Notes under the pieces: generated by a model
What the model was told of the DNA's origin: nothing
The model's input: the letters and a program-made list of their open reading frames with translations, nothing else
Database searches by the model: none
Position numbers and translations under genes: made by a program
Origin: Lachnospiraceae bacterium
GTDB lineage: Bacteria > Bacillota > Clostridia > Lachnospirales > Lachnospiraceae
Direction of reading: 5' to 3'
DNA: 50,974 nucleotides
Assembly: GCA_017444015.1 (NCBI GenBank)
Contig: JAFSXN010000123.1
Span: forward strand, 1 to 50,974
In this document: positions 1 to 50,974 of the stretch, one piece after another
How the letters are laid out: each line of letters begins with the position of its first letter
Position numbering within the stretch: position 1 is the stretch's first letter

Positions 1-47
1 ACGTCAAATTTGTCATAAGCAAGTAGAGGTGATGAAATCCCCCGCGC

Positions 48-75
48 ATAAAAAAAGAGAAGCGGCCTGCTTCCC
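48..75 (-). terminator. Rho-independent terminator after the kinase remnant
   Basis: Read on the minus strand, a GAAGC/GCTTC stem (59-63 with 69-73) is followed by a U-rich run, seen as the A-run at 50-56 on the plus strand. It lies just past the stop codon of the kinase remnant and resembles the terminator of the second kinase copy at 6066-6094. Confidence 0.6.
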
Positions 76-82
76 CTTTCTT

Positions 83-310
83 CTACGGTACCGGAATTAC
101 TACCCTTACGGAAAAGATCCCTCCCTCCGCATGAAAGTCCACGATACCCCGTATTTCTCAACCGTCCTTTCAATGCTCAGAACACCGATTCCTGCTCCGT
201 CCGGTCTCCTCGGCCGGTCCGGCTCCTGTGACAAAAGATTTCGTCTGCACGTGTTTTCCACCTGAATCAGGAACCTTCCGTTTTTGATCTGAAACTTCCC
301 ATCAATCCGC
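83..310 (-). pseudogene. Broken 3' fragment of a GHKL sensor histidine kinase
   Basis: The fragment matches the last ~75 residues of the kinase at 6099-6851. It keeps the segment IKNGRFLIQVENTCRR, the ATP-lid segment EPDRPRRPDG and GIGVLSIERTVEKYG, and ends in the same VVIPVP before the stop at 83-85. Near 148-155 one base is missing relative to the other copy, which throws the reading frame off in the conserved VEKYGG region. There is no H-box, no N-box and no membrane part. Homology stops near 310. It is therefore a decayed duplicate with no expected activity. The ATPase gene that follows on its upstream side begins as a separate unit. Confidence 0.8.
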
Positions 311-415
311 CTTAATACATTCCTTTCTGACAAGCCTGTCCGCCAAAGTAAGATGAAACAACCTGTTGATCCCATCATCTGTAAGCTTGACGTGATAGAA
401 CAATCTTCAGAGCAG

Positions 416-1753
416 TCAGACCCGGGGATCCAGAACCGGAAGTGTCAGTTCTTCTTCAACAAAAGCACTCATATATACCGGAAGATATACCTTCCTTTCT
501 TTTACTTCCACATTGCAATTTGCAAATATATATGCATTTTCGATCTCATATTCGGGATTACTCAGTGCTTTATCCAACGCAGAATGAACATAATAATCCT
601 TCCCGCTTTTTACCTCAACAGGAAGCACACTGCCATTATATTCCGTTACAAAATCGAGTTCGCCATGTTTATGACTATTATAAAAAAATAATGAAAAGCC
701 ATGTGCATAGAGCTGCTGCGCTACTGCGTTTTCATAGAGACCGCCCAGATTAACCTTATCATTTTGAGATATGATCTGAAGCTTTACAGGGCTTCCATAT
801 TGACAGGTTAGAAGACCAACATCGGATGAATACAGCTTTACGAGGCTGCTTTTTTTATTCTGCTCAAGTGCCAGCCTGGGTTCGGTTGTATTATAAACCG
901 GAATAGTAACACCGGCATACGTCAGCCATAAAAAGGAATTTTCCGCTTTTTCGAAATGAAATCCTTTCTTTATATCAGTATAATTAAATCTTTTGTTCTG
1001 CTTCAGGAGGTTGGAAGGTATGGTGTCATAAACGGCCTCAAGGAAAAGCTTCTTATCCTTTGACTCATATTTGGAAAAATCCTGTTTATATAGTGATATT
1101 ATGTTAGATTGTATATCAGAGACATTATTGATATCGCCGGTTTCAACGTACTCTCTGACAGCATCGGGCATACCGCCGATAATCAGATAACGTGAGAATG
1201 CTTTCAGCACCCTCTCATTTACCGCCTCTTCAACCTCCCGCCTCTCTGCAAGGCATTCTTTCAGATAGGATATTGTGTCGTCTATCATACCGGCAACAAG
1301 CAGAAACTCCTCAAAATCCAAAGGATACATGGTCAGGAGCTGCGCATACCCGACAGGAACGGATCGGAGATTTCTCATTTCAATACCCAGAAGAGACCCG
1401 CTCAGAACATAGCGGAACCGCCCATCATCAACCCAGAATTTTACCCTCGTTATGATGTCTTTTAACTCCTGCACTTCGTCAATAAAAACGATCGTTTCGC
1501 CGGGAACAAACTTATAATCCATAATGGCAGTAATATTTACTATCATATCATCAACGCTCATTACGTTATTAAGAACCGCGATCATTTCCGGCTTCTCTAT
1601 AAGATTAATCTCCAGATAGCTACACTTATTAGCTTGCAGGCGTTCCCTTATACTATAGGTTTTTCCAACCTGCCTTGCCCCTGTTACGATCAGCGCCTTT
1701 TTTGAGTTTTGGATCCACTGATCGAGTTTTTTTTCAATCTTCCTCTTTAACAT
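416..1753 (-). CDS. DUF4143-family ATP-binding protein (AAA ATPase)
   Basis: This 445-residue protein has a P-loop GARQVGKT at about residues 24-31, a Walker B segment IVFIDEVQEL at about 88-98, and the C-terminal DUF4143 region with LPVEVKSGKDYYVHSALDKAL, a restriction-endonuclease-like D/E...E-x-K pattern. Such proteins are very common in multiple copies in gut anaerobes and their physiological role is unproven; DNA or toxin-related roles have been suggested. The start is the ATG at 1753, preceded by AGGGAGG. It is transcribed alone from the promoter at 1774-1802, which is overlapped by a palindromic operator array. A second, clearly different family member lies at 10073-11389. Confidence 0.85.
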   Translation of the reverse strand: MLKRKIEKKLDQWIQNSKKALIVTGARQVGKTYSIRERLQANKCSYLEINLIEKPEMIAVLNNVMSVDDMIVNITAIMDYKFVPGETIVFIDEVQELKDIITRVKFWVDDGRFRYVLSGSLLGIEMRNLRSVPVGYAQLLTMYPLDFEEFLLVAGMIDDTISYLKECLAERREVEEAVNERVLKAFSRYLIIGGMPDAVREYVETGDINNVSDIQSNIISLYKQDFSKYESKDKKLFLEAVYDTIPSNLLKQNKRFNYTDIKKGFHFEKAENSFLWLTYAGVTIPVYNTTEPRLALEQNKKSSLVKLYSSDVGLLTCQYGSPVKLQIISQNDKVNLGGLYENAVAQQLYAHGFSLFFYNSHKHGELDFVTEYNGSVLPVEVKSGKDYYVHSALDKALSNPEYEIENAYIFANCNVEVKERKVYLPVYMSAFVEEELTLPVLDPRV

Positions 1754-1773
1754 GGCCAGCCTCCCTGTACCAG

Positions 1774-1802
1774 AGTATACTTGCCTTTTGAAATTTTTTC
1801 AA
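1774..1802 (-). promoter_or_regulatory. Promoter of the DUF4143 ATPase gene
   Basis: On the minus strand TTGAAA, 17 bases, TATACT (-35 at 1797-1802, -10 at 1774-1779). The -35 lies inside the palindrome TTGAAAAAATTTCAA, so a protein bound there would block or reshape the promoter. Confidence 0.65.
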
Positions 1803-1866
1803 TGAAATTTATGGAAGAATTGAAATTTTTTCAAGAAAATAACTATAGAATTATAAATTTTTTCCA
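1788..1866. repeat. Three palindromic operators spaced exactly 32 bp
   Basis: The 15-mer TTGAAATTTTTTCAA occurs at 1788-1802 and again at 1820-1834. A weaker copy (12 of 15 matches) is at 1852-1866. The period is 32 bp in both steps, three helical turns, so proteins bound to the copies would sit on the same face of the DNA. The first copy overlaps the -35 of the ATPase promoter. The sequence is AT-rich, so chance similarity is possible, but the constant period argues for an operator array. Confidence 0.6.
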
Positions 1867-1907
1867 AATCAGATATTCAGAAAATGTCAAATGTCAAATT
1901 GGTCAAA

Positions 1908-1934
1908 AGAATAGGGAAGCGCATGGCTTCCCTT
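1908..1934 (-). terminator. Stem-loop after the solute-binding protein gene
   Basis: GGGAAGC (1914-1920) pairs with GCTTCCC (1926-1932) with a five-base loop; the minus-strand side continues in TATTCTTTT. It lies 60 bp past the stop of the lipoprotein gene and probably ends the MerR-chemoreceptor-lipoprotein transcript. Confidence 0.5.
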
Positions 1935-1994
1935 TCCCTCGTATTAAAACCAATTCTTACGCCCCAGAGGGGCGAGGAACTTACCCGCTCTCAT

Positions 1995-3380
1995 TCAATT
2001 TTGAACGTTTACCTCATCATAGGTTAGCTCAGGAAACTCAGCAACCGCTTTATCGTAAAACTCCTTCAGCGCTTTTTCCTCGCTGTATTCTCCCTTTACA
2101 TATCCGGTAAAGGCTTCCTTAAAAGCGTCACATAATCCCTGATCATAGGGTCCTACGATAGACATATCTATTTTAGGAGCGGCAGACGCGAACAGCGCTA
2201 TATGATTCTGCCCGCCCAGAAATTCCGAGCGGTAGCTGGATTTCGCTATCTCATTCATACCGGAAATCGTATTGGTATAGTCATCCGTTCCTTTCGTGAT
2301 CGCAACCATATTCTCCTTATCGCAGGTCATCTTCCGCATAATACTCGCCACCAGGGAGGCATTATCCGTCCCTCTTGCTCCTGCAATCCATGTTCCGCCC
2401 CAGTACCATGCTGCAGGTCCTTCGCAGACTGCCCAGTCTCCGAAGCCCTCTTCTCCCGCATTGCCCACGAGTGTGAAATTAATCCCCCAGGTTGAATAGA
2501 AAAAGCCGAAAACCTTTCCCTCCGCCGTCTGGTCAAAGCTCCATTCCTCGCTCCATAGCGCCGTTGTTCCCATCCAGCCATTATCATAATAACGTTTACA
2601 TTTTTCCGCCCAGTCAAAGAGTCCCGGATCCACCTGAATATGCGGTGTCGCACTGTCCAGATCGGTGACCCATGGATTTTTCGTATTATTCGAAAATACC
2701 CGGAACCAGTCCTCCAGTCCGGAGAGCATCTTGTAACCTTTCTCATGTGCCTTCGCGGCAGTCTCTTCAAACTTGTCCCAGTTTGCGAGAGCGCTTTGTA
2801 CAGCCTCCGGATCATCGGTTCCTAAAACATCCTTTGCTATGGAACGACGATACGCAAAGAGTCCCGGCGTTGCCTGCCAGCTTGTCCCTTTTAACTTCCC
2901 ATCCTTTGAAGTAGCGATTTCCTTCGTATAGGGATACTGGTCTGCGAGCTCCTGTGTTGTAATACCAAGATCGTTTACAATGTCGAGTGTATAATCCGAA
3001 TCCACATATTTTAAAATATAATCCGCCTCCATCAGAAACAGATCCACCTTCTGATCCGCCGGGGCATCCATATTTAAAAGCAGCGCTTCGTCCAGACCAT
3101 TTTGATAAGCATAGTCATCGTAAGGATTGATTGTCCAGACAACCTTGACATCTCCGATGCTTCCGGTTCCATCGCCGTTATCTGTATACCCGGGATAATA
3201 GTCAGTCATCCGCTGTTCAAACTCATTGTTCCAGCAATATATATTCAGAACCTTTCCTCCATCGGAGCATAGCGGCTCTGTATAAGCCTCTGCGGCATTC
3301 TCCTCTGTTTTTTTACAGCCTGAGAGGATAACAGCTCCCAGGCTCAACAAAACTATGATTCCTTTTATCAATTTTTTCAC
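1995..3380 (-). CDS. Extracellular solute-binding lipoprotein (ABC family 1 type)
   Basis: The 461-residue protein starts at a GTG (3380) preceded by GGGAGGGG; an in-frame start further upstream would lie inside the chemoreceptor gene and has no ribosome site. It has a short positive N-terminus, a hydrophobic segment and the lipobox LSGC, so it is predicted to be a membrane-anchored lipoprotein. The mature part (YCWNNEFEQRM..., many Trp/Tyr, repeated Asp) fits family-1 solute-binding proteins of sugar or peptide importers. No permease or ATPase gene is nearby. It follows the chemoreceptor gene by 13 bp, which suggests it presents its ligand to that receptor rather than feeding a transporter. 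The ligand is unknown. Confidence 0.8.
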   Translation of the reverse strand: MKKLIKGIIVLLSLGAVILSGCKKTEENAAEAYTEPLCSDGGKVLNIYCWNNEFEQRMTDYYPGYTDNGDGTGSIGDVKVVWTINPYDDYAYQNGLDEALLLNMDAPADQKVDLFLMEADYILKYVDSDYTLDIVNDLGITTQELADQYPYTKEIATSKDGKLKGTSWQATPGLFAYRRSIAKDVLGTDDPEAVQSALANWDKFEETAAKAHEKGYKMLSGLEDWFRVFSNNTKNPWVTDLDSATPHIQVDPGLFDWAEKCKRYYDNGWMGTTALWSEEWSFDQTAEGKVFGFFYSTWGINFTLVGNAGEEGFGDWAVCEGPAAWYWGGTWIAGARGTDNASLVASIMRKMTCDKENMVAITKGTDDYTNTISGMNEIAKSSYRSEFLGGQNHIALFASAAPKIDMSIVGPYDQGLCDAFKEAFTGYVKGEYSEEKALKEFYDKAVAEFPELTYDEVNVQN

Positions 3381-3393
3381 TTTGATCCCCTCC

Positions 3394-5115
3394 CTATATA
3401 CGAATTTCGTTGATATTGTCATCCAGAACCCTTGCGATTTCATTCAATCCGTTAATACCATCCGTCATAATCTGCAGGGCTCCCAGAATACCTGACAGGT
3501 TCTCGGAGGTTTCCTGTGAGCTTTCCGCATTTTGGGAAGCAATGGAGGACAAGCTGTCAACCGTATGAATAATTCCGGCTCTCGCGTTTTCCAGTCTGTC
3601 TGTGTGCTGCCTTATATTATTGGCGTTATTTAAAGAACCATCGATTCCTTCCTGGACGCTCCGGAAAGCTTCGGCAGTCTGCTCTACCATAAGATTCTGC
3701 TTCTGCATTACCTCCCGGACCTCATCCATAACAGCAACGGCTCTCGAGGAATTCTCCACCAGTTCATTCACGACAGTTCCGATATTTTCTACAGAAACCC
3801 GGGATTCCTCAGCAAGCTCCTGAACCCCTGACGCAACGATCGCAAACCCCTGTCCCGTCTCTCCCGCTCTTGAAGCCTCGATTCTGGCATTCAGTGACAG
3901 AAGGTTCGTTTGATATGCAATATCCCCGATAATCGCTGCCGCCTCTTTGATTTTATTAGCCGCCTCATTTGTTTCGTTTGTCTGTTCATAAATCCTGTTG
4001 ATGGCGTCAGAGGTCTGTTCATTGATCTGTACCAGCTCCGCAATCACCTGAAACGCCTTTTCACTGGTATCACGCATGCGGTTTGCAGTTTCCGAAAGCC
4101 CTGAAACCTGAATTCCGGTATCCACTATCATCTCTCCGATGATTCCAACCTCCTCATTGGCACGTTTTGTCTCCGAGGCTCCCGTAGCTATTTCTTTTAC
4201 CGCGGAATCGATCTGAGACGCGCTCCTGTTTGTTTCCTGCGCGTTTCCCCAAAGCTCCTCCGCCGCTGTATAAAGCAGTGCGCTCTGTTTTTTTATTTCT
4301 GTGATAATTTTTGAAAGCTTTTCCTGCATATTCTCAACTGATGCCGCTATAACACCCGTTTCATCCCGACGTCTTACAAGAGCCTTTGTGCGTTCATCCG
4401 GCGTAAAATCCAGCGTCCCTATTTTATCTACCACTTCGGAAACCGTCTCAATCGGTTTGGTGATCCGTAAGGATTGATAAAGTCCATAAAGAAGCATGAT
4501 GATGAAAATTGCCGCTCCGGCTAAAACCGCCACCTTTGTTGTCTGATTTATTGTCGCCAAGAAGTCTGCTCTGTCTGAGGCTATTACCAGAACAAAGCCC
4601 TTGCTGCTGGCGTAATACGAGGCTATTTTTTCTATTCCGTTTTCCAAATAGGTAACAACTCCCGGCTCCGGTACCGAGCCGTTTTTTACCTGGGCAGCAA
4701 TGCTTCCGATTTCATTTATTGCAACCTGCCTTCCTACCTTCGTTTTGTCAGGATGATAAATAACAATGCCATCCTCTCTTACTAAAAAGCAAAAACTGCT
4801 TTGACAGTTGATAAGCCTTGCCTCCTTTAAAAATGCCTCCAGTCTCGACGGCACTTTACGGATATCGATAGCGTTTTTCGTAAGATTTACAGCGCTCTCA
4901 AGCTTCTGGCCGTACAGCACCGTTGTCATGTACAGATAATTGGTATTCACGGAATCCAGTTCTCCCCGTACCGGAACAGTAACAACAAGCAGAATGGATG
5001 TAACCGCAATGAAAATCGCAATTCCCAGCGTAAACATAATCCGAAATCGTATGGATGACAGTATAGGAACACGGCGCTCCTTCCCTTTCAAATCCTTTGC
5101 CTTGCTTTGTTTCAT
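3394..5115 (-). CDS. Methyl-accepting chemotaxis protein
   Basis: The 573-residue receptor has a first membrane helix near residues 28-50, an extracellular Cache-like sensor domain to about 185, a second helix near 190-212 (VAVLAGAAIFIIMLLYGLYQ), a HAMP linker (RITKPIETVSEVVDKI), and a cytoplasmic coiled-coil signalling domain whose hairpin tip carries the canonical segment NLLSLNARIEASRAGETGQG. It should pass signals to CheA/CheW, which are not encoded here. It sits between the MerR regulator (31 bp upstream) and the solute-binding lipoprotein (13 bp downstream) in one probable operon. There is no C-terminal CheR-tethering pentapeptide. Confidence 0.92.
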   Translation of the reverse strand: MKQSKAKDLKGKERRVPILSSIRFRIMFTLGIAIFIAVTSILLVVTVPVRGELDSVNTNYLYMTTVLYGQKLESAVNLTKNAIDIRKVPSRLEAFLKEARLINCQSSFCFLVREDGIVIYHPDKTKVGRQVAINEIGSIAAQVKNGSVPEPGVVTYLENGIEKIASYYASSKGFVLVIASDRADFLATINQTTKVAVLAGAAIFIIMLLYGLYQSLRITKPIETVSEVVDKIGTLDFTPDERTKALVRRRDETGVIAASVENMQEKLSKIITEIKKQSALLYTAAEELWGNAQETNRSASQIDSAVKEIATGASETKRANEEVGIIGEMIVDTGIQVSGLSETANRMRDTSEKAFQVIAELVQINEQTSDAINRIYEQTNETNEAANKIKEAAAIIGDIAYQTNLLSLNARIEASRAGETGQGFAIVASGVQELAEESRVSVENIGTVVNELVENSSRAVAVMDEVREVMQKQNLMVEQTAEAFRSVQEGIDGSLNNANNIRQHTDRLENARAGIIHTVDSLSSIASQNAESSQETSENLSGILGALQIMTDGINGLNEIARVLDDNINEIRI

Positions 5116-5145
5116 ATTGTCAAAACCCCTTTCAATAATTATGAA

Positions 5146-5976
5146 TTACTTTTCTATCGCTATACTCCATCGAAAGATATAATCTCTCGGATCTATCTCT
5201 GTTCCGAAAAAAGGGCCTGCCAGGCAGATTCCAAGAAGCGGCCCGGCCGGAGTAATTCCTCTTTTCTTCATTTCCTCCCAGAGCATATTCCCTCCGTTAT
5301 TCATAATCTCGTCTTCATTTCCATGATAAGTCAGGGAAAAGGCCATTTTTGCTTTTCGCTTGACACCCCGTGACGGATCCGGGATATGCTCCGGAGAAAC
5401 AGCAACGACAATCGTACTGCGGAAGGGTTTGGGCTCCATCCCGTCATAAACAGTGTCCAAATCCGGGGTCACCGAAGCCATCGGGGTCATAGGAAATGGC
5501 TTATAGCCCATTTCATACATTCTTTGTATCTCTATATAGTTATGTTCAATCTGTTCCTTCGGGTTTCTGATCGGACAGGAGAAACAGTAAAAAGTTCCTC
5601 CGGATATCTCCGTATACGAAAAAGTCAGGCTTTCCCTTTCCGTCAGTCTCGCCTCAAATTCATCGACACAGCGTTTCGCTGAGGCAAGCTTCCCTCGAAG
5701 CTCTGAAAGAAACTTCTCCCGATCAAGCTCTCCTTTGTAATAAGCCAGAATCTCCTTTGTATTCAGTCCCAGACTGTGAAACATCTTATATTGCATGATC
5801 CGGTTGATATTCACGACATCGTAATAGCGTTTTTTCGTCTCCGGATCTATCCTTCTCGGTTGGTCGAAGCCCTTTTCTTCTATCTTTAACAGCGTAGTCC
5901 TTGCAAGATCACATATATTTGCCGTTTCAAAGCTTGTATATAAACGCTCATTTTCAATATGAAAATCTTTATTCAT
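5146..5976 (-). CDS. MerR-family regulator with GyrI/BmrR-like ligand domain
   Basis: The start chosen is the ATG at 5976 after AGGAGG; the longer frame to 6057 would run through this gene's own promoter. The 276-residue protein has a MerR winged-helix at about 10-80 (ANICDLARTTLLKIEEKG, then the wing and YYDVVNINRIMQYKMFHSLG), a linker coiled coil at about 85-120, and a C-terminal ligand-binding half with the pattern of GyrI/BmrR domains (ISGGTFYCFSCPI, GPLLGICLAGPFF). Family members bind a dyad inside an over-long 19-20 bp promoter spacer and untwist it on ligand binding. Exactly such a promoter lies in front of this gene and an almost identical one in front of the NRPS gene. I infer autoregulation plus control of the NRPS operon. 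Confidence 0.85.
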   Translation of the reverse strand: MNKDFHIENERLYTSFETANICDLARTTLLKIEEKGFDQPRRIDPETKKRYYDVVNINRIMQYKMFHSLGLNTKEILAYYKGELDREKFLSELRGKLASAKRCVDEFEARLTERESLTFSYTEISGGTFYCFSCPIRNPKEQIEHNYIEIQRMYEMGYKPFPMTPMASVTPDLDTVYDGMEPKPFRSTIVVAVSPEHIPDPSRGVKRKAKMAFSLTYHGNEDEIMNNGGNMLWEEMKKRGITPAGPLLGICLAGPFFGTEIDPRDYIFRWSIAIEK

Positions 5977-6026
5977 TGTGTCCTCCTTGTATTCCAGCAA
6001 GTAAAAAACGGAATACCTATAAAAAA

Positions 6027-6057
6027 ATGCTAACATATCCCCCGGGGGACACCGCAA
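6027..6057 (-). promoter_or_regulatory. MerR-type promoter of the merR-chemoreceptor operon
   Basis: On the minus strand TTGCGG (6052-6057), a 19-bp spacer, then TAGCAT (6027-6032). On the plus strand the spacer reads ACATATCCCCCGGGGGACA and contains the perfect dyad TCCCCCGGGGGA. A 19-bp spacer with a centred dyad is the signature of MerR-activated promoters. It matches the NRPS promoter spacer at 17 of 19 positions. Confidence 0.8.
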
Positions 6058-6065
6058 GCATTTTT

Positions 6066-6094
6066 TCCAAAAAAAAAGAAGCCCAAGGCTTCCC
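6066..6094 (-). terminator. Rho-independent terminator after the GHKL kinase gene
   Basis: GAAGCC (6078-6083) pairs with GGCTTC (6087-6092). On the minus strand the stem is followed by nine U. It lies 7 bp past the kinase stop and insulates the MerR promoter immediately downstream. Confidence 0.8.
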
Positions 6095-6098
6095 TTTT

Positions 6099-6851
6099 CT
6101 ACGGTACCGGTATGACCACCCTTACGGAAAAGATCCCTCCCTCCGCGTGGAAATCCACGATACCTCCGTATTTTTCTACTGTTCTTTCAATGCTCAAGAC
6201 GCCGATCCCCGTCCCGTCCGGTCGCCTCGGCCGGTCCGGCTCCTTTAGCACAAGTCCTCTTCGGCAGGTGTTTTCCACCTGGATCAGAAATCTTCCGTTC
6301 TTGATCTGAAGCTTCGCATCGATCCGCTTTTTTTCTTCCTCCGAATTAAGACATCCGTTTACCGCGTTTTCCAGGATATTCCCGACAAGCGCCGTCAGAT
6401 CCATCGCTCCCATAAACAGCTTCTCGGGCACCTTTGCCAGAGCCTGAAAGGAGATCCCCTCTCCCTCCGCCCGCTCCTTATAGACGGATAAAATACTGTT
6501 CAGCTGAACATTCAGGCTGAACACCTGCTCCGAGCCGGAAAGCTCCTTCTCCGCCTCCTCAAGATAACTCAGCGCCTCCTTATTATTCCCGTCTCTTAAG
6601 TATTCCAGGACTACTCTTTTATGGTGGCGGACATCATGCGCCATCCTTCTTATCTCGTTCTGTCTGGTATTTACCGCCTCGATCTGCCGGACCAGAAAGG
6701 CGTTATCCTGCTCGATAAGTCTTGCCTGTGTCAGCTCCTCCATATAGGACGCTACAAGAGTCAGCGTATAAAGAATCAGTACATTCATCCCTAAAAGGAA
6801 AAGGAGCAGCAGCAGATAAAAAACATTGTCATAAAGCTCCCGTTCCACCAC
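6099..6851 (-). CDS. Short GHKL-type sensor histidine kinase
   Basis: This 250-residue protein starts at a GTG (6851) after AGAGGAAA. It has one membrane helix (about 9-35), a linker coiled coil, an H-box RRMAHDVRHHKRVVLEYL (about 68-85), the N-box LVGNILENAVNGC, and the G-boxes around RPDGTGIGVLSIERTVEKYGG. AgrC-like kinases usually have five to seven membrane helices before this catalytic part, so the sensor domain looks missing. No response regulator is adjacent; the nearest LytTR regulator is 19 kb away. A frameshifted copy of its 3' end lies at 83-310. It may be a remnant that still reads through, or a kinase that senses through a partner. Confidence 0.75.
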   Translation of the reverse strand: MVERELYDNVFYLLLLLFLLGMNVLILYTLTLVASYMEELTQARLIEQDNAFLVRQIEAVNTRQNEIRRMAHDVRHHKRVVLEYLRDGNNKEALSYLEEAEKELSGSEQVFSLNVQLNSILSVYKERAEGEGISFQALAKVPEKLFMGAMDLTALVGNILENAVNGCLNSEEEKKRIDAKLQIKNGRFLIQVENTCRRGLVLKEPDRPRRPDGTGIGVLSIERTVEKYGGIVDFHAEGGIFSVRVVIPVP

Positions 6852-6922
6852 CTGCCATTTCCTCTAATCTTATTTTATTTTGGTGGAAATATTATAGTAT
6901 AAACAACTTCTCCAGGGATCGT

Positions 6923-6960
6923 ATCTGCACGATTTGTCATTTTCCCGACATAATCTGCAC
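6923..6960. repeat. Direct repeat ATCTGCAC spaced 30 bp upstream of the kinase
   Basis: ATCTGCAC occurs at 6923-6930 and 6953-6960. It lies about 70-110 bp upstream of the GTG start of the short kinase, where a minus-strand TATAAT near 6890 lacks a good -35. It may be an activator site; evidence is only the repeat. Confidence 0.3.
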
Positions 6961-6988
6961 CTGACAGAAAAATCTTTTAATTATTATA

Positions 6989-7017
6989 TTTACATTGTAA
7001 TTTTAGCGTGATAAAAT
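6989..7017 (+). promoter_or_regulatory. Promoter of the AAA ATPase gene
   Basis: TTTACA (6989-6994), 17-bp spacer, TAAAAT (7012-7017). The 29-bp tandem repeat begins at the -10 and fills the leader up to the ribosome site. Confidence 0.65.
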
Positions 7018-7086
7018 CATCACAAATCATCACAAATACAAAAAATCATCACAAATCATCACAAATACAAAAAATCATCACAAATT
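7015..7086 (+). repeat. Tandem 29-bp repeat between the -10 box and the start codon
   Basis: A 29-bp unit starting AATCATCACAAATCATCAC begins at 7015, 7044 and 7073 (third copy partial). It contains five copies of ATCATCACAAA. The array occupies the whole transcribed leader and ends next to the ribosome site AAGGAG. It is too short and without unique spacers to be CRISPR. It could be an operator array, an iteron-like site or an RNA leader element. Confidence 0.75.
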
Positions 7087-7097
7087 AAGGAGATCCT

Positions 7098-8198
7098 ATG
7101 TCCACTATCAATCCTTTTACCAGAACGCCGGGAGTAGCCGGTGACGCATTTATTGACATGCACTACGCCGATGAGATAATCAATAATTTTGAAAGTGATA
7201 TTTCATCAAAATATGTATACAAGATAGTCGGGCTACGAGGCTCCGGAAAATCTGTTGAATACCGAAAGGTCATAAATAAACTCTCAGATAAAAAGGGATG
7301 GCTTGTGTACACCTTATCCGCTGCAGGCAATCCGGTGTCTACGCTGATTGCCAGGCTAAGTAAGGAATCTTTTATAGATGATAAAATAAGGAAAACTACT
7401 GTTTCAGCCGGCGGTTCTGCAAAGGCAGATGCTCTGATCGTTCAAGGAGAAGCCGATTTTGAGGTAACAAGGACTTCTGAGGTGAACACGCTTTATTTTT
7501 CTGCTGAAGCGGAACTGACCGATATGATACAGAAAGCGAATGACAATGGCTATAAGGTATTAGTCGGTATTGATGATATTGCGAAAACCCCGGAGATGGT
7601 AAAATTCCTATCTATTTGGGGAGCTATGCTGTTGGATGATAAGAAAAAAATCTATTTTGTCTGTACCGGTCTTGCTAAAAATATAGAAGACTTTACAGAA
7701 GAACCCAATCTTACTTTCTTTAAACGAAGCGAACCTATAGAAACCGGTCCTCTTAACAAATATGCGATAGCCCTTATGTATCGAAAACTCTTAGGTGTTG
7801 ATGAAGCAGAGTCTGTAAAGCTTGCCAAATTTACCTGCGGCTATGCCTATGCTTATCAAGTTCTTGGCTCTTTATATTTTGAGAAAAAGCAGCAGGATCC
7901 TTTTGAAAGTATTATTCCGGCGTTTGACAGGATCCTTTTCGGAGATTCCTACGATTTAATCTGGAAATCGTTGACAAAAGCTGAGCAGGAGCTGGTGATA
8001 CGGATTGCATTGTCTGATTCGGGAAAAGTGGCAGAAATCAAATCCCAAATGTCCCATCCGCAGGGATTTGATTCTCTACGTCAGCGGATCAAAAACAAAC
8101 ATCTGATCAATACAGAGGAACGAGGCTATCTTAAAATTGACCTTCCCAGATTTAAGAATTATATTCTTCTCTGGCATACTGATGAGTCGGAAGAATGA
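7098..8198 (+). CDS. AAA-type ATPase with C-terminal winged-helix region
   Basis: This 366-residue protein has a P-loop GLRGSGKS at about 45-52 and a Walker B-like strand VLVGIDDI near 155. The sensor-like segment IYFVCTGL follows, and the C-terminal ~90 residues look like a winged helix (LTKAEQELVIRIALSDSGKVAEI ... LRQRIKNKHLINTEERGYLKIDLPRF). The layout resembles ORC1/archaeal-type ATPases found as stand-alone genes in Firmicutes; the function of these is not established. The start follows AAGGAG by 7 bases. It is expressed alone, against the direction of all neighbours, behind the tandem repeat. It is convergent, 27 bp apart, with the 588-residue gene. Confidence 0.7.
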   Translation: MSTINPFTRTPGVAGDAFIDMHYADEIINNFESDISSKYVYKIVGLRGSGKSVEYRKVINKLSDKKGWLVYTLSAAGNPVSTLIARLSKESFIDDKIRKTTVSAGGSAKADALIVQGEADFEVTRTSEVNTLYFSAEAELTDMIQKANDNGYKVLVGIDDIAKTPEMVKFLSIWGAMLLDDKKKIYFVCTGLAKNIEDFTEEPNLTFFKRSEPIETGPLNKYAIALMYRKLLGVDEAESVKLAKFTCGYAYAYQVLGSLYFEKKQQDPFESIIPAFDRILFGDSYDLIWKSLTKAEQELVIRIALSDSGKVAEIKSQMSHPQGFDSLRQRIKNKHLINTEERGYLKIDLPRFKNYILLWHTDESEE

Positions 8199-8225
8199 CC
8201 GGTATTATTGTCATGTTGGTTGCGA

Positions 8226-9992
8226 TCACCCTCGCCACCCATATGTCTTAAGTTCTGATCTGAATGCAGTCCTTCGGGTATATCTATCTTTGTATTCTGC
8301 CATTATTCTTTGTTTTGCACCCTTTTCTCCTAAAGATTCTCTCACCTCTCCCAAAGCCGCGATATACGAAGCACATTCCCCGTAATAGTTTCTCCTGTTT
8401 GCATTCATAATTCCTTCTGTTCTCTTTTCGATCAGACCTTCTATCTTATCAAGCACAATCTGTTTGTAATCATCCTCCATAGGCGTAAGTGATCTCCACC
8501 TGCGAAAAACTGATAAAAACAATGTACCATTCTCACTATTGTCAGATTCCAGACCTGCTTTATAGGAGTCGTCAGAAAAATGCATAGCCTCGGATGTCTT
8601 TCGCGTCATTGCCTTTATTCCAATCTTATCCCACTCTCCCTCATACAAATACAGCAGGAACACGGCAATTCCCTGTTTCATAAAAGTACTGCTCCACCCC
8701 AGAGGTTCCTTCGCATTCATATGATACTGCATAACGTACTTAAATCTTCCTTCCAGGAAGTTCAACATAACAAGTGTATATTTTCCGGGTTTGTTCTCAG
8801 ATTGTTCACCGTACACATCACTTCGATAGTAGTCATCATAGAGTAAACTCTTATCTGTTCCCTTACTCATTTTCGAGGTTATCAGATTTAAACGGTCTCG
8901 CTTCTCAGGACAGTCAAAACCATTCAGTAAAGCCCTCAGGTAATTAACCGGAGTCGTGTCTGATTCATATGCCGCAAAATAACAATCCTCCAGCATCCTT
9001 AGATCGCGGGACTTTTCCTTCAAAATGTATTCAGCCGTTTTAAGAGCGGTCTTGCTCCTTACAACATACTTTGTTGGGATCTTTCTGATCGCCGCATATC
9101 CGATCTGAACAATTTCTTTTGTTGCAAGACCGTCAGGATTATTCATTATCTGAAAATACACTCCGGGATGCTCTTCCATAAATCTGTCTGCCAGAACGCA
9201 GGCTTTATGCGGATCATTCATCAGTCTGACAGATTCGTTAAACAAGTCTTCAGCAAGTCTTCCCTTCTGTTTGCCTAAATACTCAATCCATTTGTTAAGA
9301 AAACCGTCAAAATCAGGCAGCTCGGTATCCCCATGCTGCATCAGACCTTCAACTGTTATGTCTTGTATCTGCGAATTATGAATAACCTTATACATATCTT
9401 CGATATGATCGTCATCCTCGCCCATACTCATATATCCACAATAGAGGGTATCATAAACAATTTTTTTCACATCCCGGTTAAGCAACTCGTGGTACACCAT
9501 GTCCTTAATATTAAGTGATTCATTATAGTCATACTCACCGGTTGTCCCTACAGTGATTTCAAACAGCCTGCTTCCGATGTCAAAGCCGTTAGTATAGCTT
9601 TCCGCATCCACACATTTATGTACGTAATCGCAGGCCTTCTCCAATTTTCCGACTATATCTTCATCATCCTTATAGAAAAACTCCTCTTCTTCATCATTGT
9701 ACCAGTCGTCATATTCCTCATTAAGTATCTCTTCCAGACAGATCTCTCCGGAGCCTATCATTTCAAGATCCTTCATGATCATTTCATATTCTTCCTTATC
9801 GTCAGCAGCACGCTGAACATCGGCAGTTTTTTTCTTTGTACCTTCCGACAATGACTGCAGCTTATAGAGAAATTCATCTCTCCTGTACTCAGGTATAATT
9901 CTGGCTATTTCACGAATGAAGTCATTCAACTGTTCCTTCGTATATTCGGATGATATCTTATTGATCTGTTTCAAGAAGCTTGTCAGGTTCAT
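8226..9992 (-). CDS. Protein of unknown function, 588 residues, helical
   Basis: I do not recognise this family. The protein starts at ATG 9992 after AGGAGA. It has no signal peptide or membrane helix. Residues about 1-55 look like a coiled N-terminal segment; about 85-115 is very acidic (DDWYNDEEEEFFYKDDED); the rest is a long run of amphipathic helices rich in Tyr, Asp and Lys, in the style of helical-repeat scaffolds (for example LADRFMEEHPGVYFQIMNNP, AALKTAEYILKEKSRDLRML-like repeats). It lies 80 bp downstream of the second DUF4143 ATPase gene on the same strand, so co-transcription is possible, and converges on the AAA ATPase. No function is assigned. Confidence 0.6.
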   Translation of the reverse strand: MNLTSFLKQINKISSEYTKEQLNDFIREIARIIPEYRRDEFLYKLQSLSEGTKKKTADVQRAADDKEEYEMIMKDLEMIGSGEICLEEILNEEYDDWYNDEEEEFFYKDDEDIVGKLEKACDYVHKCVDAESYTNGFDIGSRLFEITVGTTGEYDYNESLNIKDMVYHELLNRDVKKIVYDTLYCGYMSMGEDDDHIEDMYKVIHNSQIQDITVEGLMQHGDTELPDFDGFLNKWIEYLGKQKGRLAEDLFNESVRLMNDPHKACVLADRFMEEHPGVYFQIMNNPDGLATKEIVQIGYAAIRKIPTKYVVRSKTALKTAEYILKEKSRDLRMLEDCYFAAYESDTTPVNYLRALLNGFDCPEKRDRLNLITSKMSKGTDKSLLYDDYYRSDVYGEQSENKPGKYTLVMLNFLEGRFKYVMQYHMNAKEPLGWSSTFMKQGIAVFLLYLYEGEWDKIGIKAMTRKTSEAMHFSDDSYKAGLESDNSENGTLFLSVFRRWRSLTPMEDDYKQIVLDKIEGLIEKRTEGIMNANRRNYYGECASYIAALGEVRESLGEKGAKQRIMAEYKDRYTRRTAFRSELKTYGWRG

Positions 9993-10072
9993 TTTTTTCA
10001 GTTCTCCTTTCGGGTTTACTAATTCCGCCTCAATACTCTCTTATCTACGAGGTTACCGCTTATTTTATCAGA

Positions 10073-11389
10073 TTATGCCGGAACATCACCATGGATTTCT
10101 GATATCCTGCATGCGGCAAACAACGGAATGTTTGTAAGCCAGTCCTGTTGTCTGTAAGCAGACATAGACAACCGGATCGGTCGCGAACCTCTATGTTCTT
10201 TATAGAACTGGGATAATGACTTGGATCGCAGATTCTCCGCCGCCTTTACCTCGATCGGTATCAGTATATTCTCTTCCTGGATCAGAAAATCAAGCTCAAG
10301 TTTGGAAGACTCGCTGTCGTAATAATATATTCCGCCGTTAACATAGCAGATTAACTGTTCAACAACATATTGTTCCGTAAAGGTTCCTTTATATTCCTCA
10401 AATACATTTTTTCCAAGCAGAATCTCTGAAATCGACGCATCCACCATGGCGCCCATAAGGCCGTGATCCAGCAGGAACAACTTAAATCCCGAAAAATCCT
10501 CATAGTATTTTAACGGAATCCCGGCTTTTCTGACCCTTGAAATCTTATGTATAATGCCTGCATCCATCAGCCATTGAATAGCAGGCTTAAAGTTTGCTGC
10601 TCGGGCGCCCTTTTGAATGTCTCCGTAAACAAATTTTTTATTGCTTTTTGCCAGCTGCTGTGGAATTGAATTCCATACCTGGTGGATCCTGCCCAATATT
10701 TCCGGTTTCGCATGCTTTGAAATATCCAGGGAATAATCTGCAAGAATTTTCTTCTGAATATCCCTGACACGATTCATCTCGCGACCATCAATAAATGCCT
10801 GCACAGCCTCCGGCATCCCTCCGGTAAAAAAATACTCCTGCAAAGCCTCCGTAAAGAGCATCGTCAGGCTTTCCATATCCTCAAGTGGTGCTTTCGTAAG
10901 CCGCTCGTATGCTTCCGACCCGAGCCTTGCCTTTACAAACTCCGGAAATGTCATCGGATAAAGTGACAACTCGTCCACCTTGCCAACAGGAAAAGAGGCC
11001 CCTTCGTGTATCGCAAGCCCTAAAAGGGAACCGGCAGCGATAATATGATACTCCGGAGCATCCTCACAAAAATATTTCAGAGCGGAAAGGGCCTTTGGAA
11101 CCTCCTGAATCTCATCAATAAAAATAAGCGTCTTTCCTGACAGTATTTTCTGCCCGCTAACGATTTCGATGTCCGATATCAGCCGATCCGTCCGAAAGCC
11201 GTGATCAAATATACCGGCGATTCGTTCATCCTGATCACAGTTTAGCTCAACAAAACCTTCAAATTCCTTTTCTCCGAATTCTTTTACAATATAGGATTTC
11301 CCGACCTGACGGGCTCCATAGATGATGAGTGGTTTTCTATAGGGATCATTCTTCCACTTGAGCATCTTTTCATATATTTCCCGTTCCAT
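10073..11389 (-). CDS. Second DUF4143-family ATP-binding protein
   Basis: The 438-residue protein starts at ATG 11389 after AAAGGA. It has a P-loop GARQVGKS (about 24-31), Walker B TLIFIDEIQEVP (about 95-106), and the DUF4143 part with the nuclease-like pattern ELDFLIQEENILIPIEVKAAEN near the end. It shares the layout of the protein at 416-1753 but is diverged in sequence, so it is not a recent copy. Its promoter (11448-11475) carries a 32-bp spaced direct repeat just upstream of the -35. Confidence 0.85.
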   Translation of the reverse strand: MEREIYEKMLKWKNDPYRKPLIIYGARQVGKSYIVKEFGEKEFEGFVELNCDQDERIAGIFDHGFRTDRLISDIEIVSGQKILSGKTLIFIDEIQEVPKALSALKYFCEDAPEYHIIAAGSLLGLAIHEGASFPVGKVDELSLYPMTFPEFVKARLGSEAYERLTKAPLEDMESLTMLFTEALQEYFFTGGMPEAVQAFIDGREMNRVRDIQKKILADYSLDISKHAKPEILGRIHQVWNSIPQQLAKSNKKFVYGDIQKGARAANFKPAIQWLMDAGIIHKISRVRKAGIPLKYYEDFSGFKLFLLDHGLMGAMVDASISEILLGKNVFEEYKGTFTEQYVVEQLICYVNGGIYYYDSESSKLELDFLIQEENILIPIEVKAAENLRSKSLSQFYKEHRGSRPIRLSMSAYRQQDWLTNIPLFAACRISEIHGDVPA

Positions 11390-11447
11390 TTTGCATTCCT
11401 TTCGCACCTCAAAGATCATGGAAGATCGGCAGTTCCTTATTAGATAT

Positions 11448-11475
11448 ATTATATCATCTCGATGCGCTACTGCAA
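11448..11475 (-). promoter_or_regulatory. Promoter of the second DUF4143 ATPase gene
   Basis: On the minus strand TTGCAG (11470-11475), 16-bp spacer, TATAAT (11448-11453), then a leader of about 50 bases to the ATG. Confidence 0.6.
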
Positions 11476-11526
11476 CATTTTTCGGAACGAACTTCTTCGA
11501 TTTGAGACATTTTTTGGAACGAACTT
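11475..11526. repeat. 20-bp direct repeat, period 32 bp, upstream of the promoter
   Basis: ACATTTTTCGGAACGAACTT (11475-11494) recurs with one change at 11507-11526. The spacing of 32 bp is three helical turns. The copies abut the -35 of the ATPase promoter on its upstream side, where an activator would bind. Confidence 0.65.
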
Positions 11527-11591
11527 TTGTTAGTTAATAGATTGCAGTTTTATGAGTTTTATGCCGCTATTCAAGAAATTCTTTAAATATG

Positions 11592-11645
11592 TACCCGATA
11601 GGGTGCAACTCTATTAAATGTTCTTTATTTATACCCTATCGGGTA
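11592..11645. repeat. 13-bp inverted repeat just past the small peptide gene
   Basis: TACCCGATAGGGT (11592-11604) pairs perfectly with ACCCTATCGGGTA (11633-11645) across a 28-base loop. Each arm is itself nearly palindromic. It begins 9 bp past the stop of the double-glycine peptide gene. It has no U-run, so it may be a 3' RNA stabiliser or a pair of protein sites rather than a terminator. Confidence 0.6.
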
Positions 11646-11653
11646 TCTATACT

Positions 11654-11842
11654 TTAATCCGTTTGCGAAGCGATTCCCTCCATCGCCATCGCAACTAAGC
11701 AATCCTGACAATGAGCTCCCTGCGTACTGTAAATCGGTTTACCGCACCTTTCACATCTGCCGGTAGGCACAGTCGCTCCGCCCGCTACCATTTCCAGGTC
11801 ATCATCTGATAATTTTGCAAAAACCTTCTTGCGTTCGCTCAT
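11654..11842 (-). CDS. Double-glycine-leader Cys-rich small peptide
   Basis: The 62-residue product starts at ATG 11842 after AGGAGA. Residues 11-22 read LSDDDLEMVAGG, the form of a double-glycine leader as in bacteriocin and Nif11-like precursors, cut after GG by peptidase-containing ABC exporters. The remaining ~40 residues hold CERCGKPIY and HCQDC, four Cys in two CxxC pairs, which look like a small zinc ribbon. It is the last gene of the NRPS operon, 24 bp after the MATE gene. No peptidase-transporter or modifying enzyme is in the window. It may be a secreted peptide, or a small metal-binding protein whose leader-like motif is coincidental. Confidence 0.75.
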   Translation of the reverse strand: MSERKKVFAKLSDDDLEMVAGGATVPTGRCERCGKPIYSTQGAHCQDCLVAMAMEGIASQTD

Positions 11843-11866
11843 TCTTTCTTCTCCTTTCAGAATTCG

Positions 11867-13639
11867 CTATGAGGTTACCTCCTGCGTGGTTGTCCCGACT
11901 CCTACTACAACGGTTACAATCGTATTGTTAAACCCTAATACCCGGTTATAGTCCACCGTCATGGGAAGGCTACGAAGCATCTTAAGCCCGGTGATCTCCT
12001 TCCCCTCGTCATCCTGAAATTCCACAGGGTTAAAAATAACTCCGTTATCTCTTACGCGCAGTATAACATCATCCGCGCTGATCCGTAAGAAGATATCAAC
12101 GGAATCCTCCTTCCCGCCGTAGGCGTATTTCGCAATGTTTACACAAAGCTCCTCCGCGGCGATCCCCAAAAGATTCCCAAGACTCGAAGGCAGGTGGTTC
12201 TCCCCACAGAGCCCAATCACCTTCTCGGAAGCCTCTACCGCGTTCTCGATCTTACTTACAATGGAAAAGTCGTAAAGCGCTGCGCCCTCCTCTGTGGCCT
12301 TGGGCAAAAGAATCCCCTGCTTTCCGGTCTTTTTCGCCTTCTGACAGAGATACATCCAGACAGAGCCCATTGCAAGAAGTGGCGAAACGGCAAAGGATAA
12401 CCAGATGAGCTTCGGCGCAAAGACGCCAAAAAGCCATATCACCGGGATAAAGCAGACGATTCCCTCAACGACCGTCAGTACGGAAGCTGTATTTTTACCG
12501 TCCGTTGCCTGTAAACAGGAGCGAAAGATGTGCATCGCTCCTGTGAGCGGTATGCTTAAAGCAAACATCCGAAAGGCGGTATCAAGGAGCGCCGAAGCCT
12601 CCGGTGAGGTAACACCGAAGATTGCCCCAAACTGCCTCGGAAATGCCTCAAATAGAACCATAAGGATAAGGCAGACCGTTCCCGTAACCTTCGCCGCGGT
12701 ATTTAGCATCGCTTTCAGACCCTTATAGTCCCTTTCCCCGTACAGTGCCCCGCCGATGGGTAACATCGTCTGGGTCGTTCCGCCGTAAAAGATAGTAGCA
12801 ATGCTGTCTGCCGAAATACACACCGCAGCGACCTCTGAGCCAACAAGCCCCGCAGCCGTAATGATGATCGAGTTCATAACGAAGGTTCGAAGGAACAGGC
12901 AGGCATACATAAGCGCTGACGGAAGCCCTGTCTTTAAGGTGCTTCCGATTAAGGCGAGGTCTTCCTTTCCCAAGCTTGTAAAAAACACACTTCGTTTTTT
13001 TGATTTAAGATATATAACGCTGCAGAAAAGCCCGGCAAAATACCCAATATTCGTCGCCCATCCGGCGCTTCCGATTCCAAGGCCCATAAGCCCCATAAAG
13101 ATATAATCAAACAGCAGATTGACGGCATTTGACAGGATCGGGACCGTGATCGCAAGCGTTTTCAGCCCGTCTACGCGGATATAGGCAGATACGCCGTTAG
13201 ATAAGAGTACAAGGAATCCTAAGAATAACATCGGGAACAGATAATCGCAGACCGCCTGATATAGCCCCGGTTCTCCTACGGAAAGGGCTCGCGCAATCGG
13301 CACCCGAAAGACAAACCCCACCGCTCCCATAAGAAGCATGGCGGCAGCGCCCAGGACAATGGAGATCGTAAAGCACTTATCCGCGTTCTTTTGATCACGG
13401 CTCCCCTTATAGGTCACGGCTAAGGTACTGCCGCCGTTGATAAAAAGACCATAGAGAAGATTGATCACGCAGATGATCGGCGCGGTCAGATTGGTCGCCG
13501 CAAGATCGACGGAGCTTAAAAGATTTCCCACCATGATCCGATCTACGATCGTAGCTATCGACGCGCTGCCGCTCATGGCCAGGGTCGATAAAAAATATTC
13601 CCGATATTTTTCCTGTATCAGTCTTCCGTTTCGTTCCAT
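11867..13639 (-). CDS. MATE-family exporter fused to a histidine-kinase-like ATPase domain
   Basis: I chose ATG 13639 (590 residues) because AGGGAGAG precedes it; an in-frame ATG at 13714 would overlap the NRPS end and has no good ribosome site. Residues about 1-435 form a twelve-helix MATE multidrug/Na+ antiporter (GSASIATIVDRIMVGNLL, LFINGGSTLAVTYKG). Residues about 460-590 form a HATPase_c domain of the RsbW/SpoIIAB type, with N-box AAEELCVNIAKYAYGG and G-box RVRDNGVIFNP. This fusion is known from Clostridia; the ATPase may act as an anti-sigma-type kinase on a STAS partner. It follows the NRPS by 40 bp and is the obvious candidate to export the product. Confidence 0.85.
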   Translation of the reverse strand: MERNGRLIQEKYREYFLSTLAMSGSASIATIVDRIMVGNLLSSVDLAATNLTAPIICVINLLYGLFINGGSTLAVTYKGSRDQKNADKCFTISIVLGAAAMLLMGAVGFVFRVPIARALSVGEPGLYQAVCDYLFPMLFLGFLVLLSNGVSAYIRVDGLKTLAITVPILSNAVNLLFDYIFMGLMGLGIGSAGWATNIGYFAGLFCSVIYLKSKKRSVFFTSLGKEDLALIGSTLKTGLPSALMYACLFLRTFVMNSIIITAAGLVGSEVAAVCISADSIATIFYGGTTQTMLPIGGALYGERDYKGLKAMLNTAAKVTGTVCLILMVLFEAFPRQFGAIFGVTSPEASALLDTAFRMFALSIPLTGAMHIFRSCLQATDGKNTASVLTVVEGIVCFIPVIWLFGVFAPKLIWLSFAVSPLLAMGSVWMYLCQKAKKTGKQGILLPKATEEGAALYDFSIVSKIENAVEASEKVIGLCGENHLPSSLGNLLGIAAEELCVNIAKYAYGGKEDSVDIFLRISADDVILRVRDNGVIFNPVEFQDDEGKEITGLKMLRSLPMTVDYNRVLGFNNTIVTVVVGVGTTTQEVTS

Positions 13640-13679
13640 CACATATCTCTCCCTCTCTTTGTCAATTTCTCCGGTAAAA

Positions 13680-16600
13680 TCATCGTCCCAGATTATCCTC
13701 GTCAAAGAACCCAAGCCCCATTAACCCGGAAATAAACTGCCTGATATAAGTGCTGTCCGTAGCGTTCCAATAGAAGCCCAGGCGTCCCAGCACCTGATTC
13801 GAATACTCACACTTGACCTGTACCGGCACTGCGTTGCCGTTCATCCCCTGATATGCGAGCATGCTCTGGAAGATCGCGGCCTTCTTCGGATCCTTCTCTG
13901 CCTCTGAAAGCGCCTGTACAAATTCCTGATCCTCGACCACCGCTATCTCTAGGCCTACCTCGTTCATGATCCGTATCACATCAATCATCGGGATCACATG
14001 GCTGTTGATCGCATGGAACAGGCAGCATTCCTTTGGCGTTCTCGCTAATTGCAGAAAGCTCTTCGCGCTTAAATCAATAGGTCCCATCCGAAGTGGGTTG
14101 TTCATCATCAGATACGGGAAACGCTTTAAGATCGCAAAGCTTCGTAACCTTCCCATAGAGCTGTTGCTTAGGAAGTTGATCTGGAATTCTCCGTCCGATT
14201 CCCTTGCGGCAAGAGTTCCCACACGGATAATTTTAGCGTCTAACCCCTGCTCCGCCACAGCGGAAAGCACCTCGATCTCCGCCTGCATCTTGGAGGAGGT
14301 ATACTGGTTCTCCAGCACCTGCCCGAAATACAGGCTCTGTTCATCTAACGCCCGAATCTGTGAAGGATTCGAAACAATGAGCGCTCCCGCTACAGAAGTC
14401 GTTGAGAAATGGATGAGGCGCGCTCCCGTTTCCTCGCAGAAGCGGATACAGTTTTTCGCTCCTCCCACATTGATATCCTCGATATCCGTTCCGCTGGAAA
14501 AATGCTTTACATTGGCGGCGCAGTTAAAGACCGTATCAATGGGGAGCTTTTTTAGCGCCTCAAAGGTTGCGTAATCCGTCACGTCTCCGTCGATCGCCTC
14601 AATTCTGTCATCCGCCTCCGCAAATTCCTCACTGAAATAGTAGATCAGCATATTTTTCAGTCGCTTTCCCGCGCTCTCAAAGCGGCCCTTGCGGACAAGG
14701 CAATAAGCGCATCCTTTCTCGGTCCGCAGGTACTGTGCAAGTACATGGATCCCCATATACCCCGTCGCCCCGGTCAACAGGATATTTCCAATCTCCCGCC
14801 TCTCTCCTGCCTGGAAGGAGGCCAGGGTGTTCCTTGAAAGAACTTCGTCGATCTTTGTATAATCCTGTCTGTCAAACCGCAAGGTAGAATCGCTGAGCGA
14901 TTCTTTCATGTCAGATTTGACAAGCAAATCTGACGCGTCCGCTTCGCGGTACCGCAGGGTAGAAAGCGTTTGGGCGGACGATTCCTCCTTGATAAAGAGC
15001 AAAGCCAAAGCCCTTGGCGTCTTGTATTTAAAGATATCACCATATTTTAACGGATAGCCCGCGTCCGTCGCTTCGATCATGATACTGGTCGCGGCAAGGC
15101 TCGTACCTCCGATGGCAAAGAAATCATCCGCCGCGCCGACCTTATCAACCTCCAATACGTTCTCAAAGAGGGAGCAGAAGAAGCGTTCGATCTCGTTAAC
15201 CGGCGGCTCATATTCTTCCTGCTTAAGAACAACTGGCTCGGGCAGCGCCTTAAGATCCGTTTTCCCATTCAGGGTCGTAGGAATGGTATCGACCTGCATA
15301 ATAGCAGTAGGTACCATATAATGCGTCAGCTTCTTTGCAAGTGCATCCCTTAGATCCTGCACATCGATCTTACGCTCCGCAGTAAACCATGCGCAAAGAT
15401 TATCCTGTCCATTCAACTTCCGAACAGCAGCTACCGCCCTTACAATTCCATCCTGCTCCTCTATCAGTCCCTCGATCTCGGAAAGCTCGATCCGAAGTCC
15501 CCGAAGCTTTACCTGCCCGTCCATACGTCCCAAAATCAGGACATTTCCGTCTCTGTCCCATTTCGCGTAGTCGCCGGAGCGGTAAACCCTCTCCCCGTTA
15601 TACAAAACAAACCGCTGTTTTGTCTGCTCCGGGAGATTCCTGTATCCCTTTGCAACTCCCGGCCCGCCGATCAAAAGCTCTCCGGTAACACCTCTGGGAA
15701 CTCTGTTCCCGTCCAGATCAACGATATATTCGGAGTAATTTAACAAAGGTCTTCCGACGGAAATATGTTCCGCGTTATTTAACAGGGCCATATTGGAAGA
15801 GATCGTCGTTTCGGTAGGTCCGTAAGTATTGATAATATCCCGTACACGAAGCTCCCGCAGCCGCTTAAGCAGAGCGACAGGGTAGGCTTCTCCGCCTGCC
15901 AGGACCAGAGCGCATTTACTCAGGGCATCCGCGAAAGGCTTGTATTCCAGATACTGTACGTAGCGTGACGGAGTGCCGTTCATAGCGTCAACCTTATGCT
16001 CATTCATAAGCCGCGTCAGTGCTATGGGATCGTTCATCTGCTCCTCATTGGCAAAGACAACCGTTTTTCCGTTACAGAAAACACCGAGCGTATCCTTGAG
16101 AGAAAGGTCGAAAGAGACAGTCGTTACAGCAAGCATCGTTTGGACGCCTTTATTGATGACATCATACAGAATATTGGCAGGATGAAGGGTACAGAAGCTG
16201 CAAATCCCCTCGTGTTTCAGCATGACGCCCTTAGGCTTTCCCGTCGAGCCCGAGGTATAGATCAAATAGGCCAGATCTTCTCCCGTAAGCTCTACCTCCG
16301 GATTCTCTGTCTTGGCACCTGTTAACAGTTCCTCGATAAAGAGGGTGTTTTCTTCGGGATAAGCCTCCCCCTTCTCCTTCGTTGTAATGAGGAAGGCAGC
16401 TTCGGAATCTTCAAGGATCGTCTGGATCCGCTCCGTTGGATATTCCGGATCGCAGGGAATAAAGGCGGCACCGGCCTTTAATACGCCAAAGAGCGCCGCG
16501 AAATAAAAGCTCCGTCTCGGAAGCAGAAGCACAGCGGTGTCGCCCCTCTTTACACCCTTATCGATCAAATTCCACGAGATACGGTTGGCCGTCTCGTTTA

Positions 16601-19600
16601 ACGCCTTAAAGGTAAGCGTCTGATCGCACGCGATGAGAGCTGTCTGATCTGGAGTAAGCGCTGCCTGCTTCTCAAATACTCTGTGCAGGAGCTTTTCCGG
16701 AATCTCCGCCTTCGCGCTCTGCCTGTATCCTTCAATGATCTTCTCTTCCTTTTCACTTAAGAGCGAAAGCGTTTTTACGGGAGCAGAGGTTTCTTTAAGC
16801 ATCCGTTCCGTCACAGTTTTTAACGATTCCGCAAGGGTCTTCATATAATCCTTTGTATAGAGCGCGTCGTTATAGCGGACCATAATACCATATTGCCCGT
16901 CATGCTCGATAATGGCGATCACAATCTTGAATTTCGGCGTTTCGAGCCGCATCGGGATACTTTCAAAGGCTTCGCCCCCGATATTCCCGCCCTCCGCGGT
17001 CATACCGATCTGGCACTCATACATGATCTCTGTCGTATAGCCGTACTTTGACGCAAGCTCCGCGAAGGGATAGCTCTGGTGGCGGATACCGTTCTTCATT
17101 GCAAGGTCTGATTCGTCAATCAGCTCCTTTACCGTATAATCCCTGTCAAAGTTCATCGCAAGCGGCAGCGTATGGACAAACATCCCTAAGAGCTTATGGG
17201 TTTTGAGCGCCTCTCTTCCGGAAGAGATCGTGGATAAAAAGATATCCCTTCGTCCTGCGAACCGGGAAACAGTATAAAAGCTTACCGCAAGGAAGAAGGA
17301 GGAGGGACTTACCTCGCTTCTCCGACAGAAAGCATCCACCGCCTCCCTGGAAACCACCTGATACACCTCCGTAAGCTGTCCGTTTACGTTGTCATTTTCC
17401 ACGCTTCCCGTCCGGTCTGCAGGGATCTCCGCGGGCGCTTCGAAGGGCTTAAACATTTCATCATAATATGCTTCCGCTTCTTTGCGGTTCCCGGCTTGCC
17501 CGGGCCGCGCAGAATTTGCTTCCAAATTCTGCATAAAAGAATCGCTTTGCGATTCTTCCTTATATGAGGGTCCCTCCCGTAAAGCGGCATCCTCCTTCGC
17601 GTAATCAAAATAGGTATAAGCCGAAGGCGTAAGCGTCTCTCCCGCGTAGGCTCTGCCGATCTCCTTAAGCAGCACGCCGTTTGAAAAGCCGTCAAATACC
17701 AGATGATGAATGTCATACAGCAGATAAGTCTTTCCGTCTTTGCAGTTTACGACCGCAAACCGGTAAAGCGGTCCTGCGTTTAGATTGAACGGACGGACAA
17801 AGGTGCTTCTATACTCTGAGAATTCCGCCTCGGTCATGGAAAGCATCTCTACCTCAGGCTCTAACGAGTCGTTTCTGACCTGCGATAAAGCTCCGTTGAT
17901 TATCGCGAAATGTGTATTGATATAGCTGTGAGCCCTGACTGCTGCCTTTACAGCTTCTGAAAGCCGCTCTGCGTCGATCGAAGCAAAGGCGAAGCACATC
18001 GGAATATTATAGAGCGTATCCTCCTCCCGCTTCATAGCATCATAGTAAACGGCAAGCTGAACCGAGGATAACGGATAGGATGTCTCCTGAGAGACTTCCC
18101 CGGAATCTTCCGTAGACGGAGCCTCGCCCGCGGAAAAGCCCTGCTTCATCCATTCCTCAAAGATCAGGTTCTCGATATCGACAATACTGGCCCCGTCTAA
18201 AAGCTTAGCTATCGGTATCTCTACCCGGAAGCGGTCGGCAAGGGTAGATACCAGTCCGATGGCGCTGATGCTCGTTAGCCCGTATCTTGTAAGACTTGCC
18301 GAAGGAGACAGCTCTGCTTCTCCAAGCGTTTTCTTTACGACCGCGGCAATTTCCTCCTCAAACCGGGTCATCGGACGGGCCTTCTCCTCCTCTTCGGGCG
18401 TCGTCTCCGACATCACCGGCTCCGGAAGGGCCCGCTTATTCACCTTCTGGTTCTGATTTAACGGAATGCTGTCGATCTGCATGATGCACTCCGGAACCAT
18501 ATAGGGCGGCTTCCTCTCCCCGATAAACCGGCGCAGCGCTTCCATATCAACCGGATTCTCCCCCGTAAGATACGCCGCAAGGAACTTTCCTCCGGCTTTG
18601 GCATCAGAGGCCTGTACCGTTACGTCACTGACACCGGGGAACTCCCGAATGACGTTTTCTACCTCCGTAAGCTCGATCCGAAAGCCCCGGACTTTAACCT
18701 GTCCGTCGTTTCTTCCGACAAAGTCAATGTTTCCGTCCTCTGTCCACCTGACAATATCGCCGGTCTTGTATACACGCTCATAACCCGCTTCCTTCGTAAA
18801 CGGGTTTTCGATAAAGACCTCCGCCGTTTTCTCCGGACGGTTCAGATATCCTCTTCCCACGGAAAAACCCGAAATCAGGAGCTCTCCCGGAACACCAGGC
18901 GGAAGGATCCTTCCGTCTTCATCTACGACGTACAGCTTGAAATTATCTAAAGGCCTGCCGATGGGAACCCGTTTATAGAAACGGTCTATCGGATAGACCG
19001 TGGTAACGATCGTACACTCTGTCGGACCGTAGAGATTATAAAACGTAAAGGATTTTCCCTCCGGATACATGGGCGCTAACTTCTCCCCGCCCACCGAAAG
19101 ATACTTTAACGTGGTCCCCGTATAGTATTCCGCAAACTGCCGTCCTACCTGGGTGGTCATAAAGCTGTGGGTAACGCCGTTTTCGTCAAAATACCGCGCG
19201 AGCTTTGGAAAGTCTAACCGCATATCCTCCGCAATAATATGGACGCAGGCCCCGGTCGTTAACGCCGGGTAGAGATCCATCATATCGGCGTCGAATCCGT
19301 AGCTTGCGTAGGCTGCAACAACAGAATCCTCCTTCAGATCATAGTAGCGTCGATACCAGCTTACGAAATTGCAGAGGTTTCGATGCTCTAAGATCACGCC
19401 CTTTGGTGTCCCCGTAGAGCCGGAGGTATAGAGTACGATAAACCCATCCTCAGGCATTGGCGACTCGATTTCAAAAGAAGCAGGCGGCAGCCCTTCGATC
19501 TCATCGAGGTACACTACCTCTCCCGCATAGCCGCTTATCAGATTCCTTAACTCCCTGTCCGCGATCAGAAGCTTTGCCCCTGCGTCATGGACCATAAATT

Positions 19601-22600
19601 CCAGTCTTTCGGTCGGGTAGGTGGAATCAAGCGGCTGATAGAGCGCCCCGGCCTTCAGCACTCCGAGAGAGGCAAGCACCATATATTCGCACCGGGGGAT
19701 CAGGATCGATACTACATCCTCCTTCCCCATCCCCTTTCCCTTTAAGAAGTCAGCGATCTGTTCCGAGATCTCATCGACCTGCCTGTAGGTATATTTCTTA
19801 TCCAGATAAACCACGGCAGGCGCGTCCGGCGTAGCGGCTGCCTGACGGCGAAACAGCGTAACGATGTCCGTGATCTCTATATCCGCTTTTACGTCATTAA
19901 AGCCCGCAAGCTGCTTCTCTGTCTCTTCATCAAGCAGCGAAATCTCACTTAAACTCTCCTTCGCAAGGAAGCCAAGGAGCACCTGCTCATAAATCCTTAA
20001 GAACCTGCGGATAAAGCTCTCTGTATACAGCTCCTTTCGAAAGCTGCAAAGATAAGCCACTCCTTCCCCGTAGGGATAGACCTGCAGCTCAATATTAGCC
20101 TTGGCCTCCGAAAGTGAAAGCGGGATCTGTTTGGATGGCTTTCCGCAGAAGGTTTCCTCCTCCGGTTCAAAGACTCCCTGCCAGGCAAACAGAAGCTCCG
20201 AACGTACACCTAAATCCCTGCTGATTTCTTCAAAGGAATAGACGTCGTAGGACTGGCTGTCCACAAGCTGCCTGCCGACCTCGGAAATATATTCCGCTAC
20301 GGGGCGCTTCCCTGCCTTGCAAAGTACCGGATAGGTCCGAACGAACATAGAGACGCTCTCCATAAACCTCGGGTCGTTCCGACCGTTGTTGATCGTCGTA
20401 AAGATCGCGTCGCTCCGTCCGCAGAATTTTGCCACTGTTACGCCAAAGGCTGCCGTAAAGAACGCGTTCTCGCTGACACTCTTTTCCGTACAGAATTGCT
20501 TGATGGCCTTTAAATCCACCCGATCCGCAGAGATCAGGAGCTCTCCGGAGCCGGTCGTCTCCTCCTGCACATCCGAAATCGGCAGACAGTCCGGCTCACA
20601 CCCGTCAAACAGATCGGTATAATAGGCCTTTGCCCGATCATAATGCTCGCTTCCCCGAAGCTTCTCCTCCACAAGCGCCGCCTCAAAGCCGCTGTATTTC
20701 TCCTTTGTAAGCGTCTCACCGGCATAGGCTCGGGAAATATCCCGAAGTAAAATAAGCCTTGCCATTCCGTCATAGATAATATGATGCACGTCGAGGAAAA
20801 GATATGTTTTTTCTTCCTTTTCCGCCCGTATCAGCGCAACCCTGAAAAGCCTGTCCTTTAACAGGTCAAAGGGTTTTACTAACGTATCCTTTACCTCCGC
20901 GATCTCACCGCAGGTAATCTCTTTGATATCCGCCTCGGAAAAAGGCTCGTCGTCCATCCGTTTCTGTCTGAGCTCCCCTTTTTCCGTAAGGAACAGGCGG
21001 GTCTTCAGATAAGGATGGGCTTCGATTGATGAAACTACGGCGCTTTTTAAACGATCCTTCTCGATTTCCGAAGACAGCTCTAAAAGCGACGGTATATTAT
21101 AGATCGTAGTTCCCGGGTGGGATTTGGACTCAAAGAAGATACCCTCCTGTGTCTTTGTAAGAGCGTACTCCGAAAGAACCTCGAATTCCTCTTCCTTATC
21201 CGTCCCGTGAATCAGCCTCTCTAATTTCTCGACCGTATCGTTTTCCTTAAAGTCACGGATCTGGATATTGACCCCGAAGGTTTCCGAAAGCCTTAAAGAA
21301 AGCGCCACGCTGTTAAGGCTCGTCAGCCCCGCGGAATACAGCTCGGTTCTTACGCCGAAATTCGTATTGCCGATGATCTCCGCCGCGATGTCAAGGATCT
21401 GCTTCTGCGTTTCGTTCTGAGGCGATACGATTTCTTCCTTTAATACCTCCGGCTCAGGCAGCGCCTTTAAGTCCGTCTTGCCGTTAGCGGTCATAGGGAT
21501 ATCATCAACATGGGTAAATGCGACGGGAACCATATAGGCGGTAAGCTTTGCCCGCAGCGCGTCTCTGAGCCCATGCACATCAATTTCCCTGTCACTTGTA
21601 TACCAGGAACAGAGCTGATCCTCGTCGCCGATCTTTTTGATCGCCACAACCGCCTGCTTAATACCTGGCTGCTGCTCCATTAACCCCTTGATTTCATCAA
21701 GCTCGATCCGAAGGCCCCGCAGCTTAACCTGATTATCCATACGTCCGAGAATCAGGACATTTCCATCCGTATCCCACTTCGCGTAATCGCCGGAACGGTA
21801 GACCCGTTTTCCCCGGTAGGTGATAAACTTCTGCGCCGTAAGCTCCGGAAGGTTACGATAGCCTATGCCTACGCCGATCCCTCCGATCCAGAGCTCACCG
21901 ACGACACCTACGGGAACAGGCTCGCCGTCCTGATCTACAATATAGCTCTTATAGTTTAACAGAGGCTTTCCGGCTGCGACATGGTCCATATGGATCATAT
22001 CCGCGCCGTTGCAGGCCATGGTCGTCTCCGTCGGCCCGTAGGCATTCTCAATGTGCGCATCGGGTGAAAGCACCTTCTGAAGGTTTTCTAACAGCGTCTG
22101 GGGTACGCCTTCCCCACCGACCATAACCAGACAGCACTTCGACAGCGCTTCCCTGAAGGGCGCGTATTCCATGTACTGCATAAGCCTTGAGGGTGTCGCG
22201 TCAAAGCAGTTTGCCCCGGTCTGCTTAAATAACGAGGTCAGCCTCCTTGGATCGTTTAGCTCCTCCTCATTCGCAAATACCAGCGTCTTGCCGTTTAACA
22301 GGGCTCCCGCGGTTTCCTGGAAGGACATGTCAAAGGATACGGTCGTTACGCCAAGTATCGCCTTAACCTGATTTAAAATTACATGATAATGCTCATTGAC
22401 GGGATGCGGATATACGCAGTTGACGACGCAGACATGCTTCATCATCACACCCTTGGGCTTGCCCGTAGAGCCGGAGGTATAGATCATATAGGCCATATCC
22501 TCCCCGGTCAGCTCTACCTCGGGATTCCCTTTATCCTCGCCCGACAGAAGCTCTTTTATATCTACCACCGCGTCCTTTGCGTAATCGCTTACATGCTCCT

Positions 22601-25600
22601 CTGTGGTAATAATGCAGGAGGAACCCGAATCCTTAAGGATATGGCGGATACGCTCCGCAGGATACTCCGGATCGCAGGGAATAAAGGCTGCCCCGGTTTT
22701 CAAAACGCCGAACATAGCCGGGAAATAAAAGCTCCGTCTCGGAAGCAGCAGAACCGCGCTGCCGCCTTTGCCGATTCCCCGGGCCATAAGGCTTGCCGCT
22801 ACCCGGTTGGCCTCGCTGTTTAACTCTCCATAGGTAAGCGTCCGGTCACAGGCAATTACCGCGGTATGCTCCGGCGTTTTTGCCGCATGGGCCTCGAATA
22901 CTCGATGAAATACCGTTTCCGGCAGCTCCGCTTCCCCGGTTACGCTGAAATCTTCGAGCTGCTTTATCTGCTTTTCGGGAAGGGCTGTTAAATCCCTAAC
23001 CAGGACAGCATCGCCCCAGGCAAGTCTTCGCAGGCCTTCTAAAATCTGCTCTAAGAAGTTTTCGCAGACGATCGAATCAAACAACTCCGAAGGATACTGC
23101 AAAAGGATCTGCATAGAGCTTTTGCTCCTTCGGATAACAAGGCTTAAGTCCCTCGCAAGCTTTTGAAGCGGCGATACGGCGTCGATCGACAGCGTTCCGT
23201 CATAATAGGCCTCGGGAACAGGCAGGAAATTCACGGACATGTCAAACAGTGGATTCCTGGATTCATCTCGTTCCTTACAGAAGCGGTTCACCAGTGTCTC
23301 AAAGGGAATATTGCAGGCGCGGGTCGCCTGACGCACCGTTTCAGCGGTTTCCCCAAGATAGTCAAAAAGCGTCTCGCCGCGCCCCGGTTGTATACGGACC
23401 GGAACGGTATTCACGAACATCCCTACCATATCCTTCGAGAAGGTATCGCGGGTATTTACGGGGATACCGACCACAACGTCCGAACTTGCGCAGTATTGTC
23501 CCAGTACGGCGGCGGAGACGGACAGCATCAGCTCAAACAGAGTCACTCCGAACTGTCTCGCCTTTTCTTCTAACGCAGTGATTTCCTTCGGATTCAGCGC
23601 GACCTGTAAGACCGTATCGGTAAGCGGCTGGAGCTTCGGCCGGGAGCCTTTGATAGGCGTTTCGTTTGCGGGAACGCCGTCCTCAAACATTTTCTCATAA
23701 AACGCAAGGGCTTCCGCTTCCCGCTCTTTATCCGCTTCAGATCTTACGGAAACGCTGTAGAGATCCGCTGCGTCCTCCGGAACAGCTTCCCCTTTCAGTC
23801 TCGCGATCAGCTCCTTGACAAAGGGTTCAGCGCTTCCTCCGTCAAAGGCGATATGATGAATCTGCAGGCGCAGCCCAAAGCCGCCATCCCTGATCGGGTA
23901 AAGCCAGAGTCTTGCGGGGATCCCTTCCTCCAGTAGGAACGGCCTGCCGGGATCCTCAAGCAGCGCTTCAAAGTCCTCCCTGTCAAGCGTATCCCCATCT
24001 GCTATTTCCGGGGCTTTTGCCATAAGGAATCGGCATGGCTTCCCATCCTGCTCCCCATAGCGGGAATGCAGGGATTCATGCGCCAGGAAAAGCTCCGCGA
24101 CCGCGTTTTTGATCGTATCCGCATCCGCTCCCTCGATAAAGAAGCCGATATTCAGATTATAGGAAATCGAATCAGGATCTAACTTCTGTTCGAGATACAT
24201 CCCGCGCTCCATAGGTGTAAGCGGATACTGACTGACCTTTGCCAAAGCAGCGTTTGCCGGTATATCCTCCTGTTTTTCCGCTTCGCTCCCTCGCTTTTTC
24301 AGGAGCTCCGCAAGTTTTCTTACGGTTTTTGCCGCATACAGATCGGCTCCCGCAAGCGGAAGGTCCGCAAGCACCGTAAGAAGTCCCGCCGCCTTTACGG
24401 AATCGCCTCCCATGGCAAAGAAATCATCATCCAACCCTATGCGCTCCGCACTGAGGATCTCGGCAAAGGCCTTGCACAAGGTCTCCTGCAAAGGGGTCTC
24501 GGGCGCGGCATACTCCGTCTGAAAGCTCCGAACATCCGGCGCGGACAACGCGTTTCGGTCTAACTTTCCGTTAGCGTTCAGCGGAAGTTTTTCCATCGGT
24601 ACAAAGAAAGCGGGAACCATGTACTCCGGCAGGGTCTCTAAAAGCGCCAGACGCAGCCTTTCATCCGGTATAGCCTCTTTCTCCTTCGGTACATAGTAGG
24701 CGGCCAGGTAGGTACTGTTTCTGGCATCGGTAAAATCCCTGACCGCGGCATCCAAAACGCCCTCGACCTTTCGAAGCGCCGCCTCGATCTCTCCGGGCTC
24801 TACCCGCTGACCGTTAATCTTAACCATCCAGTCTCTTCGATTGAGGTAAAGGATATTCCCGTCGGAAAGGCATTTTGCCAGATCGCCGGTCCGTAACATC
24901 CTGGGATTTCCGTCCCTTTCTTTAAAGGGATTTTCCGTAAAGGTCTTAGCGCTCTCCTCGGGACGGTTCAGATAGCAGCTTGCGAAATTACCGGAGAGGC
25001 AAAGCTCGCCCTCCTCCGCCTCATTTCCATCCTCGTCCAGTATATACGCCGCCATATCGCCCATGGGCTTTCCCACCGGCGTATTGTCGTAAGCCTTATC
25101 CAGCATAAACGCAAGAGCTCCGCCGCAGGTTTCGGTCATGCCGTAGGTATTCATGATCTGGAAGTCTTCCGAGTAAATCCCGGAGAGGCGTTCGCTTCCG
25201 GCCAGAACCAGACGTAATCTGGAATTCGGAGCCGGCTTGAAATAGCGCAGCATCTTCGGACTGATGAAGGTGATCGTTACCTGTTCTTCTGCTAAAAGTG
25301 TCGCCAGTCCCGCAGGATCCCGCATCGAAGACATGGGAATCAGGACGTTGGTTGCTCCAAACACCAGCCCGCCAAATAGAATGGTAGCGCCGGCAATAAA
25401 GAAGAAAGGCGCTCCCAGACCGATCACATCCGATTCGTTCGCCTTCGCGAAATCCAGATTTCTGCTCGCGCAGTCATATATAGCCAGATGGTTGATCAAA
25501 ACACCCTTGGGGTTTCCCGTCGAGCCGGAGGTATAGACCAAAACCGCAGGATCCTCAGGCGCAATCGGGACGCTTACGGCAATCGGCGTATGATCCGCCA

Positions 25601-25952
25601 CATCTTTCAGATAATCCGGCGTGATTACCGCTTTCGCCTTACAGTCATCAAAGATATACTGAAGTCTGTCGGGCGGGTAGGAACCGTTCAGCGGGGCAAA
25701 GGGCGCGCCTAATTTCGCTGCCGCAAGCATCGAAAGGATGAATTCAATGCTGTGAGGCAGTACGATGGCAACGGCATCTCCCTTTTTTACGCCCTGCTCT
25801 TTGAGCTTTGCCGCGATCTTACGGGCCTTGATATCCGCCTCCTCATAGGTGAGGCTGACCCCGGTCCGCGGATCTCTCACAGCAATCCTGTTTCTGAATT
25901 TCAGTACGTTTTCTTCAAACGCTGTTCTGAATGTGTTCGGCTTCTTCTCCAT
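13680..25952 (-). CDS. Non-ribosomal peptide synthetase, acyl A-T / (C-A-T)x3 / terminal reductase
   Basis: A 4090-residue enzyme starting at ATG 25952 after AGGAGGG. Approximate domains: A1 1-480, T1 485-560 (GGDSVKA), C1 575-1000 (HHIAFDGG), A2 1015-1500, T2 1510-1585 (GLTSLNS), C2 1595-2020 (HHIIYDG), A3 2030-2510, T3 2520-2600 (GLTSIS), C3 2620-3075 (HHLVFDG), A4 3087-3570, T4 3580-3655 (GGTSLAA), reductase 3715-4090 with TGATGYMG and YTSSK. All A domains keep YTSGSTG and the A10 lysine. A1 lacks the FDxS aspartate that holds an amino group and reads APFFFIAGAT there, so it probably loads a fatty or aryl acid. Release by the NAD(P)H reductase gives an aldehyde or alcohol; there is no thioesterase. 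Predicted product: N-acyl-tripeptide aldehyde/alcohol. No phosphopantetheinyl transferase or MbtH gene is in the window. Two in-frame palindromic inserts lie at 14887-14949 and 17505-17555. Confidence 0.95.
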   Translation of the reverse strand: MEKKPNTFRTAFEENVLKFRNRIAVRDPRTGVSLTYEEADIKARKIAAKLKEQGVKKGDAVAIVLPHSIEFILSMLAAAKLGAPFAPLNGSYPPDRLQYIFDDCKAKAVITPDYLKDVADHTPIAVSVPIAPEDPAVLVYTSGSTGNPKGVLINHLAIYDCASRNLDFAKANESDVIGLGAPFFFIAGATILFGGLVFGATNVLIPMSSMRDPAGLATLLAEEQVTITFISPKMLRYFKPAPNSRLRLVLAGSERLSGIYSEDFQIMNTYGMTETCGGALAFMLDKAYDNTPVGKPMGDMAAYILDEDGNEAEEGELCLSGNFASCYLNRPEESAKTFTENPFKERDGNPRMLRTGDLAKCLSDGNILYLNRRDWMVKINGQRVEPGEIEAALRKVEGVLDAAVRDFTDARNSTYLAAYYVPKEKEAIPDERLRLALLETLPEYMVPAFFVPMEKLPLNANGKLDRNALSAPDVRSFQTEYAAPETPLQETLCKAFAEILSAERIGLDDDFFAMGGDSVKAAGLLTVLADLPLAGADLYAAKTVRKLAELLKKRGSEAEKQEDIPANAALAKVSQYPLTPMERGMYLEQKLDPDSISYNLNIGFFIEGADADTIKNAVAELFLAHESLHSRYGEQDGKPCRFLMAKAPEIADGDTLDREDFEALLEDPGRPFLLEEGIPARLWLYPIRDGGFGLRLQIHHIAFDGGSAEPFVKELIARLKGEAVPEDAADLYSVSVRSEADKEREAEALAFYEKMFEDGVPANETPIKGSRPKLQPLTDTVLQVALNPKEITALEEKARQFGVTLFELMLSVSAAVLGQYCASSDVVVGIPVNTRDTFSKDMVGMFVNTVPVRIQPGRGETLFDYLGETAETVRQATRACNIPFETLVNRFCKERDESRNPLFDMSVNFLPVPEAYYDGTLSIDAVSPLQKLARDLSLVIRRSKSSMQILLQYPSELFDSIVCENFLEQILEGLRRLAWGDAVLVRDLTALPEKQIKQLEDFSVTGEAELPETVFHRVFEAHAAKTPEHTAVIACDRTLTYGELNSEANRVAASLMARGIGKGGSAVLLLPRRSFYFPAMFGVLKTGAAFIPCDPEYPAERIRHILKDSGSSCIITTEEHVSDYAKDAVVDIKELLSGEDKGNPEVELTGEDMAYMIYTSGSTGKPKGVMMKHVCVVNCVYPHPVNEHYHVILNQVKAILGVTTVSFDMSFQETAGALLNGKTLVFANEEELNDPRRLTSLFKQTGANCFDATPSRLMQYMEYAPFREALSKCCLVMVGGEGVPQTLLENLQKVLSPDAHIENAYGPTETTMACNGADMIHMDHVAAGKPLLNYKSYIVDQDGEPVPVGVVGELWIGGIGVGIGYRNLPELTAQKFITYRGKRVYRSGDYAKWDTDGNVLILGRMDNQVKLRGLRIELDEIKGLMEQQPGIKQAVVAIKKIGDEDQLCSWYTSDREIDVHGLRDALRAKLTAYMVPVAFTHVDDIPMTANGKTDLKALPEPEVLKEEIVSPQNETQKQILDIAAEIIGNTNFGVRTELYSAGLTSLNSVALSLRLSETFGVNIQIRDFKENDTVEKLERLIHGTDKEEEFEVLSEYALTKTQEGIFFESKSHPGTTIYNIPSLLELSSEIEKDRLKSAVVSSIEAHPYLKTRLFLTEKGELRQKRMDDEPFSEADIKEITCGEIAEVKDTLVKPFDLLKDRLFRVALIRAEKEEKTYLFLDVHHIIYDGMARLILLRDISRAYAGETLTKEKYSGFEAALVEEKLRGSEHYDRAKAYYTDLFDGCEPDCLPISDVQEETTGSGELLISADRVDLKAIKQFCTEKSVSENAFFTAAFGVTVAKFCGRSDAIFTTINNGRNDPRFMESVSMFVRTYPVLCKAGKRPVAEYISEVGRQLVDSQSYDVYSFEEISRDLGVRSELLFAWQGVFEPEEETFCGKPSKQIPLSLSEAKANIELQVYPYGEGVAYLCSFRKELYTESFIRRFLRIYEQVLLGFLAKESLSEISLLDEETEKQLAGFNDVKADIEITDIVTLFRRQAAATPDAPAVVYLDKKYTYRQVDEISEQIADFLKGKGMGKEDVVSILIPRCEYMVLASLGVLKAGALYQPLDSTYPTERLEFMVHDAGAKLLIADRELRNLISGYAGEVVYLDEIEGLPPASFEIESPMPEDGFIVLYTSGSTGTPKGVILEHRNLCNFVSWYRRYYDLKEDSVVAAYASYGFDADMMDLYPALTTGACVHIIAEDMRLDFPKLARYFDENGVTHSFMTTQVGRQFAEYYTGTTLKYLSVGGEKLAPMYPEGKSFTFYNLYGPTECTIVTTVYPIDRFYKRVPIGRPLDNFKLYVVDEDGRILPPGVPGELLISGFSVGRGYLNRPEKTAEVFIENPFTKEAGYERVYKTGDIVRWTEDGNIDFVGRNDGQVKVRGFRIELTEVENVIREFPGVSDVTVQASDAKAGGKFLAAYLTGENPVDMEALRRFIGERKPPYMVPECIMQIDSIPLNQNQKVNKRALPEPVMSETTPEEEEKARPMTRFEEEIAAVVKKTLGEAELSPSASLTRYGLTSISAIGLVSTLADRFRVEIPIAKLLDGASIVDIENLIFEEWMKQGFSAGEAPSTEDSGEVSQETSYPLSSVQLAVYYDAMKREEDTLYNIPMCFAFASIDAERLSEAVKAAVRAHSYINTHFAIINGALSQVRNDSLEPEVEMLSMTEAEFSEYRSTFVRPFNLNAGPLYRFAVVNCKDGKTYLLYDIHHLVFDGFSNGVLLKEIGRAYAGETLTPSAYTYFDYAKEDAALREGPSYKEESQSDSFMQNLEANSARPGQAGNRKEAEAYYDEMFKPFEAPAEIPADRTGSVENDNVNGQLTEVYQVVSREAVDAFCRRSEVSPSSFFLAVSFYTVSRFAGRRDIFLSTISSGREALKTHKLLGMFVHTLPLAMNFDRDYTVKELIDESDLAMKNGIRHQSYPFAELASKYGYTTEIMYECQIGMTAEGGNIGGEAFESIPMRLETPKFKIVIAIIEHDGQYGIMVRYNDALYTKDYMKTLAESLKTVTERMLKETSAPVKTLSLLSEKEEKIIEGYRQSAKAEIPEKLLHRVFEKQAALTPDQTALIACDQTLTFKALNETANRISWNLIDKGVKRGDTAVLLLPRRSFYFAALFGVLKAGAAFIPCDPEYPTERIQTILEDSEAAFLITTKEKGEAYPEENTLFIEELLTGAKTENPEVELTGEDLAYLIYTSGSTGKPKGVMLKHEGICSFCTLHPANILYDVINKGVQTMLAVTTVSFDLSLKDTLGVFCNGKTVVFANEEQMNDPIALTRLMNEHKVDAMNGTPSRYVQYLEYKPFADALSKCALVLAGGEAYPVALLKRLRELRVRDIINTYGPTETTISSNMALLNNAEHISVGRPLLNYSEYIVDLDGNRVPRGVTGELLIGGPGVAKGYRNLPEQTKQRFVLYNGERVYRSGDYAKWDRDGNVLILGRMDGQVKLRGLRIELSEIEGLIEEQDGIVRAVAAVRKLNGQDNLCAWFTAERKIDVQDLRDALAKKLTHYMVPTAIMQVDTIPTTLNGKTDLKALPEPVVLKQEEYEPPVNEIERFFCSLFENVLEVDKVGAADDFFAIGGTSLAATSIMIEATDAGYPLKYGDIFKYKTPRALALLFIKEESSAQTLSTLRYREADASDLLVKSDMKESLSDSTLRFDRQDYTKIDEVLSRNTLASFQAGERREIGNILLTGATGYMGIHVLAQYLRTEKGCAYCLVRKGRFESAGKRLKNMLIYYFSEEFAEADDRIEAIDGDVTDYATFEALKKLPIDTVFNCAANVKHFSSGTDIEDINVGGAKNCIRFCEETGARLIHFSTTSVAGALIVSNPSQIRALDEQSLYFGQVLENQYTSSKMQAEIEVLSAVAEQGLDAKIIRVGTLAARESDGEFQINFLSNSSMGRLRSFAILKRFPYLMMNNPLRMGPIDLSAKSFLQLARTPKECCLFHAINSHVIPMIDVIRIMNEVGLEIAVVEDQEFVQALSEAEKDPKKAAIFQSMLAYQGMNGNAVPVQVKCEYSNQVLGRLGFYWNATDSTYIRQFISGLMGLGFFDEDNLGR
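14877..14964. repeat. In-frame palindromic element A inside the NRPS, with flanking direct repeat
   Basis: The element core (14887-14949) is two hairpins: GAATCGC/GCGATTC, then after TTTCAT the ten-base stem GTCAGATTTG/CAAATCTGAC, then GCG. It is flanked by CCGCAAGGTAGAA (14877-14889) and CCGCAGGGTAGAA (14952-14964), 12 of 13 identical, period 75 bp. The insert therefore adds exactly 25 codons. It falls in the linker between T4 and the reductase, residues about 3664-3690, where STLRY and STLRF mark the repeat in the protein. Confidence 0.8.
17505..17555. repeat. In-frame palindromic element B inside the NRPS, opposite orientation
   Basis: Read on the minus strand it is GAATCGC/GCGATTC, TTTTAT, then GCAGAATTTG/CAAATTCTGC and GCG, the same design and nearly the same sequence as element A. 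The second stem differs from A by paired changes that keep all ten base pairs. It encodes about residues 2792-2818 (SQSDSFMQNLEANSARPGQ) inside the third condensation domain; the homologous stretch of the second condensation domain lacks this segment. Confidence 0.8.
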
Positions 25953-26029
25953 TTTTCCCTCCTGCGCTTGGATTCAGCTAATATATATAATTTTCTTTGA
26001 ATCCATATTTGCCCCCGTGATTTTTTCCT

Positions 26030-26060
26030 GTTGTAACATATCCACCGGTGGACATGTCAA
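26030..26060 (-). promoter_or_regulatory. MerR-type promoter of the NRPS operon
   Basis: On the minus strand TTGACA (26055-26060), a 19-bp spacer, then TACAAC (26030-26035). The plus-strand spacer ACATATCCACCGGTGGACA holds the perfect dyad TCCACCGGTGGA. It differs from the merR promoter spacer at two positions only, A to C and T to G, placed symmetrically so that both dyads remain perfect. The leader to the ATG at 25952 is about 70 bases. Confidence 0.8.
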
Positions 26061-26119
26061 TAGTTTTCATCATTCAGATACTTAATTAGCATATTCTCCC
26101 AGGCTCCTCAATACTTTGT

Positions 26120-26180
26120 GTCAAATTGGTACTGATTTACGTCAAATTTGTAATCCGGGACGGATATGATGTATTATAAT
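26120..26180 (+). promoter_or_regulatory. LytTR-type direct repeats and promoter of the two-component genes
   Basis: GTCAAATTGGTA (26120-26131) and GTCAAATTTGTA (26141-26152) match at 11 of 12 positions with a 21-bp period, the spacing typical of LytTR regulator sites. They lie just upstream of TATAAT (26175-26180), which has no recognisable -35, as expected for an activator-dependent promoter. Single related sequences occur at 3-14 and 1893-1904. Autoactivation by the adjacent regulator is inferred. Confidence 0.6.
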
Positions 26181-26209
26181 CACATATATGTTGGAAAGGA
26201 AACACAACC

Positions 26210-26935
26210 ATGCTTAACATAGCGCTTGTGGACGATGACCTGACTGAGCTTTCCTCCACCCGCCTGCAAATTGAACACTGGCGAAACGGACCGGCACAGC
26301 TTTCCACCTTCTCCTCTGCCCGGGAACTGCTGAACGCCATGGAAAGCGGAGGAGAATTTGATCTCTATCTGTTAGATGTGATCATGCCTGAAATGGACGG
26401 TATTGAGCTGGGACGCGTGATCCGTAAAAAGGACAGGGACGGGGCGATCGTATTCTTGACGACCTCGCCGGACTTCGCGCTTCAGAGCTATGAGGTCTGG
26501 CCGTTACAATATCTGTTAAAGCCCGTGGATGCGGGGATGCTCTGGCAGGTGCTCGACCGGGCGGAAGAAAGTCAAAGCAGACAAACGGCCGGTATTCTGG
26601 TTCATACCCGTTCGGGGGATGTATTTTTACAGCTCAGCGACATTTTATACGCGGAAAAAACAGGCCGTTTTATCCGTTACATCTGCCGCGGTCAAAGCAT
26701 AGAGAGTGTAACGTTGATCGGGTCCTTTCGCGAGGCTGTGGAACCGTTGCTTGAAGACGGCCGCTTCGTACTTTGCGGGGCGAGCTTTGCCGTTAATCTG
26801 GCAGAGCTGTCGCTTGTGGACAAGACCGGGGCGGTATTGTCTTCGGGGATCCGGCTGGAAATGCCAAGAAGAGCTGTTTCCGCCCTGCGAAGCAGCTGGA
26901 TGGCCTATTGTCTCGGAGAAAGGGGAAACGAATGA
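26210..26935 (+). CDS. LytTR-family response regulator
   Basis: The 241-residue protein has a receiver domain (1-120) with acidic residues DDD at 8-10, phospho-acceptor Asp56 in LLDVIMPEMDG, and the conserved Lys in LLKP. The LytTR DNA-binding domain follows at about 128-235 (ILYAEKTGRFIRYICRG, then SFREAVEPLLEDGRFVLCGASFAVNL). LytTR proteins act as AgrA-like activators of peptide or virulence loci by binding paired direct repeats. It is translationally coupled to the kinase (stop and start share ATGA) and is divergent from the NRPS operon, whose ATG is 257 bp away. Confidence 0.93.
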   Translation: MLNIALVDDDLTELSSTRLQIEHWRNGPAQLSTFSSARELLNAMESGGEFDLYLLDVIMPEMDGIELGRVIRKKDRDGAIVFLTTSPDFALQSYEVWPLQYLLKPVDAGMLWQVLDRAEESQSRQTAGILVHTRSGDVFLQLSDILYAEKTGRFIRYICRGQSIESVTLIGSFREAVEPLLEDGRFVLCGASFAVNLAELSLVDKTGAVLSSGIRLEMPRRAVSALRSSWMAYCLGERGNE

Positions 26936-28230
26936 ATCATGTCAGTATTCTCAACGTCCTAAGCGGTGTATTCGTACTGGTCAGCGGAGCCGTTCAGACC
27001 ATATGCTTTGTAGAGTCCCGCTTCTCCCGTAAAAAAACTCTTCTGCTGTGCCTTTTGTTTTTCATCCCCTTAACTATCCTGGATCTGGCCTTTTATATCC
27101 GCTACGGCTCGGAGCGCGGCGGACAGCTTTCTCTGTTCATCAATACCCTGCCGGGGCTCATGTTCTTCTGGTTCCTTTCCAGACACCGGGACGGACGGGT
27201 CATCTTCGCGTTTTTCTTTTCCCACATCATCGTCGGGGAAATCGTTTTACTGACCAATATCCCCAACGCGTATCTCACTCCCGAAAGCTGCCTGATCAAT
27301 TTCTTTGGGCGGCTCATCCTCTACCTGGCTCTTGGCTATGTGAGCTTCCGATATCTTCGTGAGCCTTTTTTCCGGGTCCTTAAGGGAGTGGACCGGGAAT
27401 GGGGCGCCTTTGCTTTTCTCCTTGCGATGTATTATCTGACAGCGATCCTTATGTTTAATTTCCCTACAACGATAACCTCCCGGCCGGAGGAATTACCTGC
27501 TATGCTCTTTTTCCTGGCGCTTCTGCCGCTTACCTATTATCTTCTGTTTTCCTCTCTCCTCAGGGAGCTCAGGCTGTCCGAGGCCAGAGAGCAGGAGCAG
27601 CTTCTGACCGTACAGACCGAAGCGCTGAGGCACCGGATCGAGCAGACAGAATATATGGAGAAACAGCTTTCGATCCAGCGCCACGATCTCCGTCACCGCT
27701 TCCAGACGCTGCACGCGATGCTCAAGCGCGGCGAAACGGACGAGGCGCTTCGATATGTCGATGCCTCAACGGAGATACTCGCGGAAACAAAGCCCCGCAG
27801 ATGGTGCGAGAATATCGTTCTGGACGCGATGTTTGCTTCGTATTTCGGCACAGCGGAGGCAGAGGGGATCCGAATCGAGGCCTCGCTTGATGTACCAAAG
27901 GATCTCAGAGTATCCGCGGCTGAGCTCTCGACAGTATTTGCAAACGCGCTGGAAAACGCGATAAAGGCCGTTCAAAAGCTTCCGAAGGAAAAACGGGTCA
28001 TCCGCTGCAAGTGCATAAGACATCCGCAGGTTATGTTCAGCGTCAGCAATCCCTATGAAGACGAGATACATTTTGACGACGAGGGTCGTCCCATCGCGTC
28101 GGAAAGCGCCAATATCAACGGGCACGGCGTCGGAACGATCTCCATTGCGGCCTACTGTGAGAAGTACGGCGCTTTCTGCGAATACGAGGCGTTGGATGGG
28201 TGGTTCACTCTCCGCGTCATGCAGCCCTGA
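26932..28230 (+). CDS. Seven-TM GHKL sensor histidine kinase (AgrC-like)
   Basis: Start is the ATG at 26932, overlapping the regulator stop; in-frame starts upstream lie inside the regulator gene. The 432-residue protein has seven membrane helices over about residues 5-215, a linker coiled coil, an H-box SIQRHDLRHRFQTLHAML around His250, an N-box FANALENAIKAV, and a GHKL G-box NINGHGVGTISIAAYCEKYG. AgrC-type kinases of this layout usually sense a peptide or other membrane-soluble signal. No AgrB/AgrD genes are visible, so the signal is unknown; the NRPS product is one candidate because of the shared intergenic region. Confidence 0.92.
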   Translation: MNHVSILNVLSGVFVLVSGAVQTICFVESRFSRKKTLLLCLLFFIPLTILDLAFYIRYGSERGGQLSLFINTLPGLMFFWFLSRHRDGRVIFAFFFSHIIVGEIVLLTNIPNAYLTPESCLINFFGRLILYLALGYVSFRYLREPFFRVLKGVDREWGAFAFLLAMYYLTAILMFNFPTTITSRPEELPAMLFFLALLPLTYYLLFSSLLRELRLSEAREQEQLLTVQTEALRHRIEQTEYMEKQLSIQRHDLRHRFQTLHAMLKRGETDEALRYVDASTEILAETKPRRWCENIVLDAMFASYFGTAEAEGIRIEASLDVPKDLRVSAAELSTVFANALENAIKAVQKLPKEKRVIRCKCIRHPQVMFSVSNPYEDEIHFDDEGRPIASESANINGHGVGTISIAAYCEKYGAFCEYEALDGWFTLRVMQP

Positions 28231-28258
28231 GATCAAAAACGAATATTATTTATGCGCG

Positions 28259-28298
28259 CGATTGCGGTAAGGAAGGCGCTTTCAGCGCTCCGCAATCG
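28259..28298. repeat. Cruciform-like inverted repeat
   Basis: CGATTGCGG (28259-28267) pairs with CCGCAATCG (28290-28298), with a smaller GCGC hairpin in its loop. It lies 29 bp past the kinase stop. Confidence 0.55.
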
Positions 28299-28306
28299 GC
28301 GCAGGC

Positions 28307-28328
28307 GGAAACGAATAAATTCGTTTCC
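28307..28328 (+). terminator. Stem-loop ending the two-component operon
   Basis: GGAAACGAA (28307-28315), four-base loop, TTCGTTTCC (28320-28328), followed by TATAAAAATTTC. The U-tract is weak, so termination strength is uncertain. Confidence 0.5.
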
Positions 28329-28342
28329 TATAAAAATTTCTG

Positions 28343-28371
28343 TTGCTTTTTAGCGGATTATTTAATATAAT
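28343..28371 (+). promoter_or_regulatory. Promoter of tRNA-Thr
   Basis: TTGCTT (28343-28348), 17-bp spacer, TATAAT (28366-28371), 43 bp before the mature tRNA end. Confidence 0.75.
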
Positions 28372-28414
28372 ATCAGAGTCGTCGATTTGAGAGCTGCCTC
28401 TCAGACGAAGACGT

Positions 28415-28487
<73 letters not shown>

Positions 28488-28512
28488 GTTCATATCAGGT
28501 ATATGATGAAAA

Positions 28513-28553
28513 GAAGAAGCATCCTGTCTATTCCTTCAGGATGCTTCTTCTTT
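28513..28553 (+). terminator. Terminator of the tRNA-Thr transcript
   Basis: GAAGAAGCATCCTG (28513-28526) pairs perfectly with CAGGATGCTTCTTC (28537-28550), followed by TTTAT. Confidence 0.85.
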
Positions 28554-28678
28554 ATGCGCACGCCCGCGTATGGTAATTTTCCGGCTGAAGCCGGACGCGG
28601 GTGCGCAACCCATGATTGCGTAGCAATCATCGGGCGGCGCGGGCGAGCAGGAGGGAAAAGCGTCCTCCGACTCGATTT
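28554..28678 (+). repeat. 125-bp structured repeat, copy R1
   Basis: It is nearly identical, in opposite orientation, to 32094-32218. It contains stacked hairpins: an outer TGCGCAC..CCCGCGT/ACGCGGGTGCGCA stem around TCCGGC-TGAA-GCCGGA, then ATGATTGC-GTA-GCAATCAT, then GGAGG/CCTCC. It fills the gap between the tRNA terminator and the stop codon of the symporter gene. An open reading frame runs through it but is a by-product of the repeat. Confidence 0.85.
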
Positions 28679-28679
28679 A

Positions 28680-30212
28680 TTATTCCATCCCGTTCTTCAC
28701 AGCTTCCGCCGCTTCCGCCTGGTACTCCGGGAAATAGGAAAGCATGGGTTCGATATCCTTTCCCTTGATCTTCCGGTCGATATAGTTTCGAAGGATCGAA
28801 ACCACTACGGGCGACAGCGCGATAACGCCGATGAGGTTTGGCAGCATCATCAGTCCGTTGAAGGTATCGGAAATATCCCAGGCAAGGGACGAGGTCATCA
28901 CCGAGCCGGAAACGATCATCAGAACGAAGATCACCCGGTAGATCTTGACCCCGGTCAGGCCAAACAGATATTCCGTCGCCTTGCTGCCATAGTGCGACCA
29001 GCCAAGGACCGTCGTAAAGGCAAAGAGCAGAACCGCGATCGCGACAAACCACTCGCCGAACTTTCCAAAGACATTTCCGAAGGCCTGGGCGACCAGGGTC
29101 GCATCCGAAACGCCCTCCTGAACAAGCCCGGTGGAAAGATCAATATACCCCGAGGAAAGCACAACGATCGCCGTCATCGTACAAACCACGAACGTATCCG
29201 CAAAGACCTCAAAGATCCCCCAGAGCCCCTGCTTGATGGGCTCCTTGACGTTGGAATTGGAATGGACCATAACGGAGGAGCCAAGACCCGCTTCATTGGA
29301 GAAAACGCCTCTCTTGCAGCCCTGCTGTACGACCGTCATGATCGCGACTCCCGCGGCACCGCCTGCAGCGGCCCGGATTCCAAAGGCAAACCTGAAGATC
29401 GAAGCGATCATCGGACCGATGGATCCGATATGAACGATCAAAATGATCAGAGAGCCGATGATATAGATGATCGCCATAAACGGAACGACCCGCTCCGCTA
29501 CCGTCGCGATCCTCTGTAAGCCGCCGATAATGATCACGGCCCCGATGATCATCAGAACCACTCCGATCGTCAGCGCTACCACCGATACATTCCCAAAGTA
29601 AGCGGTTTTGGAAGAATCCGAAAAGAACGCGGACTCCAGATTCAGAGTAATCTTATTGATCTGTCCCATATTCCCGATCCCGAAGGACGCCAACATCGCG
29701 AATACCGCAAACAGTCCGGCAAGAAAGCTGCCGACCTTTTCATAGCCGATGATCTTTCCCAAACCGTCCTTTAAGTAGTACATCGCTCCGCCTGACCACT
29801 CGCCGTCTGGATTCCTTCTCCGGTAGTAGATCCCCAGCACATTTTCCGAGAAATTCGTCATCATACCGAAGAACGCGGCGACCCACATCCAGAACACCGC
29901 GCCGGGGCCTCCGATACAGATCGCGGCGGAAACACCAGCGATATTCCCGGTCCCGATGGTTGCCGCAAGCGCCGTACAAAGCGCCTGAAACTGGGATACC
30001 GAGCCCTCTTCCTCTTTGTTGTGGGAGGATTTCTCAAAAACCGCTCCGATGGTCTTTTTCATCCAGTGCTTAAAGTGCCTGACCTGAAAGAAATCAAGTA
30101 AGATCGTCATAAGCACGCCGGTACCGATCAGAAGCGCAAGTCCGATCTGTACCCAGACAAAGGAATTGATGGAATCATTTACCCTTGTCAGATTGTCAAT
30201 AAAGTTCTCCAT
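28680..30212 (-). CDS. Sodium:alanine/glycine symporter (AGCS family)
   Basis: Start is ATG 30212 after AGAGGAG (510 residues, normal family length). It has about eleven membrane helices and the family segments ATIGTGNIAGVSAAICIGGP, SGGAMYYLKDGL and NEAGLGSS, which line the substrate and Na+ path of AlsT/DagA-type carriers that import alanine, glycine or similar small amino acids. It is preceded by the terminator of the STAS gene, so it should have its own promoter in the short gap or be expressed by readthrough. A long opposite-strand frame across this gene is a shadow. Confidence 0.93.
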   Translation of the reverse strand: MENFIDNLTRVNDSINSFVWVQIGLALLIGTGVLMTILLDFFQVRHFKHWMKKTIGAVFEKSSHNKEEEGSVSQFQALCTALAATIGTGNIAGVSAAICIGGPGAVFWMWVAAFFGMMTNFSENVLGIYYRRRNPDGEWSGGAMYYLKDGLGKIIGYEKVGSFLAGLFAVFAMLASFGIGNMGQINKITLNLESAFFSDSSKTAYFGNVSVVALTIGVVLMIIGAVIIIGGLQRIATVAERVVPFMAIIYIIGSLIILIVHIGSIGPMIASIFRFAFGIRAAAGGAAGVAIMTVVQQGCKRGVFSNEAGLGSSVMVHSNSNVKEPIKQGLWGIFEVFADTFVVCTMTAIVVLSSGYIDLSTGLVQEGVSDATLVAQAFGNVFGKFGEWFVAIAVLLFAFTTVLGWSHYGSKATEYLFGLTGVKIYRVIFVLMIVSGSVMTSSLAWDISDTFNGLMMLPNLIGVIALSPVVVSILRNYIDRKIKGKDIEPMLSYFPEYQAEAAEAVKNGME

Positions 30213-30232
30213 AATATTTCTCCTCTCTCTAA

Positions 30233-30270
30233 TCATGAAAGGCGTTCCCTCCGGAACGCCTTTTATGATT
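30233..30270 (-). terminator. Bidirectional-looking terminator between STAS and symporter genes
   Basis: AAAGGCGTTCC (30238-30248) pairs with GGAACGCCTTT (30253-30263) around a four-base loop, with T-rich flanks on both strands. It lies 23 bp past the STAS stop. Confidence 0.85.
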
Positions 30271-30292
30271 CCTAACTATATCGGAATATCTA

Positions 30293-30595
30293 TCATTCGA
30301 TATCCAGAATATCACTGAACCCGGTCACGTCAAAGATCTCCCGGATCTCGTCATTCGCGTTTTTAATCTTCATCGCCCCACCCGCCTTCTTATTCATCGT
30401 CTTCTGGGCGGAAAGCAGAACTCTGAGTCCCGCGGATGAAATATAAGCAAGCTCTTTAAAATCAAAGGAAAGAGAGTTGATTCCCTCGAGCGAACTCTTT
30501 AATTCCTCTTCTAACTCCGGCGCTGTCGTTGTATCGAGTCTTCCGGAAAGAGAGATCGTCAGAGCATCTCCGTCTGCTGTCTTATTAATCGTCAT
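30293..30595 (-). CDS. STAS-domain anti-sigma-factor antagonist
   Basis: A 100-residue protein starting at ATG 30595 after AGGAGG. It is a single STAS domain (TISLSGRLDTTTAPELEEEL, then AYISSAGLRVLLSAQK, with the conserved Ser at 53/54 that RsbW/SpoIIAB-type kinases phosphorylate). Family members release sigma factors or control partner proteins through this phosphorylation. No RsbW-like kinase gene is adjacent; the nearest such domain in the window is fused to the MATE exporter at 11867-13639, a possible but untested partner. Confidence 0.92.
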   Translation of the reverse strand: MTINKTADGDALTISLSGRLDTTTAPELEEELKSSLEGINSLSFDFKELAYISSAGLRVLLSAQKTMNKKAGGAMKIKNANDEIREIFDVTGFSDILDIE

Positions 30596-30697
30596 AACCT
30601 GTCCTCCTGCTGATCATTATTTTCCAGAGCAAAATGCTCTGATACCATACATCTTTTACAAAACCTTAACCATTTTATCAGATTAGACAGAAGAACG

Positions 30698-31972
30698 CTA
30701 CTGTTTTTTGAAAAAATCCAGAAGCTCCTCCGCCTGATCCAGCCTGCAATAGCAATCCACCTCATAGACGATCTGATCTTCAAGCATGGAATAATAATAG
30801 CTGCTGGAGAGAGCAAGGCACCTTCCCCTGTCGTCAAAGACCGGGCACCCGCTCTGGCCTTCCTTACTGCAGCGTTCAAAGACAAGGTAATTCTCATTAT
30901 CGTAAAAGCCTCTGCTGGCATCTTCCGCGTCAAAGCCCTGAAATACGGTCTCTCCGATCAGATCCTCCTCCTGATACCACCAGGCCGCGTATAAAAAGAC
31001 CTTCTCCCCCACAGAAAGTTCTTCATAATATTCCTTTTCAAAGCTGATCTCCCGAAGCGCAAGCAGCGTATCGACAGGAACATACTGCGTCCTGATCCGA
31101 AACATCGAAAGATCGCTTCGCGAATCCTTTGGAAAAACAGCCTCTGTCTGAACAGTGATCCTTGTCCCGTCAAAAAAGGTCAGCTCACTTGGGGCGTCTG
31201 CAATGGTCTGAAGAACGTGCTTAGCCGAAAGAAAGTAGATATAATCCGGCATGATCCGGTAAACGCAGGCGCTTCCGGTATAAAAGCTCCATTCGGAGGA
31301 TCTTCCGGAAAGATCCGCCGAAATATTTACAGAGACAGGCTCACAAAGCAACAGTGCCGCCTCGTGGTCCCGTTCTTTAAGAGGCTCATAGGAAAAATAT
31401 CCGTCCTCGATCAGAACATGAAGTCTTGAAAGGCTCTCCTGAACCCTGCCGGCCTGTCCCTCCTTTCGAATCAGCTCATAAACCGCCTCGATGTATCGCT
31501 CTCTGCTGTCAAGATAATGGCCCAGCGCCAGAAAATAGCCGGAGGCGCTCTCATAGTCTTCTGCCGCCATATAGTTAAGCGCGATCTTGTAGTTGCACTC
31601 CTTAAGCCTCCCTCTGGAATCCCGAAAGTCTGTCTCTCCAAGCGTCAAAAAGATCGCTTTGGCCTCTTCTGCTTCTCCGTCCCTAAGAAGCCTGTCCGCC
31701 TTCAGGTAGCGCGCGTTTAAGGTCTGCTCTGCGCTGTCTGCGTAGTAGCTTACCGTCTGATAATCCTTTATCGCTTCGTCATATTCTCCGATAGACACCT
31801 CCCTCTCCGCCCTTTGGTATACACGGTACGGATACAAAAGGCCGCAGGAAAGGATCCCGAAGGAAAAGACAAACAGCGCCATGGAAATAAAGGCGGAAAG
31901 TTCAAGTCTCTCAACCTGTTCGATATTCAATTCCTCATAAAGAAGAACAAATTCTTCGTCGGATAAACCCAT
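30698..31972 (-). CDS. Membrane-anchored TPR protein with trypsin-like protease domain
   Basis: The 424-residue protein starts at ATG 31972 after GGAGA. A membrane helix lies at about 24-46; helical TPR-like repeats cover about 50-200 (EREVSIGEYDEAIKDYQTVS, MAAEDYESASGYFLALG). The C-terminal half looks like a chymotrypsin-fold peptidase with a complete candidate triad: His252 in LSAKHVL, Asp287 in RSDLSMFRI, Ser374 in GQSGCPVFD. The topology puts TPR and protease outside the cell if the N-terminus is inside. The substrate is unknown. It could also be a protease-fold binding protein, but the retained triad argues for activity. It lies about 100 bp upstream of the STAS gene on the same strand. 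Confidence 0.75.
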   Translation of the reverse strand: MGLSDEEFVLLYEELNIEQVERLELSAFISMALFVFSFGILSCGLLYPYRVYQRAEREVSIGEYDEAIKDYQTVSYYADSAEQTLNARYLKADRLLRDGEAEEAKAIFLTLGETDFRDSRGRLKECNYKIALNYMAAEDYESASGYFLALGHYLDSRERYIEAVYELIRKEGQAGRVQESLSRLHVLIEDGYFSYEPLKERDHEAALLLCEPVSVNISADLSGRSSEWSFYTGSACVYRIMPDYIYFLSAKHVLQTIADAPSELTFFDGTRITVQTEAVFPKDSRSDLSMFRIRTQYVPVDTLLALREISFEKEYYEELSVGEKVFLYAAWWYQEEDLIGETVFQGFDAEDASRGFYDNENYLVFERCSKEGQSGCPVFDDRGRCLALSSSYYYSMLEDQIVYEVDCYCRLDQAEELLDFFKKQ

Positions 31973-32093
31973 GGTTCTCCCTTACCCGCGATTTCGCAAT
32001 CGGGCAGGGAAAAGAGCCCATGCTCGATTGTCGCGTTTACCATCCCATGTGTGCCCGCGCAAGCTCGGCACCCGCTTGATGGCCATATCATGC

Positions 32094-32218
32094 AAATCGA
32101 GTAGGAGGAAGTTTTTCCCTCCTACTCGCCCGCGCCGCCCGATGATTGCTACGCAATCATGGGTTGCGCACCCGCGTCCGGCTTCTGCCGGAAAATTACC
32201 ATACGCGGGCGTGCGCAT
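32094..32218 (-). repeat. 125-bp structured repeat, copy R2
   Basis: This is the inverted partner of R1 (28554-28678), same length, with few differences. The last hairpin here is a perfect ten-base stem GAGTAGGAGG/CCTCCTACTC. The surrounding gap 31973-32287 has no convincing gene; the 78-codon minus-strand frame across it is repeat-derived. The rest of the gap holds further small palindromes such as CGATT-TCGC-AATCG near 31988. Confidence 0.85.
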
Positions 32219-32287
32219 AAGAAAATCCCCAGCATAAACCGGGGATATTATCTTACAATATCAAAAACACACCTTGCTGACGCGCTT

Positions 32288-32635
32288 TCAGCTTTCCTTC
32301 TCCTTTACGTTACCGGAAGCGGGGTCTCTTCGAAACAGCTTATCCCGGACAACTCCCTTCGGATCCGTGATCAGAAGACAGACAATCCAGATCACAAGCG
32401 CCAGAGCCACTACGGAAAGGCCTAAAAACGTATCATTTAACATATCCTGCGCCGGGGGATTAAAATACTCCGCGCCAAGCTCTAAATATTCCGAAACCGC
32501 GTCACAGAGCCACATTAAGGACGCGCCCCAGAACATAAAGCAAAGGATCCCAAGCCGCATCGTATTATCCGGGGCCTTTTTATACCAGAGCGCCGTCGTA
32601 ATAACAGCGGCAAATATCGTAATCAGTAGGGTCAT
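32288..32635 (-). CDS. Small membrane protein of unknown function
   Basis: The 115-residue product has three hydrophobic helices (MTLLITIFAAVITTALWY; MRLGILCFMFWGASLMWLCD; FLGLSVVALALVIWIVCLLI) and a charged C-terminal tail. It starts 7 bp after the upstream gene's stop, so the two are probably translated together. I recognise no family with confidence. Confidence 0.65.
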   Translation of the reverse strand: MTLLITIFAAVITTALWYKKAPDNTMRLGILCFMFWGASLMWLCDAVSEYLELGAEYFNPPAQDMLNDTFLGLSVVALALVIWIVCLLITDPKGVVRDKLFRRDPASGNVKEKES

Positions 32636-32641
32636 ACGAAG

Positions 32642-33088
32642 CTATTCCCTCTCTTTCTCTGAAGAAACCGTAAGGGCCTTTTTCTCTTTTTTAAAGGAAC
32701 GGATCGCTCTTTTTTCGATCGCGTCCGAAGCAAGGACCATACCGATCCAGACACCGGTAATAATAAGCGCCATAGAAACGCCTACCGTACCCATTTCATG
32801 GAGCATCTCCGCCTTGGCCGCGGGATCGCTCATCGCCGTAAGGAACGGGAAGAACAACGTCACCTCGCCGTGCCAGATATGCTCAAACATAAGCAGTACA
32901 GAGCCGCCCAAAAGGAGCTTTGTAAGCCAGGACAGCTTCTCGGAAAACGGGATCCGGTGCGCCTCGTCATAAACGAGTACCTCTCCCTCCCCTAAATTCG
33001 AGATCTCATTCTTCTCTGCGTTCTTTACGCCTTTATTCACTGCCGCGGATACGACCGCTTCTGCTGCCGGTACTAAAAAACAAGCCAT
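32642..33088 (-). CDS. Membrane protein of unknown function
   Basis: The 148-residue protein starts MACFLVPAAEAVVSAA after AGGAGG. It has a first hydrophobic segment at 3-17, a helix near 55-70 (WLTKLLLGGSVLLMFEHIWHG), one near 100-118 (VGVSMALIITGVWIGMVLAS), and a basic C-terminal tail. Proteins of this kind are conserved in Lachnospiraceae without known function. It forms a two-gene unit with the next gene. Confidence 0.65.
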   Translation of the reverse strand: MACFLVPAAEAVVSAAVNKGVKNAEKNEISNLGEGEVLVYDEAHRIPFSEKLSWLTKLLLGGSVLLMFEHIWHGEVTLFFPFLTAMSDPAAKAEMLHEMGTVGVSMALIITGVWIGMVLASDAIEKRAIRSFKKEKKALTVSSEKERE

Positions 33089-33165
33089 AACAAATCCTCC
33101 TCAAAATGATCGTAGAACCAACTAATTTAAATTATATCCAAAAGCCTTCCGTATGTCAAATTTCT

Positions 33166-35904
33166 TTACAGATTCTCTGCCAAAGTAAGGATCTCATCAT
33201 ATGCAAACTGTTCAAAAGCCTTATTAAGCTCCTCGCAGACCGCTTCCTTTTCCTCGGGGAAGCGATAATCCGAAAGACGATCGATGGCCTCCTCCAAGAG
33301 ATCATAATCCATTTCATCCGCGCCTCGCCTGAGCTGCTCTTTTAGTTCAGCGAGGGTCTCCCCATCGATCTCAGGCTTCTCAGACGTATTCAGCTCCTGC
33401 TTCCCGCAGATTTCCTCAAGTCTTTCATAGAACGCCTCACAGTCCTCAAGGAATAAGCTGTGCTGTCCTTCTATAAAGTCGAGATCCCCGGCCTTTCCCG
33501 CATTCTCAAGGGTCTGAGCCTTTTCTCCCAGGGGCAGCGCTCCGATGATCCGAAGAGAGCTCTTAAAGGCATGGATCTTGATCGTATAGTTTTCAAGCTC
33601 CTTACTCTGATACAGCGTCTGAAGCTCTGACAGCTTTTCCGGTACGGAATCGTAGAACAACTGAAGCAGCCTGAAATACGCCGCAAGAGACCCGCTGTTT
33701 TCAATTCCCCCCTTCGGCTCGATCTCCTCTCCGAGCCGTTCTTTAAGTAAGTTAAGCCTTTCCTTAAGCGCGGGATCCTCCTTCTCCTCTTCCTTTCCCT
33801 CCGCGTCCTCGACCTTGTCCGCAGGCAGATATTTGAGTAAGAGCCGCTCCAACGACTTTCCGTCAATGGGCTTGCTCAGATAGTCGTCAAAGCCCTCCGC
33901 CAGATATTCCTCCCTGGCCCCGGCCACAGCGTTTGCCGTCAGGACGATACAGGGCTTATCGTGATTCGGATTCTCCGTCTGCTCCTTCAGAGCGTGCAGC
34001 AGCTCGATCCCGTTCATCTCCGGCATCAGATGATCAAACAGAAGCGTATCATAGGTATTCGCGCCAAGTAACAACAGCGCGTCCTTCCCGCTTTCCGCGA
34101 CATCCACCGACAGCTTTGTTTCCTTGAGGAGCCCCTTTGCCACCTCCAGATTCATAACCGTATCGTCTACGATGAGTACTCTCGCCTTCGGAGCCGTAAA
34201 GCTCCTCTGATACTTCTGTTCCTCTGCCGAAAGCCCCTCGAGCGCGGATTTGAAAACCCCGATCCGATCCTGCTTGACAGCCGTCTGGCGGACAATAAAG
34301 GAGAAAACGCTACCTTTCCCGTATTCGCTTTCCACCGACAGTCTGGAATCCATCCTGGCAAGAAGGCTCTGGACGATATTCATCCCAAGCCCCGTTCCCT
34401 CGATGGTCCGGTTGCGTCTCTCGTCGATCCGGTCAAAGGCGGTAAAGAGGCGCTCGATGTCCTCCTTTCGGATCCCGATCCCGGTATCCTTTACAAGAAA
34501 GCGAAGAAACGTCTCATTCTCCTCTTGCCTTTCAAGAGTCACTGAAAAAAGCACCTCTCCCCGCTCCGTATATTTAACGGCGTTGGTCAAAAGGTTTAAG
34601 GCACACTGCTTCAGCCTGACGGAGTCGCCGTTTAAATAGCGGGGAAGCTCCTTATCAACCTCCACAGAAAACGACAGCCCCTTTGCCTCCATCCGGGGCC
34701 TGATCATATTGTCCAGATCCCCGACAAGCTCCGCCAGGTCATACTCCACCGGGATCAGCTCCATCTTTCCTGCTTCGATCTTTGAGAAGTCGAGAACATC
34801 ATTGACTAAGGACAGCAGAGCATTTCCCGCGTTTCGGATATTATGCGCGTACTGCCTGGTTCCTTCCTCCTTCGTCTCCCGAAGGATCAGCTCATCCATT
34901 CCCAGCACGGCGTTGATCGGCGTACGGATCTCATGGGACATATTGGCGAGGAAATCGCTCTTTGCGCGGTTTGCTTCCTCCGCCGCGGCCTTGGCCTCTC
35001 TCAGGGCATCGCTCTCCCGGATCGCCGTCCGGACTGTCGTCATATAGTAGGCGCCGATCAGTACAAAGATCATCAGAAGACCGAAGACCCACATGATCAG
35101 TAACGTAATGCTTTCGATCCCCTCCGAAGCCGTTTTCTTTGAAATAAAGCCGGTAAGCAGAAAATCGGTCCCCGGGATTTCCGCTTCAAACAGGAGCATA
35201 TCCCCCCGTTCTGTGGCAAAGGTACGGGAAGCAGCTACGGAGATTTCCATTTGCTGATGCATCAGGCGGTAATCCTGGCGGATCGCTTCGCTTGTAATGA
35301 ATTCCAGGTCCTCCTCGGTCCCGTCAGCAAAGGGAATGATCGTTTCCCCGTCCCTCGCAGTAACGATCGTCCTTCCCAGATCATCGGAGACACTTACGCC
35401 AAACCGTTCTGGTAACGACTCCATGGGGCAGAGTCTGTAGAGAACATAGCGGATGTTTTTACCGTGAAATACCGGGCAGGTAAATAAAAGCCCTCTGTCA
35501 GTCACAAAGCTGATCGCCCGTTCCCCCTGAAAGGCGGTCTGGATCCCCTCGTTATCACGCACAAACAGTCTCTTTCCATAAGCAGCCCTGCCATCGATCG
35601 TAAGCAGCCCCTGTTCGCTTCCGGTCTCCTCATAGACAAGAGACAAAAGCCGCTCCATTTCCCCGGGATTTGTCTCGATCGCGGAGGCGATATAGGCCAG
35701 ATCCTCCAACTCCGTATTCAGCCGCTCCGCCGCAAGAAAGGCCATGGTCTCAGCCTGTCTTGTGATCTGGTTTTCCGTATAGGAGGACAGCAGATTATTG
35801 ATCCGATTCCCCAGCAGATATCCGATAAAGATCAGGACGATGCCAAAGAATATGACGGCAAGGACAGGGCCTCTTCTGGATTCCCGGAGCTTTTCATTGT
35901 TCAT
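33166..35904 (-). CDS. Hybrid sensor histidine kinase with receiver and HPt domains
   Basis: A 912-residue protein. Membrane helices lie at about 13-33 and 268-290 and enclose an extracellular Cache-like domain. Then follow HisKA ([12 protein letters not shown], His about 324), HATPase_c ([15 protein letters not shown] near 438, [15 protein letters not shown]), a receiver ([19 protein letters not shown], acceptor Asp near 623 in [12 protein letters not shown]), and a C-terminal HPt domain ([14 protein letters not shown], His near 778). This is a complete phosphorelay in one chain up to the HPt. The start overlaps the end of the upstream binding-protein gene by 11 bp, so they are co-expressed. 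The REC-GGDEF protein next upstream is the likely final receiver. Confidence 0.93.
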
Positions 35905-37006
35905 AGATCTCTACGCCCTCCACAAACCAGTCCATCCCCGTAAACAGCTCGTAGTCGCTGATCCGCTCATCCTCGCCGCAGCGAAGTACGCCCTGATTAT
36001 CATAGATCGTTCCCGAAAAAACATCCCGGGTCGAAAAAATACGGCTTTCTCCCTCCCCTACAAGCTCCTTTGTCTCTTCGGAAACCAGGGAGGAATAGGG
36101 AAAGAGCTTTACCGCCGTATCCGAAAAGCCTAACTTATAGCCATTGGAGAAATTCGCCCGTCCGCTTAGATAATCACTGATCAGTCTGCTGTAGACCACA
36201 TCCCAGTCGTAGAGCGATGCGGTCAGAAAGCGGTCGGAATACTCCTCATAGACAGCGTCAAAGCCGATGGAAAAAAGACCCTCTTCCTCCGCCTGCTCAA
36301 TCGCGTAGGGCTTGTCCTCGTGATAGGTAATGACATCCGCGCCTTCTTCCGCCAGGAGCTTTACCGCTTCCTTCTCCTTTTTTTCGCTTTCAAAGCCCCC
36401 GGTAAAGCGTACAAGGAGCTTCGCCTCGGGATTTGCGTAGCGCATCCCCAGAGCAAAGGCATTGATCCCACGCTTCGTCTGGATATCAGGCATTGCCGCG
36501 GCATATCCCACTACCCCGCTCTGACTTGCTTTCCCTGCTACGATACCCGCAAGGAAGCGTACCTGATAGTGCCTTACATAATAGGAGATACAGTTTTTCG
36601 CCTCGCCCTTGTGAGAAAGGCAGAAAAAAGCCGTATTCGGATAGCTGGCCGCAAGTGCATCCGAGTACGCGCCGTATCCCTGGCCGGTCAGAAAGATCGC
36701 GCTGCAGCCCGCGTCAATCAGCTCTCCGACCGCAGTCCGAAGCGCGCTCTCCGATTCCGCCACCTGTTCCTTCATTAAAAACTGACAGTTCATTTCGTCG
36801 CAGGCTGTCTTAAGTCCTTCGGCATGACTTTCATTCCAGCCGTTATCCGTACTCTCTCCGGTAAAAACGCCGCCGATCACGATCTGTCTGTCACCGTTAT
36901 CAATATGGAAGCTCCGTATCAAAAAAACAATCAGAAGCAGGATGGCTGAAAGAGCCAGAATGAAATAGAGCCTCTGATCGTCTTTTCCCTCAGTCTTCAA
37001 CCTCAA
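35894..37006 (-). CDS. BMP-type periplasmic-binding-fold protein, membrane-anchored
   Basis: The 370-residue protein has an N-terminal uncleaved-looking signal anchor ([17 protein letters not shown]) without a lipobox Cys. The rest follows the BMP/PnrA/Med fold ([63 protein letters not shown]). BMP proteins bind nucleosides or related ligands. There is no transporter here; overlap with the hybrid kinase gene suggests it serves as a ligand-binding partner of that sensor. Ligand unknown. Confidence 0.85.
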
Positions 37007-37028
37007 ACCCTCTTGTTTGTTTTATTTA

Positions 37029-37118
37029 TATCTGCCCAGTTACCCTGGGCAGATACGGCAGCCGGGGCTGCTTGCGCATGGGAAATGCCCCGGCTGCTTG
37101 GCTCCGATACTTCATCGG
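37029..37118. repeat. Cluster of strong hairpins between signalling genes
   Basis: Three perfect stems in 90 bp: TATCTGCCCAG/CTGGGCAGATA (37029-37039 with 37045-37055), GCAGCCGGGGC/GCCCCGGCTGC (37058-37068 with 37087-37097) and CCGAT/ATCGG (37104-37108 with 37114-37118), followed by a weaker CGCA..TGCG pair. It fills the gap between the REC-GGDEF and BMP genes and may act as attenuator or RNA stabiliser; none has a proper U-run. Confidence 0.7.
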
Positions 37119-37156
37119 CACGCCACTCGCAAGTCTGCGAGCGGCTGATTTAGCAG

Positions 37157-38509
37157 TTACGTTTTATTTGAAAAGTCCAGGCTTTCCATAACATGCGTTA
37201 TTACAATTTTATCCGCGTACTCCGCTTTTTCCCATTCCTTGTTGATCCGGTTTAAAACAATGGGCGCGTCCTTTTCCGACAGATCCGGCAGCAACAGAAA
37301 GAACTGATTCGGCTTACTCTGCATTACGATATCGCTCTTTCTGAGCATCTTTAACAAAATCTCCCCGAAATGGTTCACCGCCTCGGCAAATTCCAGGTTG
37401 GCTCCGGGATCCTTCGTAGACAGGGAAAACAGCAGCTTCATAGCAAGGCCGTTATGCCGCTTCATAAACCGGAGCAGAAAGCGGTAGATCCAGGCAAAGG
37501 CATCCTGCCCAAGCCACATCGCGCTGCCGGCTTCCCCCCTTTCCTCAATCACCCGGGTCATCCGTTTAAGCTCTTTATTCAGAGCCTCCGTCCCGGAAAA
37601 CTCGACGTTCATCAGAGGATTATAGATCGCGTAACCGTGCTTGCCGTTCTGCTTGATCTGGTACAGGGCTTTATCCGCAAGCGGAAACAGGACCTGATAA
37701 TCCCTGCCCTGCGCCGGTACAAAGACGACACCCGCGGAAATACCGATGGGGATCGAAAAGCTCTCTCCCATCAGCCCCTGGCAGACCTCCACAAGCTGCT
37801 CGTTCAGGCGGCGGACCAGCACATTGACGCCCTCTTCCTTGGTCACATCCTGATAGAACGCCATGAATTCATCGCCGCCGATCCTGCACAGGATATCCTC
37901 TTCTCTTGTATTCTTCCGGGCGATGCCGGCGAACGCCTTTAAAACCTTATCACCCATTTCATGACCGTAGAGGTCGTTTACCAGCTTAAAGCTGTCCAGA
38001 TCTAAAATGATCAGAGCTCCGGTCTCCGTTTTACAGACATCGGTCAGGCGCAGCGAGGCGCTGGCCTTATTGAAGAAGCCCGTCAGAGAGTCCACAGAGG
38101 CTTCCTCCGTCAGATTCTCGATGGTCTTCGTATTCCGGATGGTGTTGTGGATCCGCTGTAACAGGATATCCCGGTTAAAGGGCTTGTGAATAAAGTCGGA
38201 AGCGCCGATCTTTAAGCCTCTGCGCTCTACCTCGCTGTCATTTTCGCCGGAAAGAAAGATCACCGGCGTACTCTTCCGCCCTGTCTGATCCTCGAAGTCT
38301 CTGAGCCTCCGGAAGGTCTCAAAGCCGTTCATTTCGGGCATAAGAATATCAAGGAGGATCAGATCCGGATCATTCTTCTCCATAAACAGCAACAGCTCCT
38401 TGCCGGAGCGTACCAGACTGATACGGATATCCTCCCCGTGTAACAGCTCTCTTGCGTTTCTCAGGCTGATCGCGTCGTCATCCACGACCACTATCCAATA
38501 GTTAGCCAC
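37157..38509 (-). CDS. REC-GGDEF response regulator (diguanylate cyclase) with degenerate second GGDEF
   Basis: I prefer the GTG at 38509 (450 residues): the promoter at 38530-38558 would place the transcript start only a few bases from the other in-frame GTG at 38521, leaving no room for a ribosome site. The receiver domain has VVVDDD and acceptor Asp in LILLDILMPEMNG. The GGDEF domain (about 140-300) keeps RIGGDEF and an inhibitory site REED five residues before it, so it should make c-di-GMP and be product-inhibited. Residues about 330-450 resemble another GGDEF domain whose signature is replaced (QSKPNQFFLLLPDLSEKD), presumably regulatory. It probably receives phosphate from the HPt of the neighbouring hybrid kinase. 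Confidence 0.9.
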   Translation of the reverse strand: MANYWIVVVDDDAISLRNARELLHGEDIRISLVRSGKELLLFMEKNDPDLILLDILMPEMNGFETFRRLRDFEDQTGRKSTPVIFLSGENDSEVERRGLKIGASDFIHKPFNRDILLQRIHNTIRNTKTIENLTEEASVDSLTGFFNKASASLRLTDVCKTETGALIILDLDSFKLVNDLYGHEMGDKVLKAFAGIARKNTREEDILCRIGGDEFMAFYQDVTKEEGVNVLVRRLNEQLVEVCQGLMGESFSIPIGISAGVVFVPAQGRDYQVLFPLADKALYQIKQNGKHGYAIYNPLMNVEFSGTEALNKELKRMTRVIEERGEAGSAMWLGQDAFAWIYRFLLRFMKRHNGLAMKLLFSLSTKDPGANLEFAEAVNHFGEILLKMLRKSDIVMQSKPNQFFLLLPDLSEKDAPIVLNRINKEWEKAEYADKIVITHVMESLDFSNKT

Positions 38510-38529
38510 CGTTGTCAGCACCCCTCTGT

Positions 38530-38558
38530 ATCATATCACAAACTGTCTGTTCTAACAA
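38530..38558 (-). promoter_or_regulatory. Promoter of the REC-GGDEF gene
   Basis: On the minus strand TTGTTA (38553-38558), 17-bp spacer, TATGAT (38530-38535). Confidence 0.6.
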
Positions 38559-38588
38559 TTACAGAGTAGATTGTTTATTCTTAAATCT

Positions 38589-39872
38589 TTAAATTGAAAC
38601 TAAGCCCTCATCCTTCAAGGCCTGCAGGGATTTTAAGATCCCAAGCTTTGCGTGGGGCCAGGTCAGCCCTCCCTGAAAATACACGATATAGGGCTCCTTT
38701 AAGGGTCCGTCCGCGGAAAGCTCGATGGAGGAGCCGGAGTTAAAGGCTCCCGCCGCCATAATGACCCTGGAATCATAGCCCGGCATATCCCATGGCTCCG
38801 GCGTAACAAAGGAGTCCACCGGCGCCGCCGCCTGGATCCCTTTACAAAAAGCAATGAGCCGCTTGGGACTCTCAAGCTCCACCGCCTGTATGATATCGTG
38901 TCGGTCCTCTGTCCCGTTTGGGATCACGCGAAATCCCAGCCGTTCATAGATATTCGCCGCAAAAATGGCTCCCTTTAAGGCGGAAGCCGTGACCACCGGC
39001 GCTAAGAACAGCCCCTGATAAAAGCTCTGGATGACCGAAAGCGAGGCTCCCACCTCCTTGCCAAGCCCCGGCGAGGTCAGCCGGTACGCGGCGTTTTCGA
39101 CACATTCCTTCTTTCCCACGATATAGCCTCCGATCGGCGCAAGGCCCCCTCCGGGATTCTTGATTAAGGACCCTGCGATCATATCCGCGCCGGCCTCTAA
39201 AGGCTCTTTCTCCTCTACGAATTCCCCGTAGCAGTTATCTACCATGATGATCACATCCGGCTTGATTCCCCGGATAAAACGGCACAGCTCTCCGATCCTT
39301 GCTACAGAAAGCGTCGGTCTGCTTGCGTAGCCCTTGGAACGCTGGATCGTAACAAGCCTTGTCCGCTCATTGATCGAAGACCGGATCGCCTCAAAATCAA
39401 AGGAGCCGTCCGGCTTTAGCTCCGCCTGTCTGTATGAAATCCCATATTCCTTAAGAGAGCCCCTGCTGTCGCGGATCCCGATGACTTCCTCCAGGGTATC
39501 ATAGGGCTTTCCTACCGGAGACATCAGCTCATCCCCGGGACGAAGATTGCTCATTAAAGCCAGTGCCAGCGCATGGGTCCCGCAGGTGATCTGCGGACGG
39601 ACCAGAGCGTCCTCCCCATGAAACAGAGAGGCATATACGGTTTCTAACGTATCCCGTCCGAGATCGTTATACCCGTAGCCGGTACTGCCCTGAAAGCAGG
39701 CTTCCGATACCCGGTTTTCCTGCATCGCTTTGATCACCTTCAGCTGATTGAACTCCGCTGTTTCATCGATCCCATCAAATCTGTCCTTTAATTCGGACAG
39801 TATACTCTCCCCGAAGGACAGCACCTGCGGATCGATGCCAAGGCTCTGATAGAGCTCCTCTTTATTTCCCAT
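38589..39872 (-). CDS. Methionine gamma-lyase family PLP protein (YnbB-like)
   Basis: Start ATG 39872 follows GAGG at nine bases; the frame extends five codons further only through a TTG. The 427-residue protein belongs to the aminotransferase-fold group annotated as aluminium-resistance or methionine-gamma-lyase family. It has QGSTGYGYNDLGRD, ITCGTHALALAL for cofactor phosphate binding, MVDNCYGEF and the PLP lysine in SLIKNPGGGLAP. Its true substrate is not established. It overlaps the end of miaA by 11 bp, the same gene order as in many Firmicutes, and is the last gene of the long operon. Confidence 0.9.
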   Translation of the reverse strand: MGNKEELYQSLGIDPQVLSFGESILSELKDRFDGIDETAEFNQLKVIKAMQENRVSEACFQGSTGYGYNDLGRDTLETVYASLFHGEDALVRPQITCGTHALALALMSNLRPGDELMSPVGKPYDTLEEVIGIRDSRGSLKEYGISYRQAELKPDGSFDFEAIRSSINERTRLVTIQRSKGYASRPTLSVARIGELCRFIRGIKPDVIIMVDNCYGEFVEEKEPLEAGADMIAGSLIKNPGGGLAPIGGYIVGKKECVENAAYRLTSPGLGKEVGASLSVIQSFYQGLFLAPVVTASALKGAIFAANIYERLGFRVIPNGTEDRHDIIQAVELESPKRLIAFCKGIQAAAPVDSFVTPEPWDMPGYDSRVIMAAGAFNSGSSIELSADGPLKEPYIVYFQGGLTWPHAKLGILKSLQALKDEGLVSI

Positions 39873-40917
39873 ATCCGATATCCTCAACTAAATATTCGAC
39901 CACCCGTTTCGGATCATAGTCATACTTCTCAAGCTCGATCCAGCGGACATCCTTCTCCCTCTTAAACCAGGTCAGCTGCCTCTTTGCAAAGTGTCTGGTA
40001 TCTCGTTTGATCAGACGGACCGCCTCCTCATAGGGGATCTCCCCCTTCAGACAGGATAAAAGCTGCTTATATCCGAGCCCCTGCATGGAAAGATTCCGCT
40101 CCGTAAGGCCCATTTCCAAAAGCCTTCTTACCTCGTCAAGAAGCCCCTCCTCAAGCATCTGATCCACCCTGCGGTCGATCCGTTCATAGAGTAAGGGTCT
40201 TGGCATGTCAAGGACATAGTAGCGCAGGTCATAGGGAGACTGCTTCTGTCTCTGCTCTGAATTATGTTCAGAGAGCTTCTCCCCCGTTTCCTCATAGAAC
40301 TCTAAGGCCCGGATCACCCGCTTGATATTGTTTTCGTGGATCATTTCCGCGCTCTTTTGGTCTATCTTTTGAAGCATCTCGTGAAGGACATGCGGGCCCT
40401 CTCTCTTTGCCAGTTCCGACAGATATTCCCGATAGGAATTTGTCATTTTCTCAGAGGAATTGATGTTATGTAAACCATTTTCCTCTGCCGCAGCTTTCCC
40501 CAGGTCAACCCCGTCAGTCCTGTCGTCGACCACAAGTCTGCCTTCAGATGAGGCAATTTTTATCTGCTCATGTGACGCGAATTCGATCCCATACGCCACC
40601 GACTGTATATAAAATCCCGTTCCCCCGGCAATGATCGGGAGCTTCCCATCCTGATAGATTTTTTCCATCGCCGAAAGCGCAAGCTCCTGAAAGCGGACGA
40701 TATTGAATTCCTCTGTGGGCTCAAGGATGTCGATCAGATGGTGCGGTACACCCTGCATTTCCACAGGCGTCAGCTTTGCAGTACCGATGTCCATCAACCG
40801 GTACACCTGCATGGAATCCGCCGAGATGATTTCCCCGCCCACGCGCTTTGCAAGCCGAACAGCGATATCGCTCTTTCCAACCGCCGTGGGCCCTGCGATC
40901 ACAACTAATTTTTTCAT
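39862..40917 (-). CDS. miaA: tRNA dimethylallyltransferase
   Basis: MiaA transfers dimethylallyl to A37 of tRNAs reading U-starting codons. The 351-residue protein has the P-loop AGPTAVGKS (8-16), SADSMQVYRLMDIGTAK, GGTGFYIQSV, and the C-terminal FAKRQLTWFKRE. The family is usually about 310 residues. The extra length is an insertion of some 43 residues at about 118-161 (ASHEQIKIASSEG ... NSSEKMTNS), placed between YGIEF and YREYLSEL in the tip domain that varies among MiaA proteins. Its start shares ATGA with the end of the HD gene. Confidence 0.95.
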   Translation of the reverse strand: MKKLVVIAGPTAVGKSDIAVRLAKRVGGEIISADSMQVYRLMDIGTAKLTPVEMQGVPHHLIDILEPTEEFNIVRFQELALSAMEKIYQDGKLPIIAGGTGFYIQSVAYGIEFASHEQIKIASSEGRLVVDDRTDGVDLGKAAAEENGLHNINSSEKMTNSYREYLSELAKREGPHVLHEMLQKIDQKSAEMIHENNIKRVIRALEFYEETGEKLSEHNSEQRQKQSPYDLRYYVLDMPRPLLYERIDRRVDQMLEEGLLDEVRRLLEMGLTERNLSMQGLGYKQLLSCLKGEIPYEEAVRLIKRDTRHFAKRQLTWFKREKDVRWIELEKYDYDPKRVVEYLVEDIGYGK

Positions 40918-42287
40918 CCCGCCTGTTCCGCTTCGTTTCGCATACGCATCGAATCAAAATACCGTTTGCCCGCGACCCGCGACTCCTGATCCCTGAGCTC
41001 ATCCACCTCCGCGTAATGATCCGACAGCAGCGTGACAAGCTCCGAACTGATCGCGCCGTTTTTCGCGTCCCCCGAAAGGATATCCATTGCCTGATCCCTC
41101 GTCATTCCCTTCCGGTAGGGCCGCTCCTCGGTGATGGCCGAAAAGATATCCGCGACAGCCATGATCTTAGAGCCCTCGTCTAACGTCGCGCCATTAAAGT
41201 GGAAGGGATAGCCGTTGCCCTTCAGCTTTTCATGGTGCAGGCCCGCCCAGTTCGCGATATCTTCAAAGCCGTCCACATCCAAAAGGATCAGCCTCGTATA
41301 GTAGGGATGCTCCCGCATGATATTAAACTCCGCCGTCGTCAGCTTTCCGGGCTTTTCCAGAATCTCCCGGGGAACTCTTAACTTTCCGGTGTCGTGAAGA
41401 TTTCCCGCAATCTCCATCTTCAAACAATCCTCCCTGCTCATCCCGGCAAGCTCCGCGAGCTTCTTTGCCGAGGCCGATACGCCGGCGCTGTGCATGGCGG
41501 TAAAGGGGCTGCGGTAATCAATGATCCTTGAGATCAGCCGGGTAATGGAGGCTGTATGCTCCAAAGAGATATGGTGCATATCCCCGATAAAGCGATTCAG
41601 AAATTCCGGATTGAGCATAGCATCCAACCACATAAATTCCATATCCGAGAGCGAAAGAAGCGCCTCCACCGAGCGGTCGCAGAACGAAAAGCCCTTGCAC
41701 CCCTTCACACGCTCACAGATCTCCTCTACCTGATTCAAGACCGGGCGATCGGGATTAAGCATGGTCGCCACCTTATCCGAAAGATGAACGATCGATGAGA
41801 TCTCCGCGGTCTCGGTATGATCGATCTCCGAGCACTTCAGATACTCCATGTTATCGTTCCAGTCAAAGGGGCAGAATTCGATCAGATCGGCGATCCGTTC
41901 AAATTCCGGAAGACCCCGCAAGATCGAGGCTCCGCTCTTTGCCACTTTTCTGGCATCTCCCTCAAATTCCTCAACCGTTGTCTTCCCATCCTCAAGGATC
42001 GAACCGACATCGTGAAGAAGCGCCGCATAGATCGCAAGATGCAGCTTTTCCGTCTGTACCCTGACAAATTCCTGATCCTCATAGGATTCGGGGGGATTTG
42101 GCAGAAACATTCTTCGCGCGATCATATAGGACAGATACGCGGTCTGCTCGTGGTGATGCTCCATTTCCGGATTGATCAGATTCATTACCCGGGCAAGCGC
42201 CCCGAGAAGGGAGCGGATCGTTGTAAAATCCCCGGTATCCCTGCCGGTCAGTTGATTTCCGTTATAGCCTTCCTTTGGCTCTGTCAT
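40914..42287 (-). CDS. Tandem HD-domain protein with HD-GYP signature
   Basis: Start ATG 42287 follows AAGGAGAG. The 457-residue protein has an N-terminal HD-like domain (HHHEQTAYLSYMIARRM, then ALLHDVGSI) and a C-terminal domain with the HD-GYP pattern: MHSAGVSASAKKLAELAG, NLHDTGKLRVPREILEKPGKL, LHHEKLKGNGYPF. HD-GYP proteins hydrolyse c-di-GMP; this could oppose the diguanylate cyclase at 37157-38509. It is unusual to find it between mutL and miaA, but it is tightly packed (25 bp after mutL, 4 bp overlap with miaA) and so expressed with them. Confidence 0.88.
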   Translation of the reverse strand: MTEPKEGYNGNQLTGRDTGDFTTIRSLLGALARVMNLINPEMEHHHEQTAYLSYMIARRMFLPNPPESYEDQEFVRVQTEKLHLAIYAALLHDVGSILEDGKTTVEEFEGDARKVAKSGASILRGLPEFERIADLIEFCPFDWNDNMEYLKCSEIDHTETAEISSIVHLSDKVATMLNPDRPVLNQVEEICERVKGCKGFSFCDRSVEALLSLSDMEFMWLDAMLNPEFLNRFIGDMHHISLEHTASITRLISRIIDYRSPFTAMHSAGVSASAKKLAELAGMSREDCLKMEIAGNLHDTGKLRVPREILEKPGKLTTAEFNIMREHPYYTRLILLDVDGFEDIANWAGLHHEKLKGNGYPFHFNGATLDEGSKIMAVADIFSAITEERPYRKGMTRDQAMDILSGDAKNGAISSELVTLLSDHYAEVDELRDQESRVAGKRYFDSMRMRNEAEQAG

Positions 42288-42312
42288 ACGCCTCTCCTTT
42301 CTGTCTTCGGTC

Positions 42313-44235
42313 TCAGACGATCCGTTTAAACATTTTCTCAATTTCCGCTTTTGTAAATTTCACGATGGCAGGCCGCCCGTGCGGGCAGTGATAGGGATCG
42401 GATAACCCCAGAAGCTCATCGATCAGGGCCTTTGCCTCCTCGGGTGTCATCGCAGTATTTCCCTTGACCGCGCTTTTGCAGGCCATGGTCGCAAGCCTGT
42501 GCAGAACCTCATCCACGTCCTCCGAAAGATGCTCCTCCGCCAGCTGATCCAGCACGTCCAGAAAATACTCCTGTGCCGAAAGCCCGTACAGATCCGTCGG
42601 CACCGCAAGCAGCCGGATCTCGCTCCCTCCGAAGCTCTCGATCTCAAACCCCAGTTGCAGAAAACGGTCGAGATATTTTTGCAGGATATTCTCCTCGCTC
42701 TTTGAAAGCGTTACGACCGTAGCCGGGCGAAGCTGCTGGGAAGCGATGTTTTTTTCGTGCAGCCGCTTTACCAGACGCTCATACTTGACCTTCTCGTGCG
42801 CCGCATGCTGATCGATGATATAAAGCTCCGAGTGATACTCGATCAGCCAGTAGGTCTGAAAGAGCTGGCCGATGATCCTGTGCTTTGGAAGGGCCTCTCG
42901 TGAAAGAAAGCGCTCTTCCTCAAATAATGACAGCTGCTCGGGTCTATCTGCTTTCTGCGATCTCTCATAAACGAAGTTTTCCCGAAGCTGTGACGTTACT
43001 TCCTCGTCCGTCCCGCTGTAGCTTACAACTACCGGACCCGCCATCTCTTCCCGATCTGATTCCCGCACACTCTGCACAGATGCCGGTTCCTGAGCAGGGG
43101 GATCCTCCCGAAAAGGCGGCAAAACCAACTCCCTCCGCTTTTCCTCAAAGGGTTCCGGAAGAGCTTCTTTAACGAGCAGCTCGCTCTGATCCTTATCTTC
43201 GGAATCGGAAGCTCCCGCATCCGCCCGTACCTCTACGGTCATATCCTGCTCCCTTAAGGCATCCCGGATCGCATCGACGAGCAGCTGATACAGAGGCATT
43301 GCGTTCAAAAACCGGACCTCCATTTTCGTCGGGTGGACGTTGACATCCAGGGTTTCCGCAGGAAGTTCAAGGTACAGCAGAACAAAGGGGTATTTATGCA
43401 GCATCAGATAGGGCTTATAGGCTTCATCCAAGGCTCTTTTTATGATATCGCTCTTAATATATCTTTGGTTTACATAATATATTTCCTGATTTCTCGTGCT
43501 TCTTGCAAGGACCGGCCGCCCGACATACCCTGTGATCCTGATCTCCGGGGTCTCCCCAAGGACCGGAACCAGATTCTCCCGAAGCTCCTTTCCGTAAAGC
43601 GAATAGACGATATCCAGAGGCTTTCCGTTTCCGTAGGATTGCAGTTTTACGCTGCTGTTACTGATAAACTTAAAGGAGATCTCCGTATGGGAAAGCATTA
43701 CCCGCTCCATATAATCCGAGATATACCCTCCCTCGGTCTGGGCGGTTTTTAAAAATTTCCTTCGGGCGGGCGTATTGAAAAACAGATTTCTGACGATAAA
43801 GGTCGTCCCTTCCGGAACACCTGCTTCGTCAAATACCGTCTCTCTGGCTCCCTCGATACAATAGCGGATCCCCGTGACCGCCTGCTTTGTCTTTGTCAGA
43901 AGCTCGACCTGCGAAACCGCGGCGATACTCGACAGCGCCTCTCCCCGAAAGCCGAGGCTTGCGATATGAGGCAGGTCTTCGGCGGAAAGGATCTTGCTGG
44001 TCGTATGCCTTAAAAATGCCGTCCGGATCTGATCTCTCTCGATCCCCGAGCCGTTATCGGTCACACGGATATAGGCGATCCCGCCCTCCTTAATCTCAAC
44101 GGTAATGGCGGTAGCCCCTGCGTCAATGGCGTTCTCCACCAGCTCCTTCACTACGCTTGCCGGGCGCTCAACGACCTCGCCCGCCGCTATTTTATTGATC
44201 GTCTCGGTATCCAGAGCATGAATGACCGCACCCAT
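42313..44235 (-). CDS. mutL: DNA mismatch repair protein MutL
   Basis: The 640-residue protein has the GHKL ATPase motifs ELVENAIDAGAT, VTDNGSGI and GFRGEALSSIAAV at the N-terminus. The C-terminal domain carries the endonuclease signature DQHAAHEKVKYE plus ACKSAVKG and CPHGRP, so this is the nicking type found in bacteria without MutH. It starts 3 bp after mutS ends. Confidence 0.97.
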   Translation of the reverse strand: MGAVIHALDTETINKIAAGEVVERPASVVKELVENAIDAGATAITVEIKEGGIAYIRVTDNGSGIERDQIRTAFLRHTTSKILSAEDLPHIASLGFRGEALSSIAAVSQVELLTKTKQAVTGIRYCIEGARETVFDEAGVPEGTTFIVRNLFFNTPARRKFLKTAQTEGGYISDYMERVMLSHTEISFKFISNSSVKLQSYGNGKPLDIVYSLYGKELRENLVPVLGETPEIRITGYVGRPVLARSTRNQEIYYVNQRYIKSDIIKRALDEAYKPYLMLHKYPFVLLYLELPAETLDVNVHPTKMEVRFLNAMPLYQLLVDAIRDALREQDMTVEVRADAGASDSEDKDQSELLVKEALPEPFEEKRRELVLPPFREDPPAQEPASVQSVRESDREEMAGPVVVSYSGTDEEVTSQLRENFVYERSQKADRPEQLSLFEEERFLSREALPKHRIIGQLFQTYWLIEYHSELYIIDQHAAHEKVKYERLVKRLHEKNIASQQLRPATVVTLSKSEENILQKYLDRFLQLGFEIESFGGSEIRLLAVPTDLYGLSAQEYFLDVLDQLAEEHLSEDVDEVLHRLATMACKSAVKGNTAMTPEEAKALIDELLGLSDPYHCPHGRPAIVKFTKAEIEKMFKRIV

Positions 44236-44238
44236 AAA

Positions 44239-46884
44239 CTACCACCTGTTATTTAATGTATTCTTTAACCGGTTCAGGGTATTTAACGCCTCCATGGGAG
44301 TCATCCGGTTAACGTCCATTTCCTTGATCTCAGCAATGATATCGTCGTCCCGCACGGTATCAAACAGCGACATCTGCGCCATATCGACCTCGTCGTACTT
44401 TTTGACCTCTTTCTTCCTTGTTCCGTCCTCTCCGGCAAGTCTTCGGACATTGATCGTAATGTCGTTATCCGAAAGCTCATCGACGATTTCCTTAGCCCGC
44501 TCGATCACAGCCTCCGGAACCCCCGCAAGCCTTGCTACCTGAATCCCGTAGCTCTTATCCGCGCCGCCTGCGACGATCTTTCTGAGGAAAACGATATCCT
44601 CTCCCTGCTCCTTGACCGCGACGCAGTAATTTTTTACCGAATCAATCTTTCCCTCAAGCTCCGTCAGCTCATGATAATGGGTGGCAAATAAGGTCTTGGC
44701 CCCAAGGAGCTTGGGCTGCGAGATATATTCGATGACCGCCCAGGCGATGGAAAGCCCGTCAAAGGTCGAGGTACCGCGTCCGATCTCATCTAAGATCAGA
44801 AGACTCTTATTCGTCGCGTTCCTCAGGATATTCGCCACCTCCGTCATTTCGACCATAAAGGTGCTCTGACCGCTTGCCAGATCGTCCGAAGCGCCGACCC
44901 TGGTAAAGATCCGGTCGACGAGGCCGATATTCGCGCTCTTTGCGGGAACGAAGCTGCCGATCTGGGCAAGCAGAACAATCAGCGCGGTCTGCCGCATATA
45001 CGTCGACTTTCCGGCCATATTCGGTCCGGTGATGATACTGATCCGGTCCTTTCCGTCCAGATAGGTATTGTTGTCCACGAAGAGATCGTTCTCGATCATG
45101 GTCTCCACTACCGGATGTCTGCCGCCCTTGATGTCGATGATCCCCTTCTCATTTAAGGACGGCCGGACATAGCCATTTCGGACCGCGGTCTGCGCTAAGG
45201 AGCAGTAAGCGTCGATCACCGCGATGATCTTAGCGCTTTTCTGTACCCGTTCCACCGCGTCCGCTACGGTCTGTCGGATCTCGGAGAAGAGATCATATTC
45301 TAATGAAAACAGCTTGTCCTCGGCATTTAAGATCGTATCCTCAAGTTCCTTTAACTTATCCGTCGTATACCGCTCCGCGTTGACCAGGGTCTGCTTTCGG
45401 ATATAGTCCTGCGGAACCAGATTTTTATAGGAATTTGTCACTTCAAAATAATAGCCGAAGACCTTGTTGTACTTGATTCGAAGATTCTTGATCCCGGTCC
45501 TCTCCCGGTCGCTCTCCTCCAGCTCCGAAAGCCATTTCTTTCCCTCGGTTTTGGCCTTCCTCAGCTCATCCACCTTCTCGTTAAAGGAGCTTTTGATGAT
45601 CCCGCCCTCCTTCAGCTGAAGCGGCGGTTCCTCGTTGATCGAATCCTGAATTAGTTTACATAAATCTTCCAATGGATCCAGCTCGTCAAGAAGCGTCTTC
45701 AGCTCCTTCCCGGAAAGATCCTCCCGTAACGCCCGGATATGCGGCAGCATGGAGATCGAGCCGGCAAAAGCGATCATATCCCTGGGATTTGCGGTATGAT
45801 AGCTGATACGGCTCGCGAGTCGCTCCAGGTCATAGATCGGATTCAGATACTCCCGAAGCTCCTCCCGCAAAACATTGTTTTCTACAAGCTCTTCCACCGC
45901 ATTCAATCGGCCGTTGATCTCATCCTTTCGAAGCAGGGGCTGCTCAATAAAGCTCCGAAGCATCCTGGCCCCCATAGCCGTTTTTGTTTTATCCAGGACT
46001 CCGAAGAGCGAACCCTTTTTCTGCTTATCCCGGATCGTTTCTGTTAACTCCAGATTCCTTCTTGTCGCCATATCAAGGAGCATAAAGGAATTCTGCGAAA
46101 ACGAGGTCAGGGTCTTCATATGGCTGATATCCGAGCCCTTATGCAGTTCATAGAGATACTTTAACAGCGCTCCCGCCGCGATCTCTGGCAGGGACCCTTC
46201 CGTAAGACCAAAGCCCGAAAGGGTCTCCACCTTGAAATGCTCCTTTAAGGTCCTCTCACAGAGCTTATCGTCAAAATACCAGGCTTCTAAGGAAAAGACC
46301 GTGATCGACAGCTTATATTTGACGTTCTCGATGTCCACGCCGCTTACTAAAAACGCTTCGTTGCAGATGATCTCCGAGGGCTCGAAGCGGTAGATCTCAT
46401 CTAACATATCTTCCTCGGAATCCACCTCAGTCACTAAGAATTCCCCGGTCGTGATATCCGCGATGGACATCCCGAAGCAGTCCGCCATATATACGATGCA
46501 CATCAGGTAATTATTCCTGGTAGAGTCGAGGGCATCAATATCGAGGTTCGTTCCCGGGGTCACGATCCTTGTAACCTCACGCCGCACCAGGCCCTTTGCT
46601 TCCTTCGGATCCTCCATCTGCTCGCAGATTGCGACCTTGTGGCCGTTCTGGATCAGCTTATTGACGTAGCCCTCCACCGCGTGATGCGGCACGCCGCACA
46701 TAGGCGCTCGCTCCTCAAGACCGCACGCCTTGCCCGTAAGCGTCAGATTCAACTCCTTCGAAGCGATCAGAGCATCCTCAAAAAATATCTCGTAAAAATC
46801 TCCCAGCCGATACATCAGGATACAATCGGAGTATTCCTTCTTTGTATCCATATAATTTTGCATCATCGGTGACAATTCAGACAA
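44239..46884 (-). CDS. mutS: DNA mismatch repair protein MutS, TTG start
   Basis: The 881-residue protein has the mismatch-reading Phe-x-Glu in GDFYEIFFED, Walker A GPNMAGKSTYMRQ, LLILDEIGRGTSTFDG and the dimerisation His in ATHYHEL. I keep the TTG at 46884: it follows GGAGG by eight bases, and the resulting SELSPMMQNYMDTKKEYSD aligns with usual MutS N-termini, whereas the first ATG would cut into that region. The ribosome site lies in the last codons of the RNase gene and the TTG follows its stop directly, so translation is coupled. Confidence 0.97.
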   Translation of the reverse strand: MSELSPMMQNYMDTKKEYSDCILMYRLGDFYEIFFEDALIASKELNLTLTGKACGLEERAPMCGVPHHAVEGYVNKLIQNGHKVAICEQMEDPKEAKGLVRREVTRIVTPGTNLDIDALDSTRNNYLMCIVYMADCFGMSIADITTGEFLVTEVDSEEDMLDEIYRFEPSEIICNEAFLVSGVDIENVKYKLSITVFSLEAWYFDDKLCERTLKEHFKVETLSGFGLTEGSLPEIAAGALLKYLYELHKGSDISHMKTLTSFSQNSFMLLDMATRRNLELTETIRDKQKKGSLFGVLDKTKTAMGARMLRSFIEQPLLRKDEINGRLNAVEELVENNVLREELREYLNPIYDLERLASRISYHTANPRDMIAFAGSISMLPHIRALREDLSGKELKTLLDELDPLEDLCKLIQDSINEEPPLQLKEGGIIKSSFNEKVDELRKAKTEGKKWLSELEESDRERTGIKNLRIKYNKVFGYYFEVTNSYKNLVPQDYIRKQTLVNAERYTTDKLKELEDTILNAEDKLFSLEYDLFSEIRQTVADAVERVQKSAKIIAVIDAYCSLAQTAVRNGYVRPSLNEKGIIDIKGGRHPVVETMIENDLFVDNNTYLDGKDRISIITGPNMAGKSTYMRQTALIVLLAQIGSFVPAKSANIGLVDRIFTRVGASDDLASGQSTFMVEMTEVANILRNATNKSLLILDEIGRGTSTFDGLSIAWAVIEYISQPKLLGAKTLFATHYHELTELEGKIDSVKNYCVAVKEQGEDIVFLRKIVAGGADKSYGIQVARLAGVPEAVIERAKEIVDELSDNDITINVRRLAGEDGTRKKEVKKYDEVDMAQMSLFDTVRDDDIIAEIKEMDVNRMTPMEALNTLNRLKNTLNNRW

Positions 46885-48066
46885 TTACTTTTCCTCCGGA
46901 CACGCTTCCCTTATCATCTCAGAAAGCGTGCTTCCCTCCCGTTTCCTTGTAAGCTCCGCAAGGCCTAACTTCGTAAGCTCGATAAAGGAGGTTTTAACAC
47001 TGTCCTTTTCTATGGCAAGCCTGAGCTCCCTGATCAGACGCTCTTCATCCTCTTTCCGGTCCATATTGATAAAATCAATAATGATGATGCCGGAAAGATT
47101 CCGAAGTCTTATCTGCCTTGCCGCTTCCCTGGCGGCTTCTAAATTGACGAAAAGGATCGTATCCTCTTTTTCCTTCTTCTTATCGATCCTTGCGGTATTC
47201 ACATCAATCGAGACCAAAGCCTCCGTCTGCTCGATTACGATGCTTCCTCCGCTCTTTAACCAGACGCGTCTGTCAAGCGCTCTTTTGATCTCAGCCTCAA
47301 GTCCCTCGAAATGAAACAGGGAGAGCAGCTCATCCTGATAGAGCGTAATGCTTACCCTGTTCTTTAACTCCTCCGGAAGTCCTTCGAGAAATTCCTTTTT
47401 AATTCTCTCGTATTCCTCGGGAAGATCCGTTCTGATCTCAAGGGGCGCATTCAAATCGATCCGGTAAAGCTCCCGGATTAACTCCGCGGGAGGCTCGTAA
47501 AGCAGGGAATAGTCCGTTCGTTTATCCTGAACCAGTAAAATACTGTCCATTTTATCGGACAGTTTCTTTATCTCTCCGACTACTTCCGAAAAATCCACCC
47601 GGGCTGCGTTCGTCCGAAGCAGAACATCATACCGCGGACTTAAATTACTCTCCCCGAAAGTCGCAAGAAAGCTCTCCCTAAGTTTGTTCTTTTCCTCCGG
47701 CTGCAATCTGCCGGAAAAGAGGAGCTTTCCCGAGGGCTTTCCCGCATAGAGCACCGCGCAGTATCTTCCAAAGAGCGAGAGCTTTTTACTTACGCCGTGC
47801 TTCTTGTCGCCTCTGCCCTCCTTGACGATCTGTACCGGAAGCACCGTTTCCGCCTTAACGTCTCCGCCGTCTAAAAACCCGCAGGAATCCGGAGACAGCC
47901 TTACAAAGCCGGAGCCGATATTTTTAATCTGCTTTTCGACTCTTCCAAGCACGATCCGCCCAAGCAGGGAGCTCTCCCGAAACAGGCGAAGCTCCTGAAA
48001 GCCGTCCTCATCCAAAAGCGCATAAAGAAACCTGCCCCGGTAGCTTGTAACGACTGCCCGGACCAT
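46885..48066 (-). CDS. Rne/Rng-family ribonuclease
   Basis: The 393-residue protein has a partial S1-like region (LGRIVLGRVEKQIKNIGSGFVRL) and the RNase E/G catalytic segments VSIDVNTAR and IIIIDFINM, each supplying a metal-binding Asp. It is shorter than E. coli RNase G and I see no zinc-link cysteines. It would cleave single-stranded A/U-rich RNA in rRNA or mRNA processing. The ATG overlaps the upstream stop (TGATG). Confidence 0.88.
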   Translation of the reverse strand: MVRAVVTSYRGRFLYALLDEDGFQELRLFRESSLLGRIVLGRVEKQIKNIGSGFVRLSPDSCGFLDGGDVKAETVLPVQIVKEGRGDKKHGVSKKLSLFGRYCAVLYAGKPSGKLLFSGRLQPEEKNKLRESFLATFGESNLSPRYDVLLRTNAARVDFSEVVGEIKKLSDKMDSILLVQDKRTDYSLLYEPPAELIRELYRIDLNAPLEIRTDLPEEYERIKKEFLEGLPEELKNRVSITLYQDELLSLFHFEGLEAEIKRALDRRVWLKSGGSIVIEQTEALVSIDVNTARIDKKKEKEDTILFVNLEAAREAARQIRLRNLSGIIIIDFINMDRKEDEERLIRELRLAIEKDSVKTSFIELTKLGLAELTRKREGSTLSEMIREACPEEK

Positions 48067-48758
48067 CAGAGGATCTCCCTTCCGATCGCGTCTAAGGACA
48101 CAAAGTCCGGAACAGCACCCGTATACAGCTCAAGCCTCAGGATCCCAAGCAGCTCCTCTGAGAAGACTTCCCCCTTTTCCTCAAACAGCGCCTTCATAAG
48201 AAGCTCAGGCTTCGTATTATCGACACTTCCGCAGGAAAGTCTTACATTTACCGCCTCCCCATCTGGTTTACACTGATAGATAAAGGGTTTTATATCAATC
48301 TCCCTTTCGTTCTTTTTTGTTTTTTTAAGAACGGGGATCGTATCCTTTGTCAATAACCGCGAAAGCTCCGTGAGAAAGGAGAACGACAGCTTTACCCCCT
48401 CCTTTATGCTTACCCGGTAATCCGCCGCGGTAACGCTTGCCATAGCGTTTTCCACCTTTTCCGGAAGCTCCTTGAAGGACAGGATCCGTATCTCCGGGAC
48501 CGAATTCTCATTCAGCAGTACAAGCGCTTCCTTCGAGGCTATCTTTTCCGTGATCTCGATATCCATATACTCGCCGAGGCTTTCCGCCCCAAGTCCTAAA
48601 GGCAGCGCAAAGGACATGATCTGGTGCGGACTCATCCCCTGGGAATAGGCGATGGGAATGCCGCTTCTTCGGATCAGCTGCTGAAAAAAATGCATCAGAT
48701 CCAGATGTCCTAAAAAGCGCATCGAGCCTGTTTTACTGAATTTAACCCTGATTCGCAT
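48066..48758 (-). CDS. DUF2344 / TIGR03936 protein
   Basis: The 230-residue protein has the family start MRIRVKFSKTGSMRFLGHLDLMHFFQQ and SYSQGMSPHQ-type segment (AYSQGMSPHQIMSFALPLGLG). It is almost always next to, or fused to, the TIGR03960 radical SAM protein, with which it overlaps by 17 bp here. Members of the pair are thought to act in RNA or ribosomal-protein modification, but this is not settled. Confidence 0.9.
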   Translation of the reverse strand: MRIRVKFSKTGSMRFLGHLDLMHFFQQLIRRSGIPIAYSQGMSPHQIMSFALPLGLGAESLGEYMDIEITEKIASKEALVLLNENSVPEIRILSFKELPEKVENAMASVTAADYRVSIKEGVKLSFSFLTELSRLLTKDTIPVLKKTKKNEREIDIKPFIYQCKPDGEAVNVRLSCGSVDNTKPELLMKALFEEKGEVFSEELLGILRLELYTGAVPDFVSLDAIGREIL

Positions 48759-50625
48759 AACAGATCCCTCCGCCGTAGACAGCCGCCCCGCAACCGGAGC
48801 ATTTCTCCCTGCAATTTGGCGTGACCTCTTCTCTCTTTGCCTTTTCCCACTCGTTCTTTAAAAAGTCCTTTCGGACACCGATATCGATAAAATCCCAGGG
48901 AAGCAGCTCATCTGTGTCCCTCTCCCTGCACGCAAAAAACGACAGCGACAGTCCGCACTCCGAAAACGCCTCTTTCCAGGGCTGTTCCTTAAAGGTTTCG
49001 GTCCATGCGTCAAAACAGGCGCCCTTTTGATACGCTTTCAGGATAACGGCAGAAAGTCTCCGGTCTCCCCTTGCCATCGCTCCCTCTAAAACGCTTACCG
49101 CCGCGTCGTGCCAGTTATACCGAATGCTCTTTTTGTTCAGCTGCTTCTGCATCTCTTCATTTACCAGATGGGCTTTCGAAAGAAACTCCTCTGCCGTACC
49201 CATCCCCGCCCACTGAAATGGGGTAAAGGGCTTTGGGACAAAAAAGGAGGTGGAGGTCACGATCGAAACCTTCCCCTTTCGCTCCTCCTTGGGAATCAGA
49301 TCGTAGTAGAGCCATGCGATCGAATCGGAGAGCTTTGCGATCCCCCGCATATCCTCCTCAGTCTCTGTGGGAAGTCCCAGCATAAAATACAGCTTGATCC
49401 GATTCCAGCCGCCAAGAAAGGCCTTGGTACAGCCGTCCAGAATATCCTCCTCGGAAAGCCCCTTGTTGATGACGTTCCTAAGTCTCTGGGAGCCGGCCTC
49501 CGGCGCGAAGGTCACAGAGCTTTTCTTGACGTCCTGCACCTTCTTCATGACATCTAACGAGAACGCGTCCACCCGAAGGGAGGGAAGCGAAATGTTTAAT
49601 TTGTTCTCATCGGCGTAATCGATCAGAAAATCGATCAGCTCCGGAAGTCTTGAATAGTCGCTGGAGCTTAAAGAGCTTAAGGAAATCTCATCATGCCCGG
49701 AATTCTTCAGCATACAGACCGCGTAATCCTTAAGTGTACCAAGCTCCCTTTCCCGAAGCGGCCGATAGATCATTCCCGCCTGGCAGAAGCGGCAGCCCCG
49801 GATGCAGCCCCGCATGATCTCAAGCACCACCCGATCCTGTGTCACCTTGATAAATGGCACGATGGGCTTCTTCGGATAATATGTGTCCGTAAAATCGGTC
49901 ACAATCTGGCGTTTAACGACCTTTGGCACCTGATCGTCCTTCGGGGTGAAGGAAATCAGTTTTGCCTCGGGCTCCTCCGACTCATAGCACACCTCATAGA
50001 GTCCCGGCACATAGATCCCGGGGACCTTTGCCGCCTTTTCTAAAAACTCCTGCCGCACAAAGCCGTTCTCAGCGTATTTACATTCCTTATACAGATCTAA
50101 AAGCTCCCGGTATCTCGTTTCGCCCTCCCCGATATATACGAGATCAAAAAAATCGGCGACAGGCTCCGGATTATAGGTACAGGGTCCACCACAAATAAGG
50201 ATAGGGTCGTCGTTTCCCCTATCCTTTGAAAAATAAGGCACTCCGGAAAGCTCCAGGATCTGGCAGATATTCGTATAGCTCATCTCATACTGGAGCGTTA
50301 TCCCGATAAAATCAAATTCCCTGAGAGGATCCTGCGACTCCAGAGCAAAGAGCGGTATTTTCTGCTCCTTTAAGATCTTTGCCAGATCGATCCAGGGGCA
50401 GTAGACCCGTTCGCACCAGACATCCGGAAAGCTGTTGAACATCTCATAGAGGATCTGTATCCCCAGATGCGACATCCCGATCTCATACAGATCCGGAAAG
50501 CACATGGCAAACCGGATATCCACGCTGTCCCTGTCCTTTACAACGCTTCCGACCTCTCCTCCGATATACCGGGCGGGCTTTTCCACCCGAAGCAGTATGT
50601 CCTCCGATAACGCAAGCTGTCTCAT
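48742..50625 (-). CDS. B12-binding-type radical SAM protein, TIGR03960 family
   Basis: The 627-residue protein has an N-terminal B12-like domain (PDLYEIGMSHLGIQILYEM), GGPCTYNPEPVADFFD, and the radical SAM cluster motif CIRGCRFCQAG (CxxxCxxC), then TFAPEAGSQRLRNVINKG. A C-terminal Cys-rich tail holds CREKCSGCGA. Reaction unknown. Its ATG follows the hisIE stop directly. Confidence 0.92.
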   Translation of the reverse strand: MRQLALSEDILLRVEKPARYIGGEVGSVVKDRDSVDIRFAMCFPDLYEIGMSHLGIQILYEMFNSFPDVWCERVYCPWIDLAKILKEQKIPLFALESQDPLREFDFIGITLQYEMSYTNICQILELSGVPYFSKDRGNDDPILICGGPCTYNPEPVADFFDLVYIGEGETRYRELLDLYKECKYAENGFVRQEFLEKAAKVPGIYVPGLYEVCYESEEPEAKLISFTPKDDQVPKVVKRQIVTDFTDTYYPKKPIVPFIKVTQDRVVLEIMRGCIRGCRFCQAGMIYRPLRERELGTLKDYAVCMLKNSGHDEISLSSLSSSDYSRLPELIDFLIDYADENKLNISLPSLRVDAFSLDVMKKVQDVKKSSVTFAPEAGSQRLRNVINKGLSEEDILDGCTKAFLGGWNRIKLYFMLGLPTETEEDMRGIAKLSDSIAWLYYDLIPKEERKGKVSIVTSTSFFVPKPFTPFQWAGMGTAEEFLSKAHLVNEEMQKQLNKKSIRYNWHDAAVSVLEGAMARGDRRLSAVILKAYQKGACFDAWTETFKEQPWKEAFSECGLSLSFFACRERDTDELLPWDFIDIGVRKDFLKNEWEKAKREEVTPNCREKCSGCGAAVYGGGICYANQG

Positions 50626-50974
50626 CTATCTGTTTGCAAGCTCCTCTGTGATATCGCTCCAGGTCAGATCACATTCCGCCATCAGGACCATCATATGATA
50701 GAGGAAATCCGCCATCTCATAGCGTACTTCCTCCTTATTCGGGTTCTTGGCCGCGATCACGATCTCCGTCGCCTCTTCACCGACCTTCTTTAAAATCTTA
50801 TCCAACCCCTTATCGAAAAGATAATTCGTATAGGAGCCGTCCTTCGGATTCTCCTTCCGATCCTTGATCACGGAGAATACCTCTTCAAAGACCTGTAACG
50901 GATTTTTCGTCTCCGACCCTTCTTTTTTCAGGATCTCGTTAAAGAAGCAGGAATAGCTGCCGGTATGGCAGGCC
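50626..50974 (-). CDS. hisIE: Histidine biosynthesis bifunctional protein HisIE (partial, cut by window edge)
   Basis: Only the last ~115 codons are inside the window. Reading from the edge, ACHTGSYSCFFNE is the end of the phosphoribosyl-AMP cyclohydrolase (HisI) domain; it is followed by the phosphoribosyl-ATP pyrophosphatase (HisE) domain with SYTNYLFDKG, KVGEEATEIVIAAKN and EMADFLYHMMVLM. The frame stays open across the right edge, so the GTG near 50871 is not the start. The histidine pathway genes probably continue to the right. Confidence 0.93.
   Translation of the reverse strand, partial: ACHTGSYSCFFNEILKKEGSETKNPLQVFEEVFSVIKDRKENPKDGSYTNYLFDKGLDKILKKVGEEATEIVIAAKNPNKEEVRYEMADFLYHMMVLMAECDLTWSDITEELANR

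Follow-up and report, generated by a model that had tools for sequence, protein, structure and literature searches.

Gene organisation of the NRPS locus

The window analysed here is a stretch of 50,974 nucleotides from a rumen-type Lachnospiraceae bacterium (contig JAFSXN010000123.1). A minus-strand gene (13680-25952) encodes a nonribosomal peptide synthetase (NRPS) of 4090 residues, with four adenylation, three condensation and four carrier domains and a terminal NAD-binding reductase-type domain. The Pfam counts (4 AMP-binding, 3 Condensation, 4 PP-binding and 1 NAD_binding_4) place the protein among the reductase-ended NRPSs. The best named NCBIfam model is the equivalog of AusA, the aureusimine synthetase, which has the same reductase-type end; however, the score of 1955.3 bits lies below the cut-off of 2500, and the window NRPS differs from AusA in having four adenylation domains. 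The end of the NRPS gene is overlapped by a minus-strand ORF (11867-13714), the true start of which may be internal, encoding a MATE transporter fused to a HATPase_c_2 domain.

Divergent from the NRPS gene, on the plus strand, is a response regulator gene (26210-26935) whose product has a receiver domain (54.1 bits) and a LytTR domain that narrowly misses the Pfam cut-off (18.4 against 22.6 bits). It is followed by an ORF for a GHKL sensor kinase (26908-28230, plus strand), the true start of which is probably internal. A direct repeat with a 21-bp period, GTCAAATTNGTA (26120-26148, without assigned strand), lies between the NRPS gene and the divergent response regulator gene.

A second group of minus-strand genes consists of merR (5146-5976), encoding an intact regulator of 276 residues (P0001) of BmrR/EcmrR type; mcp (3394-5115), directly after merR, encoding a methyl-accepting chemotaxis protein with HAMP and MCPsignal domains; and sbp (1995-3443), an ORF for a substrate-binding lipoprotein whose true start may be internal and which would be the third gene of the proposed operon. 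merR is immediately preceded by a GHKL-kinase-like gene of the same orientation (6099-6851), and a GAAGCC-GGCTTC hairpin with a T run is present on the minus strand between the two genes, suggesting that merR probably starts its own transcript.

Two predicted promoters with nearly identical 19-bp spacers

Predicted minus-strand promoters precede the NRPS gene and merR, at a distance of about 20 kb from each other. The NRPS promoter (26030-26060), read from 26060 to 26030, is TTGACA - TGTCCACCGGTGGATATGT - TACAAC, with the -35 element at 26060-26055, the spacer at 26054-26036 and the -10 element at 26035-26030. The merR promoter (6027-6057), read from 6057 to 6027, is TTGCGG - TGTCCCCCGGGGGATATGT - TAGCAT, with the corresponding elements at 6057-6052, 6051-6033 and 6032-6027. 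The original prediction had claimed a gap of exactly 19 bp between -35 and -10 in both promoters, with 17 of the 19 spacer bases identical and both differences symmetric, and the sequence bears out each of these points. The spacers contain dyads at 26054-26039 and 6051-6036, respectively, each with 7/8 complementary pairs, and the two differing bases are dyad partners, forming A:T in one promoter and C:G in the other. Both -10 hexamers agree with the consensus at 4/6 positions and the merR -35 at 3/6. Comparison of spacings gave the best -10 at 19 bp for both sites, and no consensus promoter with a 16-18-bp spacer was found on the minus strand of either promoter region.

The MerR regulator resembles BmrR and EcmrR

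P0001 alone scored 18.1 bits against the Pfam MerR model, below the cut-off of 21.6, while its orthologue at L149 scored 38.1 bits, above it. No Pfam match was obtained in the C-terminal part of P0001, and a search of the PDB with its sequence gave no match. A profile of seven relatives, in turn, matched EcmrR over residues 17-230 (E 2.3e-12) and BmrR (E 1e-7). Five close sequences were used to build a structure model (mean pLDDT 66). Its fold is closest to that of BmrR (E 1.7e-11, TM 0.43 to full BmrR), and the C-terminal part resembles CtaZ and the effector domain of EcmrR (TM 0.73 by target), with sequence identity to BmrR and EcmrR of 13-16% in these fold comparisons. The N-terminal winged helix-turn-helix of MerR type is thus recognised from the orthologue above the Pfam cut-off and from the profile matches to MerR-family structures, and a GyrI-like C-terminal effector domain from the EcmrR profile match over 17-230 and the moderate model. 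A dyad within a 19-20-bp spacer of the target promoter, a trait of the BmrR/EcmrR subgroup, is also present. Assignment of P0001 to the MerR family, BmrR/EcmrR type, is therefore supported with a model of moderate confidence, and with it the earlier claim of a GyrI/BmrR-like ligand domain in the product of 5146-5976.

The dyad is rare in the genome

A neutral rule (TTG, a 19-bp spacer, -35 and -10 elements each with at least 3/6 consensus matches, and a dyad of at least 7/8 pairs) returned exactly two sites in the window, the NRPS and merR promoters, and none in 15 control loci (211,431 bases), where nine reach 6/8 pairs; relaxation to 6/8 pairs added one site in the window, at 5549. The spacer pattern itself had two exact matches in the window and four rows at up to three mismatches, one of them the NRPS site read from the other strand, compared to 0.06 expected from shuffles. 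In the whole genome (3.77 Mb), 17 matches to the 17-base core at up to three mismatches were found among the matches listed, of which the two exact ones are the NRPS and merR sites, one with a single mismatch is on contig C35, and 14 have three mismatches; the reversed-pattern control gave 15, likewise among the matches listed. A near-match search returned 22 rows at up to two mismatches, and the three that were viewed (on C80, C147 and at C37:46526) are all inside ORFs. Across 61 genomes of the genus and order, 17 one-mismatch matches and no exact match were found outside the own genome (reversed control, 3). The original prediction had proposed a genome-wide scan, in which many unrelated copies of the dyad would count against it; such copies were not found, and the absence of rule sites from the control loci together with the few core matches indicates that the dyad is rare. 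The NRPS promoter thus carries a site in common with the regulator's own promoter and scarce in the genome, as expected if this regulator controls the NRPS operon.

A second merR (L030, 10463-11106) follows the one-mismatch match (C35:10374-10400). It aligns with P0001 in two pieces, at 82% and 74% identity, but residues 119-169 or so are missing and the frame changes, so that this copy is broken. The worry that a MerR paralogue is linked to the dyad therefore holds in part, in that a second merR has its own dyad, but fails in that this copy is not intact; the sole intact close regulator found with P0001 in the assembly is the merR of the window. A further dyad promoter on C35 (19452-19482; TTGCGC - TGTCCCCCGGGGGTCACAT - TACAAT) is followed after about 200 bp by an ORF of 1144 residues whose start is signal-like and whose product appears to be secreted-like. 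These extra dyads on C35 suggest a regulon larger than two promoters. The listed contamination of the assembly is 5.54%. Contamination as the origin of C35 was judged unlikely, given tetranucleotide correlations with the window of 0.94 and 0.95, compared to 0.90-0.97 for seven other stretches of the same genome and 0.76-0.81 for six stretches of other genomes.

On contig C201 (L135) of the same genome, a dyad promoter, TTGCCC-TGTCCATGGGTGGACACAT-TATAAT (6861-6891), precedes a gene for an NMT1-type lipoprotein, and its dyad, TGTCCATGGGTGGACA (C201:6865-6891), fits the wider family consensus. It is a possible further member of the regulon but is not counted as a sure target.

Dyads upstream of related regulators

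Within the genus, 7 of 36 other genomes have relatives of P0001 at 26-31% identity, and among 397 family genomes, a subset drawn from a larger group, the closest are in G221 (53%) and G242 (48%); a scan of a contig collection with P0001 as query gave no relative. Promoter-dyads with 19-bp spacers recur 5' of these genes. The expected site was the best-scoring promoter-dyad in 14 of 18 upstream regions, with the near-identical G015 and G013 loci counted once. In 13 of the 14, at most 4 of 200 shuffles scored as high; the C35 copy gave 20/200. The expected dyad was not the best in the regions of L194, L153, L151 (where the merR start is an estimate) and L081. The site of L194, with 5/8 pairs, sits before mcp and not before merR. 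Against the general pattern, L151 and L081 have no dyad, and the two sites of G443 have 3/8 pairs each.

Among 24 collected sites, some of which were found by pattern and are hence circular as to their likeness, one dyad centre pairs at 72%, compared to 11-35% at all other centres. In 23 of the 24, no other spacing gives a better -10 than 19 bp; the lone exception is the regulator-kinase site of G242, where 16 bp is best. The dyad offset of the collected sites is also that of PmerT of the mercury operon. The covariation score of nine close sites was 0.361, compared to 0.180 after shuffling (0/500 as high) and 0.03-0.13 in controls with slid partners; two further counts, both-sides-changed pairs (134/500) and further pair types (188/500), did not rise above shuffles. 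Comparison of these sites provides good evidence that the P0001 subfamily reads such dyads, and because relatives carry them upstream and the dyad covaries, it is very probably the operator of P0001.

Several of the relatives have neighbours of their own. At L079 (G013) and L078 (G015), a 30%-identical MerR is divergent from genes for small leader-like peptides, with a weak lantibiotic match, and for CPBP-type proteases, and the dyad there is TTGACC-19-TAAATT. Although G013 and G015 count as two species, their contigs, of 7832 and 7841 bases, hardly differ in sequence. At L074 (G011), L075 (G011), L076 (G019) and L077 (G005), MerR relatives are beside or divergent from secreted lipoproteins, one of which is a thermolysin-type (M4) peptidase, and the dyads are of the TTACCATGGGTGGTAA kind.

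Conserved merR, mcp and sbp genes in a proposed operon

Five loci hold merR, mcp and sbp together. The gene order of the window recurs in G242 (L191), an uncultured Lachnospiraceae of another genus from red deer (merR contig CAJOFN010000006.1), whereas merR is divergent from mcp-sbp in G221 (L193) and L192 and downstream of them in L194; L191-L194 are all from Lachnospiraceae MAGs of red deer or roe deer, two of them from rumen or reticulum. The counterparts in G221 and G242 are 71-76% (mcp) and 79-82% (sbp) identical to those of the window. In all five loci, mcp or merR is preceded by a dyad promoter with a 19-bp spacer; four of these have 7/8 pairs and that of L194 has 5/8. An 18.8-kb locus of Butyrivibrio sp. 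VCD2006 (L198) has mcp-sbp with no merR relative and no rule site, and neither a merR relative nor a site was found in three loci with 43-52% identical binding proteins.

Because mcp-sbp adjoins merR in all five loci with the dyad promoter, this pair is the predicted conserved target, and the constant job of this MerR, as judged from the conserved arrangement, seems to be the merR-mcp-sbp operon. The NRPS in turn looks like an added target, and the regulator may be better described as a chemoreceptor-operon regulator that also took charge of an NRPS locus.

The dyad in the NRPS locus of another genus

When 13 genomes were searched with the family consensus, 8 of them yielded 15 rows in total, and the reversed control yielded none. 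The matches in G242 are the merR site (on both strands) and a second dyad at C18:4584-4610, with a core equal to that of the G242 merR site. Contig C18 (25 kb) contains STAS, MATE-HATPase, SpoIIE and LytTR response regulator genes along with a kinase gene and an NRPS of 3049 residues, as well as an ABC-exporter-like pair and a ligase-like gene (the kinase, pair and ligase were named by reading the sequence). The end of this NRPS aligns with the reductase-type domain of the window NRPS, and identities between the two loci are 35% for the NRPS, 30% for MATE-HATPase, 38% for the kinase and 34% for the regulator, the G242 regulator scoring 36.4 bits for LytTR, above the cut-off of 22.6. C35 of the window's own genome carries a pair that matches the two exporter genes of G242 at 82% and 84% identity. 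Thus, G242 resembles the window in its merR-mcp-sbp order, dyad promoter, NRPS, MATE-HATPase and response regulator-kinase genes, but differs in the size of the NRPS, in having merR on a different contig from the NRPS locus and in the place of the second dyad, which is directed towards the regulator-kinase pair and has the exporter genes on its other side. The promoter geometry there is ambiguous, with the best -10 at 16 bp and a further promoter-like TTGACA downstream; like the place of the dyad before the regulator-kinase pair, this counts against the link between MerR and the NRPS. Fusions of MATE to HATPase_c_2, an anti-sigma kinase-like domain, are present in both NRPS loci (11867-13714 in the window and 2807-4552 in L187) and, together with the STAS and SpoIIE genes of G242, suggest that export may be under partner switching.

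G221, in contrast, has merR-mcp-sbp with only its own merR dyad found by the family-consensus search, which counts against the link; three condensation domains lie on one of its contigs, with no 7/8 dyad there. Of the three searched genomes that have a close merR, two therefore carry the dyad inside an NRPS locus, though not in front of the same genes. No 7/8 dyad was found in the second reductase-type NRPS locus of the own genome (C161). Nor was one found in seven other such loci of the genus, all from genomes lacking a close orthologue of merR, which agrees with the proposed link. The arrangement in G242 gives partial independent support to a link between MerR and the NRPS.

Direct repeats similar to that of the window, with AATTTGAC units and a period of about 21 bp, occur at about 11241-11276 of L030 (C35), before genes for a DUF3089 lipoprotein and an exporter, and at about 4945-4982 (minus strand) of L187, before the STAS-MATE-NRPS genes of G242. 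The window and C35 repeats are alike beyond chance (0/1000 shuffles as good), as are those of C35 and G242 (0/1000), and the likeness between window and G242 is not significant (142/1000). The repeats are possible operators of the LytTR-type response regulator.

Proposed regulation and alternative explanations

The promoter architecture, the rarity, conservation and covariation of the dyad and the protein family of P0001 suggest a model in which a MerR dimer would bind the TGTCC-N6-GGAYA dyad inside the over-long 19-bp spacers, and a ligand in the GyrI-like domain would lead to untwisting of the spacer and thereby allow the promoter to be opened by RNA polymerase. We infer the dimer on the dyad and the ligand-driven untwisting and activation from the family (PMC8113463, PMC3431237). 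MerR would control two operons: merR-mcp-sbp, to which its own gene belongs and which is the conserved target, and, in trans, NRPS-MATE. One signal would serve a chemoreceptor with its binding protein and a reductase-ended NRPS together; in G242, MerR probably reaches the NRPS locus via the response regulator-kinase pair. We consider it likely that MerR is a ligand-gated activator of merR-mcp-sbp that also controls the NRPS-MATE operon, and the link between regulator and NRPS is likely to the same degree. The original prediction of MerR as the probable activator of the NRPS operon is partly supported by the predicted operator at the NRPS promoter and by the dyad in the G242 NRPS locus, but needs amendment in that the conserved target is mcp-sbp.

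The constancy of mcp-sbp as the neighbour of merR and the lack of a second dyad in G221 would also suit a narrower role, with MerR controlling merR-mcp-sbp only, the NRPS dyad being a relic or a chance occurrence, and the regulator-kinase pair running the NRPS through the repeat at 26120-26148, which is shared with C35, whose own repeat in turn resembles that of G242. This seems unlikely; against it stand the 17/19 spacer identity with symmetric changes, an exact 17-base core present only twice in 3.77 Mb among the matches listed, and a consensus -35 placed 19 bp from a fair -10. The repeat, for which the likeness of window and G242 does not exceed shuffles, would be compatible with a second layer of control. 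That MerR mainly represses both promoters through the dyads and is released by its ligand, without activation by untwisting, appears very unlikely: the dyad does cover the spacer, where a bound dimer blocks access, and MerR-family proteins can also repress (PMC9909328), but 23 of 24 sites retain a spacing of 19 bp, a promoter of this kind would be weak once released, and activation is the usual action of the family at 19-bp spacers (PMC8113463, PMC3431237). Slightly less probable still is that another regulator reads the dyads, such as the C35 copy, with its own dyad, or one of three more MerR_1 genes of the genome (C36, C124 and C80), because the former is without about residues 119-169 and has a changed frame, the latter were not retrieved with P0001 at E 0.001, and the dyads track P0001 relatives across genomes.

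For the ligand-gated activator preferred here, candidate ligands include something that sbp also binds; the peptide product, given that MerR proteins binding natural products are described; and c-di-GMP or a phenazine, by analogy with BrlR. It is rather doubtful that MerR recognises the peptide made by the NRPS or a close relative of that peptide. On this reading the peptide would switch on its own synthesis and export along with the chemoreceptor-binding protein pair, which would guide the cells by it. The whole would form, with the same low probability, a nonribosomal-peptide signalling and chemotaxis circuit of rumen Lachnospiraceae rewired between genera, running from MerR to the NRPS directly in the window and from MerR through the response regulator to the NRPS in G242.

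Relation to known systems

P0001 shares with BmrR and EcmrR an N-terminal winged helix-turn-helix, a long helix, a GyrI-like C-terminal fold and a dyad in a 19-bp promoter (PMC8113463). Unlike for these proteins, the targets in the window are a chemoreceptor-binding protein operon and an NRPS, with no multidrug pump. The effector domain of TipA is of another type than that of the window MerR. TipA and AlbA are likewise MerR proteins able to sense peptide natural products and to act on their own promoters, but they are resistance sensors; in the TipA and AlbA literature consulted, neither was found to be connected with an NRPS operon of its own cell. A literature search confined to titles and the beginnings of abstracts gave no paper joining a MerR regulator, a chemoreceptor and an NRPS. 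The mechanism is a known one, and the regulon, a chemoreceptor operon plus an NRPS, is unusual.

NRPS clusters are common in rumen genomes, accounting for 5,346 of 14,814 clusters in one report (PMC8241843), from whose main text the word MerR is absent. For one NRPS cluster, it is now possible to name a specific regulator and its probable operator, along with a further target that is conserved. The regulator may offer a handle to switch on the NRPS cluster, and the arrangement prompts a testable hypothesis, namely that production is coupled to a molecule that the cell would also seek or follow through its chemoreceptor and binding protein.
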